DNA of 64,000 nt from Fibrobacter sp. UWB16 (GTDB lineage Bacteria > Fibrobacterota > Fibrobacteria > Fibrobacterales > Fibrobacteraceae): NCBI RefSeq assembly GCF_900215325.1, contig NZ_OCMS01000003.1, positions 62,001 through 126,000 on the forward strand, given 5' to 3'. This document shows positions 1 to 64,000 of this stretch, piece after piece (within the stretch, counting starts at the first letter, position 1; each line of letters starts with the position of its first letter). The notes beneath the pieces were generated by a model. That model was not told where the DNA came from and did no database searches. It saw only the letters and a program-made list of their open reading frames with translations. Made by a program: the position numbers and the translations under genes.

Positions 1-508
1 TGGCTTGTTTGTGGGCTGTTCCGATAGTGATGGTAACAATGTTACCGGTTCTGATGATTCTTTGGTGACTGTTCCCCCGAATACATCGTCGATAAAGGGG
101 GAGTCATTTGATTTCAAGTATACTTCATCTTGCGGAGAGAATCCTGCTAAACTGAATCTCGCAAAATGGTCTGATGGTTCAGGCGAAGAATTTATTGATT
201 TTTATATAAATGACGATGGAACCGCTACTGTGAATATCAGGAAGGGTGTCTCGTGTGATGGAGGCTTTGTTTCGATGCTCTATGAAACAAGGAATGATAC
301 CTTGTTTGCTGAGCAAAATTATGTTCGTTTAATCAAAGAATATGATCCAATTACGAACGATTCTATTGTAGTGGGGACTGATGAGTTTATGTCTCATTGT
401 TCTTGCCTAGTTGACCTCGAGTTGCATATCCCGGCAGAATTTATTGGCACGAAATATGTCGATTTTGAAGGCGATTGCCGCGAGATTGTTTACAAGAAGA
501 AAAAGTAA
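1..508 (+). CDS. Lipoprotein of unknown function, 5' end outside window
   Basis: This is the C-terminal part of a gene whose start codon lies before the window. The first residues visible (L-F-V-G-C) form the end of a lipobox, so only the signal-peptide n-region and part of the h-region are missing. The mature protein is about 160 residues, with a Ser/Thr/Asp-rich N-terminal linker after the acylated Cys, several Cys residues (SCGENPAK, SCDGG, HCSC, DCRE) and a Lys-rich C-terminus. I recognise no domain. It is presumably anchored to the inner or outer membrane. A strong terminator follows 18 bases after the stop, so the gene ends its transcription unit. Confidence 0.7.
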   Translation, partial: GLFVGCSDSDGNNVTGSDDSLVTVPPNTSSIKGESFDFKYTSSCGENPAKLNLAKWSDGSGEEFIDFYINDDGTATVNIRKGVSCDGGFVSMLYETRNDTLFAEQNYVRLIKEYDPITNDSIVVGTDEFMSHCSCLVDLELHIPAEFIGTKYVDFEGDCREIVYKKKK

Positions 509-525
509 TTTGAATAATGTTTATG

Positions 526-556
526 AAAAAAGGTGGCCTGCAAGCCACCTTTTTTT
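526..556 (+). terminator. Rho-independent terminator
   Basis: GGTGGC and GCCACC form a stem around a short CTGCAA loop, preceded by a run of A and followed by seven T. It ends the lipoprotein gene and, read from the other strand, may also serve dsbD. Confidence 0.85.
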
Positions 557-579
557 GCTGTTGAGATTTTCGAGAATTT

Positions 580-617
580 AACTGGATCCTTCGCGGTTAA
601 TACCGCTCAGGATGACG
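580..617 (-). repeat. Dispersed intergenic repeat, family A (GGATCC type)
   Basis: One copy of an intergenic element seen about ten times in this window. The ends are constant: ACTGGATCCTTC on one side and TCAGGATGAC on the other, with a variable palindromic centre (here GCGGTTAATACCGC). All copies lie between genes. Confidence 0.7.
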
Positions 618-635
618 AGTGTGCAGGCTCCGCTT

Positions 636-2537
636 CTAGTAACTAGTTACAATCTTCTCCACGATTGCGCTTGTGGTGAGGAGTTCCGGGAGTACGATTT
701 GCTTGCTTGCATCGCCGGCGGGGTAGATCGCGTAGGCGGGCACTCCGGACTTGCCCATGCTGCGCAGGAGTGCGGTGACTTCGGGCGTTTCGCGGGTCCA
801 GTCGGCCTTGACGCGGGCAACGTTCAAGCTGTCCATCGCGCGCTTGAAATCATCGCGGTTGAGGACGGCTGCTTCGTTTGCCTTGCAGGTGAGGCACCAG
901 TCGGCGGTCGCGTCAATGAATACGGTACGGCCAGACTTTGCAAATTCTTCGATGAGTTCCGGCGTGTAGCGGTACCAGCCATCTTCGGTGACGAGCTGTA
1001 CTGACCTTGCCTTGAAAATCGCATCGACTTCGGCTTCGAACTTTGGTGATGCAAATGCAAACCAGATGATGGCAAGGATTACAACGGCGCCTCCAACGGA
1101 GAGCACTTCGCGAAAAAACGCGACGCCCGGCGGGGCGATGTTCCCGATTGCAAAGCTCATGGCGATGCTCAAGAGCGAAATGGCGGCGAAGATGCCGACG
1201 CCGACGTTTCCGGCCTGTTCATGCACGACCCACAGGAGCCATACGACGGTACCGAGCAAAAGAACGCCCATGATTTTCTGGAGCGTGACCATCCAAGCGC
1301 CCGGCTTTGGGAAAACTTTCAGGATTTTCGGGAATGTACTCACGAGCATGTAGGGGAGCGCAAGCCCGACGCCTGCTGCTGTGAAAAACAAGAACAGCAC
1401 AGGGGTCGATGCGGTAAAAGCAAAACCCATCGCCGTGCCGAGAAACGGTGCGGAGCACGGTGTGCTCAAAAGCACGAGGAGTGAGCCTGTGAAAAACGCA
1501 CCCCAAAAGCCCTGCTTGCGCCCGGCTTTGTCCATCTTGGTCGTGGCACTTCCAGGAAGCCAGATTTCAAAGACTCCAAAAAAGCTCATGGCAAAAGCGC
1601 TCAGAATCACGACCATGAACGCGATGAATCCAGCGCTCTGGAATTGCATGCCCCAGCCTGCATTCCCGCCGCCGGCTTTGACGGCGGCAACAATCCCGGC
1701 GAGCGCCCAGAAGCTCGCGAGAATCCCGAGCGTTGTCGAAGTCCCGAGTACGAGCAGTCGCTTGCGGCTTTCGCCAGCCTGCTTGATCAAGCTGAAAAGC
1801 TTTAGCGAAAGCACCGGCAGCACGCACGGCATCAAGTTCAGAATTAAGCCTCCGAACAGAGCCGACAAAAGCAATATGAATGTCCCGGCAGCGCCTTCTG
1901 TCGCATTCCCTGCGGCGCTCGGCGCATTGATGACATTCCCGGTTGCGTTTCCGTTGGCGTCTGTGCTAGTGGCGCTCCCGTGCATATTCCCAGCGTCATC
2001 TCGCGAAGCTCGTTTCTTGTTAAACCCCACTGGTCCCACTCCAAATGTCACTTGCGATGGTGCAAGGCAAATGGAATTGTCGCAGGCCTGGTAATGGAAT
2101 ATCGCCTGTGTCGTGAGGCTGTCGTAATCGGCGTCAACATTTTCTATAGGGAGCGTAATCTGGAAATGTCCCTTGAATACAAGGTTCTCAAGGTCCAAAG
2201 CCTCGCTATATTCCTTGATGGGTTCTGGCCACTTGGGTTCTCCGAAGTGAATCCCCTGGGCTGCAATTTCGATAGACGACGGCTTCAAAAATTCATCGGC
2301 TGCGACATTTGCATTCACGTGCCAGTTGTCGGGAATGGTGATGTCAACGGTAACGCTTGAACCTTTTGTGAGTGCCCCGAGGGAATAGTGCATGCTTGCT
2401 TCCGGAGGGGGCATGTTGTTCATGTTGAATTCTTGCGCAAGGACCGACGCTGCAAACAATAGAATGCAAAATGAAGCCTTTTGCAAACGGTTGTTTGCAA
2501 AATTTCCAAATTCGATAAATTTGTTAAAAATTTTCAT
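636..2537 (-). CDS. dsbD: Thiol:disulfide interchange protein DsbD
   Basis: This protein carries electrons across the inner membrane from cytoplasmic thioredoxin to periplasmic disulfide reductases. The 633-residue protein has all three DsbD parts: a signal peptide (about 1-34) and periplasmic N-domain with a Cys pair in QACDNSICL; an eight-helix membrane domain (about 215-490) with the paired cysteines in LMPCVLPV and STPCSAPF; and a C-terminal thioredoxin domain with the active site WCLTC (Cys548 and Cys551). The length is slightly above the E. coli protein. It faces the sigma-factor gene divergently, with about 50 bases between starts. Such a reductant supply suits a cell that exports many Cys-containing proteins. 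The family call is firm. Confidence 0.95.
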   Translation of the reverse strand: MKIFNKFIEFGNFANNRLQKASFCILLFAASVLAQEFNMNNMPPPEASMHYSLGALTKGSSVTVDITIPDNWHVNANVAADEFLKPSSIEIAAQGIHFGEPKWPEPIKEYSEALDLENLVFKGHFQITLPIENVDADYDSLTTQAIFHYQACDNSICLAPSQVTFGVGPVGFNKKRASRDDAGNMHGSATSTDANGNATGNVINAPSAAGNATEGAAGTFILLLSALFGGLILNLMPCVLPVLSLKLFSLIKQAGESRKRLLVLGTSTTLGILASFWALAGIVAAVKAGGGNAGWGMQFQSAGFIAFMVVILSAFAMSFFGVFEIWLPGSATTKMDKAGRKQGFWGAFFTGSLLVLLSTPCSAPFLGTAMGFAFTASTPVLFLFFTAAGVGLALPYMLVSTFPKILKVFPKPGAWMVTLQKIMGVLLLGTVVWLLWVVHEQAGNVGVGIFAAISLLSIAMSFAIGNIAPPGVAFFREVLSVGGAVVILAIIWFAFASPKFEAEVDAIFKARSVQLVTEDGWYRYTPELIEEFAKSGRTVFIDATADWCLTCKANEAAVLNRDDFKRAMDSLNVARVKADWTRETPEVTALLRSMGKSGVPAYAIYPAGDASKQIVLPELLTTSAIVEKIVTSY

Positions 2538-2585
2538 AAATTAATCTCGCAAAAAGAAGTAGAAAATATCGGAAATAAAACATTT

Positions 2586-3203
2586 ATGTCATATACGGGA
2601 TTCCTTTGTAACCGTCCCCCGAATTGGGTAGGGTCTGTCTGGGAAAAATATTCCTACAGAATATACAAATTGTGCCTGCAAAAGTGTGGGACTAAAGAAG
2701 ATGCAGACGACTTGTTTCAGGAGGTTGCGCTTCGCTTTTGCAAAAAGGCCGGGGAGCTGAAGTACGGATCCCATCTGTTGCCATGGTTCAATACCGTGCT
2801 TTTGCATTGCCATTACAGCGAATACCGCAAAAAAGTCACTAACCGCGAAGTTCCGCTATCTTGCCTTTGCGAGCCCAAGGCCAGTTACGACGGGGATGAC
2901 GACGATGATGCTTTTGCGCTACCCGATGGAAACGTAAGCGTAGATGATGTCATGACGGAGTATTCCGTTTTGCTTCAGGCACTAAATCCGATGGAGAAAA
3001 TGATTGTCGAACTTTCGGTTGTCGGTGGGCTTCGTGTCTGTGATTTGAGCCAGTTGTTCGGGCTATCTAAGGGGAGCATAACCAAGCGCCGGATGGCGGC
3101 GTATCAAAAAATGCGTGAAAAAATGATGTCGCAGAAAGATCGGCTCAAGATGATAACGGGCCGGGACGCCACATTGCGGGAAATTATTGAATATGCAGGT
3201 TGA
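2586..3203 (+). CDS. RNA polymerase sigma factor, ECF-like sigma-70 family
   Basis: A 205-residue protein with sigma region 2 (about 20-90; the acidic helix reads TKEDADDLFQEVALRF) and region 4 (about 140-185; LNPMEKMIVELSVVGGLRVCDLSQLFGLSKGS), a typical helix-turn-helix. An acidic linker (DGDDDDDAF) joins them. I chose the ATG at 2586; the frame stays open upstream into dsbD, but the upstream residues do not look like sigma sequence. No anti-sigma gene is adjacent. The next gene, a PorZ-like secreted protein, starts only 29 bases downstream on the same strand, so the two may be co-transcribed. ECF factors usually control envelope or stress genes. The target is unknown. Confidence 0.85.
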   Translation: MSYTGFLCNRPPNWVGSVWEKYSYRIYKLCLQKCGTKEDADDLFQEVALRFCKKAGELKYGSHLLPWFNTVLLHCHYSEYRKKVTNREVPLSCLCEPKASYDGDDDDDAFALPDGNVSVDDVMTEYSVLLQALNPMEKMIVELSVVGGLRVCDLSQLFGLSKGSITKRRMAAYQKMREKMMSQKDRLKMITGRDATLREIIEYAG

Positions 3204-3232
3204 AATGTTTTTAAAATTTGTAATTTTAGAAT

Positions 3233-5545
3233 GTGAAAGTATTAGCTAATCTTATTTGTATCCTCTCCCTTGTCACATCAGCTTTTGCTGCCGATGACTG
3301 GAACAATTTCTCAAGCCCATTCCCGATCAAGGCGATGGTCCCTTATGGCGATGGCGTGCTCTTGGCGACTAATGGGGGCATTCGCTTTAGGTCGAGTACT
3401 GTTGAGGCCTTGTACACGACGGCGCACGGTTTGGGCGACCAGTCTATAAGCGCTGTAGTGGCAGCAGGTCCGAATGTCTTTTCTGTGAGCGACAACGGCA
3501 TTATCGCAAAGATCATATCGGCGGAATCCTGGCAGGTGCTTAGCAGGTCTTATGCCGGTAGCGGTGTCCGTGTCATTCCGGGCATGGTCCGTGTGGCCGA
3601 AGATGTCATGGTGATTGCGTTTGATGACCGCCTGTCGTTCTTTAGTTTAAAATCCAATACGTCTATCCTTACGGTCGAAAGGATTGCCGATGCGAACTTG
3701 TCCATCAATCCTGTAAGCGCCATGGAAATTCAGGGGGACTCCCTGTTTGTTGCGGTCGATGGCTCGCTTTATGTCCGCAAGATGGACTGGAAAAATTTGG
3801 AATCCGATATGCAGCTGTTCAATCCGGATTCCTGGAAGGTCGTCAAGAAGGCCTCTCTCAATAAGGAACCGATCAAGTTTATAACCTGGAGTGACGGAGA
3901 ACTTGTAACGTATCCGACGGAAGGCACGAGAATCTGGGATGACGATGGCGAGACTCGAGCTGTCATAGATACTTTCACGACGTTCAAGCAGACGGATAAA
4001 ATGGTTGCCATTCGTGGCAAGGTCTTGAAGAACTCGATCCTTTACGAGCGCGATTCTATTATGAAGACGGTTGACAAGAAAACGGTTGTCGATCGCTATT
4101 ACTTTAAGCCCAAGATTTACTGGGTGTCGCTTATCCCTTCTTCGGGTGGAGCTCTCTTGGTGGGCCCGCAAAACATATTCCATTACAATGGAAAGAAATT
4201 GACAGACTTGACGGAGTATTCCAGGTTCCCGCTGAAAAGCGTCTATGAACTCCGTGCTCTTCCGGATGGCGGCATTTTGGCGGCTTCGGATGACGGCTAT
4301 TTTTCGCACTTTAACGGACGGCAATGGAGTACGCCCACAAAGGCGCTGTATGGTAACGGCAACATGACGAACGCCCGCGGTCACGATATGAAGGTTTTGT
4401 CTGTCCTCCCTGGCGGAAGGGCTTTCTACCACGTCTGGGGGCTGGGTTACGTGCTGTATTCGGATTTGGGACAGAAGCTGGATTCTGTTTTCTTGTCGAC
4501 GGACGGGCATTGCATGAGTAGCTACATGGAAGATTTCCCGTATTCGATCAGCATATCGACAACTCCGGCTCCGGATGGCAAGGGCTTCTTTGCATCGGCA
4601 GCTACGACTAAGGGGTATAGCCTTGCTTATTTTGACCTCAAGGGCAATGTCTCTTGTGCAGACAATGTCGGTAGCGCTACTTTTGCAGGCCCCATGCTTA
4701 CCAGTGTAGACGAAGATGGCAAGTGGAAAGTTTATGTGGGTACACGCAAGTCTCCATCGCTCGATGCTAACGGCGATTTGGACGTGTTCACGTTTACGCC
4801 GCCTAACAAGAGGGGCGGTGAAATTTCCTGGCTTGATACGACTTACAGAAAAGTTTATACGGACGCTCCGTCAACTCCATTGGATATGGTGTATGAACCG
4901 AAGACGGGCTATTACTGGATGGTCACGGGCTCTTCTCTTGTCTATTGGAACAAGGACGAAGAAAACCTCAAGACGCCGCTTTCGACAAACGGGCTTACCG
5001 GGGCTATTTTTACAAGTATCGATGTCGATAGCCGTGGCAATCTCTGGGTTGGAACTTCGAACCAGGGCGTGTACCGTTTGACTCCCCGTTCGACAAGCCC
5101 GGACACATTGTCTGTACAGCATTTTACGACCCGTCAGGGTCTCCTTAGCGACCGTGTTCAGGATGTGGCTGTTGATTCTGGGCTTGGTGCGGTCTGGTTT
5201 GCTCACGAAAATGGCGTATCGTATTACATGAGAAACGATTTGCGTGGTACAGACGGCAATATGACGGATGATGCCGGCAAGGATGTCAGGGTGTATCCCA
5301 ATCCGTTCCGCCCGGATCGCCATGAATATATTGTGTTTGACAATGTTTCTGATGATGCTGTCATCAATATCTACAACAGGGGTGGCAAGCTCGTGGCTTC
5401 GTTGACTGGCGAAGAAGTTGCCGGTGGCCGTGCCGAATGGAGAGGCCGCATGAAAAACGGAAACCTGGTGGCACCTGGGGTTTACCAGTATGTCATCCGC
5501 GGTGCATCCAAGGTCCGAAAAGGAAAGCTCTTGATTGTCCACTGA
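3233..5545 (+). CDS. Secreted beta-propeller protein with T9SS-like C-terminal domain (PorZ-like)
   Basis: The 770-residue protein begins with a clear signal peptide (MKVLANLICILSLVTSAFA, cut before ADDW). Residues about 25-670 hold blade-like repeats of the two-component-regulator-propeller type (phrases such as GLGDQSISAV, VDSRGNLWVGTSNQGVYRL and AVDSGLGAVWFAHENGVSYY). The last 90 residues resemble FlgD/T9SS sorting domains (VRVYPNPFRPD ... YNRGGKLVASL ... GVYQYVI ... GKLLIVH). This order resembles PorZ of Bacteroidota type IX secretion. The start is GTG: the in-frame codons upstream hit a stop at once, and the signal peptide begins here. No Shine-Dalgarno is evident. A small lipoprotein gene follows 20 bases later. 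A secretion-related role is inferred from architecture only. Confidence 0.75.
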   Translation: MKVLANLICILSLVTSAFAADDWNNFSSPFPIKAMVPYGDGVLLATNGGIRFRSSTVEALYTTAHGLGDQSISAVVAAGPNVFSVSDNGIIAKIISAESWQVLSRSYAGSGVRVIPGMVRVAEDVMVIAFDDRLSFFSLKSNTSILTVERIADANLSINPVSAMEIQGDSLFVAVDGSLYVRKMDWKNLESDMQLFNPDSWKVVKKASLNKEPIKFITWSDGELVTYPTEGTRIWDDDGETRAVIDTFTTFKQTDKMVAIRGKVLKNSILYERDSIMKTVDKKTVVDRYYFKPKIYWVSLIPSSGGALLVGPQNIFHYNGKKLTDLTEYSRFPLKSVYELRALPDGGILAASDDGYFSHFNGRQWSTPTKALYGNGNMTNARGHDMKVLSVLPGGRAFYHVWGLGYVLYSDLGQKLDSVFLSTDGHCMSSYMEDFPYSISISTTPAPDGKGFFASAATTKGYSLAYFDLKGNVSCADNVGSATFAGPMLTSVDEDGKWKVYVGTRKSPSLDANGDLDVFTFTPPNKRGGEISWLDTTYRKVYTDAPSTPLDMVYEPKTGYYWMVTGSSLVYWNKDEENLKTPLSTNGLTGAIFTSIDVDSRGNLWVGTSNQGVYRLTPRSTSPDTLSVQHFTTRQGLLSDRVQDVAVDSGLGAVWFAHENGVSYYMRNDLRGTDGNMTDDAGKDVRVYPNPFRPDRHEYIVFDNVSDDAVINIYNRGGKLVASLTGEEVAGGRAEWRGRMKNGNLVAPGVYQYVIRGASKVRKGKLLIVH

Positions 5546-5565
5546 TTTGCAGTGAGGTGTGTGTT

Positions 5566-5928
5566 ATGAATAAAGTTGTTGGATTTGTGGTTCTGTTTGC
5601 TGCCCTTTGGATTGGCGGTTGCGCTGGTGAACGCCAAGGGCTTGTGTGCGAAGAAATCGAATATCGCTTGAACACGTTGACTTATTCGCCGGATCAGCGA
5701 GCTTATATGGAAAACGAGCTGAATACGTGCCGTGCCGAAGAAGCCAAAAAGAAAAACGAGTCTGCCTCTAACGGAAGCATTTACGAACGTTACGCCAATA
5801 CGGAAAGTGTAACGACTGGGGATTCGTCCAAGGTTGAAATCCCGGTTTCTACGTTGTTGCAGGATTCCTCCGAAGAAAAGACGACTAGCATTTACGACCG
5901 TTACAAGTCAGTCGAGGCGGATAAGTAA
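5566..5928 (+). CDS. Small lipoprotein, unknown function
   Basis: A 120-residue protein with a lipoprotein signal (VVLFAALWIGGC, Cys at about residue 19). The mature part is charged, with a Glu/Lys-rich stretch and a short duplicated motif, SIYERYANTESV and SIYDRYKSVEA. The start ATG at 5566 has GAGG upstream; longer reading frames into the preceding gene lack a signal peptide. It ends in TAATG, overlapping the start of the CCA-adding enzyme gene by one base, so the two are translationally coupled. Its place after the PorZ-like gene suggests an envelope partner, but nothing in the sequence gives a function. Confidence 0.8.
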   Translation: MNKVVGFVVLFAALWIGGCAGERQGLVCEEIEYRLNTLTYSPDQRAYMENELNTCRAEEAKKKNESASNGSIYERYANTESVTTGDSSKVEIPVSTLLQDSSEEKTTSIYDRYKSVEADK

Positions 5929-7280
5929 TGCCGAGTATCGTGACTCTTGCAGGCAAGACGTTTGAACCGGACTTGCCTAGACGCTTGCTTTCTATCGCAG
6001 GTGAAATCCGTGAAGCGGGTGGCCGCGCCTTTTTAGTGGGCGGCTGGGTGCGCGATGCGCTTTTGGGCAAGGATTGCCGTGATTACGATGTTGAAGTTTA
6101 CGACCTCACGCAAGATGAACTTGTCCCGATTTTAAAGAAGTACGGCCGCACAAATCTTGTGGGTAAGGCGTTTGGCGTGATCCATTTGGCGATGAAAGGC
6201 CTTTCGCTCGATTTCTCGTTCCCGCGTACCGAAAGCAAGGTTGGCTATGGTCATCGCGGTTTCGTAGTGCATACGGATGAAAAGCTCTCGTTCAAGGAAG
6301 CGGCTCTCCGCCGTGACTTTACCATCAATGCGATGGGCATGGAGCTTCCGGAACTTACGCTGTGCGACCCGTACGGCGGCATTGACGACTTGAAGAAAGG
6401 TTTGTTGCGCCATGTGGGCCCTGCCTTTGTCGAAGATTCGCTGCGCATTTTGCGTGGCGTGCAGTTTGCAAGTCGTTTTGCGCTTAGACTTGCGCCCGAG
6501 ACGATTGAACTTTGCCAGACGCTTTCGCTCGAAGACCTTTCTATCGAACGTTTGTTCGAAGAATTCAAGAAGTGGCTCTTGAAGCCGGGCAAGCCGTCGC
6601 TTGGCTTGCGCGCTTTCCTGGACATCAAGCTGAACGAGTTTTTCCCGGAAGTTTTACCGCTGCGTGGCTCCTGGGAAGACCTGGGCGAGATGCTCGACAA
6701 CATGGAGGGCTTGCGCAGGAGCTTTGTGAATGTGAGTGCTGAAGCGGCTGGTGGAGCTGTTGGTGACGCCAAGTGCGCACCGCTTTCGGACGATCAGGTG
6801 ATGGAATTTGCGTTTGCCGCGTTCCTCAGCGGGAGTCCTGAAACGTCTCTCAAGTTCCTCGAACGCATTACGAACGAATCGCACTTGGTCAAGAACGTCC
6901 CGGCGCTGCTTGCGGCATTTAAGACGCTCGATTTTGCAATTGTAAGTGATGCGCCGGCGCTTCGCCGCATGGCGGTGAAGCTGGGTGGCTTAAAGCTGTT
7001 GAGCCTGCTTGTGAAAGCCACCCCGCGTAAGTATTACGCCGCCGCCGGCGCCCCGGAATTCCCGGAACAGCTTTGGCAAGCTGCTGCAGATCTCGATTTG
7101 CTCAATGCAGCTCCGCAGCCATTCCTCATGGGCAAAATGCTTATGGATTTGGGATTCAAGCCGGGCAAGCAGATGGGCGAAACTATCAAGCAAAGCTTTG
7201 AGCTCCAGCTCGACGGTAAAATCAAGAACGCCGAAGAAGCAATCGAGTGGGTTCGGAGTCAGACGAAAGAACGGCTCTAA
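5928..7280 (+). CDS. tRNA nucleotidyltransferase / poly(A) polymerase family (CCA-adding enzyme)
   Basis: This enzyme adds or repairs the 3' CCA of tRNAs using CTP and ATP. The class II nucleotidyltransferase core is plain: FLVGGWVRDALLG (about 34-46), the metal-binding DYDVEVY, then LRRDFTINAMG and the DLKKGLLRHVG neck region, with helical neck, body and tail segments to residue 450. I see no HD phosphohydrolase motif. The one tRNA gene in this window (38701-38775) lacks an encoded CCA, which fits a need for this activity. The start overlaps the lipoprotein stop. Poly(A) polymerases share the fold, so CCA-adding activity is likely but not proved by sequence. Confidence 0.9.
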   Translation: MPSIVTLAGKTFEPDLPRRLLSIAGEIREAGGRAFLVGGWVRDALLGKDCRDYDVEVYDLTQDELVPILKKYGRTNLVGKAFGVIHLAMKGLSLDFSFPRTESKVGYGHRGFVVHTDEKLSFKEAALRRDFTINAMGMELPELTLCDPYGGIDDLKKGLLRHVGPAFVEDSLRILRGVQFASRFALRLAPETIELCQTLSLEDLSIERLFEEFKKWLLKPGKPSLGLRAFLDIKLNEFFPEVLPLRGSWEDLGEMLDNMEGLRRSFVNVSAEAAGGAVGDAKCAPLSDDQVMEFAFAAFLSGSPETSLKFLERITNESHLVKNVPALLAAFKTLDFAIVSDAPALRRMAVKLGGLKLLSLLVKATPRKYYAAAGAPEFPEQLWQAAADLDLLNAAPQPFLMGKMLMDLGFKPGKQMGETIKQSFELQLDGKIKNAEEAIEWVRSQTKERL

Positions 7281-7284
7281 CGAG

Positions 7285-7343
7285 CCTACAGACGAGAGGA
7301 CTTTAAAAATCTCTCGTCTTTCGTCTCTAGTCTCTCGTCTAAA
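7285..7343. repeat. Inverted repeat in low-complexity GACGAGAG/CTCTCGTC stretch
   Basis: GACGAGAG (7291-7298) pairs with CTCTCGTC (7311-7318), followed by further TCGTCTC-type units. Similar AGACGAGAGACGAAAG text recurs near 43924-43960. It lies between convergent genes and could act as a terminator for both. Confidence 0.55.
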
Positions 7344-8447
7344 TTATTTCCATCTAAACATTCCCGAGATTCCTGCGGGGACGCAGAACACAATCATCGG
7401 GATTTGGATAAGCTCTACAGGCAAGAACGCGAGCATGCGGCGCTTGGACTTGAGTTTCCAAGAGGCGATGCTCAAGAATACAAAGTCCACGACAATCTTG
7501 GGCAGAATGCTGAACACGCACCATTGCCACGGAAAGTCGAGGAATATAGCGCACCATGGACTCACGAACATCCAGATGTAGTACGTGTAAATGAGCGTGA
7601 GCAAAAGGATGTACGATTTGCTTTCGTAGTTTGTGCCGTTGCTGCTCCAGCGGGCGCGCTGGTTGAAGAGCTGCTTCCACGTATGCACCGGGGCTGTCTC
7701 GATCACTGCATCCTTGTCGAGATTGTAGCAGACCTTCGTTCCCGGGATTTTCATCATCTTGTGGATGAGCATGTCGTCATCGCCACTCGAGAGGTTGATG
7801 AGGTCTCCGAACCCGCCGACTTTAAAGAACAGGTCCTTCTTGTATGCAAGGCATGCCGCACTGGCGACAATCGGGCGTCCAAGGCTAAAACCTGCCGCTT
7901 CCATCGCGGTGTAACCGAGCGTTTCGAGTTTCTGGTAGAGGTGCGGCATCGAACGTGTGCCGTTGTTCTGTTTTGGCCCTTGTACAATGCAGATGCCATC
8001 GACAAATCGCCCGGCCATGGCGGTAATCCAGCTCTTGCGCGGGATGCAGTCGGCATCCATCGTCAATAGCACTTCGTTTTTCGCAATCTTGAAGGCACTT
8101 TCGAGCGCGCGCTTCTTGGGACTTGCAATTTGCGGTAAGTTTTGCGGGAGGCTTAAAACGCGGAAACGCGGGTGCGTGGCAGCGAACTTTTCGAGAATCT
8201 CGCGCGTGCGGTCGGTAGAACGGTCATCGACGCAAATCACTTCCCATTCGCCAACGTAGTCCTGGGCGGCGACCGCTTCGAGTGTGCGTTCGGCAAATTC
8301 CTCTTCATTTCGCATCGGGATCACGACCGAGACGCTTGGGGTGGCTTTCGGGCCTTTATAGCGATGCGTCTTTAACAGTCCTACTATGAAGAATAGGAAC
8401 AGTAGCGCATAGAGCGCAGTCAGGCATGCGAGAATAATGCCACCCAT
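7344..8447 (-). CDS. Glycosyltransferase family 2, membrane-anchored
   Basis: A 367-residue GT-A glycosyltransferase. An N-terminal membrane helix (about 5-24) precedes the catalytic domain: VSVVIPMRNEE, then VICVDDRSTDRT (the first Asp pair), then LLTMDADCIP as the DxD. The region around GDDDML and QRARWSSNG is the Q(Q/R)xRW-like acceptor segment of processive or polysaccharide-type GT2 enzymes. Two or three hydrophobic helices follow (about 275-360). It probably moves a sugar from a nucleotide or lipid donor onto a surface glycan at the inner membrane. The substrate cannot be read from sequence. It is divergent from lpxA with only 34 bases between starts. Confidence 0.88.
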   Translation of the reverse strand: MGGIILACLTALYALLFLFFIVGLLKTHRYKGPKATPSVSVVIPMRNEEEFAERTLEAVAAQDYVGEWEVICVDDRSTDRTREILEKFAATHPRFRVLSLPQNLPQIASPKKRALESAFKIAKNEVLLTMDADCIPRKSWITAMAGRFVDGICIVQGPKQNNGTRSMPHLYQKLETLGYTAMEAAGFSLGRPIVASAACLAYKKDLFFKVGGFGDLINLSSGDDDMLIHKMMKIPGTKVCYNLDKDAVIETAPVHTWKQLFNQRARWSSNGTNYESKSYILLLTLIYTYYIWMFVSPWCAIFLDFPWQWCVFSILPKIVVDFVFLSIASWKLKSKRRMLAFLPVELIQIPMIVFCVPAGISGMFRWK

Positions 8448-8481
8448 GTGGGGAAATATAGGAAATTACTAAATTGCGGAT

Positions 8482-9249
8482 ATGCTCCATCCATCCGCTT
8501 TTGTTCATCCGAATGCCAACGTCCACGAGTCTGCCGTTATCGGCCCCTGGTGCGTTGTCGATGAAAATGCGGAAATTGGCGAAAATGTGGTGCTTGAATC
8601 GCGCGTGCGCGTTTACGGCGGTGTGACCATCAAATCAAATACGCACGTTTACGATGGGGCTATCCTCGGTGCGCCTCCGCAAGACCTCAAGTACGCAGGG
8701 GAGCCGACTCGCCTTGAAATTGGCGAAAACTGCATCATTCGTGAATACACGACGCTCAATCGCGGCACAGTTCAGGGCGGTGGTTGCACTTGCATTGCGC
8801 CACACGTACTCATCATGGCTTACGCCCATGTGGGGCACGACTGTCAAATCGGCGAAGGGGCGGTCATCGCGAACGGATGCCAGCTCGGCGGCCACGTACG
8901 CATTGGCAAGTTTGCGACCCTCGGCGGCACCACGGCAGTACAGCAGAGGAACCAGGTGGGCGCCTACGCTTTTGTGGGCGGTACGCTCAAGGTCGATTAC
9001 GACGTTCCACCTTGCAGCCGTGCATTCGGGAACCCGCTCCGCTTTGCTTCCCTCAACCTCCATGCGCTCCGCTTGCATGCTGATGAATTCCCGCCTGAAC
9101 GTATCGCATTTTTTGAACGTGCTTTCCGCGAACTTTACCGCGGCAAACGCCCGGCTGCCGAAGTCATCGAGGAACTGAAAAAAGGCCCGGAACCTCTGTT
9201 CCAAGCCTTCTTTGATGATCACTGGGGCGGTTCTCTCGTTCGCCCGTAA
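8482..9249 (+). CDS. lpxA: UDP-N-acetylglucosamine O-acyltransferase (LpxA)
   Basis: First enzyme of lipid A synthesis: it moves a 3-hydroxyacyl chain from acyl carrier protein to UDP-GlcNAc. The 255-residue protein is a left-handed beta-helix of hexapeptide repeats (HPSAFVHPNANVHESAVIG onward), followed by a helical C-terminal region. The catalytic His lies in AHVGHDC (His119, matching His125 of the E. coli enzyme). GGTLKVDYDVPP and NPLRFASLNLHALR match the conserved downstream segments. Unlike in many Gram-negatives, no lpxD, fabZ or lpxB gene is adjacent here. It could be a second LpxA-type paralogue, but the key residues are kept. Confidence 0.92.
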   Translation: MLHPSAFVHPNANVHESAVIGPWCVVDENAEIGENVVLESRVRVYGGVTIKSNTHVYDGAILGAPPQDLKYAGEPTRLEIGENCIIREYTTLNRGTVQGGGCTCIAPHVLIMAYAHVGHDCQIGEGAVIANGCQLGGHVRIGKFATLGGTTAVQQRNQVGAYAFVGGTLKVDYDVPPCSRAFGNPLRFASLNLHALRLHADEFPPERIAFFERAFRELYRGKRPAAEVIEELKKGPEPLFQAFFDDHWGGSLVRP

Positions 9250-9281
9250 TCATTCGCGCTTTTGCGCATGTTTTTAAGATT

Positions 9282-10436
9282 CTAGAAAATGAGTGCCTGC
9301 GGGAATCCCGTGTGCCACTTTTCGGAACCTGGGTCGTAAGCGTCAAATCCGCCTGTGTAGCCAAATCCCCAGTAGTGGAACGACATATCGTTCAGGATGG
9401 CGGCCTTTGCTGCTGCATTTGCCCATTCGGCCTTGCCGGCTTCGCTCGGGCCTGTTCCGCCTTGCCAGTCGCAGGGGCTTACGTCACCACCTGCAATGCC
9501 AAATTCGCCCATGTTCATAGGAACGTGGTGGACTCCGTCAATGTCCGGATAGAGCGTTAGAGCCGTCTTGGCGTAGCTAGCGAGGTCGCGTGATGCGGTA
9601 ATGTTCTTTGCGTTATCGCCAACGCAGTTGTAGCCGTGTCCCTGATGGCTATACTGGTAAGGTTCGTAGTAGTGACCACTATATATGATGTTTCCGTCTA
9701 GCGGCAAATGCAGTATGGAAAGGTCTGCAAATTTTGCCGCATGGTAAGATTCGAACATAATCGTCTTGCCCGGAGCGTATGTGCGGATGACACTGTAGGC
9801 GTCATTCATCAGCTTGTCCACGACGTCCTCATAAGGAATCGTGGGTTCGTTCAGGATTTCGAGTACCACCTGGTTGTCCTGAAATTCGCCCATGGCTGCC
9901 GCCACTTGTGCCCACATGCCGAGGAAGTGTGTCTTTTCGGCTTGGAACTTTGCGGCGTCATATTGGCATTTGGTGCCGTCGCTTTCGTTTCCGCCACCAC
10001 CGGCGCAATTCAATTGGGTATAGTGATGGAAGTTCACGACTACGGCAAGGCCGTTCGCGATGGCGAGTCGGATATCTTCCAAAACACCTGCAAGGCGTTG
10101 CGGGTCGACCGTGTGGCTTGTGTAGTCAGAGCCGTTCTGCCAGCGGACCGGAATTCGCACGGAATTAAAGCCTGCTGCCTTGATAATGGCGAAATCTGTA
10201 TCGCGGATGGGGTTACTCCAGGCGCCATCATCGTAACCGTCAGATTCCCAGGAGTTGCCCAGATTGATGCCTCGTCCGAGAATAGCGTTCATCGTTCTAC
10301 CCAGGGTGTAGTCCACAGGGACTGCTGCGTTTTGGCTTGCGTCTTTGCTTGGGTCGTATTCTGGTGGTGCATCCGTGGTACCGCAAGCCCAGAATGTGCA
10401 GCCGATAGCCATTGCAGAAAGAAGTTTTTTAAACAT
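9282..10436 (-). CDS. Lipoprotein GH5 endoglucanase (cellulase)
   Basis: A 384-residue cellulase of glycoside hydrolase family 5. The start ATG at 10436 has GGGGG five to six bases upstream; a TTG four codons earlier is less likely. The signal peptide ends in a lipobox (FWAC, Cys18), so the enzyme should be membrane-anchored. The GH5 landmarks are GINLGNSWE (57-64), VRIPVRW, VVVNFHHY, the acid/base Glu197 in EILNEP and the nucleophile Glu311 in MGEFGI. Four further Cys could pair. The gene is divergent from a six-gene envelope operon, and the intergenic region between them holds a striking repeat. Cellulose or another beta-1,4-glucan is the likely substrate. Confidence 0.93.
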   Translation of the reverse strand: MFKKLLSAMAIGCTFWACGTTDAPPEYDPSKDASQNAAVPVDYTLGRTMNAILGRGINLGNSWESDGYDDGAWSNPIRDTDFAIIKAAGFNSVRIPVRWQNGSDYTSHTVDPQRLAGVLEDIRLAIANGLAVVVNFHHYTQLNCAGGGGNESDGTKCQYDAAKFQAEKTHFLGMWAQVAAAMGEFQDNQVVLEILNEPTIPYEDVVDKLMNDAYSVIRTYAPGKTIMFESYHAAKFADLSILHLPLDGNIIYSGHYYEPYQYSHQGHGYNCVGDNAKNITASRDLASYAKTALTLYPDIDGVHHVPMNMGEFGIAGGDVSPCDWQGGTGPSEAGKAEWANAAAKAAILNDMSFHYWGFGYTGGFDAYDPGSEKWHTGFPQALIF

Positions 10437-10529
10437 GGTTACCCCCAAAAATTGGTGTCATCCTCAAAGTACTGTTCTCAAAATCTATATAAATAAAAAA
10501 TCTAAAAAATAAAAACAAGCTTATCTTAT

Positions 10530-10628
10530 GTTTACGCTTGAGTCCATTGTGACGGGTGTCAAAAATTTTAGTTTGTAAACATTCTGAAACGTTACGTGCG
10601 TAAAAATTTCCGTTTACGCTTGAGTCCA
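10530..10628. promoter_or_regulatory. Direct and inverted repeats between divergent GH5 and envelope operon (candidate operator)
   Basis: GTTTACGCTTGAGTCCA occurs twice, at 10530-10546 and 10612-10628 (82 bases apart). The second copy overlaps an inverted repeat, GCGTAAA (10598-10604) facing TTTACGC (10613-10619), with eight bases between. A further palindrome, GTTTGTAAAC, lies at 10571-10580. The whole block sits inside the 329-base gap between the two divergent start codons, the right place for one regulator to control both genes. The rest of the gap is A/T-rich; TATATT at 10726-10731 is a possible -10 box for the operon. Confidence 0.6.
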
Positions 10629-10765
10629 GCGTTTATGTGGCTTAACAAGCGGTATTCCGTTGATACATCTAGCTTTGCAAAGCCTTTTTTGCAAAATACC
10701 GGATCGAAAATTCCCAAAAACAAGCTATATTGTAGATGATCCGAATTTGGAGAATTGTACCTATT

Positions 10766-11509
10766 ATGAATGGAAACTTTAAAAAAGCCATTTGGAAGTC
10801 CGCTCTAGCGGCGATGCTTCTTGCTTCATCTTCTTTCGCTGGCTACGGTTTTAGCGATTATCGCGACCGCGACCAGTCCCACTTTGTCATGAAGGATCCT
10901 AAGCCGTTCCGTCCTGATAAGGAAGTTGTCACCGTTGTCATGCGCGAAGCAATTCCGCGTGGTGGTGGCTATACCTACCAGTATCCGCGTGAAAACCCCG
11001 AACCGGTACTCACGGATAAGTACGCTATGGAAGGTGCACTCTCCATGGAAATCGAACTTATCGCGAGCGACTATTCCGGTGTCGCTATTTGTATTGCGGG
11101 TTCTGTGGATTTGACGCCTTACCTCGAAGAAGGTGTTCTCGAATTTTGGCTTAAAGGTGCCCAGGGTGGCGAAAACGCATTGTTCGTACTCGTCGATGAC
11201 GGCGTGAAGAGCAACGGCGAATCCCTCCAGGTGAAGCTCCGCTCCAAGAGCCTTGGTGAAATTACGACAGAATGGAAGCACTTCAGCATTCCTCTGAAGC
11301 TCTTCGGCAATACCGGTGTTTACTGGGATGCCAAGAACACGCGCGAAGTGATGCTCCCGTTCGCATGGTCCAACTTCAAGGGTTTCCGTCTCGAAGTCCG
11401 CAAGGATGAAAACGAATCCTTCAAGGTTTGGATTGACGATATTGTGATTAAGAAGCATGGCAAGCCGTACGAAGGCCCGGCTCATTATCCGTTCCGTAAC
11501 GAGATTTAA
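10766..11509 (+). CDS. Exported jelly-roll protein, CBM11/galactose-binding-like; first gene of envelope operon
   Basis: A 247-residue exported protein. I chose the ATG at 10766 because it opens directly into a signal peptide (FKKAIWKSALAAMLLASSSFAG). The mature part has the order of a CBM11/CIA30-type jelly roll: GALSMEIEL, EGVLEFWLKGAQGGENALFVLVDD, TTEWKHFSIPL, FKGFRLEVRKD and the closing VWIDDIVIKK. That fold usually binds carbohydrate, but no ligand residue can be assigned with certainty. It is followed nine bases later by the first outer-membrane barrel gene. I infer a periplasmic or surface glycan-binding component. An independent role is possible, since no catalytic motif is present. 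Confidence 0.75.
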   Translation: MNGNFKKAIWKSALAAMLLASSSFAGYGFSDYRDRDQSHFVMKDPKPFRPDKEVVTVVMREAIPRGGGYTYQYPRENPEPVLTDKYAMEGALSMEIELIASDYSGVAICIAGSVDLTPYLEEGVLEFWLKGAQGGENALFVLVDDGVKSNGESLQVKLRSKSLGEITTEWKHFSIPLKLFGNTGVYWDAKNTREVMLPFAWSNFKGFRLEVRKDENESFKVWIDDIVIKKHGKPYEGPAHYPFRNEI

Positions 11510-11518
11510 GAGGATTTT

Positions 11519-13774
11519 ATGCGCAAAACAGTTTCTTCCCTTTTACTAGCGTCTAGCCTCGGTGCTGCGTGGGCTCTTCCTCCGCAGTTGCAGCTTGATT
11601 CCCTTCACGCTTCGTTGGATACTCTTTCCGGCAACATGGAATCCACGCTCCTCGGCAAGGACGATCTGCCACTGGCAGTCTCCGGTTACATGGCTTTCCG
11701 TTTGAAGAATTTCCACTATTCTGAACAGAGCCCCTGGGTTCGCGATGACCAGGCCCGCACAAGCGTTGACGCTCTCTTGAACGTGAACGTTGTCGCCATG
11801 CCGAACTCCTACATTACGTTGTTCACGAACCTCATGTTCCCGTTTGACATGAGCGGTCTCTTTACGAACAGCTATGCAAAGAACCCGACTCAGATTCCGA
11901 ACAATCACGATGAACGCGTCTTGTTCGACCACTCTACCGACTATTATTCTTCGACTATCAACGAAGAAATGAATGCCGGTGTCGATATCCGTGCCGGTGT
12001 GTTCGGTGCCTACATCACCGCAGGTGGTGTTATCTGGGCAAACGCTTCCCCGCTTACCATGTGGGAACGTGAAACGAACCCGCGTTTCGTTTGGCAGTAT
12101 GAACTTTTCGAAGACGAAAAGACCGTTTCTACCTATTATAAGGAAAAGGCTTTCAAGCCGGTCAAGGAAGGTGGTCGTGCATTCTGGACGAATCGCTCCT
12201 TTGGTGGTGTTTTTGCTAACATCTATCAGCTCCCGTATGATTTGAAGGCTCAGTTCCTCGTTTCTCAGCCGGTCGATGCTGACATGGCTACCCGTGACGG
12301 TCTCCGCATGTACGGTGGTCAGCCGGGCGAACTCGAAATGATGGGTGGCTACGACTTCCGCGGTACAGTCCTCCATGGTCGTATCGCCAAGGAAAAGATC
12401 GCTGACAACCTTACTCTCGGTGTGAACTACATGGGCATCACTTATGACGAAGGTGCCATTTATGAAGGCGAATTCCGTGGTCAGTGGACTGATCTCGGAC
12501 TGAATCCGACACTCCTCAATACCCATATAGCATCTATCGATGTCAAGGGTAACATCACTCCGAAGCTCTTCTTGATGGCTGATCTTGGCTTGAGCTTTAC
12601 CGATTCCACGATTTTCTACCAGTCCGAAACGGCTGATAACTTCGTCGCAGGTGATGCTTCCAAGGGCTACATCAGCGATGCTCACAGGTCCAGTATGGCA
12701 TCCCCGAAGCTTGGTCTTTATATCAAGGCCCAGAGCAAGTATGTTGAAGGCTGGCCGATGACTGCCGAAATCGTGTTCTTCCAGCCGGGCTTCTACTCTC
12801 CGTATTCTCTTTCCAACCCGTCCCGTTTCCCGGGCTGGCGCAAGGATGAATTCTACCTCAACGCCGGTGCTCTCCGCTATTCCCCGAACATGGCCGGTAT
12901 CAACTTCAAGTTGGAACCGAGCTTCAACCGCGGTTACTTTGACTTCCAGTATGCTCAGCATCGTCAGATCGACGCTGGTCAGGATGTGGTCGCATTCAAC
13001 TACCGCTTGAACGGCCGCAACATGTGGGAAAGCACCAATTCCTGGACCAAGCACAAGCCGCTCTTCGTGGCTGACTCCGGTAACACCAGAGGTGCTTCTT
13101 ATATTTCCCGTGTCGGTGTCCAGAGAGATGCTGGCGAAGGTGTCAAGATGACTCGCCAGCGCGGTGGTCTCTATGGTGGTACCTGGGAAATGTGGGAATC
13201 CTTTGCTGCATTCGAAAATGGCAAGCAGGTTATTGAACAGAAGGTTCCGATGCATGCCAAGTGGTCTACTTACCTCTCCTTCATGGGTGGTTACGATATC
13301 GGTCACTGGTTCGGTACCGACCGCAACATCATGATGACTGGCTTTGTTGCCCTTTCTGGTGTTTCTACTTCCTTTGCTCCGATTGCCGTCTCCGAAAAGC
13401 AGTCCGGCATGCTCATGACGAGCTTCTTCGGCCAGTTTGAACCGACCGTCGCTGTGACTCCAACCTTCCACATGGTGGGTATCCTCGGCCTTGAAACCTT
13501 CAGGTCTGACAAGGCTTACATGATTACTGCACTCAAGAATGTCGCTAAGCCGACCGGTGCTGCAAACTACTATTACGAAGTGGACCCGAATATGTATGAA
13601 AAGGCTCCGATCAACTACAAGGACTTCGCAATTGGCCTTGGCTTTGACTGGGACTTCTCTGATCGCGTAGGTCTCCATTTCCGCTACAAGTTCATGACGC
13701 ACTCTGATGAAACCGTTCCTGACAATGATTGGCATTCCCATTACATTGCTGCCGAAACCAAGGCATGGTTCTAA
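11519..13774 (+). CDS. Large predicted outer-membrane beta-barrel protein, unknown family
   Basis: A 751-residue protein with a signal peptide (VSSLLLASSLGAAWA) and a short coiled segment (LQLDSLHASLDTLSGNMES). The body is one long run of alternating amphipathic strands (for example YMAFRLKNFHYS, NSYITLFTNLMF, NLTLGVNYMGITYD and GLHFRYKFMTHSDE). It ends in an aromatic residue (ETKAWF), the usual outer-membrane barrel signal. I see no TonB box or plug domain, so it is not a typical TonB receptor. It sits nine bases after the jelly-roll gene and six before the next barrel gene. The function is unknown; the operon context suggests glycan capture or surface assembly. Confidence 0.8.
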   Translation: MRKTVSSLLLASSLGAAWALPPQLQLDSLHASLDTLSGNMESTLLGKDDLPLAVSGYMAFRLKNFHYSEQSPWVRDDQARTSVDALLNVNVVAMPNSYITLFTNLMFPFDMSGLFTNSYAKNPTQIPNNHDERVLFDHSTDYYSSTINEEMNAGVDIRAGVFGAYITAGGVIWANASPLTMWERETNPRFVWQYELFEDEKTVSTYYKEKAFKPVKEGGRAFWTNRSFGGVFANIYQLPYDLKAQFLVSQPVDADMATRDGLRMYGGQPGELEMMGGYDFRGTVLHGRIAKEKIADNLTLGVNYMGITYDEGAIYEGEFRGQWTDLGLNPTLLNTHIASIDVKGNITPKLFLMADLGLSFTDSTIFYQSETADNFVAGDASKGYISDAHRSSMASPKLGLYIKAQSKYVEGWPMTAEIVFFQPGFYSPYSLSNPSRFPGWRKDEFYLNAGALRYSPNMAGINFKLEPSFNRGYFDFQYAQHRQIDAGQDVVAFNYRLNGRNMWESTNSWTKHKPLFVADSGNTRGASYISRVGVQRDAGEGVKMTRQRGGLYGGTWEMWESFAAFENGKQVIEQKVPMHAKWSTYLSFMGGYDIGHWFGTDRNIMMTGFVALSGVSTSFAPIAVSEKQSGMLMTSFFGQFEPTVAVTPTFHMVGILGLETFRSDKAYMITALKNVAKPTGAANYYYEVDPNMYEKAPINYKDFAIGLGFDWDFSDRVGLHFRYKFMTHSDETVPDNDWHSHYIAAETKAWF

Positions 13775-13780
13775 GGGAGG

Positions 13781-16147
13781 ATGCTAAAGATGAATATGAA
13801 AATGAAAAATATTTTAATCGCCCTTCTTACTGCATCGGTTGCCGCATCGGCTTCTGCTGTTGCTGATAATCAAAAGGCCCTGCAGGCCAAGGCTGATAGC
13901 GCCAATGCAAAGCGCGGTGTTGAAATTGGCGGTAGCATTCGTGCTGTTGCCCAGCGTTCTAGCTTCTCGACTGATCAAGACAAGACTGGTATCAACTCGA
14001 TGCCGGATGTGGAACGCAATGAATTTGTCACTGCTGACTTGAACTTTGGCTTCCGTCCGTACGAAAGTGTCCGTGCCAACGTCTTGATGCGCCTTGGCGG
14101 CGGTATGCAGGAATACTTCGCTGCTGCTTCCAAGACTATCGAAGCCAAGTGGCTCAATGTCGAAGGCAATGTCGGCAAGAACTTCTACTGGGTTGTCGGT
14201 GATTTCCGTTCTGCGATTTCTCCGCTCTCCATTTACAGACCCGGTATCGACATCATGTACGAACCGACGATTTTCGCCCGTAAGCGCCACATGGCCGAAA
14301 AGGAACAGCTCCTCGAAGGTAACCAGCGCAACCTCCAGGGTGTGAATCTCCAGTTCCGTCAGGAAATCGATCCGATGATTGGCGAAGTCCGTGCCGAAGC
14401 TATCTTTGCACGCCTGAACCGCGTCTCGGTCCTCGACTTTAGCGGTGCCGAAGGCAATATCCTTCCGAATGACTCCATTGCAGGTACTTCACTTTCTTCC
14501 GCAACGGACAAGTGGGTTATCGGTGGTAACTTCGAACTCCTTCCGATGCAGAAGAATGTGTTCGTCGGTGTGACCCCGATGTACGTCTTTGACAACGAAA
14601 ATTCGAAGTCTTACACCTACCGTCACCCGGATCCGAGATCTTTCAACCCGGATGACCCTGAAGGAACGGGTGCCTATGAGCTTCAGGATATCAACCCGTT
14701 CGTTTCCTTCCCGCAGAAGACTTTCGTCTTGAGCATCCGCGCTGGCGTCGATGCCGGTGCTCTCATCAAGGTTCCGGGCTTGAGCCTCGACCTTGTGGCT
14801 GAATACGCTTTGTCTTCGAACAAGGTTCCGAGCTATGCAGAAGACCCGGCTACAGGTGATGCTATTGAAGGCCCGGAAGAAAGCGTGAGCGGTTCTGCCT
14901 TGCTCGTCAACTTGAATGCTGGCTACAAGGTTGAAAACTCCTGGAGCGCAGGCCTTTCCTTGGACTTCATCCGCAACGACGAAAAGTGGTTTAACAACCT
15001 CGCTCAGTCTCCGAGCTTCTTTGCTCAGCGCATCTTGAATTCCGATAAGGATGGCAACACGGTCAAGTATGGCGTGAACTCTCCGCTCTACTCCACTTTC
15101 GATGCTCTCTATAACTACTCTCCGAAGTTCACTCCGGTTGCTCGTTCTCTCGGTACGGATGACAACGCTTTCATTGAAGGTCAGACCGATAGCTACAACA
15201 TTGCTCCGTATAACAAGAACTCTTGGGGTAACAATGTCTACTCTGCCGAACAGCTTGCTCTCATCAACATGATGGCTGACCCGGCTCTCCAGCTTGCTTT
15301 GCCGAACGGTCTTGCAACTGCAAACCGCATGGGTGTTCGCGCTCTTATCAAGGGCGACTGGCAAGAAAAGGTCGAAGCCCAGGCTCTCGTGACCATCATG
15401 AACCAGGTGAAGAGCGAATTCGAAGCTGTTGACAAGGTTTCCTACATGGAATTTGGCGGTGGTGCAAAGGTTGATATCGCAAAGATTGCTGGCCTCAGCA
15501 AGTCTGCTGAACTTGCAGGTTCCTTCAAGCATTCTGAAAGCAAGACGACTCTTGTTGCTGGCTCTGCTATGGCAACGGAACTTGGCGTTTCCGAAGGCAA
15601 GGTTTCTAGCGACTTCATCAACGTTGGCGCCTCCTTCCAGTTCTTGCCGCGTCTCGGTGTTACGGCTGGCTTCCAGATGATCAATACCGATTACGGCGTG
15701 TTTGCAAATCCGTATGGTGAATTTGTTGGTGTGGATGTTCCTCTTATGAAGAGCAAGCAGATGCATGTGATGGGCGGCTTCGATTACTCTGTTGCTCAGA
15801 ATGCATGGCTTTCCTTGAATATTGGCCTCATTACCGTTCAGAATGATTACAATACCTCCTCGCTGGCTGATGCTTATGATGCTGCTTATCCTGCTGAACT
15901 TGAAAAATCTTTGAAATCCGCCAAGAACCAGAAGAGTAAAACTGGTGATGTCGAGCTCGATGCAAACGAAGTTGCTACGGTGACTAAGAATGTCAAGAAG
16001 AAGCTCTATAGGGAAAAGATTAAACAGCAGTACAGGGTAGCAAATATGCCTGATTACTATAACATTGAAGATTTGGGAGCGCCGAAAACATATACGCATA
16101 AGTTCTCCCAGATGATTTTTGAAGCTTCCATTAATGTGGAATTTTAA
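13781..16147 (+). CDS. Large predicted outer-membrane beta-barrel protein, paralogue of next gene
   Basis: A 788-residue protein with a signal peptide (ILIALLTASVAASASA) followed by a short helical stretch (NQKALQAKADSANAKRG) and then barrel-like strands ending in INVEF. It shares clear landmarks with the protein encoded directly downstream: EPTIFARKRHMAEKE against EPEIFAEKRREALAQ at about residue 165, and DPALQLALPNGLATANRMG against DPSVGLALPLGMATPDRKG near residue 500. This shows an old duplication inside the operon. A Lys-rich insertion near residues 705-750 is not shared. Some codons upstream of 13790 offer a second start (MNMKMKN). No known family is recognised; surface or porin-like function is inferred. 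Confidence 0.8.
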   Translation: MLKMNMKMKNILIALLTASVAASASAVADNQKALQAKADSANAKRGVEIGGSIRAVAQRSSFSTDQDKTGINSMPDVERNEFVTADLNFGFRPYESVRANVLMRLGGGMQEYFAAASKTIEAKWLNVEGNVGKNFYWVVGDFRSAISPLSIYRPGIDIMYEPTIFARKRHMAEKEQLLEGNQRNLQGVNLQFRQEIDPMIGEVRAEAIFARLNRVSVLDFSGAEGNILPNDSIAGTSLSSATDKWVIGGNFELLPMQKNVFVGVTPMYVFDNENSKSYTYRHPDPRSFNPDDPEGTGAYELQDINPFVSFPQKTFVLSIRAGVDAGALIKVPGLSLDLVAEYALSSNKVPSYAEDPATGDAIEGPEESVSGSALLVNLNAGYKVENSWSAGLSLDFIRNDEKWFNNLAQSPSFFAQRILNSDKDGNTVKYGVNSPLYSTFDALYNYSPKFTPVARSLGTDDNAFIEGQTDSYNIAPYNKNSWGNNVYSAEQLALINMMADPALQLALPNGLATANRMGVRALIKGDWQEKVEAQALVTIMNQVKSEFEAVDKVSYMEFGGGAKVDIAKIAGLSKSAELAGSFKHSESKTTLVAGSAMATELGVSEGKVSSDFINVGASFQFLPRLGVTAGFQMINTDYGVFANPYGEFVGVDVPLMKSKQMHVMGGFDYSVAQNAWLSLNIGLITVQNDYNTSSLADAYDAAYPAELEKSLKSAKNQKSKTGDVELDANEVATVTKNVKKKLYREKIKQQYRVANMPDYYNIEDLGAPKTYTHKFSQMIFEASINVEF

Positions 16148-16162
16148 TGGGAGGAAGCGAAT

Positions 16163-18340
16163 ATGATGTTCAATAAGAAAATTTCTGCTTTTGGTCTTTC
16201 TTCTGCGATTCTGCTCTCGGCTGCGACAGCATTTGCTGCTGAAAATCAGACGGAAGTCGTTACGCAACAGAAGTCCCTTTTGGAAAAGCTGGATTCTCTC
16301 AATGCAGCGGTGCTTGGACTTAAGATTAACGGTACGGCAAAGGCCGGTGTCCTTGCTTCCTTTGCTTCTTCTGACCAGTTTGCTGACAACTCTCCGACTC
16401 AGGAAAACCAGGCTTTCACGGATGTGAACCTGCGCTTGACCGCTCGTCCGAGCTCCGAGACGATGATCGATGTCCAGTTGCGTTTGCACAAGGATTGGCA
16501 GAGTGCCTATGACGAAAACAACAACCCGGTTATTGGTCACTGGTTCAGCTACGATGGTACGATCCTGAACAAGCATGTGGACTTCAACTTGGGTTACATG
16601 CGTGTCGGTTACACCCCGCTCACCATCAACACTCCGCAGACAGAAGTTCTCCAGGAACCGGAAATCTTTGCAGAAAAGCGTCGTGAAGCCCTTGCCCAGC
16701 GCAACCTCGATACTACGAGCCGTCGCCTGTTGCATGGTCTCAATGTCGCTTACCAAAGTGGCAGCGTTGGCGCGGTCGATAACATTACCGCCCAGCTCAC
16801 GGGTGCTCGTCTTCGCAATACGGCCAAGAAGGCAGACCAGTTGTTCTTCGACTTCGACTTCTCTGACCGCTACCTCCTTGGTGCTCGCGCCGGTGTCGAA
16901 GCCTACGGTGCTCATGTTGGCTTGAACTATGTCAATGCCTTTGACCGTAAGCAGACTCGCCGTTCTAAGGACCTCGATGATCTTGATACTATCTACTATG
17001 AAAAGAATCAGGTCTTTTCTGCAGATATTGCATTCGATTCCAAGAAGGTGCTTCCGCAGTTGCCTATCACGTTCGGCTTGAATGGCGAATTTGCCATGTC
17101 CAACTGGAAGGTTGACCGTGATTACAACTATACGGGAAAGAAGGTCTCTTATAGGGTTAACCAGGCTACAGATGCTAACGACAAGCAGTTTGCTTACGTG
17201 AAGTCTTCTCTGGAAAAAGATCCGCACTATGTGAACGAAGAATACCTCGATCTGGATGGCAAGAGCTTCTATGCCGATGTCTTTGCTAAGGGTAACGTCA
17301 GTGATGTTGACTTCAAGGTCAGCGCCGGTTACTTCCAGACGGATTCCAACTTCTGGTCTGAAATGGCATCTTCTCCGGTCTATCAGGGTCGTTCCACGAT
17401 TCTTAACACTGGCGCCCTTTATACCGATTCTTCTTATGCAGACTTGATCTTGGGGACCTTCGGTGCTTCTAGCCTCGAAAACCTCTACTTCAGTGTCTAC
17501 AACTCTACGACGTTGCAGGCTGGCAACTTGATGTCTTCGGGTAAGAAGAACATCCTCAGTGAATTTGGCAGCTTAGAAAGCCCGAACCTCTTCTACCGTT
17601 TGGACAACAACTACAAGAATGGCCACTTCTACCGTAACGGTTATACTTCGAACATTGCTAAGAAGCGCGAACTTGATCCTTTGACGGTTCTTGATCCGTC
17701 TGTGGGTCTTGCATTGCCGCTCGGCATGGCTACGCCTGATCGCAAGGGCATTACTGCCAAGGCCGATGTGAACTGGGCTGACAAGGTGTTCTTCAACGCC
17801 CGTGTCAACTTGGTTACTCAGGGCAATCTGCCGAGCTTCGACGCTGAAGGCAATCCGATTACGATCGAAAACAAGTTCACCGAATTTGCTGTGGGTCTCG
17901 GTGTCGATGCTGGCGCTCTTGCTGGTCTTGACCGTAAGATCCTTGTTCAGGGCTCTTTCTCCAATGGCTCTGAAGACTCCTACCTGAACCGTAAGGTTAC
18001 TCGTATCGTTGCCGGTGTGACCGCCGATGTCTGGGGCCCGATCTCTGTGCTCGCCGGTTTCCAGATGTACGAAAAGAAGTTTGGTGACAATGGCTATACC
18101 GTTGCTTCTACAGACGAGAACGGAGCTATTATTGCAGCGGCTGCTGTGACCAAGGCTAGCGAACAGTTGATCATGGGCGGTGTCCGTGTGAAGCTTGCGC
18201 CGATCTCTTACTTGACCGTCCAGTATGGCATGCTCAAGAACGACCTCGACTTCAACGTTGCTGGTCTGACTGGCCTGGTTGCTAAACAAATTTCCATCAG
18301 CAAGAATGTTATCCTTGCCGATGTAACGGTGAATTTCTAA
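16163..18340 (+). CDS. Large predicted outer-membrane beta-barrel protein, paralogue of previous gene
   Basis: A 725-residue protein with a signal peptide (SAILLSAATAFAAEN), a short predicted coiled coil (VVTQQKSLLEKLDSLNAAV) and barrel strands to the C-terminal VTVNF. The paralogy with the preceding gene is best seen at EPEIFAEKRREALAQ and LALPLGMATPDRKGITAK. The coiled segment straight after the signal peptide appears in all three barrels of the operon and could drive assembly of a complex in the periplasm. GGAGG lies upstream of the ATG. No TonB box, plug or enzymatic motif was found. The lipoprotein gene starts 11 bases after the stop. Confidence 0.8.
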   Translation: MMFNKKISAFGLSSAILLSAATAFAAENQTEVVTQQKSLLEKLDSLNAAVLGLKINGTAKAGVLASFASSDQFADNSPTQENQAFTDVNLRLTARPSSETMIDVQLRLHKDWQSAYDENNNPVIGHWFSYDGTILNKHVDFNLGYMRVGYTPLTINTPQTEVLQEPEIFAEKRREALAQRNLDTTSRRLLHGLNVAYQSGSVGAVDNITAQLTGARLRNTAKKADQLFFDFDFSDRYLLGARAGVEAYGAHVGLNYVNAFDRKQTRRSKDLDDLDTIYYEKNQVFSADIAFDSKKVLPQLPITFGLNGEFAMSNWKVDRDYNYTGKKVSYRVNQATDANDKQFAYVKSSLEKDPHYVNEEYLDLDGKSFYADVFAKGNVSDVDFKVSAGYFQTDSNFWSEMASSPVYQGRSTILNTGALYTDSSYADLILGTFGASSLENLYFSVYNSTTLQAGNLMSSGKKNILSEFGSLESPNLFYRLDNNYKNGHFYRNGYTSNIAKKRELDPLTVLDPSVGLALPLGMATPDRKGITAKADVNWADKVFFNARVNLVTQGNLPSFDAEGNPITIENKFTEFAVGLGVDAGALAGLDRKILVQGSFSNGSEDSYLNRKVTRIVAGVTADVWGPISVLAGFQMYEKKFGDNGYTVASTDENGAIIAAAAVTKASEQLIMGGVRVKLAPISYLTVQYGMLKNDLDFNVAGLTGLVAKQISISKNVILADVTVNF

Positions 18341-18351
18341 GAGGTGCTAAA

Positions 18352-19053
18352 ATGAAAAAATTTCACCAGTACATGATGATTCTCTTGGCAGGTGTTTTGG
18401 GCGCCTGCTCCTCGATGAGTGTTGACGACCCTTATGAAGAAAACTTTCCTGAGGGTTTCGATGCTAACGTCTATGTGGAATTGCATCCTGAACTCCGCAT
18501 CGCAGAAATTAGAGACTATGTGGCTTACCGCAATGAAGTGGTTTCTGATTCCATGAAGAAAGCTGGTGTGGATGATGCTACTTTGGCTGCATTTACCACC
18601 AATGACGAAACGGCGTTCCTTGCCAATTCTGTTTTAACCCAGTATGTCTATACGGGTTTGATTGGACATTCTGCTGAAAGTTGGACTGCCTATCTGACGC
18701 AAAAAGCCGTGTTGGCAGCGGATCCTTCGGACAAGGATGCTAAGCAGGCTGTTTCGAAGGTTGAAAAGGAATTGAAGGAATTCAATTTCATCAACGTTAC
18801 GGAAGACCAGAATACTTGGAATAACGTTCCGAAAGACCTGACCGCATATTCAATGCAGTATACTCTGTATGGTCAGTCTCATGGTTGGGCTTATCGCTAC
18901 TGCAACGATAATGAAAAGGTCGCAAATCCGCTCGTCCCGGAAAAAGATCTGGATGACGGTAAGCCTGCAGGAACGAATCCGACGGATTTTAGTCCTATAA
19001 CATACCTTGTCTGCTATGACAATGTCAGCTTGGTCAATCGTGTGATTCAATAG
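18352..19053 (+). CDS. Lipoprotein of the envelope operon, unknown function
   Basis: A 233-residue lipoprotein: the signal MKKFHQYMMILLAGVLGAC gives a lipobox with Cys19. The mature sequence is mostly helical and acidic, with no domain I recognise; the segment VYVELHPELRIAEIRDYVAYRNEV is the most conserved-looking part. GAGG precedes the ATG, and the gene lies 11 bases after the third barrel gene and 16 before the GH18-like gene. Small lipoproteins next to barrels often act as plugs, lids or periplasmic connectors, as in Sus-type systems, but that role is inference only here. Confidence 0.75.
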   Translation: MKKFHQYMMILLAGVLGACSSMSVDDPYEENFPEGFDANVYVELHPELRIAEIRDYVAYRNEVVSDSMKKAGVDDATLAAFTTNDETAFLANSVLTQYVYTGLIGHSAESWTAYLTQKAVLAADPSDKDAKQAVSKVEKELKEFNFINVTEDQNTWNNVPKDLTAYSMQYTLYGQSHGWAYRYCNDNEKVANPLVPEKDLDDGKPAGTNPTDFSPITYLVCYDNVSLVNRVIQ

Positions 19054-19069
19054 GATAAGAGGTAATCAA

Positions 19070-20122
19070 ATGAACTTTAAAGTTATTACATTGGCTCTTG
19101 CCATGGGCGCTGCAATGGCCCAGGCTGCCGCTGACAAAGTGATTGGCTTCTATCCGTATTGGAGTCAGTATTCTCAGTTCTATGCCAAGGATATCCGCTA
19201 CAATCTCGTGACCGACATCCACTACATGTCTATCACTCCGACTGCAGAAGGTACGGTTGCTTTTGCTGACGAATACGATGCCGACAACTTCAAGAACCTT
19301 GTAAGCATGTCCAAGGAAAATGGCGTGAAGCTGATTGTTTCCGTGGGCGGCATGGAAGCTGAATCTAGCCTCAAGGCTATCGCTTCTTCTGACGAGACTC
19401 TTTCCACGTTTGTTTCGAATGTGAAGGAATGGCTCTCCACGAATGGTGGCGATGGCGTTGAACTCGACTGGCAGAACCTCACGACGGACGATTCCGAAGA
19501 TTACGCCAAGATGCTGAACGCCTTGGTCGATGGTCTTTCGGGCTCTACTGTGACGGCTGTGATTTACCCGGCTTTGGGCTTGGACGCCTACAAGGCCGAA
19601 GCCTTGAACCGCGCCGCTTACGTGGATGTGTTCATGGCTGACCTTATGAACGAAAGCGAAAGCAGCCTCGTTCCGAACCAGAGCGCAAACTCTGTGCAGG
19701 AAACGCTTGACGCTGTTGTAGCCGCCGGCGTGAACAAGGATCTCCTTGCTCCGGTGGTGTTCCTTTACGGTAAGTCCTTTGCTGGTGCCAAGGGCCTCGG
19801 CTCTAGCCACACAGGCGTTGGAAGTGGCAATGAAGGCTACCTCCCGTACGCAGAACTCATGAACCGCTTCGATACTCCGGATTACACGGTGACTTTCGAT
19901 GAAGCAACCAAGTCCGAAGTGGCTGTGAGCGAAACCGAATCTATCGTGTTCATGGGTATCCCGTCTGTGAAGGCTGTGGCTCAGCACGTGAAGAGCGAAG
20001 GCATGGCAGGCGTTGCCGTGTACGACCTCTCCCAGGACCACTACGAACCGATCGTCTCGCTCCTCGTGACGGTTGGTCTCGAACTCCGTCCGGGCGTGAA
20101 CTACAAGGCTTCCAAGAAGTAA
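19070..20122 (+). CDS. Exported GH18-fold protein with substituted catalytic site (likely binding protein)
   Basis: A 350-residue exported protein (signal MNFKVITLALAMGAAMAQAAA) with the GH18 TIM-barrel pattern: VIGFYPYWSQYSQF, LIVSVGG (SxGG at 91-94) and then DGVELDWQ at 128-135. Active GH18 enzymes carry DGxDxDxE there. Here the third residue of the triad is kept (Asp133), but the middle Asp is Glu131 and the catalytic acid is Gln135. The codon is cag, read directly. GH18 hydrolysis needs that Glu, so this protein is probably a lectin-like binder. It is the last gene of the operon and is followed by a terminator. An unusual hydrolase with a displaced acid cannot be excluded. Confidence 0.85.
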   Translation: MNFKVITLALAMGAAMAQAAADKVIGFYPYWSQYSQFYAKDIRYNLVTDIHYMSITPTAEGTVAFADEYDADNFKNLVSMSKENGVKLIVSVGGMEAESSLKAIASSDETLSTFVSNVKEWLSTNGGDGVELDWQNLTTDDSEDYAKMLNALVDGLSGSTVTAVIYPALGLDAYKAEALNRAAYVDVFMADLMNESESSLVPNQSANSVQETLDAVVAAGVNKDLLAPVVFLYGKSFAGAKGLGSSHTGVGSGNEGYLPYAELMNRFDTPDYTVTFDEATKSEVAVSETESIVFMGIPSVKAVAQHVKSEGMAGVAVYDLSQDHYEPIVSLLVTVGLELRPGVNYKASKK

Positions 20123-20184
20123 TTCTCGGAGTTCGCGGGAATCGCGAGATTGACAAAATCCGCGAGACTTACAAACGCTTTTAA

Positions 20185-20221
20185 AAATCCTCGACGCAAT
20201 AAAGCGCCGAGGATTTTTTTA
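20185..20221 (+). terminator. Rho-independent terminator of the envelope operon
   Basis: AATCCTCG and CGAGGATT pair, with the inner GCG/CGC reinforcing the stem, followed by a run of seven T. It closes the six-gene operon before the GH9 gene. Confidence 0.88.
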
Positions 20222-20228
20222 CATCTGC

Positions 20229-20262
20229 ACGTGTCACCCCGGACTCCGTTCCGGGGTCGCCA
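20229..20262. repeat. Dispersed intergenic repeat, family B (CCCCGGA/TCCGGGG)
   Basis: TCACCCCGGACTCCGTTCCGGGGTCGCC: an inverted repeat with CCCCGGA and TCCGGGG arms. Close copies lie near 28641 and 49380. Confidence 0.65.
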
Positions 20263-20399
20263 TTATCGCTATGAAAACAGGCGAAGCCACCCGCTACACT
20301 CGATACACTTGGCGTTGCCTATAGTAAACATTAAAGTGGGTGGTGCAGGTACACTTTTATAAAAGAAAAGGTATTTTTTAAACAAAAATGAGGTTTTGT

Positions 20400-22160
20400 A
20401 TGCGTAAACATCTAGTAGCTGCGTTAGCGTTTGCTGTGCCGACAATGGCTATCCCCCTGATGAACCAGCTTGGCTTTGCCCCCGAATCCGAAAAGACGGT
20501 CGTCATCCCCGGTAACGATGCGAACCCACTCGAAGTCCGTGACATGGCGGGCAACACGGTGCTTACGCTCGAAGCTCCGATGGTCTATGACTGGGATTAT
20601 AGCGGCGAAGAAGTCCAGACGTACGATATTTCTTCGATTAAGAAGCCGGGCACGTACCGTTTGTATAGAGACGGCTATATCGGCAACCCGGTCGTGATTG
20701 GCGAGAACGTCTATGAAGATTTGACGAAGGCTGCCCTCAAGTGGTTCTACTACCAGCGTGCAGGCATGGCTCTCGATACGCGCTATGCAGGCAAGTGGGC
20801 TCGTGCCGCTGGCCACATTGACGATAGCGTGACGGTTTACGGTACGGATTTGCCGACGGCGACGGTTGTGGCGCAGTCCAAGGGCAAGCCTGCTCCCAAG
20901 AAGGCTGACCCGAAGATTATCAAGTCGCAGCGCGGCTGGTACGATGCCGGTGACTACGGCAAGTATATTGTGAACTCGGGCATTACCGTGTTTACGCTTT
21001 TGGAACTTTATGAACACTTCCCGGCATTCATGGATACGCTCCAGTGGAACATCCCGCGTGAATTCCCGAAGATGCCGGCGCTCCTCGAAGAAATCCGCTG
21101 GAATCTGGACTGGATGCTTTCGATGCAGGACAAGGACGGCGCTGTTTACCACAAGCTCACGTCGCTCAAGTTCGGCTCCAGCACGATGCCTGAAATTGAT
21201 GGCGCCAAGCGTTACGCCATTGAAAAGAGCTTGACTGCAACGCTTGACTTTGCAGCAGTGATGGCTCAGGCTTCTCGCGTGTATGCTCCGTTCGACAAGG
21301 CTTTTGCTGACCGCATGCTCAAGGCTTCTGGTGCCGCCTATTACTGGGCAAAGCACAATCCGAAGGCCTTGTACAAACAGCCCTCCGATGTGCAGACCGG
21401 CGACTATACGTATGGCGGCGAAGACGGCAAGGATGAATTTGCCTTTGCTGCAACGGAACTTTTCCGCGCCACAAAGAAGAAGAATTACCTCAATGACTTG
21501 AGCGCTTACAAGCTCAGAAGCGATGGACCGTGGTGGGGCGATGTGAACATGCTCGCCGTTTACCATGTGGCTCTTGATTCTGCGGACTTTGGCGCAAAGC
21601 TCGGTGGTGCCGCTCGCAAGGCTTTGCTTGCCGCTGCAAACGAACTTCGTGCAATTGGCGATACGAGCGCTTACAGACTCCCTGCAACTCCGTCGAGCTG
21701 GAACTGGGGCAGTAACAGTGCCATGGCAAATAACGGAATCGTGTTGCTCCACGCTTATTACGTCACGGGCGACAAGAGCTACTTGGATGGCGCCCAGCAG
21801 TGCCTCGATTACCTCTTGGGCAAGAACCCGATTGAAATGACGTATGTGACTGGCTTTGGCTACAGAAGCCCGCGCAACCCGCATCATCGTGTGAGCGAAT
21901 CTGACTTTGTTGATGATCCGGTCCCGGGCATGCTCGTGGGCGGCCCGCATTTGGGCAAGCAGGATATCAACCTCGATGGCAAGGAACTTTGGAAGTGCCC
22001 GAACTACGCTGTTGCAGACAAGCCGGCACTTGCCTACATCGATAACCGTTGCAGCTATGCAACAAACGAAGTGGCCATCAACTGGAACGCTCCGCTTGCA
22101 TATCTCGCTGGCGCCTTGCAGGCCATTTACGTAGGCCACGCCAATGCGGTTGTGAAGTAA
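20400..22160 (+). CDS. Secreted GH9 cellulase with N-terminal Ig-like domain
   Basis: A 586-residue endoglucanase. The ATG at 20400 has GAGG six bases upstream; an ATG four codons earlier is possible. A signal peptide (KHLVAALAFAVPTMA) leads into a CelD-type Ig-like domain (about 18-105; NQLGFAPESEKTVVI, YDISSIKKPGTYRLY). The GH9 domain follows: GWYDAGDYGKYIVNSG holds the general-base Asp pair (182 and 185), NPHHRVSES is the substrate His motif, and Glu557 in ATNEVAINWNAP is the proton donor. All catalytic residues are intact. It sits directly downstream of the envelope operon but has its own terminator-bounded unit. Confidence 0.95.
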   Translation: MRKHLVAALAFAVPTMAIPLMNQLGFAPESEKTVVIPGNDANPLEVRDMAGNTVLTLEAPMVYDWDYSGEEVQTYDISSIKKPGTYRLYRDGYIGNPVVIGENVYEDLTKAALKWFYYQRAGMALDTRYAGKWARAAGHIDDSVTVYGTDLPTATVVAQSKGKPAPKKADPKIIKSQRGWYDAGDYGKYIVNSGITVFTLLELYEHFPAFMDTLQWNIPREFPKMPALLEEIRWNLDWMLSMQDKDGAVYHKLTSLKFGSSTMPEIDGAKRYAIEKSLTATLDFAAVMAQASRVYAPFDKAFADRMLKASGAAYYWAKHNPKALYKQPSDVQTGDYTYGGEDGKDEFAFAATELFRATKKKNYLNDLSAYKLRSDGPWWGDVNMLAVYHVALDSADFGAKLGGAARKALLAAANELRAIGDTSAYRLPATPSSWNWGSNSAMANNGIVLLHAYYVTGDKSYLDGAQQCLDYLLGKNPIEMTYVTGFGYRSPRNPHHRVSESDFVDDPVPGMLVGGPHLGKQDINLDGKELWKCPNYAVADKPALAYIDNRCSYATNEVAINWNAPLAYLAGALQAIYVGHANAVVK

Positions 22161-22188
22161 GTTTGCGCTAGGTTGTGTGTTTAGGGTT

Positions 22189-22213
22189 AGGCGGGCTTTG
22201 GCCCGCCTTTTTA
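22189..22213. terminator. Terminator between convergent genes
   Basis: GGCGGGC and GCCCGCC form a stem with a TTTG loop, followed by five T. It lies between the GH9 gene and the pabB-pabC fusion gene, which read towards each other. Confidence 0.85.
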
Positions 22214-22228
22214 CTTGTCATGCCGGAT

Positions 22229-23824
22229 TTATTCGTCGAGCGTCACTTCCACAATGCCGCGGACGGAATTGAAGCAGTAGATTTTCTCGGCGGTCTTGAG
22301 GTCACTCGGGTACAGGATTTTTTCTTTGGCTTTGCCTTCGTTTAAAAGTTTTTGTCTTGTGATGCCGTTTAAAAGCCCGCACTCGATAGGCGGCGTGTAG
22401 ATGATGCCATCTTTTAGAATGCCGATGTTCGTGAATGTGCCTTCGGTGATTTCGCCTTTCTCGTTTACGCAGATTTCATCAAAGGCGTCTTTCGGGAATG
22501 GCAAGCGGATGCTCGTTTTGTGGTACAGGAACGGATTGGATGAGTTTACTTTGTGTACGATTTTGATTCTTGGATTTTGCTTGGGTGCAGGAATCGGTCT
22601 TGTCGTGAGTTCAAAGTGACCATCTTTGAAAAGCTCAATCCTGTTCACAACGGACTTGTCGAACTTGATTTTTTCAAGGTCGCTATTCCAGGTGAAGCCG
22701 AGGGTGTTCGCTGAATTTTTCAAACGTTCAAGATGCATCTCGAAATCGGTGATGCCTGTTTCAATCAGCGAAAAATCGGTATTTAAAAAACTTGCTTTGG
22801 TCATTGTTTCATTCCATTCGTCATCTGCGGTAGATGCCCACGTGATGGCGCCGCCGGCATCGTATCTGTATTCCGATTCGCCTTGCTTTTTCTGCAAGAT
22901 TCTGATGGGGACGGAGAAAATCATTTCGTCGCCGTGGATGTAGCCGATGGCGCCGCAGTACACTTCTCGTGGGAACGGTTCTGCATTTGCAATGACTTCC
23001 ATTGTAGAAATTTTGGGCGCGCCTGTGATGGAACCGCATGGGTAAATTGCATTAATGATGTCGTAAAGCGTTGTGCCGTCTTTCAGTTCCGATGAAATCT
23101 CGGAAGTCATCTGGAAAACGGTTTTGTGCTTTTCGACTTCAAATAGCTTGTCGGCGCGGACGGTTCCCGGCTTTGAAATTCTCCCGAGATCGTTTCGCAG
23201 CAAGTCGACAATCATGACGTTTTCGGTGCGATTCTTTAAGTCGTTGTGCAAGAATTCTTGCAACGCATTGTCTTCTTCGGAAGTCTTGCCGCGCTTGAGC
23301 GTTCCCTTCATGGGCTTTGTCAAAATCTTGTTACCGCACTTCACAAAAAACAGTTCCGGCGAAAACGATAAGATGGTCTCGTACTTATTTTGCAAAAAGG
23401 CGTTGTAAGGGGTCTTCTGGTTTTGCAAAAGGAACTGGTACAAGTCTAATCCAATTGCGTTTGTTCTTAACGTTGAAGGATATGTGTAATTGACTTCGTA
23501 TGTGATCCCGTTCTTGATTTGCTCTTTGATGTATTCAATCTTTTGTGTGTATTCTTCTTTGGATAGGCGCGGTTTTACGATGGTGCCGATTTTGTAGTTG
23601 GGGATTTTTTCTTCGAACGGCTGGAACGAATCGAAAGCTTCAAAGTAGATAAGGGGTGCGTCGGCAGATACGTTTTTGAGGTCGTAGCGCATGTAGCCGA
23701 GAAGGTGATAGCCTTGGCGTTGCAAAGATTCAATTCTGTTGAGTGCGGATTGGACTTTTTGCGGGTCGAAAATTTCAATCGTTTCGATCGGATTATTAAA
23801 TACTTTATTGGCGTATATTTGCAT
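22229..23824 (-). CDS. Aminodeoxychorismate synthase component I / aminodeoxychorismate lyase fusion (PabB-PabC)
   Basis: A 531-residue bifunctional enzyme for p-aminobenzoate, the folate precursor. The N-terminal half (about 1-330) is the chorismate-binding fold of PabB: FSPELFFVK, TKPMKGTLKRG, DLLRNDLGRIS and GSITGAPKISTME. The C-terminal part (about 340-531) is a PLP-dependent class IV lyase: FSLIETGI, HLERLKNSANTLGF, ITEGTFTNIGI and GLLNGITRQKLL. I placed the start at the ATG at 23824; the open frame runs 34 codons further but without PabB-like sequence. The glutaminase subunit PabA is not encoded nearby. Such fusions are known in many bacteria. Confidence 0.92.
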   Translation of the reverse strand: MQIYANKVFNNPIETIEIFDPQKVQSALNRIESLQRQGYHLLGYMRYDLKNVSADAPLIYFEAFDSFQPFEEKIPNYKIGTIVKPRLSKEEYTQKIEYIKEQIKNGITYEVNYTYPSTLRTNAIGLDLYQFLLQNQKTPYNAFLQNKYETILSFSPELFFVKCGNKILTKPMKGTLKRGKTSEEDNALQEFLHNDLKNRTENVMIVDLLRNDLGRISKPGTVRADKLFEVEKHKTVFQMTSEISSELKDGTTLYDIINAIYPCGSITGAPKISTMEVIANAEPFPREVYCGAIGYIHGDEMIFSVPIRILQKKQGESEYRYDAGGAITWASTADDEWNETMTKASFLNTDFSLIETGITDFEMHLERLKNSANTLGFTWNSDLEKIKFDKSVVNRIELFKDGHFELTTRPIPAPKQNPRIKIVHKVNSSNPFLYHKTSIRLPFPKDAFDEICVNEKGEITEGTFTNIGILKDGIIYTPPIECGLLNGITRQKLLNEGKAKEKILYPSDLKTAEKIYCFNSVRGIVEVTLDE

Positions 23825-23985
23825 AATCACAGGACTCGTTTTTGACGGCGCAAATATAAATATTGCTATACAAGAAAGTCGTTCTAATGTTAATAGTCTG
23901 TTACAATTACGGTTACTTTGTAGCAAGTTTGTAACATTTTTGAAAATAAGCGATTTCTTGCAAGTTTTCAGTATATATTACTGGC

Positions 23986-24069
23986 ATGCAAAATTGGTAC
24001 TTTCTTATTGTTGTCTCTATAATCTTTGTGTCGGCTCTCTTTGCATCTGCAGCATCGACGCCAATGTAA
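23986..24069 (+). CDS. Possible 27-residue hydrophobic small protein
   Basis: A short open frame in the 473-base gap between the pabB-pabC fusion gene and the C11 lipoprotein gene. It encodes one hydrophobic helix (YFLIVVSIIFVSALFASAA) and ends TPM. TATATT lies seven bases before the ATG, so a leaderless transcript is possible, and a terminator begins 30 bases after the stop, giving a self-contained unit. No ribosome binding site is visible. It could equally be chance or a small RNA gene. The rest of this gap is A/T-rich and holds nothing else I can assign. Confidence 0.35.
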   Translation: MQNWYFLIVVSIIFVSALFASAASTPM

Positions 24070-24098
24070 TGCAAAGACGCGCTCGATTATAATTGCTG

Positions 24099-24131
24099 GT
24101 CCCCGATTGAATCGGGGATTTTCTTTTTTTT
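24099..24131 (+). terminator. Rho-independent terminator
   Basis: TCCCCGATT and AATCGGGGA form a near-perfect stem with a minimal loop, followed by TTTTCTTTTTTT. It may end a short transcript starting near 23980. Confidence 0.8.
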
Positions 24132-24297
24132 AAGAAGGCGAAATAGGACTATTGGGGTTAGTGGTCAAAAAGTCAAAATTATATGCAATTTTTTCTATGA
24201 AATTCTTGATAAAATGTGATGAAATTGTTATAATTTTATCACATTTTTTTAACCGTCTTCGGCAAATTATGTGTGGTCGGAGAATAAAGGATTGAAT

Positions 24298-25788
24298 ATG
24301 AGAAAAAAACTACTCTTTGCGCTTGCTTTGGTTTGCGCTTATTTTGTCGGTTGTGCTGATTACGACGATTCTTCGGATAATCATTCTGTCGGCCCAAACG
24401 AAAAGGAAGCTGTGATTGACACTGCCCGCTATACCGTTATTATTTATGGCAATGCTGGCGGTGATATGGATTCCATCATTGAAGGTGTTTATGAACAAAT
24501 GCCGTCACTGATGAAGAGCAAGGATGTTCGTGTATTTTTTACCTATAAATACGGAGCCGATTCTTCTGTTGTAGGTTATGATGAAGATGATAACCTCATA
24601 AAAACGCCCTTTAATGGAAAATATGCTGAGCCTGGGCAATTGGTCGCTTTTGAAATGACTAAGGATTTGGATTTGGATACGATTAAGGATCATGCCCGCA
24701 TGGCTGGTGAGTCTATAATGATGCATGATCCGGGCAGACTTACGAGCGTGTTGGATTATGTTGCGGATAGTCTCCCTGCTAAAGACTACGTGCTTGTTTT
24801 TTGGGGACATGGCCAAGGCTTTGACTTTGATGTTGATTTTCCTGAATTGCACGCGAATCGGACTGCTTTGGCTAAATCGCAGGATTTGGCTGCCGTTATG
24901 TACGATGAGTGGACTCTTGATTTGGAAACGGGTGTGAAAGATGGCATGAATATATACGAAATTAAGGAAGAAATTGAAAATTCGAAAATCAAACATCTCG
25001 CAGGACTTTATTTCCACAACTGCTTTATGGGCAATTTCGAAACTTTGAGTGAAGTTTATACCGTTGCCGATTATATGGTTGCTTCGGAACATGTGCTGGA
25101 GTCTGATGGAACCTTGATTTTGAACCTGGTCAAGGAACTGTATAAGAAAGACAGTTTCCAAGAAGCTGTTAAAGCCTCGTTTAAAGATTCGAAGGATCAC
25201 TGGAGAAAAGAAAACAAGAAGATGAAACAGAATGGCGACCTCAGCTTGTTGAAATCTTCTGAAATTAGTTCTTTCTTCCCGATTTTCAAGGATATCGCTA
25301 AGCGTTTGAATACTCTTTACGAAGATCCAAAGCAAAAGGATATCATAGATAACGCGGTCTTGGGTTCGTATTATACAGGCGAATGGGATTCTGAAATATT
25401 CTTTAACGATGTTATTTTCTTCGCTAATGTTTTGGCTTCTTTTACAGAAGATAGTTCTCTTATTGCATCCACGAAAGAACTTAAAAAGGCGTATGAAAGG
25501 TTGGTTGTCGACTATATTGATGCCCATTACAGTGATGGAAATGACATTCTTTCGTTCTCGTTGTCCGTTTTGTTGACTCCTCAATCTTTCTATAACGATG
25601 AAACCGTATGGGGTTATACACGTAAAGAAGCCTACGAAAATACAACATTCCATAAAAAGACGGGCTGGGGCAATTTGCTTAGCGTTCTTGACGGACTTGA
25701 CGTCCTTTACGAAAAACTCGCAAATCTCGGAGATGGAGACGAAGGCGGTTCCGGAGATGGAGACGAAGGCGATTCCGAAGAGGAATAA
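24298..25788 (+). CDS. Lipoprotein cysteine peptidase, clostripain family (C11)
   Basis: A 496-residue lipoprotein (YFVGC, Cys19). The peptidase core matches family C11: YTVIIYGNAGGDMD, LTSVLDYVADSLP, VLVFWGHGQG with the catalytic His171, and LYFHNCFMGNFETL with the nucleophile Cys242. Clostripain-family enzymes cut after Arg or Lys and some mature by self-cleavage. The start ATG at 24298 has AAAGGA upstream. The last residues are a duplicated acidic tail, GDGDEG twice then DSEEE; the DNA repeat GGAGATGGAGACGAAGGCG is tandem. The A/T-rich leader with TTTTTT near 24245 may contain the promoter. The substrate is unknown. Confidence 0.88.
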   Translation: MRKKLLFALALVCAYFVGCADYDDSSDNHSVGPNEKEAVIDTARYTVIIYGNAGGDMDSIIEGVYEQMPSLMKSKDVRVFFTYKYGADSSVVGYDEDDNLIKTPFNGKYAEPGQLVAFEMTKDLDLDTIKDHARMAGESIMMHDPGRLTSVLDYVADSLPAKDYVLVFWGHGQGFDFDVDFPELHANRTALAKSQDLAAVMYDEWTLDLETGVKDGMNIYEIKEEIENSKIKHLAGLYFHNCFMGNFETLSEVYTVADYMVASEHVLESDGTLILNLVKELYKKDSFQEAVKASFKDSKDHWRKENKKMKQNGDLSLLKSSEISSFFPIFKDIAKRLNTLYEDPKQKDIIDNAVLGSYYTGEWDSEIFFNDVIFFANVLASFTEDSSLIASTKELKKAYERLVVDYIDAHYSDGNDILSFSLSVLLTPQSFYNDETVWGYTRKEAYENTTFHKKTGWGNLLSVLDGLDVLYEKLANLGDGDEGGSGDGDEGDSEEE

Positions 25789-25864
25789 TAAACTACTTTA
25801 GTTTCGGATAAGTTTTGGGGTTATAATCAGGTGGCGTTATTGCTGCCTGATTTTTTAGTATAAA

Positions 25865-25897
25865 ATAAAAACGCTCCCTTTGATTTGGGGAGCGTAA
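25865..25897. terminator. Bidirectional terminator between convergent genes
   Basis: ACGCTCCC and GGGAGCGT form the stem around TTTGATTTG, with A-rich sequence on the left and a T-poor right side. It lies between the C11 lipoprotein gene and rpe. Confidence 0.7.
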
Positions 25898-25969
25898 TAA
25901 TGCGGATAGTGCTGGGATTGTCATTTCCGCCACTGAGCGGGAATCTCCTTCTGTCCTTTCTTGCGTCTG

Positions 25970-26623
25970 CTATTTGCTTTCTACTAAATTCACAAATTCC
26001 TTGCAGACGGCTTCGGGATCGGGCTTGCCGAAAATGGCGCTTCCGACGACGAAGATGTTTGCACCCGCTTCTTTGCAGGCGAGGATGTTGTCGAGCTTAA
26101 CGCCGCCATCGATCTGAATGTTGAGTTCCGGCTTGAGGGCGCGGAGTTCACGAATCTTGTCGAGGCAGTAAGGAATGAGGCTCTGGCCACCGAATCCCGG
26201 GTTCACAGACATGATGAGTACCATGTCCACGATGTCGAGCACGTACTTGATGCTTTCGAGCGGAGTTGCCGGGTTGATGGCGACTGCGGGCTTGACGCCG
26301 AGTTCTGCAATCTGGTGCAGCAAACGGTCGAGATGGTTCGTGGTTTCAGCGTGTACGCTGATGATGCTTGCACCGGCTTTAGCAAATTCGCCCACGTAGT
26401 TTTCCGGATTTTCGATCATCAAATGGCAATCGAGCGGGAGCTTGGTGCCCTTCTTGACGCAGGCAGAAATACCCGGGCCAAAGCTGATGTTTGGGACAAA
26501 GTGCCCATCCATGATGTCCAAGTGAACGAGGCCTGCGCCTCCGTTTTCGATGGCCTTGAGGCCGTTGCCGAGTTCGAGGAAGTTTGCGTTCAAGACGCTG
26601 GGAGCGATGATTTGTTTAAGCAT
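25970..26623 (-). CDS. rpe: Ribulose-phosphate 3-epimerase
   Basis: Interconverts ribulose 5-phosphate and xylulose 5-phosphate in the pentose phosphate pathway. The 217-residue TIM barrel has all family landmarks: IAPSVLNANF, VHLDIMDGHFVPNISFGP (metal-binding His and Asp), DCHLMIENP, INPATPLES, MSVNPGFGGQ and IQIDGGV near the C-terminal phosphate site (VVGSAIF). The length is typical. It stands alone on the minus strand, convergent with the C11 peptidase gene and divergent from the CBM48 fusion gene. Housekeeping function; high certainty. Confidence 0.96.
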   Translation of the reverse strand: MLKQIIAPSVLNANFLELGNGLKAIENGGAGLVHLDIMDGHFVPNISFGPGISACVKKGTKLPLDCHLMIENPENYVGEFAKAGASIISVHAETTNHLDRLLHQIAELGVKPAVAINPATPLESIKYVLDIVDMVLIMSVNPGFGGQSLIPYCLDKIRELRALKPELNIQIDGGVKLDNILACKEAGANIFVVGSAIFGKPDPEAVCKEFVNLVESK

Positions 26624-26692
26624 ATTTCAAATATAGCAAAATAAAATTTTTTTTACTAAATTTAGGACACTAAGAAATAAGAGGAGATTATT

Positions 26693-27181
26693 ATGTCCAA
26701 GAATTCTAAAACTGTGGTTGCAAAACCCGTAAAGAAAGTTGCGACGAAGGCTGCGGCAAAACCCGCTGCAGAAAAGTCCGCCGCAAAAACCGTGAAGGCT
26801 CCAGCTAAGAAGGCTCTCCCGAAGGCTGAAAAGCCGGCTAAGGCTCCTGCTAAGGTTGCAAAGGCTACAAAAGTTGAAGCCCCGAAAGCTGAAGTGAAGG
26901 TCGCCAAGGCCCCGGCAAAGAAAGCCGCTGCAAAGGCTCCGAAGGCCGCCGCACCGAAAAAGGTTGCCGTCGAATTCGTTGCCGATTGCCCGCTTGCAAC
27001 AACCGTCTCTGTTGCTGGTACGTTCAACAACTGGACTGTCGATGCCGACATGCTCAAGAAGGACAAGAAGACGGGTCTTTGGGTTGCAAAGATTTCCCTC
27101 GTTCCGGGCGACTACGAATACAAGTTTGTCTGTGATGGCAAGAACTGGGATGCAGGCGACAATAAGATCAAGCACGTATAA
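26693..27181 (+). CDS. Histone H1-like Lys/Ala/Pro-rich tail fused to CBM48 (glycogen-binding AMPK-type) domain
   Basis: A 162-residue protein in two parts. Residues 1-92 are a low-complexity Lys-Ala-Pro tail (KKVATKAAAKPAAEKSAAK and many similar units), like bacterial histone-H1 tails that bind DNA or polyanions. Residues about 93-162 are an AMPK-type CBM48 domain: VEFVADCPLATTVSVAGTFNNW, then GLWVAKISLVPGDYEYKFVCDGKNW, with the aromatic residues of the glycogen site in place. No signal peptide is present, so it should be cytoplasmic. AAGAGGAG precedes the ATG. A link between glycogen granules and the nucleoid, or polyphosphate, is a hypothesis only. Confidence 0.85.
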   Translation: MSKNSKTVVAKPVKKVATKAAAKPAAEKSAAKTVKAPAKKALPKAEKPAKAPAKVAKATKVEAPKAEVKVAKAPAKKAAAKAPKAAAPKKVAVEFVADCPLATTVSVAGTFNNWTVDADMLKKDKKTGLWVAKISLVPGDYEYKFVCDGKNWDAGDNKIKHV

Positions 27182-27206
27182 TTGCTCTGATTGAAAAACT
27201 ATTGAA

Positions 27207-27237
27207 AATGCGCCGGGCATAACGCTCGGCGTTTTTC
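27207..27237 (+). terminator. Rho-independent terminator
   Basis: CGCCGGGC and GCTCGGCG pair imperfectly around ATAAC and are followed by GTTTTT. It closes the CBM48 fusion gene. Confidence 0.75.
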
Positions 27238-27254
27238 ATATCCTACCAAATTAC

Positions 27255-27262
27255 TATCTTTG
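27255..27262 (+). promoter_or_regulatory. TAnnTTTG promoter-like element before lysA
   Basis: TATCTTTG lies seven bases before the lysA ATG. It matches the -7 element of Bacteroidota promoters. No ribosome binding site lies between it and the start, so a leaderless lysA message is suggested. Confidence 0.4.
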
Positions 27263-27269
27263 CCCCCGT

Positions 27270-28529
27270 ATGAAATATTCCATCCCTGATTCAGTGCTTT
27301 TGAAAGCGGCCAGTGAATACGGCACCCCGCTTTGGATTTATGACCGTGCGACGATTGAACGTGCTGTAAAGGACGTGCAGGTTTTTGACACTGTGCGCTT
27401 TGCTCAGAAGGCATGCCCGAACCTTTCTGTGGTTTCGCTCATCCGCAAGCTTGGCTGCGTTGTCGACGCCGTCTCCGCTGGCGAAATTGTGCGCGCCCTC
27501 AAGGCCGGCTTCAAGGGTGGACAGCAGAAGGGCAAGGTTCCTGAAATTGTCTACACAGCCGATATCTTTGACCGCGATGCACTCGAACTCGTGAAGAAGT
27601 ACGACATCGCCGTGAACGTGGGCTCTCCGGACATGATTCAGCAACTCGCTGATTTTGGCGTGAAGTCTGAACTCACCATCCGCGTGAATCCGGGTTTTGG
27701 CCATGGCCACTCCCGCAAGACGAATACCGGTGGCGACCTTTCTAAGCACGGTATTTGGCACGAACAGATTAAGGACTGCATCAAGCTCGCCCAGAGCAAC
27801 GGCATGTGGATTACCGGTTTGCACATGCACATCGGTTCCGGCACGGATTTTGAACACTTGGCCCAGGTTTGCGATGCCATGGTGGACGCTAGCCGTCACC
27901 TCGGTTCTCACCTCCGCACGATTAGCGCTGGTGGTGGCCTCCCGATTCCGTATCATGAAGAAGAAAAGGGCAACCGCATTGACGTGAAGGCTTACTATGA
28001 TTTGTGGGACAACGCCCGCAAGCGTATCCAGCAGAGCATTGGTCACGATGTCCATCTCGAAGTGGAACCGGGCCGTTACCTTGTTGCAGAAAGCGGCTAC
28101 CTCGTTGCGGAAATCCGCGCTGTCAAGAAGCAGGGAAATAATTTGTTCTACTTGCTCGACGCTGGCTTTACCGATCTCGTTCGTCCGAGCTTCTACGGTA
28201 GCTACCACGCCATTTCCGTGATTGCCCGTGACGGTCGTGAACTGAACGAAACTGTTGACGCTGTTGTCGCTGGCCCGCTTTGCGAATCCGGTGACGTGTT
28301 CACGCAGGAAGAAGGTGGCTTTGTCGTGACGCGCAAGCTCCCGAAGGCTCAGGTGGGTGATCTCTTGATTCTCCATGATGCCGGTGCTTACGGTGCCGCC
28401 ATGAGCAGCAACTACAACAGCCGTCGCTACGCTGCCGAAACGATGTACACGAAGGGCGAAATCAAGCTCGTTCGTGAACGCCAGACTTTCGAACAACTCT
28501 TGCAGAACGATCGCATTATTGAATTATAA
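27270..28529 (+). CDS. lysA: Diaminopimelate decarboxylase
   Basis: Last step of lysine synthesis: decarboxylation of meso-diaminopimelate by a PLP-dependent alanine-racemase-fold enzyme. In the 419-residue protein the PLP lysine is Lys47 in FAQKACPNLSVV. Further landmarks are GEIVRALKAGF, TIRVNPGFGHGHSRKT, HMHIGSGTD, ISAGGGLPIPY, VEPGRYLVAESG and AGPLCESGDVF (the dimer-interface CES), with GAYGAAMSSNYNSR near the C-terminus. The start ATG at 27270 has a TAnnTTTG element seven bases upstream and no Shine-Dalgarno. Carboxynorspermidine decarboxylases are the nearest alternative, but the motifs favour LysA. Confidence 0.92.
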   Translation: MKYSIPDSVLLKAASEYGTPLWIYDRATIERAVKDVQVFDTVRFAQKACPNLSVVSLIRKLGCVVDAVSAGEIVRALKAGFKGGQQKGKVPEIVYTADIFDRDALELVKKYDIAVNVGSPDMIQQLADFGVKSELTIRVNPGFGHGHSRKTNTGGDLSKHGIWHEQIKDCIKLAQSNGMWITGLHMHIGSGTDFEHLAQVCDAMVDASRHLGSHLRTISAGGGLPIPYHEEEKGNRIDVKAYYDLWDNARKRIQQSIGHDVHLEVEPGRYLVAESGYLVAEIRAVKKQGNNLFYLLDAGFTDLVRPSFYGSYHAISVIARDGRELNETVDAVVAGPLCESGDVFTQEEGGFVVTRKLPKAQVGDLLILHDAGAYGAAMSSNYNSRRYAAETMYTKGEIKLVRERQTFEQLLQNDRIIEL

Positions 28530-28551
28530 ACTTCGCATAGCTTCGTTGCTC

Positions 28552-28586
28552 GCCTCCTTACGTACATCTTAGTACGCTACGGAGGC
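28552..28586. repeat. Intergenic hairpin GCCTCC...GGAGGC
   Basis: GCCTCC and GGAGGC enclose CGTAC and GTACG around a short loop, giving a two-part stem straight after lysA. The flanking text (TTCGTTGCTCGCC, TTGCTCTGCTCG) is repeat-like. It may be a member of another dispersed family, but no second copy is in this window. Confidence 0.5.
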
Positions 28587-28639
28587 TCGCGCCTTGCTCT
28601 GCTCGTTTCTAATTCAATACTGAATATTCATGTGCTTTT

Positions 28640-28673
28640 GTCACCCCGGACTTGTTCCGGGGTTGTCTTTTTT
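28640..28673 (+). terminator. Terminator formed by a family B repeat
   Basis: CCCCGGA and TCCGGGG form the stem, followed by TTGTCTTTTTT. This copy of the dispersed repeat doubles as a terminator for lysA. Confidence 0.65.
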
Positions 28674-28699
28674 CCTAGCCAAGTCCATACTCAAATTTC

Positions 28700-28707
28700 T
28701 ATCTTTG
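28700..28707 (+). promoter_or_regulatory. TAnnTTTG promoter-like element
   Basis: TATCTTTG again, 17 bases before the ATG of the transporter gene, identical to the element before lysA. Confidence 0.35.
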
Positions 28708-28724
28708 CCGCCGGAAATAAGACT

Positions 28725-29630
28725 ATGGGTAACTTACGCGCTATTCTCATGCCGGTCGCTATTCTTGCTGGCATCCTCATTCCTCAGGCGCACTTTCTGT
28801 CGCCGCTCTTGCCGTTCACTATCGGCATCATGATGTTCCTTACGTTCGTGACGAAAATTCCGCCGCAGACGCATGGTTACACGTTCAAGATTGAAGTCCG
28901 CGCGTTTATTGCAAGCCTCGTGATTATTGCCGCCCTCTGGGGTATTGTGGAACTTTTCCACTTGCCGCGTGAAGTGCTTTTGGGCGGTGCGATTATTGCG
29001 CTTTGCCCGCCTGCGAATGCGGCACCTGCAATGGCGAAAATGCTTGGTGGCAGCGCGTCCCTTGCGCTCAAGATTTTCCTCAGCGGTAACCTGATTGCAT
29101 GCTTTAGCATCCCGATTATCTTTGGATATTTGACTGGAGCCGAGGCGGACCTTTCCGAAATCGCGATGAAGATTTTCAATACGATCCAGCCGATTATCAG
29201 CATCCCGCTTGCGTTTGCGTTTGGGCTCCGTAACTTTTACCCGGAACTTGCCGACCGTGCCGCGAAATACCAGAAGTACACGATGTTCGTGTGGACGTTC
29301 TCGGTGTTCATTATTTTGTCCAAGGCGAGCTTCGACATTCGCGAAATGGGCTTTGCCGACTTGTGGAATAGCGGAAAGCTCCCGCTGATGGCTGCGGTTT
29401 CGCTTGTGCTTTGCCTTTTGCAGTTTTGGCTTGGATGGGTTTGCGAACGCGGTCGCCGTCCGATTGAAGGCTCGCAGAGCATGGGGCAAAAGAACACGAC
29501 GCTTGTTATCTGGGTTTCTAGCCTTTACGCGGGCCCGGTGGTGGCTCTTGCCCCGACTTGCTACGTTGTATGGCAGAACCTTGTGCTCAGCTATATGACC
29601 GCAAAAATCAAGCCGAAAAAAGATAGCTAG
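28725..29630 (+). CDS. Bile acid:sodium symporter (BASS) family transporter
   Basis: A 301-residue membrane protein with about nine or ten hydrophobic helices (LMPVAILAGILIP, FIASLVIIAALWGIV, LSGNLIACFSIPIIFGYL, TMFVWTFSVFIIL and others). LLGGAIIALCPPANAAPAMAKMLGGSASLAL and GQKNTTLVIWVSSLY are the crossover-type segments of BASS proteins, where helices break at the sodium and substrate sites. I chose the ATG at 28725; an earlier in-frame ATG would add a stretch that runs through a dispersed repeat. The substrate is unknown; many bacterial members move pantoate or 2-keto acids rather than bile acids. Confidence 0.8.
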   Translation: MGNLRAILMPVAILAGILIPQAHFLSPLLPFTIGIMMFLTFVTKIPPQTHGYTFKIEVRAFIASLVIIAALWGIVELFHLPREVLLGGAIIALCPPANAAPAMAKMLGGSASLALKIFLSGNLIACFSIPIIFGYLTGAEADLSEIAMKIFNTIQPIISIPLAFAFGLRNFYPELADRAAKYQKYTMFVWTFSVFIILSKASFDIREMGFADLWNSGKLPLMAAVSLVLCLLQFWLGWVCERGRRPIEGSQSMGQKNTTLVIWVSSLYAGPVVALAPTCYVVWQNLVLSYMTAKIKPKKDS

Positions 29631-29677
29631 AACTTAGAATTTAGATCTTGGAACTTAGAATATTTCTGAAATCAAAA

Positions 29678-29713
29678 TGTCATGCCCTGCTCCGACAGGG
29701 CATCTCCTTTTTT
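29678..29713 (+). terminator. Rho-independent terminator
   Basis: GCCCTG and CAGGGC form a stem around CTCCGA, followed by ATCTCCTTTTTT. A second hairpin, GCCCGC-ATTC-GCGGGC, lies at about 29730-29745. The 206-base gap otherwise holds only short GAACTTAGAA repeats. Confidence 0.7.
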
Positions 29714-29836
29714 ATGTCGAGATGGTGATGCCCGCATTCGCGGGCATGACAAAATGAAATTTGTTCATCGTCACATACAAGAAAATTTTTAAACTTTTCT
29801 TTAATTTTTGCTTACGACTGCTTTATATTTATACAC

Positions 29837-30607
29837 ATGGTGTATTCGAAGCTGGTTTCATCTTTGATTGCCCTTGTGGCAATCCTTTTTGTGTCATTCT
29901 TTGTGCGTGACTGGTATGTGCTGCATCAGTGCGGTGCTGTTCAGTCGTGTCTAGATTCTACCAGCGATTTTCAGAACATCACAAAGTTTATCGTAACCTT
30001 TATTGCAACGCTACTTGCGTTTATGATTGGCAGACGTTCAGTCACTAGGCGCGATCGCTTCTTTTTGCAGATGAGTTTTTTGATGATTCTTTGTGCCGAC
30101 TTTTGTTTTAAAATTCTGTACAATTATTTTGGCACGCCTGAAACTCGAGAAAATTTTATTTCGCTCGGCATTGGATTTTTCTTCATGGCGCAGATGATTT
30201 TAATTTATCGACATTCGCGTACAAAGAATACGGACTGGTCGTTTCCGTGGATTTATTGCATTCCGCTTGCGGCTGTGATTGCGATGATTTTCCTTGCATA
30301 TTTCAAGGTCCTTGAATCCGTGATGCTCATGGCTGTTATTGCGTACGCGCCGACGTTGCTTTGTTCGCTTTACATGGCGTGCAGGGCGACAACGCTAGGC
30401 TTTTTCCCGGAGAAAAATGCCTTCTTCATCATGATCGGGATGGTTTGCTTTACATGCTGCGATGCGCTCACTGGAATTTCGCTCCTTACGGGAGCGGATC
30501 ATTCGACCCGTGAAATCTTGGCTGTTGTGTCGAACAACTTTATTTGGCTCTTCTACGTCCCGGCCATTATTTTCCTTGCTTTGAGCGGATATCGCCGTAA
30601 CGTTTAG
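29837..30607 (+). CDS. Polytopic membrane protein, YhhN/TMEM86-like (tentative)
   Basis: A 256-residue inner-membrane protein with about eight hydrophobic helices. The spacing of small and acidic residues in its helices, such as LMILCADFCFKIL, FISLGIGFFFMAQMILIYRH and IMIGMVCFTCCDALTGISLL, resembles the YhhN/TMEM86 lysoplasmalogenase family, where two buried Asp residues act in cleaving vinyl-ether lipids. The similarity is by eye and weak. The extracytoplasmic loop with HQCGAVQSCLD could hold a disulfide. The start ATG at 29837 lacks a strong ribosome binding site. The gene is alone, 61 bases before the cupin gene. Confidence 0.55.
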   Translation: MVYSKLVSSLIALVAILFVSFFVRDWYVLHQCGAVQSCLDSTSDFQNITKFIVTFIATLLAFMIGRRSVTRRDRFFLQMSFLMILCADFCFKILYNYFGTPETRENFISLGIGFFFMAQMILIYRHSRTKNTDWSFPWIYCIPLAAVIAMIFLAYFKVLESVMLMAVIAYAPTLLCSLYMACRATTLGFFPEKNAFFIMIGMVCFTCCDALTGISLLTGADHSTREILAVVSNNFIWLFYVPAIIFLALSGYRRNV

Positions 30608-30668
30608 ATCCGCATGCTTGGCTCTTTTCCCCTAAAATTCTATTATTACCTCGTTCAAAGAGGTCATA

Positions 30669-31001
30669 ATGATTATTGATTTAAAAGGTATGGAGACGAC
30701 TGTTCTCCCGAATTTTAAGGGTGGCGAAAAAGAATACAAGGCCAAGATGTATTTCGACGGTACGACGCGCATTATGCACGGCACGCTCGAAGCTGGCGCT
30801 TCTATCGGTTACCACAAGCACGAAACCAACAGCGAAATTATGTTCTTTGTCTCGGGGAAGGGCAAGGTACTTTTTGATGATGGTGTGGAATATGTCGAAG
30901 CTGGCCAGTGCCATTTCTGCCCGAAGGGCCATTCCCACAGCTTGATTAATGAAGGTCCGGACAATCTCGTCTTTTATGCGACGGTCCCGGAACTCGGATA
31001 A
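30669..31001 (+). CDS. Small cupin-domain protein
   Basis: A 110-residue single-domain cupin. The two cupin motifs are clear: motif 1, GASIGYHKHETNSEIMFFVSGKG, with the metal-binding His-x-His and Glu; and motif 2, VEAGQCHFCPKGHSHSLIN, with the final His. AAAGAGG precedes the ATG. It lies 21 bases before the phosphohexomutase gene on the same strand, so the two are probably co-transcribed. Small cupins of this type include sugar-binding, isomerase and dioxygenase proteins; the partner gene hints at sugar metabolism but does not decide it. Confidence 0.85.
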   Translation: MIIDLKGMETTVLPNFKGGEKEYKAKMYFDGTTRIMHGTLEAGASIGYHKHETNSEIMFFVSGKGKVLFDDGVEYVEAGQCHFCPKGHSHSLINEGPDNLVFYATVPELG

Positions 31002-31022
31002 GTTTAATTTAATGGAGAAAAT

Positions 31023-32363
31023 ATGTCTAAATTAATGCGTTCTATTTCTGGTATCCGCGGAATCGTTGGCGATACCCTTACTCCGCAGGTTTTGCAGAGC
31101 CATGTGCGTGCTTTCCTCGAAATCACGAAGGCAAAGCGCGTGGTGATTGGCCGCGATAGCCGCCCGACAGGTGATGCCATCGTGCAGTTCGTCGCTGGCA
31201 TTTGCCGCCTTTCTGGCGTGGATGTTGTGGATGTGGGCCTTTCGACGACCCCGTCCGTGGAACTTTTGACGACGCACTTCAAGGCTGATGCGGGCATCAT
31301 CATTACCGCAAGCCATAACCCGCTCGAATGGAACGCTCTCAAGTTCCTCAACAACAAGGGCCTTTTCCTCGGTCCGGATGATGTGAAGCAGCTCTTTGCT
31401 CTCGCTGATGCAAACCAGTTCAGCTATCCGGATTACCGCACGATGGGCAAGTACGAAGTTGCCCCGGATGCCGATGGCATTCACATTGATGGTACGCTCA
31501 AGATTCCGTTCGTGGATGTCGAAGCCATCAAGGCCAAGCATTTCAAGGTTGCTGTCGATGCCGTGAACGGTGCCGGTAGCTTTATTGTGCCGCGCCTCTT
31601 GGAACAGCTCGGTTGCGAAGTTGTCCGTGTTCATTGCAGCCCGGATGGCACGTTCCCGCGTGGTGCAGAACCGATTCCTGAAAATCTCGGCGACTTGCGC
31701 AAGGCTGTCAAGGATAACGGCTGTGCTGTTGGCTTTGCCGTGGACCCGGATGCAGACCGCTGCGCTCTCGTCGATGGTTTGGGACAAAGTATCGGCGAAG
31801 AATACACGCTTGCAATTGCAACGGACGAAGTACTTGCCCAGAAGAAGGGTAGCGTTTGCGTGAACCTCTCCACGAGCCGCATGAACGAAGATGTTGCCGC
31901 CAAGTACGGTTGTGAATTCAGCCGCGCGAAGGTCGGTGAAATCAACGTTAGCCTCCAGATGATCGAAAACGGTTGCGTGATTGGCGGTGAAGGTAACGGC
32001 GGTGTGATTCTCCCGGCGCTCCATTACGGTCGCGATAGCCTCGTGGCTGCCGCACTTGTGCTTAGCTGGATGGCCCACCACAATGGCGGCCCGGAAAAGT
32101 TCGTAGCTGAAAATCCGGCCTACGTGATGCCGAAGAAAAAGTTCGAACTCGGCGACAAGAAGGTTGCAGACATTCTCCCGAAAGTCAAGGCTGAATTTGC
32201 TGGCTGGAAGATGGATGAACGCGACGGCCTCTGGCTCGGTTCCGAGAAGTCCTGGGTACATGTGCGCGCCAGCAACACAGAACCTGTAATCCGCGTGATT
32301 GCCGAAGCCCCGACAGCTGAAGAAGCTGAGACTCTTTGTAGTAAGGTCGAAAAGCTCATTTAG
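31023..32363 (+). CDS. Phosphohexomutase (phosphoglucosamine / phosphomannomutase family)
   Basis: Moves a phosphate between the 6- and 1-positions of a hexose. The 446-residue protein has the four-domain alpha-D-phosphohexomutase plan: the phosphoserine Ser97 in TASHNP, the magnesium loop DPDADRC (about 241-247), the sugar-binding GEGNGGV (about 323-329) and the C-terminal phosphate site RASNTEPVIRVIAEA. The opening RSISGIRGIVGDTLTP is typical of the GlmM/ManB branch. Which sugar it uses, glucosamine, mannose or glucose, is not decided by these motifs. GGAG precedes the ATG. It closes the cupin unit. Confidence 0.9.
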   Translation: MSKLMRSISGIRGIVGDTLTPQVLQSHVRAFLEITKAKRVVIGRDSRPTGDAIVQFVAGICRLSGVDVVDVGLSTTPSVELLTTHFKADAGIIITASHNPLEWNALKFLNNKGLFLGPDDVKQLFALADANQFSYPDYRTMGKYEVAPDADGIHIDGTLKIPFVDVEAIKAKHFKVAVDAVNGAGSFIVPRLLEQLGCEVVRVHCSPDGTFPRGAEPIPENLGDLRKAVKDNGCAVGFAVDPDADRCALVDGLGQSIGEEYTLAIATDEVLAQKKGSVCVNLSTSRMNEDVAAKYGCEFSRAKVGEINVSLQMIENGCVIGGEGNGGVILPALHYGRDSLVAAALVLSWMAHHNGGPEKFVAENPAYVMPKKKFELGDKKVADILPKVKAEFAGWKMDERDGLWLGSEKSWVHVRASNTEPVIRVIAEAPTAEEAETLCSKVEKLI

Positions 32364-32380
32364 TAGTAAGTAGACAGTAA

Positions 32381-32420
32381 CGTCATCCTGAGTGCGAAAG
32401 CGCGAAGGATCCAGTCAAAT
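32381..32420 (+). repeat. Dispersed intergenic repeat, family A
   Basis: GTCATCCTGAGTGCGAAAGC, then GCGAAGGATCCAGTCAAAT: the forward orientation of the family A element, placed just after the phosphohexomutase gene. Confidence 0.7.
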
Positions 32421-32423
32421 TAA

Positions 32424-32458
32424 ACCAAAAGGGCTCGCCGTTTCCGGCGGGCCCTTGA
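32424..32458. terminator. Terminator between convergent genes
   Basis: GGGC-T-CGCC and GGCGGGCCC pair around TTTCC with A-rich and T-containing flanks. It separates the phosphohexomutase gene from the first esterase gene, which read towards each other. Confidence 0.7.
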
Positions 32459-32483
32459 ACATTAGAGAGTGTATAGGAAATCT

Positions 32484-34007
32484 TTAGAACTGTTCGAAGA
32501 ACTTGTGGACTTCTTCAGGAACCCATGTCTGTTCCCAGTTCCAGCCGACACCCATGTTACCGGTGTCATGAGCGGTCCACTGATGGTCACCCGGCCAGCT
32601 GCACCACTTGACCGGGAAGCGTTCGTCGACGTTCTTAAAGTCATAGCAGACGTGTCCGGTGTTGCCGTTCACTTCTTCAGGCTTTTCGGAGCTTGCGTCG
32701 GTGAAGTCGCCATTGGCGTCGGCCTTGCCGTTACGCTTGAGGATTCTCGGGAGGGCACTATTTTTGGCGCGGTTGTAATCGCATCTGCCGTCGTTTTTGC
32801 CGTGAACGTTCATCCAGGCGATCGGCAAGTTCTTCATGTTGTTGCCTTCGGGGAGCCAAATGTTGTAGTCAGCGACTGCGTAGGTGGCTGCAGCGCGGAC
32901 GCGGCTCTGCATGTCTTGCATGAGTGAGTAGCTGAACATGGCGCCAAAGCTAAAGCCTGTAATGAACACGCGGCTTGTATCAATGCAGTAGTTGTCGTTC
33001 AAAGTCGTGAGTGTCTGTGCAAAGAAGTCATGATCGCCTTGGCCCTTGGTCCATACACCGCCAATAGCGTCGAGTGAAACGAAGATGTAGTCGCCGTTCT
33101 TGTCGAGCACCTGCTGGCCGTAGTACGGAGTCGGATGGTCGTAGTCTGCTTTGTGATGCACGAAGTCTTCACCTCGGCTACCGTAGCAGTGCAAGGCAAA
33201 GAGAACCTTGTGCGGTTTCTTGTTGTCGTAGTTCTTCGGCAAGGTGATAAAGTAATCGCGGGTGTCGTTACCGACCTTGATTTGGAACTGGTCGCCGTTT
33301 TCGACGCTCTTGACTTTTTTCAATGTGGAATTGGTGCCGCAGCCCTTACTCGGGGTCGGTGCGTTCTTCAAGGCGTAACCGAATTTGAACGTCGGTTCGG
33401 GAGGGATGGTCTTCGAAAGTTTCACGTCAACGGTCGTGTCGAGCGTTCCGAGCGGCACGGTGAGCGTGTCATAGCCTTCGAATGTAAAGCGGAGTGCTTC
33501 GTCCTTGGCGGCATCCTTCATGAGGGCGTTAGCCTGTGAGCCGAAGGAGCTGGTAAAACTTTCGTCCGTCGTGAACTTGAAATTCTGCTTGGCGTTACCG
33601 ACAGAGACCTGTGCAAAGTAAGTACCGCGTGCGCTGAGTCCTTTGCTCAAGTCATACGTGCCGGAACCTTGCAATGTCTTTTTGAAAACCTGGTTGCCGA
33701 GCGAGTTGTAAATCTTTACCTGAACAGGCGAGGTGCTGCTCTGGGAGTAAGAGAGAATGCCTTTGTTTACGCTGATATAGCCAACGGCGTTTCTGAAGCT
33801 TGGGTTGATGCCCACTTCCTCTTCCTGGATGGTGAATTTACCCTTATCATCCGTCGAGGCTGTCTTGCCTTCTTTGAGCAGGTCTACCGTGACACCTTTG
33901 AGTGCCTTGCCGTCATTGTCAGAAACGGTTCCTGTGATTGTGTATGCCGATGCCATCCCGCACAAGGCAAAACACGCGGCCGTAAATAGATTGGGCGCTT
34001 TAATCAT
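32484..34007 (-). CDS. Secreted CE1-like esterase (PHB-depolymerase/feruloyl-esterase type) with N-terminal Ig and internal sorting-like module
   Basis: A 507-residue secreted protein. The ATG at 34007 has AAAAGGAG upstream and opens into a signal peptide (LFTAACFALCGMASA). Residues about 20-80 are a carboxypeptidase-regulatory-like domain (YTITGTVSDNDGKALKGVTVDLLKEG). Residues about 85-150 carry a T9SS/FlgD-like module (VQVKIYNSLGNQVFKKTL, ARGTYFAQVSV), which is normally C-terminal. The alpha/beta-hydrolase (about 240-507) has the nucleophile elbow GFSFGAM and a late His in GDHQWT. Family relatives release acetyl or feruloyl groups from xylan. A paralogue lies directly upstream. Confidence 0.85.
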   Translation of the reverse strand: MIKAPNLFTAACFALCGMASAYTITGTVSDNDGKALKGVTVDLLKEGKTASTDDKGKFTIQEEEVGINPSFRNAVGYISVNKGILSYSQSSTSPVQVKIYNSLGNQVFKKTLQGSGTYDLSKGLSARGTYFAQVSVGNAKQNFKFTTDESFTSSFGSQANALMKDAAKDEALRFTFEGYDTLTVPLGTLDTTVDVKLSKTIPPEPTFKFGYALKNAPTPSKGCGTNSTLKKVKSVENGDQFQIKVGNDTRDYFITLPKNYDNKKPHKVLFALHCYGSRGEDFVHHKADYDHPTPYYGQQVLDKNGDYIFVSLDAIGGVWTKGQGDHDFFAQTLTTLNDNYCIDTSRVFITGFSFGAMFSYSLMQDMQSRVRAAATYAVADYNIWLPEGNNMKNLPIAWMNVHGKNDGRCDYNRAKNSALPRILKRNGKADANGDFTDASSEKPEEVNGNTGHVCYDFKNVDERFPVKWCSWPGDHQWTAHDTGNMGVGWNWEQTWVPEEVHKFFEQF

Positions 34008-34184
34008 GTGTACTCCTTTTACCAAACTCCTAAGACACACCTCACTATAAACTAATCTAATTCCAGATGTGATGAATGTTACGCGTTTGCGCTCCATGTT
34101 TATGGATGAATTGTCTATAAAATGATTTTTACAAGTCCCGCTAAAGTTGGCGATGCCGAAGGGCCGGAATGCGCGGGCATGACA

Positions 34185-34220
34185 GAAAAAAGCGGCTCCT
34201 GGGGAGGAGCCGCTTTTGGG
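34185..34220 (-). terminator. Rho-independent terminator of the second esterase gene
   Basis: AAAAGCGGCTCC and GGAGCCGCTTTT form a long stem with a TGGG loop, read on the minus strand after the 34252-35751 gene. Confidence 0.88.
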
Positions 34221-34251
34221 TAGAGAGTTGATTTATGAATATCGTTTGTGA

Positions 34252-35751
34252 TTAGAACTGGCCGAAGAACTTGTTGACTTCTTCAGGAACCCAAGTGTTT
34301 TGCCATTGACCGTTGTCCGAAGCGGTCCACTGGTGGCCACCGCCCCAAGTGCAGAGCTTGACCGGGAATCGCGGGTCTACGCTCTTAAAGTCGTAACAGA
34401 CGTGGGTGTTGCCACCGCTATACTTCGTTGCCTTTTCCTTGCCGCGAGCATCGGTGCCGTCCGGGCCGTTATTGGCGAGGATGCGGTCCACAGAGCTGTC
34501 GACACGGCTATAAGAGCAGAGGTTGTCCTGAGAACCGTGCACGTCCATCCAGGCAATCGGCTTGCCGGCATTCTTCGGGATGTAAATGTTCCAGTCTGCC
34601 ACAGCGTAAACGGCGACAGCGCGGATGCGGTGCTGGAATACCTGGGCCAAAGAGTTGGTGACCATGGAACCGAAGCTGAAGCCCGTTACGAACACGCGAG
34701 AGGTATCGATGCAGTAGTTTTCTTCGAGTTTGGTGAGGAGTTCGTCAAAGAAGATGTGGTCCTTGTTATCGCCAGTGCGCCAGGGGCTTCCGTCCGTATC
34801 GCCACGCGGAGCGACAAAGATGAATTCATTGTTCTTGTCGAGATTCTGCTGGCCATAGTACGGAGACGGATGGTCGGCGTCCGGAGAATGGTTGGTGAAG
34901 TCTTCGGCGTTAGAGCCCATGCAGTGCATAGCGAAGAGAATCTTGTACGGCTTGGTGTTGTCGTAGTTCTTCGGGAGCGTAATCCAGAATTCACGATTCA
35001 GGCCAGCGCTTGTCATGTTGTACTTCTTGGCGTTGCTGTTCTGACCGGTCGACTGGAGTGTCGAATTTACGCCGCAGCCCTTACTCGGGGTCGGTGCGTT
35101 CTTCAAGGCGTAGCCGAATGCGTAGGTCTGTTCGTTAGAAACCTTCGTGAGCTTCACGTTGAGGTTTGTGTCAAGCGTGTTGAGTGCGATGGTGAGCGTG
35201 TCGTAGCCATCGAGGACAAAGCGGATGGCTTCGCCGGCTTGAGCATCCTTCATGAGGGCGCTTGCGTCTTTGGAACCGATCGAGCTCTCAAAGCTGCCGT
35301 CTGTCGTGAACTTGAATTTCTGCGTTGCAGAACCGACGGATACCTGTGCAAAATAGGTACCGCGAGCCTTGATTCCCTTGGTCAGGTCATAGGTGCCGGA
35401 GCCCTGCAGAGTCTTTTTGAAAACCTGGTTACCGAGCGAGTTGTAAATCTTCACCTGCACAGGAGAAGTACTGCTCTGGGAATAAGAAAGAATGCCGTTG
35501 TTGATGCCGATGTAGCCGACGGAATTTTTGTAGCTCTGGTTGAGCCCCGTTATTTCGTCTTCGTGAATGGTGAATTTACCCTGGTCGTCTGTCTTTGTAG
35601 TCTTGCCTTCCTTGAGCAAGCTGACATCGACGCCGTTAAGGACCTTACCCTGATCGTCGGAAACGGTTCCGCTAATCGTGTAGGCAAATGATGTGGTACA
35701 TAAAGCCGCAACGCATGCTGCGGTAACGAACGAAAGACGTTTCGCTTTCAT
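34252..35751 (-). CDS. Secreted CE1-like esterase, tandem paralogue
   Basis: A 499-residue paralogue of the neighbouring esterase, with the same order: signal peptide (LSFVTAACVAALCTTSFA), regulatory-like Ig domain, internal T9SS-like module (IYNSLGNQVFKKTLQGSG) and alpha/beta-hydrolase with the elbow GFSFGSM and GGHQWT near the end. The ATG at 35751 has AAAAGGAG upstream. A stretch of about 40 bases around the linker KNAPTPSKGCG is identical between the two genes, showing a fairly recent duplication or conversion. The lid region differs (DTDGSPWRTGDNKD against DAIGGVWTKGQGD), so the substrates may differ. Xylan side-chain removal is inferred. Confidence 0.85.
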   Translation of the reverse strand: MKAKRLSFVTAACVAALCTTSFAYTISGTVSDDQGKVLNGVDVSLLKEGKTTKTDDQGKFTIHEDEITGLNQSYKNSVGYIGINNGILSYSQSSTSPVQVKIYNSLGNQVFKKTLQGSGTYDLTKGIKARGTYFAQVSVGSATQKFKFTTDGSFESSIGSKDASALMKDAQAGEAIRFVLDGYDTLTIALNTLDTNLNVKLTKVSNEQTYAFGYALKNAPTPSKGCGVNSTLQSTGQNSNAKKYNMTSAGLNREFWITLPKNYDNTKPYKILFAMHCMGSNAEDFTNHSPDADHPSPYYGQQNLDKNNEFIFVAPRGDTDGSPWRTGDNKDHIFFDELLTKLEENYCIDTSRVFVTGFSFGSMVTNSLAQVFQHRIRAVAVYAVADWNIYIPKNAGKPIAWMDVHGSQDNLCSYSRVDSSVDRILANNGPDGTDARGKEKATKYSGGNTHVCYDFKSVDPRFPVKLCTWGGGHQWTASDNGQWQNTWVPEEVNKFFGQF

Positions 35752-35937
35752 CGAACACTCCTTTTTGAAATCCAAAAATTTCTCTCTGGACCTCTTAACC
35801 CAATCTTAATTTATTTTCCAAAAAGAAAATAATCTCTTATGTAAATATATTGTTATGGACATTTTGTCAAGGACTTAAGGTTATTACATAATTTTGTAAG
35901 AAATTTGTAATTTTGATTATTCGACATAGCCTTGAAT

Positions 35938-35971
35938 TCTAGTAACTAATGACTATTGACGAATAACTAAA
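35938..35971. repeat. Short low-complexity repeat (CTAGTAACTAATGAC type)
   Basis: CTAGTAACTAATGACTATTG followed by ACGAATAACTAAATTC. Related ACTAGTAACTA text occurs near 640, 49275 and 60010. The rest of the 236-base gap is A/T-rich leader for the esterase and NYN genes. Confidence 0.5.
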
Positions 35972-35987
35972 TTCTATATATACACCT

Positions 35988-37142
35988 ATGAACCACATTG
36001 CAATTTTTATCGACGCAGAAAACTTGACCAACTGGGTCAAAAATAACGGTGTACAGTCGCTTATGGACGAACTTTTGCCGCTTGGGCAGATTGTCGTGCG
36101 CAAGGCTTATGGCAAATGGTCTACGCCGCAGCTGATCCCGTTGCAGTCCGCGCTCAATGAAAATGGCTTTGAACTTGTGCATACGTTCCATCCGGTGAGT
36201 GGCAAGAACTCGACGGACATCAAGATGACGGTCGATACGATGGAAGTGGCGCTCGATTCCCAGGTGCAGTGGATTGTGCTTGCCACGGGCGATTCTGACT
36301 TTTCGCCGCTTTTCCGCAAGCTGCGTGAACAGGGCAAGGAAGTGATTGGCGTGGGGCCCAAGTCCCCGCTGAGCGAATGCGTCAAGAATTCCTGCTCCCG
36401 CTACATTTACACAGACGATGCGACTGGTGCAGATGACGATTCCGGCGATGAAGTCGCCGATGCGAAGGAACGCGCAAACTTGATCGTTTCCGAGAAAATC
36501 GATTCCATGGAAATGCTCCGTAGCGTTTTGCAAAAAGAAGATGGCCCGATTGCACTTGCGGCGATCAAGCCCAAGATGCTAGGTATCGATAACGCGTTTA
36601 ACGAAAAGCGTCTTGGCTTCAAGACGTTTAAGGATTTCGTGAAGTCTGCGGACTTTGTGCAAATGACGGATGTGGGTGGCGGTTCTTACATGGTGGCACT
36701 CGCCGAGCAGAAAGTCGCTGTCGAAGAAGATGCGCAGATGGTTTTGGCAAAGGCGCTCAAGCGTAAGGGCTGGGACATGTTCCCGCGCAACATGCTCAAG
36801 AAGATTTATGCCGAAGCTTGCGACCTTACTTCATTTGTTCCGATGAACAAGCAGGACCTGGTTCAGGAAATTGTTGCAAAGAATATTGCCGGTACGACGA
36901 GCAGCATTATCAACCGCGCGCTGAGCACGTTCTTCAAGGCGAAGCTTGTGACCATCAGCGGTGGTGATGACAAGCTCTGGACTGTCACCGAGACGAACCA
37001 GTACTGGAAAGAAATTGACAAGGCCATGCTCGACAGGCTCCGCGTGAGCCTCAAGGAAACCGGTCAAAAAGTCCCCAAGAAAGATATCGTCGCTATTTTG
37101 TACGGAAAGTACGCTGACGGCGAAGCCGAAAAGCTCGTATAA
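35988..37142 (+). CDS. NYN-domain (PIN-like) protein with C-terminal LOTUS/OST-HTH-like regions
   Basis: A 384-residue cytoplasmic protein. Residues 1-145 are a NYN/LabA-like PIN-fold nuclease domain: [10 protein letters not shown] supplies the first acidic residue, [15 protein letters not shown] the second and [16 protein letters not shown] the third, ending in [21 protein letters not shown]. Residues about 160-240 ([43 protein letters not shown]) match the LOTUS/OST-HTH type, followed by a second helical region (about 245-340) and a tail. NYN proteins with LOTUS domains are thought to bind and cut structured RNA. The start has no clear ribosome binding site. The target is unknown. Confidence 0.85.
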
Positions 37143-37189
37143 AAAGGAGATGCCCCATCAAGTGGGGCATGACACGTTTCTGCATCGCT

Positions 37190-37300
37190 CGGCTACGCTT
37201 CGTCGTTCTGAGTGCAACGAAGAACCCAGTTATATCTTGTTCTACATACCAGAAATGACTGGATTCTTCCGCCTTCGGCGTCAGAATGACGGTTGCGATA
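37190..37300. repeat. Dispersed intergenic repeats, two diverged family A copies
   Basis: Two facing, diverged units: GTCGTTCTGAGTGCAACGAA followed by GAACCCAGT, and ATGACTGGATTCTTCCGCCT followed by TCGGCGTCAGAATGACGG. They fill the gap between the NYN and TolC-like genes. Confidence 0.6.
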
Positions 37301-37302
37301 GT

Positions 37303-38601
37303 CTAATCCAGCTTTCCTTGATACAAATCCAGCAGGTTGCGGGCCAAGAGGCTTGTGTACTTGGCGTTCGTGAGCGTGGACTGTGCGCTTTCGAGGCGGT
37401 TCTTCTGCGTGAGGTAATCGGTGTACGTGAGGGCGCCTACGTTACGTTGTTCTTCGGCGACCTGCAAGGCTTCGTTTTCTGCTTCGACTTGGAGGATTGC
37501 TGCCTTCCACTGCATGTCGGCGCTGAGCGCGTTCAGGTAAAGCTTTTCGATGTTGTTTTCGAGCGTCTTTGCCTGTTCCTTCAAAGCGACCTGGCTTTCG
37601 GTTTCACTAATCTGTGCCTGCAAGACCTTGTTTTCGGTTGCGCCGCCATCGATAATCGGGATGTTGATGTTCAACGAAACGCTGTGCGAATAGCCGTTCT
37701 TGAGCTGGCTACCGTACTTTCTGGATTCCCAGGCTTGGAGGCCGGTGCTTGCGCTTGCGCCGAGCGATACCTTGATGGACTTGCCCTTGCCTGCAATTTC
37801 GGTATTCTTCTTTGCCACTTGGATCGCGAGGCTGTCAGACTTTAAACCTGGATTTGTTTCCGTGGCTGTAGCCTGGAGTGCATCGAGTGTCGGAATCGGC
37901 GTGAGGGCGTCCGGCGTCTGGATTTCGGATTCAGGCGCAGAGACTTCGAACGCTTCGCTTTCCGGGAGTTCCAAAAGCTGGCGGAGTGTTGTCTTTGCGG
38001 TATTCACGCTAAGCTGAGCGGCGAGCTGGGCTGCTTCTTTCTGGAGCACGTTTGCCTGCGACTGCGTTAAGTCCTTCTTGGTGATGGAGCCTGCTTCGAA
38101 CAGCGTGTTGTAGTGCTCGAATTCGGCCTTGGCAAGTTCAACGGTCGCATCTGCTGTGTGCAACTTTTCGATTGCGGCGAGCAAGTTCATGTAGGCGTTC
38201 AAGACGCTTTCTTGCACGGAGCGTTCGGTTTCCTTTGTTGAAAGGCGCGTCGCTTCCTTGTTGATTTCATTTGCCTGGATGGAAAGTCTCGTAGAGCCGC
38301 CGTCCCAGAGTGTGTAAGAAGCGCTAAGGCCTGCATTCAAGCGGTAATGGTCTTGCGGACCGTCTCTGAACGGGGAATCGTAAAGGGTGTTGCCGATGCT
38401 GGCGGAAAGCGTGGGGTAGTTCCCGACTTTAGCCTGTTCGAGGCTCACATCTGCTTTCTGTTCGCGGAGCTTTGCGGATTCGAGCTTGAGGCTCTTTTCT
38501 TTGGCCTGCTTGAGGCATGCGCTTAAGGTCCAGGAACCATCAGCGAAAACGAGTGATGCTGACGCAAAAATACCGAGAACGATTGCTTTTCTGTAATTCA
38601 T
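37303..38601 (-). CDS. TolC-family outer-membrane efflux protein
   Basis: A 432-residue protein with a signal peptide (KAIVLGIFASASLVFA) and the two-fold alpha-helical hairpin pattern of TolC/OEP proteins: WTLSACLKQAKEKSLKLESAKLREQKADVSLEQAKVGNYPTLSAS opens the first repeat, and TETNPGLKSDSLAIQVAKKN with NAKYTSLLARNLLDLYQGKL the second. It would form the outer-membrane channel of a tripartite pump or type I secretion system. No adaptor or inner-membrane pump gene is next to it. AAAGGT is directly upstream of the ATG. It is the first gene after tRNA-Val on the same strand. Confidence 0.92.
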   Translation of the reverse strand: MNYRKAIVLGIFASASLVFADGSWTLSACLKQAKEKSLKLESAKLREQKADVSLEQAKVGNYPTLSASIGNTLYDSPFRDGPQDHYRLNAGLSASYTLWDGGSTRLSIQANEINKEATRLSTKETERSVQESVLNAYMNLLAAIEKLHTADATVELAKAEFEHYNTLFEAGSITKKDLTQSQANVLQKEAAQLAAQLSVNTAKTTLRQLLELPESEAFEVSAPESEIQTPDALTPIPTLDALQATATETNPGLKSDSLAIQVAKKNTEIAGKGKSIKVSLGASASTGLQAWESRKYGSQLKNGYSHSVSLNINIPIIDGGATENKVLQAQISETESQVALKEQAKTLENNIEKLYLNALSADMQWKAAILQVEAENEALQVAEEQRNVGALTYTDYLTQKNRLESAQSTLTNAKYTSLLARNLLDLYQGKLD

Positions 38602-38667
38602 ACCTTTTAGATGCCCCAGCTATATATTTTGGTTGCGTGATTTTTAAGATAGCAAATTTGTACAAAC

Positions 38668-38698
38668 ACAAAAAGGCTTCCTTGCGGAAGCCTTTTCG
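38668..38698 (-). terminator. Rho-independent terminator of the tRNA-Val gene
   Basis: AAAAGGCTTCC and GGAAGCCTTTT form a perfect stem with a four-base loop, three bases past the tRNA 3' end on the minus strand. Confidence 0.9.
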
Positions 38699-38700
38699 AA

Positions 38701-38775
38701 TGGACGGTACTGGATTTGAACCAGTGACCTCTGCCGTGTGAAAGCAGCGCTCTAAACCAACTGAGCTAACCGTCC
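38701..38775 (-). tRNA. tRNA-Val, anticodon CAC
   Basis: A complete 75-base cloverleaf on the minus strand. The acceptor stem is GGACGGT/ACCGTCC with discriminator A, the D arm is GCTC...GAGC, the anticodon stem is CTGCT/GGCAG with loop TTCACAC (anticodon CAC, reading GUG), and the T arm contains GGTTCAAATCC. CCA is not encoded (the next bases are TTC), so the tail must be added by the nucleotidyltransferase. Confidence 0.95.
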
Positions 38776-38819
38776 GAGGTGAGTGCAAATATAGAAAAGG
38801 ATTTATTTGCTGTCAAGGG

Positions 38820-39284
38820 TTATAAGAACTTGTCTTCGGCAGCGCGGAGGATGCTGAGGAACTCTGCCGGGGTTTTGGAGGCGATGAGGTCCTTGCGAAC
38901 GTTGCCGTCAGCGAGGAGGCGGCTCACGGAAGAGAGTGCCTTGAGGTGCGGGCCAACGGTATTGCCCGGGCTCACGATGAGGATGAGCAAATAAACCGGT
39001 TCACCGTCAAAGGACTGGAAGTCGAGGCCCTTTTCGATGGTGGCGGCGACCATGCACATACGGTCAACGTAGTCAATCTTGGCGTGGGGGACAGCAAGAC
39101 CGCAACCGATACCCGTGGAACGGCTCTGTTCGCGCGTCCAGATGGCTTCGAAGATTTCATCGCGGTGGTCAAGTTTGTAGGCGCTGCAAAGAGTATCTAC
39201 CAATTCGTTAAGAATGGCTTCCTTAGTTTCACTGGAAGAGTTAATCAAGATGCAATTATCTACAAATCTTTCAGAAAGTCGCAT
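38820..39284 (-). CDS. PTS sugar transporter subunit IIA-like protein (PtsN/fructose type)
   Basis: A 154-residue EIIA domain. The start ATG at 39284 has AAAGGAAC upstream; the frame is open 12 codons further but those residues are not part of the domain. The phosphorylatable His lies in GIGCGLAVPHAKIDYV, and TREQSRSTGIG with VYLLILIVSPGNTVGPHLKALSSVSRLL completes the PtsN/IIA-fructose pattern. Such lone IIA proteins usually regulate (nitrogen, potassium or envelope stress) rather than transport sugars. No EI, HPr or EIIB-C gene is in view. It lies close to tRNA-Val and downstream of aroD on the same strand. Confidence 0.88.
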   Translation of the reverse strand: MRLSERFVDNCILINSSSETKEAILNELVDTLCSAYKLDHRDEIFEAIWTREQSRSTGIGCGLAVPHAKIDYVDRMCMVAATIEKGLDFQSFDGEPVYLLILIVSPGNTVGPHLKALSSVSRLLADGNVRKDLIASKTPAEFLSILRAAEDKFL

Positions 39285-39360
39285 GTTTATTATGTTCCTT
39301 TTTGTGTATCTGTCAAACAATCATTTTAGAATAATTATTGCGATTTGGTAAGATTTATAT

Positions 39361-40122
39361 CTAAAATATGTTTAAAAAAGAAGATAATTCTAGCTGTGAA
39401 GTGGTATTTTCGAGCCTGTCGATGGCTTTTCTCATGAGCGCGACGTCAATTTGGCCGGGGGCGGCCGCTTTTCCGATGGAACCGTAAGTGAGGTTTGCAC
39501 CCTCCTTCAAAGACCAAATTCGGCTGATTTTTCCGGTTTCGCCCATGCCGAATGCGGCGATGAACTTGAACCCTTTGGCCCTTTTGGCGAACTTGTAGAG
39601 GCGCGTGCAGTCGTCTTCGGAGTTGCTCATGGCGGCGATTTTGATGCCGTCTGCCTTGACCCGTTTGACGTCGGTGAGGTAGTTCTTGAGTTCGAGGTCG
39701 CTCGGGATGCGGGTGAAGTTGTGCTCGGAAATGAGGATCTTCACGCCTTTCGGAGTTGCAATTTCGCGGAGCTTGTCGTAGTCGTGCAAGCAGTCGCGTT
39801 CGAGGTCCAGCCATTCCGGGACGTCCGATGCGTTAAGAATTTGTTCGAAAAGTTCGGGGCGCTCGATAGCGCGTGCGTCGGGGAATGTGCCGCCGTCACG
39901 CTTGAGTCGTATGGTGCCGAGCTGTATTGCCTTCGGGACGAGTTTGCGGATTCTTGCTGAAAGTCCTTGCCATTCGGATTCGTCAAAAAAGTCGTAACGG
40001 ATTTCGAGGATATCGCAGCTTTCAAAGTCAATGCGTGCCGGGTGGAGTTCTTCGCTCTCGGCGGCGGTAAGCGTTTCGGGACTCACGAGCCCGACTAGGT
40101 ATTTCTGAGAATCGATTGGCAT
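39361..40122 (-). CDS. aroD: 3-Dehydroquinate dehydratase, type I
   Basis: Third step of the shikimate pathway. The 253-residue protein is a type I (Schiff-base) dehydroquinase: DILEIRYDFF supplies the substrate-binding Glu and Arg, SEHNFTRIP has the catalytic His134, and DGIKIAAM has the Schiff-base Lys161. AAFGMGETGKISRI and YGSIGKAAAPGQ complete the C-terminal part. The length is typical. It is followed on the same strand, 76 bases on, by the PtsN-like gene. The upstream 278 bases contain dispersed repeats and probably the clpP promoter. Confidence 0.93.
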   Translation of the reverse strand: MPIDSQKYLVGLVSPETLTAAESEELHPARIDFESCDILEIRYDFFDESEWQGLSARIRKLVPKAIQLGTIRLKRDGGTFPDARAIERPELFEQILNASDVPEWLDLERDCLHDYDKLREIATPKGVKILISEHNFTRIPSDLELKNYLTDVKRVKADGIKIAAMSNSEDDCTRLYKFAKRAKGFKFIAAFGMGETGKISRIWSLKEGANLTYGSIGKAAAPGQIDVALMRKAIDRLENTTSQLELSSFLNIF

Positions 40123-40136
40123 GGCCTAAAATTTAG

Positions 40137-40370
40137 CAATTAGGAAATAGGAAGTAGGAGTTAGGAATTCTCATCGCGTCATGTTGAGTGGCGAAGCCAC
40201 GAAACATCCAGTAAAGTCTCGTATTGAACGGAATATGACTGGATCCTTCGTCGCAAGCTCCTCAGGATGACAACTTTAGAATGACGATGTTGAAATCTTG
40301 TAACTAACTTCTGCCTCTAAAACACTGTCTACTTCCTACTTCCTACTGCTTACTGCTAATTGCGAATTTT
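40137..40370. repeat. Cluster of dispersed and low-complexity intergenic repeats
   Basis: The gap between aroD and clpP. It holds AGGAAATAGGAAGTAGGAGT, then a pair of facing family A units (CGTCATGTTGAGTGGCGAAG to CATCCAGT, and TGACTGGATCCTTCGTCGC to CTCAGGATGAC), then CTACTTCCTACTTCCTACTG. TACATTATAG at about 40371-40380 may be the clpP -10 box. Confidence 0.65.
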
Positions 40371-40400
40371 CTACATTATAGTGGAACAAAAGGATTATTT

Positions 40401-40982
40401 ATGGCAGATTGTAACGAAAACAAAGAAAAGCAGACCCCGGACATGCTCAAGAAGGCGGAAGAATACCTCGCCTCCAAGCGCAGAATTTTCTTGTGGGGTG
40501 GTGTCGATGACGAAAGTGCCGAACGCATTGTGAAGCAGCTCCTGTACCTGGATTCCCTGAATCACGAAGACATTATTTTCTTCATCAACAGCCCGGGTGG
40601 CGTGATTTCTAGTGGCCTTGCCATTTACGACTGCATGAACGCAATCCAGAGCGATGTTGTGACTGTTTGCTGTGGACAGGCTGCCTCGATGGGTGCCGTG
40701 CTCCTCACCGCCGGTGCAAAGGGCAAGCGTTGTGCATGGCCGAACGCTCGCATCATGATCCACCAGCCGCTCATTCACGGCGAGATTGTGGCTCCTGCAA
40801 GCGATATCCAGATCCAGGCCGAAGAAATGCTACGCATCCGTGGCATCACGGGCAAGATTCTTGCTGAAACTTCTGGACACACGATTGAACAGATTGACCG
40901 CGATACCGAACGCGACAACTTTATGTCTGCCGAAGAGGCTAAGTCTTACGGTCTCGTGGATAAAGTCGAGAGTATTATCTAA
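40401..40982 (+). CDS. clpP: ATP-dependent Clp protease proteolytic subunit (ClpP-like)
   Basis: Serine peptidase of the Clp machine, which degrades unfolded proteins with ClpX or ClpA. The 193-residue protein has the catalytic triad: Ser96 in GQAASMGAVLL, His121 in MIHQPL and Asp172 in TERDNFMSAEEAKSYGLVDKV. INSPGGVISSGLAIYD is the oxyanion loop region. ClpX is not adjacent. The stop overlaps the ftsY start (TAATG), opening a run of five closely packed genes. A second ClpP elsewhere in the genome is possible. Confidence 0.95.
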   Translation: MADCNENKEKQTPDMLKKAEEYLASKRRIFLWGGVDDESAERIVKQLLYLDSLNHEDIIFFINSPGGVISSGLAIYDCMNAIQSDVVTVCCGQAASMGAVLLTAGAKGKRCAWPNARIMIHQPLIHGEIVAPASDIQIQAEEMLRIRGITGKILAETSGHTIEQIDRDTERDNFMSAEEAKSYGLVDKVESII

Positions 40983-41902
40983 TGGGTTTATTTTCTGCAA
41001 TTAAGAGTGGCCTTGCCAAGACCCGCGACGCTCTCCTTGGGGAGTTGAAGGGTATTGTCGGTGCCGGTAAGATTACGGACGAGACGCTCGAAGAACTTGA
41101 AGAGCATCTCATCAAGGCTGATGTCGGTGTCGAAGCTGCATTCCTTTTGACGGATGCACTCCGCGAAAATGCTTTGGGCAAGTCGCTTACGACAGAGCAG
41201 GTGCTCGACATCATGCGTAATGAAGCGGAACGCTTGCTCAAGGATCCGCCTCCGTTTGAACTCAAGGGCAAGCCGCATGTGGTGCTCGTGATTGGTGTGA
41301 ACGGTGCAGGCAAGACGACGACAATCGGTAAGCTTGCAGCCCGCCTCAAGAACGAAGGCAAGAAGGTGATGATTGCCGCTTGCGATACGTTCCGTGCTGC
41401 TGCTATTGATCAGCTTGAAACATGGGCCGAACGTTCGGGTGCTGAATTCGTGAAGCATCAGGAAGGTTCTGACCCGGCTGCTGTGGCATACGACGCTTGC
41501 AGTGCCGCTGTTGCTCGCGGTTGCGATGTTGTCTTGATCGATACCGCTGGCCGTTTGCACAACAAAGACTACTTGATGGAAGAACTCAAGAAGATTGTCC
41601 GTGTCATCAAGAAGGTGAGCCCGGACATGCCGCACGACATGTGGCTTGTGATTGACGGCAACACCGGACAGAACACCATCAACCAGACGAAGATTTTCAA
41701 TCAGAGCTTCCCCTTGACCGGTCTTGTGGTGACAAAGCTCGATGGAACCGCGCGAGGTGGCTCCGTGCTCTCGATTGCAAGTTCGTTGCAAATCCCGATC
41801 CGCTGGGTTGGCATGGGCGAACGCATCGATCAGCTCGTAGAATTCAACAAGCGCGACTACGTTGACGGTCTTTTTGAAAACGCTCTAGAAAACAGGGAGT
41901 AG
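40982..41902 (+). CDS. ftsY: Signal recognition particle receptor FtsY
   Basis: GTPase that receives the SRP-ribosome complex at the inner membrane. The 306-residue protein holds only the N and G domains; the long acidic A domain of E. coli FtsY is absent, as in many bacteria. The G motifs are G1 GVNGAGKTTTIGKLA, G2 DTFRAAAIDQLETWA, G3 DTAGR, G4 TKLDGTARGG and the closing GMGERIDQLVEFNKRDYVDGLF. An amphipathic N-terminal helix probably binds the membrane. Translation is coupled to clpP through a one-base overlap. Confidence 0.96.
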   Translation: MGLFSAIKSGLAKTRDALLGELKGIVGAGKITDETLEELEEHLIKADVGVEAAFLLTDALRENALGKSLTTEQVLDIMRNEAERLLKDPPPFELKGKPHVVLVIGVNGAGKTTTIGKLAARLKNEGKKVMIAACDTFRAAAIDQLETWAERSGAEFVKHQEGSDPAAVAYDACSAAVARGCDVVLIDTAGRLHNKDYLMEELKKIVRVIKKVSPDMPHDMWLVIDGNTGQNTINQTKIFNQSFPLTGLVVTKLDGTARGGSVLSIASSLQIPIRWVGMGERIDQLVEFNKRDYVDGLFENALENRE

Positions 41903-41906
41903 TCTA

Positions 41907-42299
41907 TTGCTCTCGAAGGTACGCTCATTTCTATCGAGCCTTTGGGGCTTTCTTGATTCGACACTGACATGGGTTGCCGTGTTTGTTGTCGTAATCGCTG
42001 TGGTGTTTTTCTTCTTTTCGAAAACGCCCCCGAAGACCGATGAACGCTTAGTTGCTGCGTTTGTAGAAATGCGTGCTGCCGAACAGCTCTATGGGGGTGA
42101 AACTCCTACAGGGCGTCTTGCTCGTCGAGAAATCCTGAACAAGTATGGCTATACCCGTGATGAATTTATCAAGGCTTGCGACAAAGTCCTTGACGACGGG
42201 AATAGCTGGGTGCCCTTCCAGATGGCTGTCTCTGATAGAGTAGATTCGTTGCTTGGAATTCCAAAAGTGGTTCCAGTGCAAAAGAAGGGGAAAAAATGA
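41907..42299 (+). CDS. Single-pass membrane protein, unknown function
   Basis: A 130-residue protein with a TTG start, supported by AGGGAG nine bases upstream and by tight packing behind ftsY. Residues about 20-40 are one transmembrane helix (WVAVFVVVIAVVFFFFS). The rest (about 45-130) is soluble, with ERLVAAFVEMRAAEQLYGGETPTGRLARREILNKYGYTRDEFIKACDKVL, a helical region probably periplasmic or cytosolic. I recognise no family. Its stop overlaps the next start by four bases (ATGA), so it is part of the clpP-ftsY-thioredoxin-GT2 unit. Confidence 0.75.
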   Translation: MLSKVRSFLSSLWGFLDSTLTWVAVFVVVIAVVFFFFSKTPPKTDERLVAAFVEMRAAEQLYGGETPTGRLARREILNKYGYTRDEFIKACDKVLDDGNSWVPFQMAVSDRVDSLLGIPKVVPVQKKGKK

Positions 42300-42772
42300 T
42301 GAGAGCGTGTTTATGGGTTGTTTTGGTACTAAGCCTTGCGCTTTCTGCATTTGCGGCTCCTCCGCCGAAGCCCAAGCTTGTACACTGGATGAACTACACC
42401 GAGGCGTTGGAAAAGGCTAAAGGTTCGAGCAAACTTATTTTTGTGGACCTTTATGCGGACTGGTGCGTTCCTTGCCGCATCATGGATGCAAATACTTATA
42501 CGGATCCGACTGTTGCATCGCTTTTGAATACGCGGTTTTTCCCGGTGAAGCTGGATGCGGATTCCCAAGATACGATTGTTTGCGATGGTAAACGCAAGAC
42601 GGTACAGCGCTGCTATTTCGATGTGTGGGAATTGAACGTTTTACCTGCTATGGTTCTGATTGCTCCGAACGGACTTTCGATTTTGACGATAAAGGATTCA
42701 TTTACTGCTGAAGAAATGAAGTATTTGCTTTATCAAATTCTCGAGAAAGAAAAGGAATGGATTTCTAAATGA
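42296..42772 (+). CDS. Exported thioredoxin-like protein
   Basis: A 158-residue protein with a signal peptide (ACLWVVLVLSLALSAFA) and a thioredoxin-fold domain of the DsbD-C-terminal/thioredoxin_7 type: KLIFVDLYADWCVPCRIMDANTYTD carries the CVPC redox site, followed by LNVLPAMVLIAPNG with the cis-proline loop. It probably reduces or isomerises disulfides in the periplasm. The redox partner may be the DsbD encoded at 636-2537, though they are far apart here. Two ATG codons in a row begin the gene; both overlap the preceding stop. A Cys in an insert (TIVCDGKRKTVQRC) could be structural. Confidence 0.88.
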   Translation: MMRACLWVVLVLSLALSAFAAPPPKPKLVHWMNYTEALEKAKGSSKLIFVDLYADWCVPCRIMDANTYTDPTVASLLNTRFFPVKLDADSQDTIVCDGKRKTVQRCYFDVWELNVLPAMVLIAPNGLSILTIKDSFTAEEMKYLLYQILEKEKEWISK

Positions 42773-43920
42773 GTGAAAATGTTCTCTTTTATGCTCAGAT
42801 TGCATTCTGGGTTCTTTTGTTCTTGATTGTTCATTGCTATTTGCTTTTCCCGATGACGCTCCCGTTCGTGAGTGAAATCTTCAAGCGTAAAAAGAAAAAG
42901 GCGGAAGGCATCCCGGAGCTCCCGACCGTGTCTATCTTGATTTCGGCATACAATGAAGAAGCCGTGATTGAACGCAAGATCCATAACATTCTTGAAATCG
43001 ATTATCCCAAGGAAAAGCTTGAAGTCTTGATTGGCGATGATGGCTCTGCAGACAAGACGGCAGAAATTATTGCACGCTATGCCGATCAGGGGATTACTTT
43101 GGTCAAGGCTCCGAAGAATGCGGGCAAGGCGGCAATGCTGAACCGCTTGCAGAAAATCGCAAAGAACGACATTCTGCTGTTCTGCGATGCGAATACGATG
43201 TTCTTCCCGAATGTGGTGCGTAAGCTTGTGGACCCGTTCAAGGACAAGAAGATCGGTTGCGCTTGCGGTCACTTGATTCTTTCGGACAAGAGCGGAAGCG
43301 TACTTGGCAAGGGCGAAAGCTCTTACTGGGATCTGGAAAGTGAAATCAAAAAGTTCGAAGGCGTGCTCGATCGCTTGATAGGTGGCAACGGTGCGCTTTA
43401 TGCCATTCGCCGTGAACTTTATACGGAACTTCCGGTCAAGAAGAGCGTCATGGACGACTTCTTTGTGACAACGAAGATTTTGCAGAAGGGCTATTTCTGC
43501 ACGTTTGTGGATAGTGCCATTGGTACGGAGCAGACCTCCAAGGAATCAAGCGGTGAATACAGGCGCAAGGTGCGCATTGGCCGTGCAAACTTCAACTATT
43601 TGTTCTCTTACTTGCCGCTGTTGAATCCGTTCCGCCCGCTGCTGGCTTACTTGTTCTTCTCGCATAAGATTGTGCGCTGGTTCTCGCCGCATATCATCAT
43701 TCTTTTGTACGTGACAAACGCATTGCTTTTGACGAAGGGCTTGTTCTATCAGGTGACTTTTGGATGCATGACGCTTGCGTTCCTTGTTGCAGTGACAAAG
43801 CTTTTGCCAAGTGCCTATTACTTCTTGCTCATGAACCTCGCCATGCTCAAGGGATTCTTCCTTGCGTTTAAGCGTGAACGCAGTGGCGGCTGGGCCCGCG
43901 AAGCCCGCAGCGACGAGTAG
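42769..43920 (+). CDS. Glycosyltransferase family 2, membrane-bound
   Basis: A 383-residue GT2 with an N-terminal helix (about 8-30), a GT-A domain starting VSILISAYNEEAVIERKIHNILEIDYP, then VLIGDDGSADKT, CDANTMFF as the DxN-type metal motif and GGNGALYAIRR, and four C-terminal helices (about 290-370). KVRIGRANF stands at the place of the QxxRW-like motif. It resembles beta-glycan synthases of the NodC/cellulose-synthase-like branch, but the product is unknown. Its ATG overlaps the thioredoxin stop. The last residues (GGWAREARSDE) run into repeat-like DNA and may be a recent extension. Confidence 0.88.
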   Translation: MSENVLFYAQIAFWVLLFLIVHCYLLFPMTLPFVSEIFKRKKKKAEGIPELPTVSILISAYNEEAVIERKIHNILEIDYPKEKLEVLIGDDGSADKTAEIIARYADQGITLVKAPKNAGKAAMLNRLQKIAKNDILLFCDANTMFFPNVVRKLVDPFKDKKIGCACGHLILSDKSGSVLGKGESSYWDLESEIKKFEGVLDRLIGGNGALYAIRRELYTELPVKKSVMDDFFVTTKILQKGYFCTFVDSAIGTEQTSKESSGEYRRKVRIGRANFNYLFSYLPLLNPFRPLLAYLFFSHKIVRWFSPHIIILLYVTNALLLTKGLFYQVTFGCMTLAFLVAVTKLLPSAYYFLLMNLAMLKGFFLAFKRERSGGWAREARSDE

Positions 43921-43923
43921 TAT

Positions 43924-44125
43924 CAGACGAAAGACCGCTACGCTGGTAGACGAGAGACGAAAGTATTGTGTCATCCTGAGCGAAGTGTAACGGAGTCGAA
44001 GGATCCAGTGATGTCTTGTTTCGTAGTGTCATCCTGGGGCCTTTCGCTCGCGTCATCCTGAACGCGAAGCGTGAAGGATCCAGTAACGTCTCGTATCGCG
44101 TTGTCATCCCGCACTTGTTGCGGAA
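43924..44125. repeat. Cluster of low-complexity and family A repeats
   Basis: AGACGAAAGACCGCTACGCT and AGACGAGAGACGAAAG, then family A units at about 43972-44012 and 44050-44088 with a degenerate one between them (GTCATCCTGGGGCC). A CCGCAC-TTGTTGCGG unit follows at about 44107. The whole gap between the GT2 and the next gene is repeat. Confidence 0.65.
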
Positions 44126-44172
44126 TCACCATCTCGTAAGTGAATAGAAATTATATATTAGAGTGTCGAGAT

Positions 44173-44631
44173 ATGAAGAAAATTTTGATAACATTACTTT
44201 TCGCGCTTGCGTTTGTCGCTACTCCGGCGAGCGCTTTCACAATGGATGCTCAGGGCGGCTTTTGCAATCGCGTGAGCAGCATGGGCGATTTCAACATGAG
44301 TTTCTATGGCCATCTGTGGTATCCCATTGACCAGATGGTTTTTGCAGGCCTCGGCGTCGGTTATGAGGAACTCGACAACGTTGGGTATGTTCCCGTTTCT
44401 GGAAGCCTCTGGGTGCGTCTCCCGATTGGTCGTACTGTGTTGCCGATTGCTACAGGTGATTTCGGCTACATGTTCGGCAAGGACAATCAGATGTTCTGGC
44501 GCGCTGGCGGCGGACTCGACATCAAGAATGGTGACCGCACATCAATCATCGTTTCGACGGGTTACCAGTTCTTGAACCACTCCGGCGAAGGCTACTGGTA
44601 CTTGCAAGCCGGCATTCTCATCGAGATGTAA
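44173..44631 (+). CDS. Small exported, predicted outer-membrane beta-barrel protein
   Basis: A 152-residue protein with a signal peptide (KKILITLLFALAFVATPASA). The mature part alternates short amphipathic strands and turns (MSFYGHLWYPIDQMVFAGLGVGYEEL, GSLWVRLPIGRTVLPIATGDFGYMFG, TSIIVSTGYQF, YWYLQAGILIEM), as in eight-stranded barrels. I chose the ATG at 44173; longer frames lack the signal at their start. TATATTAGAG upstream may be the -10 region. The C-terminal residue is Met rather than Phe. No function can be assigned. Confidence 0.75.
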   Translation: MKKILITLLFALAFVATPASAFTMDAQGGFCNRVSSMGDFNMSFYGHLWYPIDQMVFAGLGVGYEELDNVGYVPVSGSLWVRLPIGRTVLPIATGDFGYMFGKDNQMFWRAGGGLDIKNGDRTSIIVSTGYQFLNHSGEGYWYLQAGILIEM

Positions 44632-44666
44632 ATTTGTTTTAAATAATACTTGTTTTTTTTCAATAA

Positions 44667-44696
44667 TTATGCCGCATTTGCGGCATCTCTTTTTTC
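44667..44696 (+). terminator. Rho-independent terminator
   Basis: ATGCCGC and GCGGCAT pair around ATTT and are followed by CTCTTTTTTC. It ends the small barrel gene. Confidence 0.85.
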
Positions 44697-44697
44697 T

Positions 44698-44806
44698 TCG
44701 TCATCCTGAACCCGTAGGGTGAAGACAACCTCAAAAGGCGAGTGTTGCAGCCATGCTTGCATGGATATAACCGAGCCTAAGAGGTTGGGGCCTGCCCCAT
44801 CCAGTC
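44698..44806. repeat. Family A repeat interrupted by a structured insert of about 74 bases
   Basis: The family A unit starts at TCATCCTGAACCCGTAGGGT GAAG and ends ATCCAGTCAAAT, but between GAAG (44724) and ATCCAGT (44799) lies extra sequence. That insert can fold as nested stems: CAACCTC/GAGGTTG, AGGC/GCCT and CCATGC/GCATGG, with GGGGCCTGCCCC after them. No open frame is present in it. Confidence 0.55.
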
Positions 44807-44880
44807 AAATCTAGTTATCGCATATAACACTTTTATATATAAATTTACATTGGAAAATTTTAAACGTAGGAAAATCTCTT

Positions 44881-45774
44881 ATGGAAAATAAAATGAACAA
44901 GTTCGGATTGAAAAGACTGCTCGCTGTTTTGGCGGTTGCCTTCGCATGCGTATGCATGTGGGGATGTTCGGACGATGTATCGTTTGAGTGGGAAAGGACT
45001 CGGCGGAATGCTAAGGTTATCGGATTTGTCGATGACTCGTTGGTGATGGTGGGCGATTATCGTTTTTGGTTGGAAGTCACGGAGTCTTGGAACGGGGAAC
45101 ACCTAGAGGAATCTGGAGCTGGAAACCCGCGTTTGTGTGTTTACAATTACCGAGTACAGGAAGAAGGGCCGAGATGGTGCGATTCTGTTGCGGAACGAAA
45201 TAATTCGGGATGGTTTGGTGGACAATTGACAGATTCGATTATTTGGGGTGGCGATTTTACTGCTAAAATGAGAATGTGGAAAATTGGAGAACGGCCACAT
45301 GAAATAGCTTTAGCGAGAAGGGTAGAGGATGGGTGTTCCGGTAAATTTAAAATAACCTCCATAAAACAGTGGCTTAATGGAACTTTTATTGCAAGAGGTG
45401 ATAAATCGTTGAATGTAGAAGGTGATGGTTGCCAGTATGCTGTGTTGGATACGATGACAAGAACGTTAATGTTTAAACGTTTGGATGAACGTTTGAAATG
45501 GATTAAAGATTGTGACGATGTGAGGGCGTGGGGTGATGATGTGTATTGCATAATCTTGGATGATGAAGAGGGAAATAGTTTCGTTTTAAAAAACGAAAAA
45601 GATACGATTCCAACACCTCGAAAATTTGCAATTGGAGGTTTTTGGGGTGATATGATTAAAATGAGCGGAAACATTTGTAGCATGAATAGTGATGAAATTA
45701 TCTGTTCCGATGTAATATGGTATGGTAATGAGTTGAGGTTTTATCAAAATGATAAATGTGTTGCGGAGTATTGA
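44881..45774 (+). CDS. Lipoprotein, unknown function
   Basis: A 297-residue lipoprotein. The signal (LLAVLAVAFACVCMWGC) gives a lipobox ending at about Cys29. The start is the ATG at 44881 or the second one at 44893. The mature protein is rich in Trp and Cys (RLCVYNYRVQEEGPRWCD, GCSGKFK, DGCQYAV, DCDDVRAW, NICSMNSDEIICSDVIW) and probably all-beta with several disulfides, possibly propeller-like. No domain is recognised. Base use is more A/T-rich than in neighbouring genes. A remnant of another exported protein follows directly. Confidence 0.75.
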   Translation: MENKMNKFGLKRLLAVLAVAFACVCMWGCSDDVSFEWERTRRNAKVIGFVDDSLVMVGDYRFWLEVTESWNGEHLEESGAGNPRLCVYNYRVQEEGPRWCDSVAERNNSGWFGGQLTDSIIWGGDFTAKMRMWKIGERPHEIALARRVEDGCSGKFKITSIKQWLNGTFIARGDKSLNVEGDGCQYAVLDTMTRTLMFKRLDERLKWIKDCDDVRAWGDDVYCIILDDEEGNSFVLKNEKDTIPTPRKFAIGGFWGDMIKMSGNICSMNSDEIICSDVIWYGNELRFYQNDKCVAEY

Positions 45775-45788
45775 TGGTGGCTGATTGT

Positions 45789-45920
45789 ATGAAAAGATTT
45801 TTTCTTTTAGTGGTTATCTTTTCCATCACATGTTGGGCTGTTCCCAAGCCTATGGAAACGGTCGAAAAATATAATATTGTGTTAGTTCATGGTGCGTATC
45901 AAGCTGATAAGGGTATATAA
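45789..45920 (+). pseudogene. 5' remnant of an exported alpha/beta-hydrolase gene
   Basis: A 43-codon frame with a good signal peptide (KRFFLLVVIFSITCWA) and then VEKYNIVLVHGAYQADKGI before a stop. VLVHGA is the first strand and oxyanion turn of alpha/beta-hydrolases, so this looks like the first 40 residues of a secreted esterase or lipase whose remainder is gone. A terminator follows five bases after the stop. A true small peptide is possible but less likely. Confidence 0.5.
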
Positions 45921-45923
45921 AGC

Positions 45924-45953
45924 AAAAAAGCGGACTTTCGTCCGCCTTTGTTG
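45924..45953 (+). terminator. Rho-independent terminator
   Basis: GCGGAC and GTCCGC form a stem around TTTC, with A-rich sequence before and CTTTG after. Confidence 0.75.
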
Positions 45954-45984
45954 TAGTTGTATCTTGCAGTTTATTAATCACGAG

Positions 45985-46024
45985 ATTTAACTGGATCCTT
46001 CCGCCTTTTGCGTCAGGATGACGA
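45985..46024 (-). repeat. Dispersed intergenic repeat, family A
   Basis: TTTAACTGGATCCTTCCGCC, then TTTTGCGTCAGGATGACGAAG. It lies just past the end of the GH5 gene. Confidence 0.7.
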
Positions 46025-46032
46025 AGTAGTCA

Positions 46033-47115
46033 TTACCCCTTCGCGATCATTTCCATGAGTTCAGAGTCGAGGCGTTCGGGATTGTTGTACTGCGGTAAAT
46101 CGTTGTGCAGCGATTCGCCTTTTGAAACGAGACCGAAGTCCAGATTCTTGTAGTTCCAGTAGCTGTAACCCACGTCGGCGTCGCGGAGGATGTCGAGGAA
46201 GTCGCGCATCCAGGCGAGCTGATACTTGCGGGGTACTTGTACGTAAACGCCGAACTCGTTGCAGCTTACGGGCAAGTCGTACTTGGCGCGGAAATCAAGA
46301 GCGTTCTGGATGCTGGCCTGCAACTGGGCCTTGTCCCACTTGCCATATTCCACATTCAAACGTGTCGTGCCGCCTGCTTCGGGGGCGGCGTAGTCGCCCG
46401 GCCACGGGCGTTCAATCTTGAAGAACGGATCGTCGATCCATGCGGCGCCCTGGTGCGTAAATGTCACCGGCGTGTAGGTGTGGAAACTGTAGATGGCATT
46501 GTCGTCATCGAGCGGTGTGAGGAATTCGAATTCCCTAGCACTGTTCCACTTGTTCGCGCCAACGACAATCGTGTTCTTCGGGGCGTGCTTGCGGATTTCC
46601 CAGAAAATTTCGTCCTTGACTTTGTCCCAAACCTTGGAATCACTTGCGGCCGGTTCATTCAAAAGTTCCATCATCACGCGCGGCATGGAACTGTAGCGTT
46701 CAGCCATGAATGCCCAGATCTTGCGCGTGTCCTTGCGGGCGTTCGCATCGGCAAAGAAAGCTTGTTCGTGGTTGCTGGCGAGGTGGAAATCGTGACCCGG
46801 GCACTTGTGAAGGTCGAGAATCACGTCCAGATCTGCATCCTGGATGTCCTTGAGCGCCTTGTCCAGGAGCGCAAAGATTTCTTCGTCCGGCTTGAGGTCG
46901 TCGCCTTTAAATAAATTAAAGTAGTCAACTGGCAAGCGAACGTGGTTGAACCCCGCATCGTGGATGCGCTTGAAATCGCTTGTTCCAAGGAACGTCTTGA
47001 TGTGACCTACGACCCCCGGAAAACCGACAGGATCCTTTTCTTCGATGCAGTCTACCTGACTGAACCATCCGCCCAAATTCACTCCGCGCAATCTTTCTTT
47101 CTTCATGCGTGCCAT
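46033..47115 (-). CDS. GH5 glycoside hydrolase without signal peptide (cytoplasmic cellulase-like)
   Basis: A 360-residue GH5 enzyme. The catalytic residues are intact: the acid/base Glu in MELLNEPAAS and the nucleophile Glu in SCNEFGVYVQ. RGVNLGGWFSQVD, HVRLPVDYF, VILDLHKCPGHDF and YSFHTYTPVTFTHQG are standard GH5 landmarks. The N-terminus begins MARMKKERLRGVNLGG, so no signal peptide or lipobox is present and the enzyme should stay in the cytoplasm, perhaps cutting imported cello-oligosaccharides. The start could be the second ATG (47106). It is divergent from nothing close and has a family A repeat at its 3' end. Confidence 0.9.
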   Translation of the reverse strand: MARMKKERLRGVNLGGWFSQVDCIEEKDPVGFPGVVGHIKTFLGTSDFKRIHDAGFNHVRLPVDYFNLFKGDDLKPDEEIFALLDKALKDIQDADLDVILDLHKCPGHDFHLASNHEQAFFADANARKDTRKIWAFMAERYSSMPRVMMELLNEPAASDSKVWDKVKDEIFWEIRKHAPKNTIVVGANKWNSAREFEFLTPLDDDNAIYSFHTYTPVTFTHQGAAWIDDPFFKIERPWPGDYAAPEAGGTTRLNVEYGKWDKAQLQASIQNALDFRAKYDLPVSCNEFGVYVQVPRKYQLAWMRDFLDILRDADVGYSYWNYKNLDFGLVSKGESLHNDLPQYNNPERLDSELMEMIAKG

Positions 47116-47156
47116 CCCATACTTTGGCTGCCGGGGCAGCCGGTTGAATGAATAGG

Positions 47157-47447
47157 TTATTCGTTTACGATGTTCAAATCTTCGTCGGCGATGTTTAGGT
47201 CCATGATGACTTCCATATCGTCGGGAAGGTTATAAAAATCTACAACCAGGCCCACCTTCTTGTCTTCGTCTTTTTGCTTGTCGAACTGGACGACGTCGTA
47301 AATTTTCATTTTGACGACAGCTTCCTGCGTCACAGGAATTTCGATGGTCATGCCCTTGCTGATCGGGCCTTCTACAATCTTGCCCTTGAAAACCAGACTG
47401 GTCTGGTCTTCGCCGAGCGAGGTCTTCTTCACGTGAAATACAGCCAT
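47157..47447 (-). CDS. Small protein with EF-Tu domain-2-like beta-barrel pattern
   Basis: A 96-residue protein, start at the ATG at 47447 (the frame extends 22 codons upstream without convincing sequence). SLVFKGKIVEGPISKGMTIEIPVTQEAVVKMKIYDVVQFDKQKDEDKKVGLVVD resembles domain II of translation GTPases, where a beta-barrel carries the G-x-v-x-x-G-x-i-x-x-G-d pattern. The C-terminus is acidic (DLNIADEDLNIVNE). No GTPase domain is attached. Small stand-alone proteins of this type occur in several phyla with unknown roles. It is divergent from mqnA with about 85 bases between starts. Confidence 0.65.
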   Translation of the reverse strand: MAVFHVKKTSLGEDQTSLVFKGKIVEGPISKGMTIEIPVTQEAVVKMKIYDVVQFDKQKDEDKKVGLVVDFYNLPDDMEVIMDLNIADEDLNIVNE

Positions 47448-47532
47448 TATTAAGCCATTAACTTTTTGAATTAATCGGTTTGTTTTGACGTGGCATACAA
47501 TTTCGCCACACATAAAAATTTAACTTTTTTAC

Positions 47533-48354
47533 ATGACTCTCCGTGTTGGTCGAATCCCTTTTTTGGTCTGTGCGCCGTTTTTCTTCAATTCTGTCGGGCG
47601 CGAGAATGAATTTCCCGATGTAGCCTTTGTCGATGGCCCGCCGAGTGCCCATAGTGCAGGCCTCAAGGATGGCTCTATCCACCTGTCTCCGGCGTCTTCG
47701 ATTACGTTTGCGCAAAAGCCGGGCGCCTTTGTGCTCTCGCCTGTGCTTTGCACGTCGTGCTCCTTTGAGGTGCGGTCGGTCAAGCTGTTTTCACGTTACC
47801 CGATTGAGGAACTTTCGGGCAAAAAAATTCGCATGACATCGCAGAGCAAGACTTCTGTTACGTTATTGCGGATTCTCCTTGAAAATCGATATGCTCTTCG
47901 TCCGGAATATGTGCCGGGGCTTGCGGCTGAGTCGACTGACGATGCTTGCCTTTTGATTGGCGACTTGGCGCTTGAAGAAAATGAACGCCACCGCTTTGCA
48001 TATAGTTATGATCTGGGAACTCTCTGGCAGGAATGGCAAGGATTACCTTTTGTGTTTGGTGCATGGCTGATTTCGAAGGATGCTCTGTCGACTCGCTTGC
48101 GCCCTGTTCTCGATGATTACATGTTGCGCTTGGAAACAAGCATTCGCGAGTTCCGTAAAAATCCGTCGCAAGCGCTGGACGTGTGGCTTGCGAAGTACCC
48201 GGTGAATTTGCCGCGCCCTCTTATCGAAGATTACTTTAGTGTGCTCGATTACCATTTTACTAATGAACGTAAACAATCGCTTACGTTGTTTTTCAAATTG
48301 GCCGCTCAAATGGGGTTAGTTGATTCCGCTCCGCCGATAGAGTTCCTCGAGTAA
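47533..48354 (+). CDS. mqnA: Chorismate dehydratase MqnA (futalosine pathway)
   Basis: First enzyme of the futalosine route to menaquinone; it converts chorismate to 3-enolpyruvylbenzoate. The 273-residue protein has the periplasmic-binding-protein type II fold of MqnA/MqnD: LRVGRIPFLVCAPFFF at the start, VDGPPSAHSAGLKDGSIHLSPASSITFA, then LSGKKIRMTSQSKTSVTLLRILL, LLIGDLAL and YDLGTLWQEWQGLPFVFGAWLI, the latter a strong MqnA signature. No other mqn gene is adjacent. Menaquinone is needed for fumarate reduction, which fits succinate fermentation. TTAACTTTTTTAC precedes the ATG with no ribosome binding site. Confidence 0.9.
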   Translation: MTLRVGRIPFLVCAPFFFNSVGRENEFPDVAFVDGPPSAHSAGLKDGSIHLSPASSITFAQKPGAFVLSPVLCTSCSFEVRSVKLFSRYPIEELSGKKIRMTSQSKTSVTLLRILLENRYALRPEYVPGLAAESTDDACLLIGDLALEENERHRFAYSYDLGTLWQEWQGLPFVFGAWLISKDALSTRLRPVLDDYMLRLETSIREFRKNPSQALDVWLAKYPVNLPRPLIEDYFSVLDYHFTNERKQSLTLFFKLAAQMGLVDSAPPIEFLE

Positions 48355-48404
48355 TTTTATTTTATAGCGGTTGGAATGAGTGTTGGGATGGTAAGGAGAA
48401 CAAA

Positions 48405-49274
48405 ATGGTAGAGGAAAAAATTCTTATCGTCGACGATGATGATGTTGAATTAAAAAGAGACTCGGATATTCTGAAAGCGGTTGGGTACGAAGTTATCGGC
48501 TGCAAATCCGGTGCCGAAGCATTGGAGTACCTGAACAACAATCCCGTGGAGCTTGTGGTGCTTGACGTCAATATGCCAAACATGAATGGTTTCGACGTCT
48601 GCCTGAATATCCGCAAGCAGTTCCCGCTAGATGACTTGCCGATTATATTCCTCACGAATCAGGAAAATGAAGCTAGCGTTACGCAAGGATTTCAGTCGGG
48701 AGCTTCTGATTTTGTCTGCAAGTCTGCTGCGCCTGATATTCTGCTTGCTAGAATCGGTGTGCATCTGCGCTTGGCTCGTTCGCTGCGCAACTTGCGCGAA
48801 ATCTCTTTGACGGACGACTTGACGGGCGCCTACAACCGCAGGCATGCCATCTGCTCGCTGCGAGAATTGTTTGCCCGTAGCAAACGCTATGGCACGAATT
48901 TTTCGATTATCTATTTTGACCTGAACGGACTCAAGAAAATCAATGACCAGCATGGGCATTTGGCTGGAGACTTGTTGCTCCGTTCTGTCGTGAACGTTTG
49001 CAATAAGTTGCTTCGCGAATCGGATATGCTGTTCCGCATGGGTGGTGATGAATTCATGGTCATTTGCCCGGATACCGATTTGAAGGGTGCGTTTGTCTGT
49101 GCCGAGAGAATGCAGGCTGCGGTAAAGTCTCTTACGATTGTAGACCAGACGGTCGCCTTTGCGTATGGCACGGCGAGCTCTACCGAAGACTACAAGGACA
49201 TGGACGAGATGCTCCGCAGTGTCGATGCTTCCATGTACGACTGCAAACGCAAAATGCGCGCCGAACGCAGTTAG
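48405..49274 (+). CDS. Response regulator with GGDEF diguanylate cyclase domain
   Basis: A 289-residue two-domain protein like PleD or WspR. The receiver (about 4-125) has the acidic pocket VDDDD, the phospho-acceptor Asp54 in LDVNMPNMNGFD, Thr/Lys switch residues in FLTNQ and FVCKS. The GGDEF domain (about 132-289) has SLTDDLTGAYNRR, FDLNGLKKINDQHGH and the active-site loop RMGGDEF (213-217). It should make cyclic di-GMP, a second messenger for adhesion and biofilm. No clear RxxD inhibitory site precedes the loop. No histidine kinase is adjacent. AAGGAG lies upstream of the ATG. Confidence 0.94.
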   Translation: MVEEKILIVDDDDVELKRDSDILKAVGYEVIGCKSGAEALEYLNNNPVELVVLDVNMPNMNGFDVCLNIRKQFPLDDLPIIFLTNQENEASVTQGFQSGASDFVCKSAAPDILLARIGVHLRLARSLRNLREISLTDDLTGAYNRRHAICSLRELFARSKRYGTNFSIIYFDLNGLKKINDQHGHLAGDLLLRSVVNVCNKLLRESDMLFRMGGDEFMVICPDTDLKGAFVCAERMQAAVKSLTIVDQTVAFAYGTASSTEDYKDMDEMLRSVDASMYDCKRKMRAERS

Positions 49275-49320
49275 TAACTGGTTATTAGTTAATAGTTACT
49301 AGTTTAAAGTATGGCGGCAA
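49275..49320. repeat. Low-complexity repeat (TAACTGGTTATTAGTTAATAG type)
   Basis: Repeated TAACTGGTTATTAGTTAAT and AGTTACTAGTTT units, similar to text near 640, 35938 and 60010. Confidence 0.5.
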
Positions 49321-49334
49321 AGCCGCAAAAAAGA

Positions 49335-49408
49335 GAAGCCGCGGAAATTTCCGCGGCGTTTTCGCTTTTTTCGCAATTGTCACCCCGGACTAGTTCCGGG
49401 GTCGCCAT
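49335..49408. terminator. Perfect 20-base palindrome and family B repeat between convergent genes
   Basis: GCCGCGGAAATTTCCGCGGC (49338-49357) is a perfect palindrome followed by GTTTTCGCTTTTTT, a terminator for the GGDEF gene. The next 30 bases (TCACCCCGGACTAGTTCCGG and on) are a family B repeat whose arms also form a hairpin, near the end of the minus-strand aldolase gene. Confidence 0.75.
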
Positions 49409-49412
49409 TCTT

Positions 49413-50054
49413 TTACGCAATCGTAGCCTTGACTGCAGCCAGCAGTTTCTGCATCCTTGCTTCGATGGTAGCCCAGTCGCCAGCCTTCATCAGTTCTGCA
49501 TTGAAGATGCTCCCGCCAAAAGAAAGCAAGTTCGCGCTAGCCTTGAGGTAGCTTGCTGCATTCTCTGCATTCACGCCACCGCATGCCATCAACGGAATGT
49601 CGCGGAACGGACCGCGCAGAGCCTTGATGTATTCCGGACCGCCCACGCAGTTCACCGGGAAAATCTTGATGGCAGTTGCGCCAAGGTCGTAAGCCTTCTG
49701 CACTTCGGTCGGAGTGAGGGCTCCCGGGATAATCGGGATGCCTGCGGTATTCGAAAGTCGAATGACTTCGTGACGCGTATTTGGCGTAACGATGAATTCG
49801 GCACCTGCAGAAATCGCCTTTTCCACATCGCTCCCGTGACGGACGGTACCTGCGCCGACCTTGATTCCAAGTGGCTTTGCAATGGACTTGAGCTTTGCGA
49901 TAATTTCGGTTGCTGCTGCGGTGTTCATCGTGACCTCAATCGCCTTGAGCCCGCACTTTGCAGACGCATTCACGCACGCTTCTTCGGCGCCCTGAGGAAT
50001 GTCGCGGAGAATGCCCACGACCGGCATCGGTTGTAAAAATTCAAGGAAATTCAT
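49413..50054 (-). CDS. KDPG/KHG aldolase (2-dehydro-3-deoxy-6-phosphogluconate aldolase)
   Basis: Class I aldolase that cleaves 2-keto-3-deoxy-6-phosphogluconate to pyruvate and glyceraldehyde 3-phosphate, or a related hydroxy-keto acid. The 213-residue TIM barrel has VVGILRDI, AIEVTMNT, KVGAGTV (with the conserved GAGT), FIVTPNT and the Schiff-base Lys130 in ATAIKIFPVNCVGGPEYIKAL. I chose the start at 50054 (MNFLEFLQPMP); the longer frame lacks family sequence. No edd or kdgK gene is next to it, so its pathway partner, uronate or gluconate breakdown, is unclear. Confidence 0.92.
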   Translation of the reverse strand: MNFLEFLQPMPVVGILRDIPQGAEEACVNASAKCGLKAIEVTMNTAAATEIIAKLKSIAKPLGIKVGAGTVRHGSDVEKAISAGAEFIVTPNTRHEVIRLSNTAGIPIIPGALTPTEVQKAYDLGATAIKIFPVNCVGGPEYIKALRGPFRDIPLMACGGVNAENAASYLKASANLLSFGGSIFNAELMKAGDWATIEARMQKLLAAVKATIA

Positions 50055-50098
50055 GACTTTAAAATAGCTTCTGAATAGGGAATGTGACAAGAAAAAAT

Positions 50099-50132
50099 GA
50101 AAAAAAGCCGACTATGGTGAGTCGGCTTTTGT
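50099..50132 (-). terminator. Rho-independent terminator of the GH9 gene
   Basis: AAAAGCCGAC and GTCGGCTTTT form a ten-base-pair stem. On the minus strand it follows the stop of the large GH9 gene. Confidence 0.9.
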
Positions 50133-50150
50133 ACGAAATATGTAAAAGGC

Positions 50151-53100
50151 TTATCGAACTTTAAATGCTTTTGTTGCCAGAAGCTTGTTGCCCGATACAA
50201 GCTTTGCGACCAGTGTACCGCGGTGCGATAGATCGGTGAGGTTCACCTGGGTCTGTATTCCGTTGAAGGTCTGGGTCTTCAGCTGGTTACCGAGAACATC
50301 GAAAATTTTAAGCGTCTTGGTGCCTTGAGCCGTAGCCTGCATGAGGAGATTCTTGCCGCTTAGCATCATGCGCGTCTTGTTGAAGCTAGGAACATTTTTG
50401 ATGCCCATGCGATCGTCCGTTGTCTTGCCCGGGCCATATCCCCACAGGAGCGTTCCCTTGTCTCGAATGACTATGTAGGGATCCTTCGGAGCATCTTGAA
50501 TATCGCCTTCGTCTTTATCCCAAGTTGGGGTGCCAGCGTAGTCAGGCATGTCTTTTTCGTCTTTGTGAGCGGTGAAACTCCAGGCGTCCGCTATTTTGAT
50601 CTTGGTGGGCTCTCTGAGGGTTTCGCAGCTTACGCCTTCGGCACCAAAACCAGAAGTGATGCCAAGGTCAAATCTGATAGATTCTCCCACATCGATGGAT
50701 GAAAGTGTAATGGGCTTTTCCCAGATGTAGGTCTTTGTTTCTTTGTTATAAGTTTCTTCAATTCGTACGGCATTGTCTTTTCGAAGAATTGTCCTCATTT
50801 GCTTGTCAAGATTACTGTCGCATGGCTTGCTATATCCAGCCATGTTATAAACCTGGCAAATATCTGAATCAAAAACAACACCGCAAGAGCTGACTTGCTT
50901 TTCTGTGGCTTCGAAATAGATGTAGGCGACAACGCTGTCTAACGGGACCAATGTTTCATTGGTAATCTTGATGTTGATGAAGTCGAGGTCTTCGAATGTG
51001 TAATGGTAGGCGCTGGCATATGCGCCGTTAAACGGTGTTGCTAAGGTCCTGCAATCATCGCACTTCTTTTCGTAGTAGTCGTTACCGCCATTGCTCACGA
51101 TTGTAAGGGCCGAGAGGAGGACGGTGGATGCATTAAGGCAGGTTTCGGACAAATGATAATCTTCCCAGCTCTTGTTGTAGGGAACCATGGAGTTTGTTAG
51201 ACCGGGGTTGGCTCCTCCAAAGAGGGCGCCCACTGGGCATACATAGTTGTAGGCGATGCTAGGAGAATTTCGTCCTTCGGGGTTTGATGCCCTGTGGTGG
51301 GGGTGTGCATCGTTCTTGTCGCCCACGCCATATACGAACGAAATATCCCAGGGGTTTACGCCGAACATATAGTTCAACTGGTTGATGCCGAGCTGTTTCA
51401 TTTCGTCCGCTTTTAAATCGCTAGATGCCATCGTGGGGAATTTTAAGCTTTGCTTTTCGATGTCGGCAGCCACATCGGCATAAGCCAGTACATCGAAGAT
51501 GTTGCCCATCTGATATTGATTGAAAATCCAATCCTGATCTGTGTGCATAGTGTACCAAGTCGGATCGTAAGATACGGTATTTTGTTTCCAGCCGATACCA
51601 TGCTTTGGCAATGTAACAGATGTGGAACCAATTTCACTCAAGTCACCTAAGTTTGCAATCATGTTGGCAAGGCAGTCTTCGATTGCGGCGAGTCGTTCTT
51701 CTTCGGTAAGGCCGTATTCGGTTGTGGCCTTGGTCTTGTCGGCGAGGATTAATTTATACAAGGCGTACAGGGCGTAGGTATATGAGTTTGCCCAGCTTGT
51801 ATTTTTTACATTCTTTATGAAAGATTTGTCTATTGTTACAAACCAGCCTCCTTCAAAGAATCCTGCTCCCTCGCCATACTCTTGACCGCTCACAAGGTTC
51901 TTGGTGCGGATCATATCATCGGCGTAATCTTTTTTGCCAGTGGCGTACAGGAGCGCTACTGAGGCAAGAGCCAAGTCATCGTTGAATTCGTTATTGCCGT
52001 TGTAGGCGGGTGTACTCCAGCCAGCGGCCCATGTGTTGTTCTTGAACTTTTTGCCTCCGTCGTAGGTGCTTTTGCCTTGGGCGAGTGACTTGGCAAAGTC
52101 GTACATCTTTTCGGCGACCATCAGGCAGCTGTCTGCAAAGTCCTTGTCGTACTTGGCGTAGTCTTTGCTCAAGATGGCAAGCCCAGCAATGATTTCGCCT
52201 GCAATGTTAGAACCGAGTTCTCCGAGACGGACGTTTCTAGTGGCGGGGCCTCCGCGGTCTGTTGCAGCGAAAGATTTGTCTGTGGGTAGTTTGTCTTGGG
52301 CTTCTGGGCGACCCCACCAACTGTGGTCAGAGCCAAAGTTGCCCACGGAAACAGGCATGTCATCGATAACGCCCTTGGCGAATTTGAATGCTCTCAAGAA
52401 AAAGTCAGCGCCGTGCTTTGCTTCGCGTAATACGTCAGGCACCTTATCGGTGTTTACGAAATCAGCTTGGTTGTAGGCGTAGTGGTCCACATCCTTTGAG
52501 GGGTTGGTGGCGGACATCACGGCCAAGGCCATAAATGCGAAAGCCTGCGTCTGTGATTCCTTCAGGTGATCTCCGCAGTCATACCAGCCGCCGGCAAGAG
52601 AGCCGGCCAATGATTCATCGAATGCCCCGCGGACGTCTTCTGCATCTGTGACGATGGGACCGCCGCCATCCTTGGTATGGCTTGGGCCGTGGAACCAGGA
52701 CTCTGAATTGCCGCTACGCTGGATGCCAAAGAACTTGAGCGTGGCGTCTTTTGCCATGGTGTAAACGTCGTTGCTAACAATAAAGGTGCTTGAAATATCG
52801 TTACCGACCTTGATGCGCAATCGTTCGTTCGTCGGTACAGATTCGGGAATTTTTCCGATTTGAATAATGCCGGATGGCCCTGTAAATTCAACCTTATAAC
52901 GCTTTGAGTCGTTTGTTCTAGTGTCTGTGCCGGCGATAATGGTCCAGTCGCTTTGAGTTTCGACTGTGCCTTTGGTGAATTTTCCGGTCAATTTGGTCTT
53001 GAGCGATTTGCCGTATGCGTCGACGACTTCGAATTCCGTGGCGGAGCCGACATAGTAAAATTGGCGTTCCTTGTCGCTTTCAAGGTAGCCTGCCTGGTTC

Positions 53101-53384
53101 ACGCGGATCGGTGAAATCTTGGTGTTGATGGCGTCGAAATAGGCTTGGTCCAATGTGTCGGGCATGAGCTCGCCGGCTTTGAATCTCTCAGGAGTTTTTG
53201 CCTCCGGGAGCATGCCGGTTTTCTTGGTAACGCTTGTATCAAATTCTTCGAAAGCCTTCTCATCCCAGCTTAACGGCCATGTGGGTCTGATCAAGTCGTA
53301 AGGCGTGGTTGCCGCGATGGAGGGCAATGCGCTAATAGCCACAATTGCCGAAGCAAATGTGATTCTGTTTGCCTTTATATTCAT
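50151..53384 (-). CDS. Large secreted GH9 cellulase with T9SS-like C-terminal domain
   Basis: A 1077-residue cellulase. The ATG at 53384 has AAGGAG upstream and begins a signal peptide (TFASAIVAISALPSIAA). The order is a lead segment, an Ig-like domain (about 95-230; RVNQAGYLESDKERQFYYVG), the GH9 domain (about 235-800; GGWYDCGDHLKESQTQAF with the catalytic Asp pair, HHRASNPEGRNSPS, and YHLSETCLNAS as the proton-donor segment), a beta-sandwich region (about 815-1000; SAYHYTFEDLDFINIKITNET, possibly a CBM) and a C-terminal module (IFDVLGNQLKTQTF ... RGTLVAKLVSGNKLLATKAFKVR) typical of type IX-sorted proteins. It lies 45 bases downstream of an ABC permease gene. Confidence 0.92.
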   Translation of the reverse strand: MNIKANRITFASAIVAISALPSIAATTPYDLIRPTWPLSWDEKAFEEFDTSVTKKTGMLPEAKTPERFKAGELMPDTLDQAYFDAINTKISPIRVNQAGYLESDKERQFYYVGSATEFEVVDAYGKSLKTKLTGKFTKGTVETQSDWTIIAGTDTRTNDSKRYKVEFTGPSGIIQIGKIPESVPTNERLRIKVGNDISSTFIVSNDVYTMAKDATLKFFGIQRSGNSESWFHGPSHTKDGGGPIVTDAEDVRGAFDESLAGSLAGGWYDCGDHLKESQTQAFAFMALAVMSATNPSKDVDHYAYNQADFVNTDKVPDVLREAKHGADFFLRAFKFAKGVIDDMPVSVGNFGSDHSWWGRPEAQDKLPTDKSFAATDRGGPATRNVRLGELGSNIAGEIIAGLAILSKDYAKYDKDFADSCLMVAEKMYDFAKSLAQGKSTYDGGKKFKNNTWAAGWSTPAYNGNNEFNDDLALASVALLYATGKKDYADDMIRTKNLVSGQEYGEGAGFFEGGWFVTIDKSFIKNVKNTSWANSYTYALYALYKLILADKTKATTEYGLTEEERLAAIEDCLANMIANLGDLSEIGSTSVTLPKHGIGWKQNTVSYDPTWYTMHTDQDWIFNQYQMGNIFDVLAYADVAADIEKQSLKFPTMASSDLKADEMKQLGINQLNYMFGVNPWDISFVYGVGDKNDAHPHHRASNPEGRNSPSIAYNYVCPVGALFGGANPGLTNSMVPYNKSWEDYHLSETCLNASTVLLSALTIVSNGGNDYYEKKCDDCRTLATPFNGAYASAYHYTFEDLDFINIKITNETLVPLDSVVAYIYFEATEKQVSSCGVVFDSDICQVYNMAGYSKPCDSNLDKQMRTILRKDNAVRIEETYNKETKTYIWEKPITLSSIDVGESIRFDLGITSGFGAEGVSCETLREPTKIKIADAWSFTAHKDEKDMPDYAGTPTWDKDEGDIQDAPKDPYIVIRDKGTLLWGYGPGKTTDDRMGIKNVPSFNKTRMMLSGKNLLMQATAQGTKTLKIFDVLGNQLKTQTFNGIQTQVNLTDLSHRGTLVAKLVSGNKLLATKAFKVR

Positions 53385-53428
53385 GAGTTTTCTCCTTAAA
53401 TACAAAGGACAATATAAAAATTTAGGCT

Positions 53429-54634
53429 TTATTCGAATCTTAGTGCTTCTATCGGGTCGAGCCTGCTTGCCTTGCGGGCGGGGTACCATCCGAAGAATAC
53501 GCCGGTGGCAAAGCACACGCCAAAGCTCACGATGACGCTTGTGACCGAGACGCTCATAGGCCAGTTCATCGCAAACTTTACAGTTTCAGAGGCGGCAATG
53601 CCAAGTGCAATTCCGATGGCTCCACCGAGCAAACTGATGATCACGGATTCAAAGAGGAACTGCAAAAGGATGTCGCGGCCGCGGGCGCCAATAGCCATGC
53701 GTAGCCCGATTTCCTTGGTGCGTTCTGTGACGGACACGTACATGATGTTCATGATGCCGATACCGCCAACAAACAAACTAATCCCTGCGATGGCGGTCAG
53801 CACAAGCGAGAGCATGTCAGAAGTGCTTGTGACCATCTGGATCATTTCTTCTTGCGTGAACACGCGGAACGGATCAGTCGGTTTTGTCCAGTTGCGGCGT
53901 TCCTTCAAAATGGTCATGATTTCTTCGGTGGCTTTTGCAGCGTAGCCTTCACCGATGGAGTTCGCGTAAATCTGTCGGATATTCGTCGTGGCGGAGAATC
54001 GCCTCATCACGGTCTGGTACGGAGTGAAAATCACATCGTCCTGGTCTTGCCCAAAATCACCGGAACCTTTAGCCTTGAGCGTGCCGATGACTTTCAGCGG
54101 AATGCTCTTGTAACGGATTGTTTTTCCGATGGGGTTTTCATCTGCAAAGAGGTTCTTCACTACGGTCTGTCCGATGACGCAAACTTTTGACATGCGGTCG
54201 GCTTCGTCGTCAAACATTACGCCATCTTCTATTTCGTAGTTGCGGATTTTGAGGTAGTCTGCAGAGACGCCGGAAAGTGTCGTGGGAGAGTTATTGTTTC
54301 CAACTATAGCCTGGCCCCCGATGGTTACCATGGGGGAGACGCCGTTGATGTAAGTTGCGTTTTCGCGGATGGCGATGACGTCTTCTTCTTCAAGCATCTC
54401 GGTCGATTCTGTCTGGACGCCACCGCGACGGCTTTGGTTTGGCATGATGGTGATGGCGTTTGTGCCCATCGCAGTCATCTGTTCCTTGATGGACTTCTTG
54501 GAGCCTTCGCCCATGGCGACCATGGTGATGACGGCCGCAACGCCGATGACGATGCCGAGCACCGAGAGGAATGTGCGCATGCGGTTGCGGAACAATGCGC
54601 GGAGAGCAATCTTAGCTAATGTAAACGGATTCAT
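53429..54634 (-). CDS. MacB/FtsX-type ABC transporter permease
   Basis: A 401-residue permease of the MacB-PCD/FtsX class. There is one N-terminal helix (FLSVLGIVIGVAAVITMV), a large periplasmic domain (about 45-270; MTAMGTNAITIMPNQ, IGKTIRYKSIPLKVIGTLKAKGSGDFGQDQDDVIFTPY) and three C-terminal helices (MLSLVLTAIAGISLFVGGIGIMNIMYVSVTERTKEIGLRMAIGARGRDIL, then two more). These systems use ATP to work across the envelope, moving lipoproteins, toxins or siderophores without substrate crossing the inner membrane. The start overlaps the ATPase stop by four bases. No MacA adaptor is adjacent. Confidence 0.92.
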   Translation of the reverse strand: MNPFTLAKIALRALFRNRMRTFLSVLGIVIGVAAVITMVAMGEGSKKSIKEQMTAMGTNAITIMPNQSRRGGVQTESTEMLEEEDVIAIRENATYINGVSPMVTIGGQAIVGNNNSPTTLSGVSADYLKIRNYEIEDGVMFDDEADRMSKVCVIGQTVVKNLFADENPIGKTIRYKSIPLKVIGTLKAKGSGDFGQDQDDVIFTPYQTVMRRFSATTNIRQIYANSIGEGYAAKATEEIMTILKERRNWTKPTDPFRVFTQEEMIQMVTSTSDMLSLVLTAIAGISLFVGGIGIMNIMYVSVTERTKEIGLRMAIGARGRDILLQFLFESVIISLLGGAIGIALGIAASETVKFAMNWPMSVSVTSVIVSFGVCFATGVFFGWYPARKASRLDPIEALRFE

Positions 54635-55410
54635 TCCACTTCTCCTTCGTCGTCGTCTTCAAAAGTTTCTGGTGGCGGGAGCATTTCAAATGCAACTTTG
54701 GCATTTTGCACTTTCTCGTTGATGACATCTTTTTTCAGTAAACCGTCGCGGAGGGTGATGGTCCTTCCGCTAAATGTGGCGATGTCGGGTTCGTGCGTCA
54801 CGAAGGCAATGGTCTTCCCCTGACTGTGCAGTTCCTGGAATATCATCATGATTTCGTAACTCGTGCGGGTATCGAGGTTGCCGGTCGCTTCGTCGGCGAG
54901 AATAATTACGGGATCGTTCACGAGGGCTCGTGCAATGGCCACGCGTTGCTGCTGGCCGCCCGAGAGCTGGTTCGGCAAGTGGTTCATGCGGCTTTCGAGC
55001 CCGACCATCTTTAATGCTTCGATGGCGCGGTGGTGACGTTCCTCGGCAGAAATCTTGGAATTATATAATAGTGGTAGTTCCACGTTTTCGATGGCGGTCG
55101 TGCGGCTGAGCAGGTTGTAGCTCTGGAAAACGAACCCGAGCTTCTGGCTCCGGATGCGGGCGAGCGCATCGCGTTTTAATGTTTCGGTATGTTGGCCATC
55201 TAATATATAGTGTCCTGAAGTCGGGCGGTCCATGCACCCTAGTATGTTCAACATGGTAGACTTGCCGGAACCGGATGTACCCATGATGGTCACGAATTCG
55301 CCTGGATAAATATCAAAACTCACGCCGCGGAGGGCGTGTACAATTTCGTCGCCCATCTTGAAATCGCGACGCAGGTTTTGGACTGAAAGTATTGGTGAAA
55401 CAGCTTGCAT
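54631..55410 (-). CDS. ABC transporter ATP-binding protein, MacB/LolD type
   Basis: A 259-residue ATPase partner of the FtsX-type permease. Walker A is [23 protein letters not shown], the signature is [21 protein letters not shown], Walker B is [15 protein letters not shown], and the switch His is in [10 protein letters not shown]. The LolD/MacB hallmark [11 protein letters not shown] is present. A C-terminal extension of about 35 acidic residues ([16 protein letters not shown]) is unusual and might contact the permease. AAAAAGG precedes the ATG. The two genes overlap (ATGA), so they form one transport unit, with the GH9 gene possibly in the same transcript. Confidence 0.93.
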
Positions 55411-55636
55411 AAAGACCTTTTTTCTCGCTTCTTTAGATGCTCTAACCCGTTGATTGGGTTGCTTTTACGTCGCAAGTATATGAAATTTATCGGTTTCAGT
55501 GTTGAAACACTCTAAAAACATCAAAAAATCATATGATTGTTATGTTTCTGAACATAAACGTTAATTTTTTTTTTATTTTATATTCCGAATTGGACCACAC
55601 TAGGTGGTTGGTTCATGTGTCCTTGGAGATTATTTG

Positions 55637-57757
55637 ATGAATGAGAAAATGACTCAGAATGTTTCGAGTAAGTCAGATGATGACGAAATCGATATTCTTG
55701 AGATATTGGTGTATTTAAAAAGCAAGTGGAAATTCTTGCTCATTTTCTTGATTTTAGGTATTGGTTTCGGTGGCCTTTTTTCGATGTGGCTTCGTCCTTC
55801 TTTCAGAAGCGACATCCTTCTCCAGGTGAATGTTAAGGGAAACAAACAGGGTCTTGCCCTTGGTGAAATGGGCGCTCTGCTTGATGTTTCTACTCCGTCT
55901 GCTGCAGAAATGGAACTCCTCAAGAGCCGCGTTGTTCTCGACCAGGTCGTTGAAGATGAACGCCTCTGTTTTTCTGCTGTCCCGCTGAATAAGATGGACC
56001 GTCTCAAGCATCGTGAAGGTCGTATGGACCTTGAGCTTCTCTCGATTCCACGCGCCTTTGTCGAAGCTAAGGGTGAACTTATTGCTCGCGTAACGGCGGA
56101 CTCTAGTGCATACGAAGTGCTCGGACTAGAGGGTGAGGTCGTGTTAAGTGGTTCTGTGGGCGAGACATACCGCAAACCGTTTGCCGGTGATACCTTGGTT
56201 ATTTGCGTGAAGTCCTTGACTGCGACTGTTGGTCAGACGTTCTTGCTCAATGCTGTGCATCCGCAGACTGCTTCTGCAAGCCTTCTCAAAGGAATCAGCA
56301 TTTCGGAAGAAGGTAAGAATTCCGGCATCATCAGAGTGTCGTTTGAACACCGCTATGCAGATCGCGTTGCTGCTATTTTGAACACTATAGCAAATACGTA
56401 CTTGAAGCAGAATATCGAAATGCGCAGCGCCGAAGCTAAGAAAACCTTGGCGTTCCTCGAAGAACAGCTGCCGGGTGTCAAGGCCAAGCTCGATTCTGCC
56501 GAACAGAAGTTGACATCGTTCCGCCATGCCAATGGTACGATTGACCTTTCTGGTGAAACCCGCGTTCACTTGGAAAAGGATGTTTCCTTGCAACAGCGCC
56601 TGCTTGAACTTGAACAGAAAAAGCAGGAAGCATTGCGCTTGTTCCGCGCTGAACATCCGACGGTGCGTACGATTGAAGAACAGCAGTCCAGACTTCGCCG
56701 TGAAATCGCAAAGCAGCAGCGTTCTGCCGCAAGCTTGCCGGTTGTGCAGCAGGAAGTGCTTTCGTTGCAAGAAGAAGTTGAAGTCAACAACAAGCTTTAT
56801 ACAAACCTGTTGAACAATATCCAGCAGCTGCGCGTGGTGCAGGCGGGTGAAGTTGGCAACGTCCGCATTGTGGACCAGGCCTACGTTCCGCTTAAGCCGG
56901 CCAAGCCGAATCGCAAGCTGGTGTTCCTTGGCGTCGTTTTTGCATTCCTGCTTTTGGGTTGCTTCATTGTCTATGTCCGTCGCATGCTTTCGAATGGCGT
57001 CTGCAGCAGCAGCGAAGTTGAACAGGCGACAGGCATTGGCGTCTATGGCAAGCTCCCGATGCTCGATGGAAAGACGCAGAACGATGTGTATAAACCTTGC
57101 GTTTCCACGAATCCGGATGATCCGTTTGCGGAAGGTATTCGCGCTCTCCGTACGGCTCTCGAATTTTCTGTCTTCTCTGACGGCAAGAAGATTCTCATGG
57201 TTTCTGGCCTTGTGCAGGGTGTCGGTAAGTCTTTTGTCTCTACAAACCTTGCTGCATCTTTTGCCATGTCCGGCAAGAAGGTGTTGCTGGTCGATATGGA
57301 CCTTCGTCGCGGTCATCTATTTAAGCACAGCCAGAAGGGCTTGTGCGAAATGCTCGAAAAAGAAGACTATAGCGATGAATATGTCGTTCATGTGATGGAC
57401 AATTTCTACGTTTTGGGTTCAGGTGCTCGTGTCGTTAACCCGGGTGGACTCCTGAACAGCTCTAGATTTAGCGCTTTCCTTGATGCATTCAGGGATAAGT
57501 ATGACTTGATTGTTCTGGATACTCCCCCGGTATTCCAGTGCAGTGACGCATTGCTTGTCGAAAAGCATGCGGACTATCTGTTGTGTGTTTTGAAGCATGC
57601 AGCTCATACCATTGAAAGCATCCAAGATGCCTTGAATACTTTTGACCGCAGTACGGAAACACCGTTACAGAAGGCTTTCGTCTTCAATAAGTGCGAACGT
57701 CATGCGGGGTACGGCTATGGTAGTTACGGCTACTATGGCTATCACAAGAAATATTAA
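55637..57757 (+). CDS. Polysaccharide co-polymerase / tyrosine autokinase (Wzc-like BY-kinase)
   Basis: A 706-residue protein combining a Wzz chain-length domain and a bacterial tyrosine kinase. TM1 is about 32-52 (FLLIFLILGIGFGGLFSMWL); the periplasmic part (about 55-430) is helical with coiled coil (KKTLAFLEEQLPGVKAKLDSAEQK); TM2 is about 436-456. The cytoplasmic kinase has Walker A SGLVQGVGKSFVSTNLA, Walker A' VDMDLRRG and Walker B LIVLDTPP. The C-terminus is a Tyr cluster (YGYGSYGYYGYHKKY), the autophosphorylation site. It would control export of a surface polysaccharide, but no wza or glycan synthesis genes are adjacent. GGAG precedes the ATG at 55637. Confidence 0.94.
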   Translation: MNEKMTQNVSSKSDDDEIDILEILVYLKSKWKFLLIFLILGIGFGGLFSMWLRPSFRSDILLQVNVKGNKQGLALGEMGALLDVSTPSAAEMELLKSRVVLDQVVEDERLCFSAVPLNKMDRLKHREGRMDLELLSIPRAFVEAKGELIARVTADSSAYEVLGLEGEVVLSGSVGETYRKPFAGDTLVICVKSLTATVGQTFLLNAVHPQTASASLLKGISISEEGKNSGIIRVSFEHRYADRVAAILNTIANTYLKQNIEMRSAEAKKTLAFLEEQLPGVKAKLDSAEQKLTSFRHANGTIDLSGETRVHLEKDVSLQQRLLELEQKKQEALRLFRAEHPTVRTIEEQQSRLRREIAKQQRSAASLPVVQQEVLSLQEEVEVNNKLYTNLLNNIQQLRVVQAGEVGNVRIVDQAYVPLKPAKPNRKLVFLGVVFAFLLLGCFIVYVRRMLSNGVCSSSEVEQATGIGVYGKLPMLDGKTQNDVYKPCVSTNPDDPFAEGIRALRTALEFSVFSDGKKILMVSGLVQGVGKSFVSTNLAASFAMSGKKVLLVDMDLRRGHLFKHSQKGLCEMLEKEDYSDEYVVHVMDNFYVLGSGARVVNPGGLLNSSRFSAFLDAFRDKYDLIVLDTPPVFQCSDALLVEKHADYLLCVLKHAAHTIESIQDALNTFDRSTETPLQKAFVFNKCERHAGYGYGSYGYYGYHKKY

Positions 57758-57776
57758 CCAATAACAAGGAGAATAG

Positions 57777-59879
57777 ATGAAAAAAATAGTCGCAATGTCT
57801 CTCTTGGCCGGTAGCTTCGCTTTCGCGCAGTCCGGCCTGACGGGCGGAGCCGATGGTCTCAATCAAAAGACTGCTCAGACTCTTGGTCAGGGTGGTTTTG
57901 TCGCTACTGTCGGTGGCAATGTCTCTTATGACTCATGGTCACTCTCTCGTGGCGGCCAGATTTCCAAGGCTGGTCAGAAGGACACGTTCCATGGCAATGA
58001 TGGAAGCCTTACGGGTTTCGTCAGCTTTGCTGGTGGTGCAACCGAATTCTTGGACATCGGTCTTACCCTCCCTCTCTACTACGACCATGCCAATGCTCAC
58101 AAGATTCCGGAAGGTGACTTGTGGAAGGCTAGCCGTGGTGACCTCGAACTTTGGGCAAAGGCTAAGCTTCCGTTTGACGAAATGACGGACGGCGTTTTCA
58201 ACGCAGCTGTTGCCGCTCAGTTCTACTTCCCGACTGGTGACAAGTCCGTCGGTGTTCGTCCGCGTCATGCTTGGTACTTGCACGCTGATGGTGGTGAAAC
58301 CCATCCGTACACCCTCCGCAACATGGCTTTCGGCGGTGAATTGATCCTCACTCTCGACCTCCAGAAGGTTGGCGCTCCGCTTCGTTTCAACGGTAACGTC
58401 GGTTTCGTCGGCACCGTGACGAAGGGTTCTAACACCTTGGTCTACGGTGGTGGCATCAACGTCCTCCCGACCGATTGGATGGACTTCTTCATTGAAGCTA
58501 ACGGTGAATTCCGTGTAGAAAAGGGTGCTTATCCGCGTGACCCGGGTTACGATCCGTTCACCCTCACTCCGGGTTTCCGTTTCCACCTCCCGGCAAACAT
58601 CGACATCGCCCTCGGTCTCGATGTGGGCATCCGTGCACTCTCCAACTTCACTTGGAAGTACAAGGACGAAATGCACAGTGCTGAACTCTACCAGCTCCAC
58701 TACGGTGACAAGCATGGTAACAAGATCGTTTACGGTTACACCCCGACTCCGCGCTATGCCGGTACCGCCGCCCTCTCTTGGCGCTTCGGTAACGTCCGTG
58801 GTGCTGACGAAGATAACGATGGCGTAGCAAACAATATCGACCAGTGCGCAGGCACTCCGGCTGGTGCTGTTGTTGACGCTAACGGCTGCCCGGTTGACGC
58901 CGACAACGACGGTGTCTTCGACGGTCTCGACCAGTGCGCTGAAACTCCGGCTGGTGCTGTGATTGACGCTGCTGGCTGCCCGGTTGACTCCGACAATGAC
59001 GGTGTTGCTGATGGCATCGACCAGTGCGCTGAAACTCCGGCTGGCGTTGTTGTTGACGCTGCTGGCTGCCCGGTTGACTCTGATAAGGATGGCGTTGCCG
59101 ACTACCTCGACAAGTGCCCGAACACTGCTACTGGTGCTCCGATCGACGCTGCTGGTTGCCCGCTCGATGGCGACAACGACGGTGTTGCTGATTACCTCGA
59201 CCAGTGCGCTAATACTCCGGCTGGTGTTGCTGTTGACGCTAAGGGTTGCCCGGTTGACGCTGACAATGACGGCGTTGCTGACTACCTCGACAAGTGCCCG
59301 AACACTGCTGCTGGTCTCCCGGTCAATGCTGATGGCTGCAGCCCGGATACCGATAAGGACGGCATCGTTGACGCTCTCGACAAGTGCCCGAATACTCCGG
59401 AAGGCGTCTCTGTTGACGAAGTTGGTTGCCCGGTTGACTCCGACAAGGATGGCGTTGCCGATCACCTCGACAAGTGCCCGAACACCCTCGTTGGCGTTGC
59501 TGTTGATAAGAACGGCTGCCCGAACAAGAACCAGGATCTCGACAAGCTCAAGAAGGGTATCCAGTTCAAGTCCGGTTCTGCTAAGCTCACTGCAAGCAGC
59601 AACAAGACCTTGAACAACATCGCTAAGTTGCTCAAGAAGCTCCCGGCCGTTAACCTCGAAGTCCAGGGTCATACGGACGACAGCGGTAAGGAAGAAAAGA
59701 ACAAGAAGATCTCCGAACAGCGTGCACAGGCTGTTGTCAAGTACCTCGTCAAGAAGGGCATTGACAGCGAACGTCTCCGCGCAGTCGGTTACGGTTCTGA
59801 CAAGCCGATCGCTGATAACAAGACGAAGAAGGGCCGCAAGCTCAACCGCCGTGTTGAACTCGTTCCGTTCGAAAAGTAA
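57777..59879 (+). CDS. OmpA-family outer-membrane protein with eight thrombospondin type-3 repeats
   Basis: A 700-residue protein. A signal peptide (VAMSLLAGSFAFA) is followed by a barrel-like N-terminal region (about 20-342), then eight 30-residue calcium-binding TSP3 repeats (343-582; DxDxDGVADxxDxCPxTPxGxxVDxxGCPV), then an OmpA-C peptidoglycan-binding domain (about 590-700; IQFKSGSAKLT, LEVQGHTDDSGKEEKNKKISEQRAQAVVKYL, VGYGSDKPIADNKTKKGRKLNRRVEL). It should span the outer membrane and grip the wall. It begins 19 bases after the BY-kinase stop, with AAGGAG upstream, so the two are probably co-transcribed. OmpA-like proteins of this type are abundant envelope proteins. Confidence 0.94.
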   Translation: MKKIVAMSLLAGSFAFAQSGLTGGADGLNQKTAQTLGQGGFVATVGGNVSYDSWSLSRGGQISKAGQKDTFHGNDGSLTGFVSFAGGATEFLDIGLTLPLYYDHANAHKIPEGDLWKASRGDLELWAKAKLPFDEMTDGVFNAAVAAQFYFPTGDKSVGVRPRHAWYLHADGGETHPYTLRNMAFGGELILTLDLQKVGAPLRFNGNVGFVGTVTKGSNTLVYGGGINVLPTDWMDFFIEANGEFRVEKGAYPRDPGYDPFTLTPGFRFHLPANIDIALGLDVGIRALSNFTWKYKDEMHSAELYQLHYGDKHGNKIVYGYTPTPRYAGTAALSWRFGNVRGADEDNDGVANNIDQCAGTPAGAVVDANGCPVDADNDGVFDGLDQCAETPAGAVIDAAGCPVDSDNDGVADGIDQCAETPAGVVVDAAGCPVDSDKDGVADYLDKCPNTATGAPIDAAGCPLDGDNDGVADYLDQCANTPAGVAVDAKGCPVDADNDGVADYLDKCPNTAAGLPVNADGCSPDTDKDGIVDALDKCPNTPEGVSVDEVGCPVDSDKDGVADHLDKCPNTLVGVAVDKNGCPNKNQDLDKLKKGIQFKSGSAKLTASSNKTLNNIAKLLKKLPAVNLEVQGHTDDSGKEEKNKKISEQRAQAVVKYLVKKGIDSERLRAVGYGSDKPIADNKTKKGRKLNRRVELVPFEK
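58806..59525 (+). repeat. Eight tandem 90-base coding repeats (TSP3)
   Basis: Eight units of 90 bases inside the OmpA gene, each encoding a calcium-binding repeat with D-x-D-x-D-G and one Cys pair (xCA/xCP ... GCPV). Units differ at the DNA level but keep length exactly. They are not a CRISPR array. Confidence 0.9.
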
Positions 59880-59901
59880 TCTTCGATCTTAACTGAGAAC
59901 T

Positions 59902-59932
59902 AAAAAGGGGCGTCCGCAAGGACGCCCTTTTT
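59902..59932 (+). terminator. Rho-independent terminator of the BY-kinase/OmpA unit
   Basis: GGGCGTCC and GGACGCCC form a stem with a GCAA tetraloop, followed by TTTTT. Confidence 0.9.
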
Positions 59933-59975
59933 GTATATGAAGAATGATATAAGCCGCTGCGTGTACTGCGCAATA

Positions 59976-60007
59976 CAAAAGGCGCACGGATAACCCGTGC
60001 GCCTTTT
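59976..60007. terminator. Second terminator hairpin
   Basis: AAAAGGCGCACGG and CCCGTGCGCCTTTT form a long stem around ATAA, usable in both directions. It lies between the OmpA and GtrA genes, which converge. Confidence 0.85.
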
Positions 60008-60009
60008 CT

Positions 60010-60096
60010 AATAACTAGTAACTAAACTTTAAATTTTGGTAGCCCAAAATAACTGGATCCTTCGACTCTCCCTATTGGGGTCGCTCAGGATGACCG
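60010..60096. repeat. Low-complexity and family A repeats
   Basis: TAATAACTAGTAACTAAACT followed by a family A copy (AACTGGATCCTTCGACTCTC to TCGCTCAGGATGACCG) just before the end of the GtrA gene. Confidence 0.65.
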
Positions 60097-60110
60097 TTCC
60101 TAGTTCTGAA

Positions 60111-60527
60111 TTACTTCTTAAACACCCACTTCTTATAGAGTGTGAAGCTTACGAGCACGTAAACGACATTTGCAACGAAGCTTGCGAATGTCGTCGGCTT
60201 CATGAACTTCGAAACGAATTCTGTGAAGCTTGCGCACCAAGCGGCGTTTTCGAGCACGTAAATGCTTCCTTTGAGGACCGCCAGGTTCACGAGATACGAG
60301 CAGAGGAATACGACGATGAATCTTATGACTTCGGCGCGCTTCTTGTTTGTGCTCTTGAAATTCCAGATGCGGTTCATGATGTAGCTGTTGAGCCCGCCGG
60401 CGACAAATCCCAAGAAGTTTGAAAGAACTACGTCCCAGTCTAAGACTTCGTGCAAAAGCCAGACTGTAAAGAATGTAATGGCGGTGTTCATTACACCGAT
60501 AGCGTTGTATTTGATAAAATGTTTCAC
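60111..60527 (-). CDS. GtrA-like membrane protein
   Basis: A 138-residue protein with four transmembrane helices (AIGVMNTAITFFTVWLL, LSNFLGFVAGGLNSYIMNRIWNF, FIVVFLCSYLVNLAVLKGSIYVL, FVANVVYVLVSFTLYKKWVF). This is the GtrA family, thought to flip or support undecaprenyl-phosphate-linked sugars used in glycosylating surface polymers. N-x-x-WNF and the closing KKWVF are typical. The start is GTG at 60527; the frame stays open further but runs into the divergent CoA-transferase gene. Only 30 bases separate the two starts. A glycosylation role fits the GT2 and BY-kinase genes of this window. Confidence 0.85.
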   Translation of the reverse strand: MKHFIKYNAIGVMNTAITFFTVWLLHEVLDWDVVLSNFLGFVAGGLNSYIMNRIWNFKSTNKKRAEVIRFIVVFLCSYLVNLAVLKGSIYVLENAAWCASFTEFVSKFMKPTTFASFVANVVYVLVSFTLYKKWVFKK

Positions 60528-60557
60528 GGCGGTAAAAATACTATTTTTTGCTACGAT

Positions 60558-62045
60558 ATGACCTGGATTACAACTAAGAAATGCAGTGCTGCCAGCGCTG
60601 CAGATATGATTCGTAATGGCGATGTTCTCGGGGTTTCTGGATTTACTTTGGCTGGATACCCCAAAGCGGTTCCCTTGGCAATTGCTGCGCGCGCTGAAAA
60701 ATTGCACGAAGCAGGTCAGGAATTTAAGGTAACGTTGTTTGCAGGTGCCTCGACGGGCGACAGTTGCGATGGGGCTCTTGCCCGCGCAAAGGCAATGTCT
60801 CTTCGCATGCCTTACCAGTCCAATCCGAGCTTGCGCAAGGCGATTAACGATGGCAGTATTCGTTACATTGACGCTCATCTCGGTAAGATGGGTTACCTTG
60901 TGCGTACTGGGGCTGTCCCTGCGCCGACGGTTGCAATTATAGAAGTTTCTGCAATTTTGCCGGATGGCCGTGTCTGCCTCTCGACTTCGGGCGGTAACTC
61001 CGTTTGCTATCTGGAAATGGCACCGAAGATTATTTTGGAATTGAATACACGCTTGGGCGATAGCTGCATCGGCATGCACGATAACGCTCTTCCGGAACTC
61101 CCACCGCATGCAAAACCGCTTGCGATTTACAGTGCCGGAGATCGCGTGGGTGGTGAATTTGTTCAGATTGACCCGAACAAGGTCATTGCGATTGTCGAAA
61201 ACGAAGCATATGACGAAGTGACTCCGTTTGTGGAGCCAGATGAGGTTTCGAAGAACATCGGCGAACGCATCTTGGACTTTATCCGATTCGAAGAATCGCA
61301 TGGCAGGCTCCCGAAGGGGCTTGCGTACCAGAGTGGCGTAGGCAAGGTTGCAAATGCGGTACTTTGCGCGATGGCTGACGATGACCGCCTGGGACAAATT
61401 GACCTTTACACTGAAGTGATTCAGGAAGCGGTGCTTCCGCTTTTGAAAAAGGGCAAGCTCGGCATCGCCTCTGGAACGGCCTTGACGCTTTCACAGGCGG
61501 CGCAGAAGGAATTTGTTGAAAACAGCGCTGAATGGAAAAAGCATTTCATTATCCGTCAGCAGGAAGTGAGCAACAGCCCTGACGTGATTCGCCGCTTGGG
61601 CGTGATTTCCATGAACACGGCTTTGGAAGCGGATATCTTTGGCAATGTGAATAGCTCGCTTGTTTGCGGTTCGGCAATGATGAACGGCATTGGCGGCTCG
61701 GCTGACTTTGCACGAAATTGCGCACTCGGATTTTTCCTCACGCCGTCTGTAGCGAAGGGCGGTGCGATTTCGAGTATTGTGCCTTACGTGAGCCATGTGG
61801 ACCATACCGATCATGACACGCAGATTTTTGTGACGGAACAGGGCCTTGCAGACCTTCGCGGTTTGCCGGTCGAAGAACGTGCCCGCCTGATTATCAAGAA
61901 CTGTGCCCACCCGGATTACCGCGATGCTCTCACGGATGTTCTGGAGTACGGTCTCAAGCATGCAAAGGGCGTCCATTTGCCGCTTGCGCTTTCCCGCGCT
62001 TTCGAAATGCACACCCGCTTCTTGGAAACAGGCAAGATGCTCTAA
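60558..62045 (+). CDS. Acetyl-CoA hydrolase/transferase family protein (succinate:acetate CoA-transferase type)
   Basis: A 495-residue class I CoA-transferase. Residues about 1-220 are the N-terminal domain (MIRNGDVLGVSGFTLAGYPKAVPLAI, LFAGASTGDSCDGALA) and 225-495 the C-terminal one. The likely catalytic Glu is Glu286 in QIDLYTEVIQEAVLPLL, aligned by eye with the Glu of Acetobacter AarC. GIASGTALTLSQ and MNGIGGSADFARNCALGFFLTPSVAKGGAISSIVPYV form the CoA site. Moving CoA between succinyl-CoA and acetate fits a succinate- and acetate-forming fermenter, but substrate is inferred. The start ATG at 60558 has no ribosome binding site. It is divergent from the GtrA gene. Confidence 0.9.
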   Translation: MTWITTKKCSAASAADMIRNGDVLGVSGFTLAGYPKAVPLAIAARAEKLHEAGQEFKVTLFAGASTGDSCDGALARAKAMSLRMPYQSNPSLRKAINDGSIRYIDAHLGKMGYLVRTGAVPAPTVAIIEVSAILPDGRVCLSTSGGNSVCYLEMAPKIILELNTRLGDSCIGMHDNALPELPPHAKPLAIYSAGDRVGGEFVQIDPNKVIAIVENEAYDEVTPFVEPDEVSKNIGERILDFIRFEESHGRLPKGLAYQSGVGKVANAVLCAMADDDRLGQIDLYTEVIQEAVLPLLKKGKLGIASGTALTLSQAAQKEFVENSAEWKKHFIIRQQEVSNSPDVIRRLGVISMNTALEADIFGNVNSSLVCGSAMMNGIGGSADFARNCALGFFLTPSVAKGGAISSIVPYVSHVDHTDHDTQIFVTEQGLADLRGLPVEERARLIIKNCAHPDYRDALTDVLEYGLKHAKGVHLPLALSRAFEMHTRFLETGKML

Positions 62046-62088
62046 AAGTTCTTGATAGCTGATTGAACGGTCACTACAGATTGTATAA

Positions 62089-62118
62089 TAAAGCACCTTT
62101 TTAAGGTGCTTTATTTTG
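62089..62118 (+). terminator. Rho-independent terminator
   Basis: AAAGCACCTT and AAGGTGCTTT form a stem with a short T loop, then ATTTTG. It ends the CoA-transferase gene. Confidence 0.85.
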
Positions 62119-62208
62119 TAATGTCCTATTGCGTAATTTGTGCAAAAATTATATTTTTGTTACGGGGTGTTTTCGTGTGGTAAAACTTGATGGTAAAGGG
62201 GTTTTTCT

Positions 62209-64000
62209 ATGGGATTCTTTTTGCAAAAGAATTTTAGAGACCGTTCTTTTTGGTCTCGCGTAACATTTCCTGTTTTGTTGGCGACGCTCTTTGTAGCGTG
62301 TGGCGAAGACACCGTAAATAATTCAGACCAGTTTTCAAAAGATGATCCTGAGTTGTCTAGCGCCGATGATAGCGAAGTGTCCTCTTCTAGCGTAGCTTCT
62401 GGTAGCAAGCGCTCTTCGAGCAGTTCTAAGACTTCTGTCACGGATTCCCTTTCATCGCAGTCGGATGAAGATTTGGTAAACGACAGCCTGCTTGATGTCG
62501 CCTATGTTCTTGTGGATGGAACGGTTTCTGGAACGATTGCGTTAGACGGATTTGCAAAGTCGGCCAAGATCAACATGGTGCAGCTTGATTCTGCCGATGG
62601 CTACAAGGAAACGAAAATTGAATTTTCGGGTGATATCGGCAAGAATGGCGATTATGAAATCAAGAAGATCAACTTGCCTCAGCCTTATGTGATGTTCTCT
62701 GCAGAAGGTACGGTTGAAAATGTTGTCGATGGAAAGTCTTCTACCGTTACGCTTTCGACGCTAGGCGATATGACCTCTGGGGAAGTTTTCAACTTGAACT
62801 TGCTCACGACGCTTGAAGCGGAACGTACAAAGGAACTTTTGGGCGGAAAGAATAAAGCTTCGGTCGAAGCGACAAAGTACGAGGCCGCCGAAGACGTGTG
62901 GAACATGTTCCACCTGGAATCGATTGATTTCGATATTACCGAAAATATTCACGTATCGGATGCCGGTGAGTCTGGGGCTGCATTGCTTGCTGCTACGGTC
63001 TTGTTGCAGGCTGGCTCCGATGGCGATTTTGCGAAGTTCTTTAAGGCCGTTGTTGCCGATATCCGCAAGGATGGCAAGTGGGATGACGCCGATGCAAGGA
63101 TTGCCATTGCTGACTGGGCTTTGGCAAACGACCTCAAGGATGGCTATGCCGCGCTCCGCAAGACTCTTGAAAAGCGACTGGGCAAGGCTGCTGAATTTGA
63201 ATGGTACCTTAAGAACTTTTATTTGAATGAACTGAAATTCCCGGATTGCGATGACGAGTCTGTCGATGATGTTTTCTTTGTCGGTAACAAGTCTAGCGAG
63301 TTCTATGCGGCAAATTACAGCGATGTATCGAAGTCGACGGAACGCTTTGTCTGTGATGAAGAAAAAGGCTGGATTGCGATTCCAGACGAAAAGAAAGATT
63401 TCATAGACGATGCAACTCCTGCTGAAGATGGCGAAGTGCGTCGTGGCGCATTCTCGGGCAAGTTCTTTGTGTACGATGGCAAAAAGAAAGAATGGCGCGA
63501 AGCAACCGCTGTTGAAAAGGACCGCTATTTTGTCCTTGCCTCCAATGCTAAGGAATTTGTCGATATTCAGGATGTCTACGAAAGCATCAAGGACGATGAA
63601 CGCGTGATCTTTGTGCTCCGCCATGCAGAACGTGGTGACGATACGAGCAAGGGCGGAACGCTGACGAGCAATGGTAAGAAACAGTCCGAAGAAGTCGGTG
63701 CTCGACTCACGAAGTTCAAGGAAGACTTTGTTCTTGGTGCCTCTGAATTTTTGCGCGCTCATCAGACTGTAGAAAGTATTGCGAAGGGCCGCGGTCAGCA
63801 ATCCGATATCCGCGATACGATCCCGCAGCTGAATGACGATTGGTATTCCAAAAATGCCGAGGCCGTCGAAAAGGCGAAGAACGAATGCGGCGGCGGTTGG
63901 GAAGTGACTTCCAAGTACGCTTACACGGGTGCTTATTCGACAGGTGCCGATGCAGCATACTATGATCTTGCTGAACGCTCGGTGGAACTCATCGAGGATG
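62209..64000 (+). CDS. Lipoprotein with C-terminal histidine-phosphatase domain, 3' end outside window
   Basis: At least 597 codons, open to the window edge. AAAGGGG precedes the ATG. The signal ends in LFVAC (Cys31). Then comes a Ser/Asp-rich linker (about 50-85), typical of Fibrobacter exported proteins, a beta-sandwich-like region (about 95-200; VDGTVSGTIALDGFAKSAK), a helical part and, from about residue 465, a histidine-phosphatase start: VIFVLRHAERGDDTSKGGTLTSNGKKQSEEVGARL, with the RHAE box, then GASEFLRAHQTVESIAKG. A secreted phosphatase fused to a long envelope region is unusual. TATTTTTG (TAnnTTTG type) lies about 50 bases upstream. The substrate is unknown. Confidence 0.8.
   Translation, partial: MGFFLQKNFRDRSFWSRVTFPVLLATLFVACGEDTVNNSDQFSKDDPELSSADDSEVSSSSVASGSKRSSSSSKTSVTDSLSSQSDEDLVNDSLLDVAYVLVDGTVSGTIALDGFAKSAKINMVQLDSADGYKETKIEFSGDIGKNGDYEIKKINLPQPYVMFSAEGTVENVVDGKSSTVTLSTLGDMTSGEVFNLNLLTTLEAERTKELLGGKNKASVEATKYEAAEDVWNMFHLESIDFDITENIHVSDAGESGAALLAATVLLQAGSDGDFAKFFKAVVADIRKDGKWDDADARIAIADWALANDLKDGYAALRKTLEKRLGKAAEFEWYLKNFYLNELKFPDCDDESVDDVFFVGNKSSEFYAANYSDVSKSTERFVCDEEKGWIAIPDEKKDFIDDATPAEDGEVRRGAFSGKFFVYDGKKKEWREATAVEKDRYFVLASNAKEFVDIQDVYESIKDDERVIFVLRHAERGDDTSKGGTLTSNGKKQSEEVGARLTKFKEDFVLGASEFLRAHQTVESIAKGRGQQSDIRDTIPQLNDDWYSKNAEAVEKAKNECGGGWEVTSKYAYTGAYSTGADAAYYDLAERSVELIED

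Follow-up and report, generated by a model that had tools for sequence, protein, structure and literature searches.

The operon examined here, from Fibrobacter sp. UWB16, encodes predicted outer-membrane proteins, is flanked by cellulase genes, and ends in a GH18 gene whose catalytic motif is degenerate. This raises the question of whether the product cuts a glycan at all and, if not, what it contributes to the cell envelope. The question bears on how Fibrobacter, which has no cellulosomes, grips and degrades crystalline cellulose. The gene was studied within a 64,000-nucleotide stretch of contig NZ_OCMS01000003.1, hereafter the window, which contains the following features.

9282-10448, minus strand: divergent GH5 cellulase (PF00150, 98.7 bits)
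10736-11509, plus strand: CBM30 protein encoded by the operon's first gene (PF21582, 64.2 bits)
11519-13774, plus strand: OMP1, predicted outer-membrane protein with relatives throughout the phylum (C-terminal Phe in 92/92)
13781-16147, plus strand: OMP2, predicted outer-membrane protein (C-terminal Phe in 92/92)
16163-18340, plus strand: OMP3, predicted outer-membrane protein (C-terminal Phe in 95/95)
18352-19053, plus strand: fast-evolving lipoprotein of 233 aa (LGAC lipobox; no Pfam match above cut-off)
19070-20122, plus strand: open reading frame of 350 aa for a secreted protein of GH18 fold, predicted to be catalytically dead (Sec signal at about residues 1-20)
20183-20218, plus strand: intrinsic terminator hairpin with a T run at the operon end (dG -18.7 kcal/mol, z -6.0)
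20388-22160, plus strand: GH9 cellulase past the terminator, a separate unit (PF00759, 302.9 bits)

The order CBM30-OMP1-OMP2-OMP3-lipoprotein-GH18-like is maintained with intergenic gaps of 7-17 bp, and the hairpin, which was found by folding and is absent from the list of a consensus terminator scan, lies downstream of the last gene. The gaps and the hairpin bear out the original prediction that the GH18-like gene closes an envelope operon, and its co-transcription with OMP1-3 is likely. Among the orthologue genomes, the gene order is the same wherever a contig covers the operon; in several of the genomes farthest away the lipoprotein has diverged beyond detection, and the GH9 gene is seen in the closest relatives only. 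OMP1-3 contain no recognised Pfam domain and gave no SusC/TonB match, and the structure model of OMP1 (pLDDT 40) is too poor for use of the fold. Their signal peptides and the Phe that terminates every full-length orthologue checked suggest that all three are outer-membrane proteins. In one genome (G066), two complete copies of the operon lie on different contigs (L038 and L043), owing to either a duplication or a mixed assembly, and in one genome OMP1 and OMP2 form a single open frame of 1638 aa (L123, 1875-6788). Further out in the window are a sigma-70-family factor and, after it, a large protein whose C-terminal sorting domain is FlgD/CHU_C-like (2481-5545, plus strand), a fusion of PabB-PabC type between a chorismate-binding enzyme and a class IV aminotransferase domain (22229-23926, minus strand), and, close downstream, a Clostripain-family (C11) peptidase with a lipoprotein-like start (24271-25788, plus strand).

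The product of 19070-20122 belongs to the GH18 family by both sequence and fold. In a Pfam scan it matched PF00704 over its full length (residues 23-323), scoring 103.9 bits where the cut-off is 29.6. An AlphaFold2 model built from 18 sequences (pLDDT 69, pTM 0.75) is of moderate quality, pLDDT falling under 50 in residues 1-49 and in the tail, and matches GH18 structures throughout. The top matches were Ym2 (Z 31.3) and Ym1 (Z 31.2); since the active enzyme AMCase is tied with them (Z ~31), this ranking indicates fold only. The Sec signal ends in AMAQA ahead of an Ala, and the lipobox Cys that anchors Sus-type surface glycan-binding lipoproteins is absent. Pfam and NCBIfam scans likewise found no C-terminal sorting domain for type IX secretion (TIGR04183-type) in the protein. 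The residues on which the following argument turns are listed here, with assignments from the family and orthologue alignments.

19160-19162, plus strand: W31, an invariant aromatic residue (106/106) in the loop of strand 1, at the GH18 cleft
19340-19351, plus strand: SxGG motif, S91-G94 (S91, V, G93, G94), intact in the window protein
19361-19363, plus strand: E98, a new conserved acid right behind SxGG
19451-19474, plus strand: degenerate GH18 motif DGVELDWQ, residues 128-135, reading GATGGCGTTGAACTCGACTGGCAG
19460-19462, plus strand: E131 of this motif
19466-19468, plus strand: D133 of this motif
19472-19474, plus strand: Q135 of this motif
19637-19642, plus strand: A190-D191, equivalent to the Y-D of MxYD
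20021-20023, plus strand: Y318, where GH18 has a conserved Trp
20066-20119, plus strand: C-terminal tail past the barrel, VTxGxxLRPxxxYKxxKK, with the clade-specific invariants G336, P341 and Y345

Profile and PDB alignments pair Q135 with the catalytic Glu of DGxDxDxE, and E131 with its second Asp. The motif, the loss of the proton-donor Glu to Gln135, the change of the second Asp to Glu131 and the retention of SxGG had all been predicted from the window sequence, and each reading holds for the window protein. Of the features of an active GH18 enzyme, the protein thus keeps SxGG and lacks both a donor Glu in DxxDxDxE and the Tyr and Trp of the -1 site. It also shares with the chitinase-like proteins (chi-lectins) a GH18 fold with a naturally replaced catalytic Glu.

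To place these changes in the family, 111 of its genomes were searched and a match was obtained in 108. Most matches were orthologues, while a few incomplete genomes among the 108 yielded only a distant GH18 paralogue. The alignment set consists of 106 orthologous proteins from Fibrobacteraceae genomes, and eight intact Fibrobacterota GH18s served as the reference for active-site states. The original prediction left the conservation of the Gln to be checked. Gln occupies position 135 in only 81/106 orthologues, the others having Gly (12/106) or Ile, Val, Leu, Met, Thr, Ala or, in one genome, Asp, so the idea that the Gln is a conserved functional residue was rejected. What stood is the absence of Glu: a catalytic Glu in orthologues, one of two observations that would have counted against the prediction, was looked for and found in 0/106. 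For the second, a different acid at the catalytic site, the candidates seen were the Asp at position 135 of one genome and the new acids E98 and E131. Because Glu is never present at position 135, a sequencing error cannot account for the Gln. D131E is the change that is strictly conserved, with Glu at position 131 in 106/106, and D133 is retained in 105/106. The Tyr of MxYD is found in 0/106 orthologues and 8/8 intact GH18s, while its Asp (D191) is kept in 102/106; the Trp at position 318 is likewise found in 0/106 versus 8/8. In SxGG, the two Gly are present in 106/106 and the Ser in 73/106. E98 is Glu in 103/106 orthologues and Ser in 8/8 of the intact proteins, which makes it nearly one of the clade-specific invariants; these include Q33, Q36, E131, Y260 and the three tail residues. 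When sequences of >90% identity were removed, 56 remained with the same residue pattern. In genus g4 and G001 (L095, L097-L107), the motif has become ELDGG, with Gly in place of both W134 and Q135, and a single genome (G041; L108/L131) carries a Glu/Pro/Ala-rich insertion of ~40 residues soon after the degenerate motif, in the loop between strand 4 and helix 4.

The dN/dS against close orthologues is 0.03-0.18, with dS near saturation in more distant pairs. This range and the intact gene in 106 orthologues rule out a pseudogene. Taken together, the family-wide residue losses and the low dN/dS point to a non-catalytic GH18 that is maintained across the family rather than to a local mutation. 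Judged from sequence, a GH18 reaction by the window protein and its orthologues is very unlikely because the Tyr and Trp of the -1 site, in addition to the Glu at position 135, are missing throughout the family.

A role for the protein is suggested by published work on F. succinogenes S85. The S85 numbering, with Fisuc_1523 as GH5, Fisuc_1525 as CBM30 (29.2 kDa), Fisuc_1530 as GH18 and Fisuc_1531 as GH9 (PMC4619616, PMC4668043, PMC3079729), fits the order in the window, with exactly four genes separating CBM30 and GH18. By gene order, signal peptide length and family, the window gene matches Fisuc_1530/FSU_2012 (A7UG63, 'chitinase', CBP-9) as its S85 orthologue. PMC3079729 and PMC6851124 annotate it as a chitinase and give its characterised property as 'cellulose binding', and PMC4668043 also reports it as cellulose-binding; of the secondary papers, two credit the binding to Mitsumori 1996 and a third to another earlier outer-membrane study (Jun and colleagues). 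Fisuc_1530 is among the CAZy genes with high, stable and constitutive expression (PMC6204037), and the protein was detected in the outer membrane and at ~6-fold higher levels in the medium (PMC4668043). Our literature search found no description of the catalytic loss or the origin of FSU_2012/Fisuc_1530, which is published as a chitinase or GH18 only.

The lost Glu, Tyr and Trp together with the published cellulose binding support the lectin-like, rather than enzymatic, role that was originally predicted. Since the cutting residues are replaced in every examined rumen-type Fibrobacter relative that keeps the gene, the protein that usually carries the label 'chitinase' would most likely be a non-cutting, cellulose-gripping part of the outer-membrane machinery. 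Our favored explanation, which we hold with good but not full confidence, is a secreted pseudo-glycosidase in which the non-cutting GH18 barrel acts as a cellulose-binding subunit of the outer-membrane machinery for which the CBM30-OMP1-OMP2-OMP3-lipoprotein-GH18 operon codes. Cellulose, and not chitin, is probably its natural ligand. W31 and other cleft aromatics are retained in the barrel, and the remodelled cleft could contact the ligand through them. The protein may dock on the outer-membrane proteins or the lipoprotein of the operon, possibly via the clade-specific C-terminal tail, and would keep cellulose chains on the cell surface for the GH5 and GH9 cellulases encoded on either side. 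The case for stable docking is weakened by the excess of the S85 protein in the medium over the outer membrane. With this explanation, an abundant and constitutive envelope protein published as a chitinase would be recast as a family-wide pseudo-enzyme tied to OMP1-3.

The same conservation could also reflect a role directed at proteins, in which the dead barrel binds no sugar and serves the three OMPs as a scaffold, a plug or an assembly factor. The gene strictly accompanies OMP1-3 and is probably co-transcribed with them, and the tail of its product has invariant residues; both are consistent with such a role, as is the acceptance of Gly, Val, Ile, Leu and Met at position 135, which implies that no single cleft chemistry is needed. 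GH18 proteins with protein targets are also known, such as XIP-I and IDGF-type proteins (PMC3662789, PMC1945033). We nevertheless regard this role as unlikely given the cellulose binding reported for the S85 protein, the invariance of W31 and the cleft-face loops, which are more conserved than the helices (Mann-Whitney p 0.002), an effect that is modest and partly common to intact relatives.

A re-tooled enzyme, in which E98 or E131 (with D133/D191) stands in for the Glu and which acts on something other than a GlcNAc-based substrate, is quite improbable. The two new acids could in principle act as a displaced acid, and both the conservation of the carboxylate set E131, E98, D133 and D191 and the strong purifying selection fit this idea. 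However, E131 is located on strand 4 and precedes the donor site by four residues, which is two inward-facing positions, E98 is missing from three orthologues, and none of the orthologues has the Tyr and Trp that give the -1 site its shape. In addition, no report of activity of the S85 protein was found in the literature.

That the protein is an ordinary chitinase or an enzyme of peptidoglycan turnover, which is what the annotation says and what PMC6851124 assumes, where envelope chitinase activity drops alongside FSU_2012 abundance, is scarcely credible, since it is contradicted by 106/106 sequences, which lack the catalytic Glu as well as the Tyr and Trp, and since a motif-intact second GH18 can explain the activity. 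In that study, FSU_2012 was 1.3-fold less abundant on cellulose, the measured chitinase activity was also down, and the reduced activity was tied to the reduced abundance (PMC6851124). Given the residue losses throughout the family, FSU_2012 is unlikely to be the source of this activity. The genome of the window encodes a second GH18 with the intact motif DGLDMDWE (G000:C1:456407-457339, L001), matching Fisuc_2465/FSU_3030, the sole other GH18 listed for S85 (PMC3079729). Fisuc_2465/FSU_3030 is the better candidate for the S85 envelope activity, and the motif-intact GH18 of the window genome would likely be the real source of such activity. The connection drawn in the literature from FSU_2012 to chitinase activity and peptidoglycan turnover thus needs re-reading.

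The origin of the cellulose-binding pseudo-enzyme that we favor was traced by a survey of GH18s, dead and intact, covering the phylum Fibrobacterota. In the resulting GH18 tree, the dead proteins form one clade (100/99), and its sister (98/93) consists of intact GH18s from a family of the same class (f4) and one from the same order. In f4, the intact sister GH18 is divergently oriented and adjoins CBM30-like-OMP1-OMP2-OMP3, and 3' of OMP3 this chitin-type locus contains a GH20 gene (Pfam-tested in two genomes) and two further intact GH18s. The full arrangement, GH18 followed by CBM30-like-OMP1-OMP2-OMP3-GH20-GH18-GH18 (L166 7455-19687, L160, L162), resembles a Fibrobacterota counterpart of a Sus-type locus. 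In the second, cellulose-type locus, found in f4 and elsewhere in the phylum, a CBM30/CBM11 protein comes after OMP1-OMP2, and several f4 genomes have a GH9 close by. OMP1-OMP2 stand alongside a CBM30-matching protein across the phylum (L148-L157, L163, L164); in the f4 genome tested (L150) this is a large protein that matches CBM30/CBM11 and, weakly, a glycosidase, and a GH9 gene comes next.

The OMP2/OMP3 tree joins Fibrobacteraceae OMP2 to chitin-type OMP2 (100/98) and leaves the cellulose type outside. The unrooted OMP1 tree separates Fibrobacteraceae, chitin-type and cellulose-type loci into three groups and leaves their pairing undecided. A third OMP is shared only with the chitin-type loci and the same-order genome. 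The OMP2 grouping and the common third OMP therefore indicate that the Fibrobacteraceae operon is orthologous to the chitin-type locus, and we infer that the ancestor used chitin. The best reading is a single origin of the dead GH18, from a chitin-locus GH18 on the stem of the Fibrobacteraceae. A broader proposal, which we put forward tentatively at somewhat less than even chances, is that the entire cellulose-adhesion operon is a re-purposed chitin-utilisation locus that kept its OMPs, lost GH20 and the extra chitinases, came to be flanked by cellulases, and converted its chitinase to a cellulose-binding subunit once on the stem. The intact GH18 of the chitin-type locus and the dead one of the cellulose operon form a before-and-after pair that makes the conversion from enzyme to binder testable.

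Pseudo-chitinases of the Ym1/YKL-40 fold class are already known. What looks new is a bacterial case that spans a whole family, together with its origin and the operon around it. No clear precedent for bacterial surface glycan-binding proteins of GH18 fold was found in the literature. The mouse chitinase-like lectins Ym1/Ym2 (Chil3/Chil4) and the insect IDGFs share with the window protein a GH18 fold with an insertion domain and a Glu-to-Gln change at the catalytic site, a replacement that is also documented for oyster proteins (PMC1945033). The origins are independent: Ym1/Ym2 are secreted animal proteins, while the window protein is encoded in a bacterial outer-membrane operon at ~18% identity to them, and its family also carries D131E and does not strictly conserve the Gln. 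YKL-40/YKL-39 and OVGP1 are non-catalytic GH18 folds with Leu or Ile at the catalytic site, comparable to the orthologues with Ile, Val, Leu or Met at position 135, but they bind chitin-oligosaccharides in mammals, whereas the reported ligand of the window family is cellulose. The closest homologues, the chitin-type GH18s of f4 (L136, L137, L138), have GYYPxW, GxGSGN(D/E)G and IVFxGIPS in common with the window protein and differ in their full DGIDxDWE, MxYD and Trp and in a locus that adds GH20 and two GH18 genes. Finally, the Sus-like surface glycan-binding proteins of Bacteroidetes are non-catalytic glycan binders encoded with outer-membrane proteins and glycosidases. The window protein differs from them in having a GH18 fold, in not being a lipoprotein, and in its association with OMPs that lack a recognised Pfam domain.
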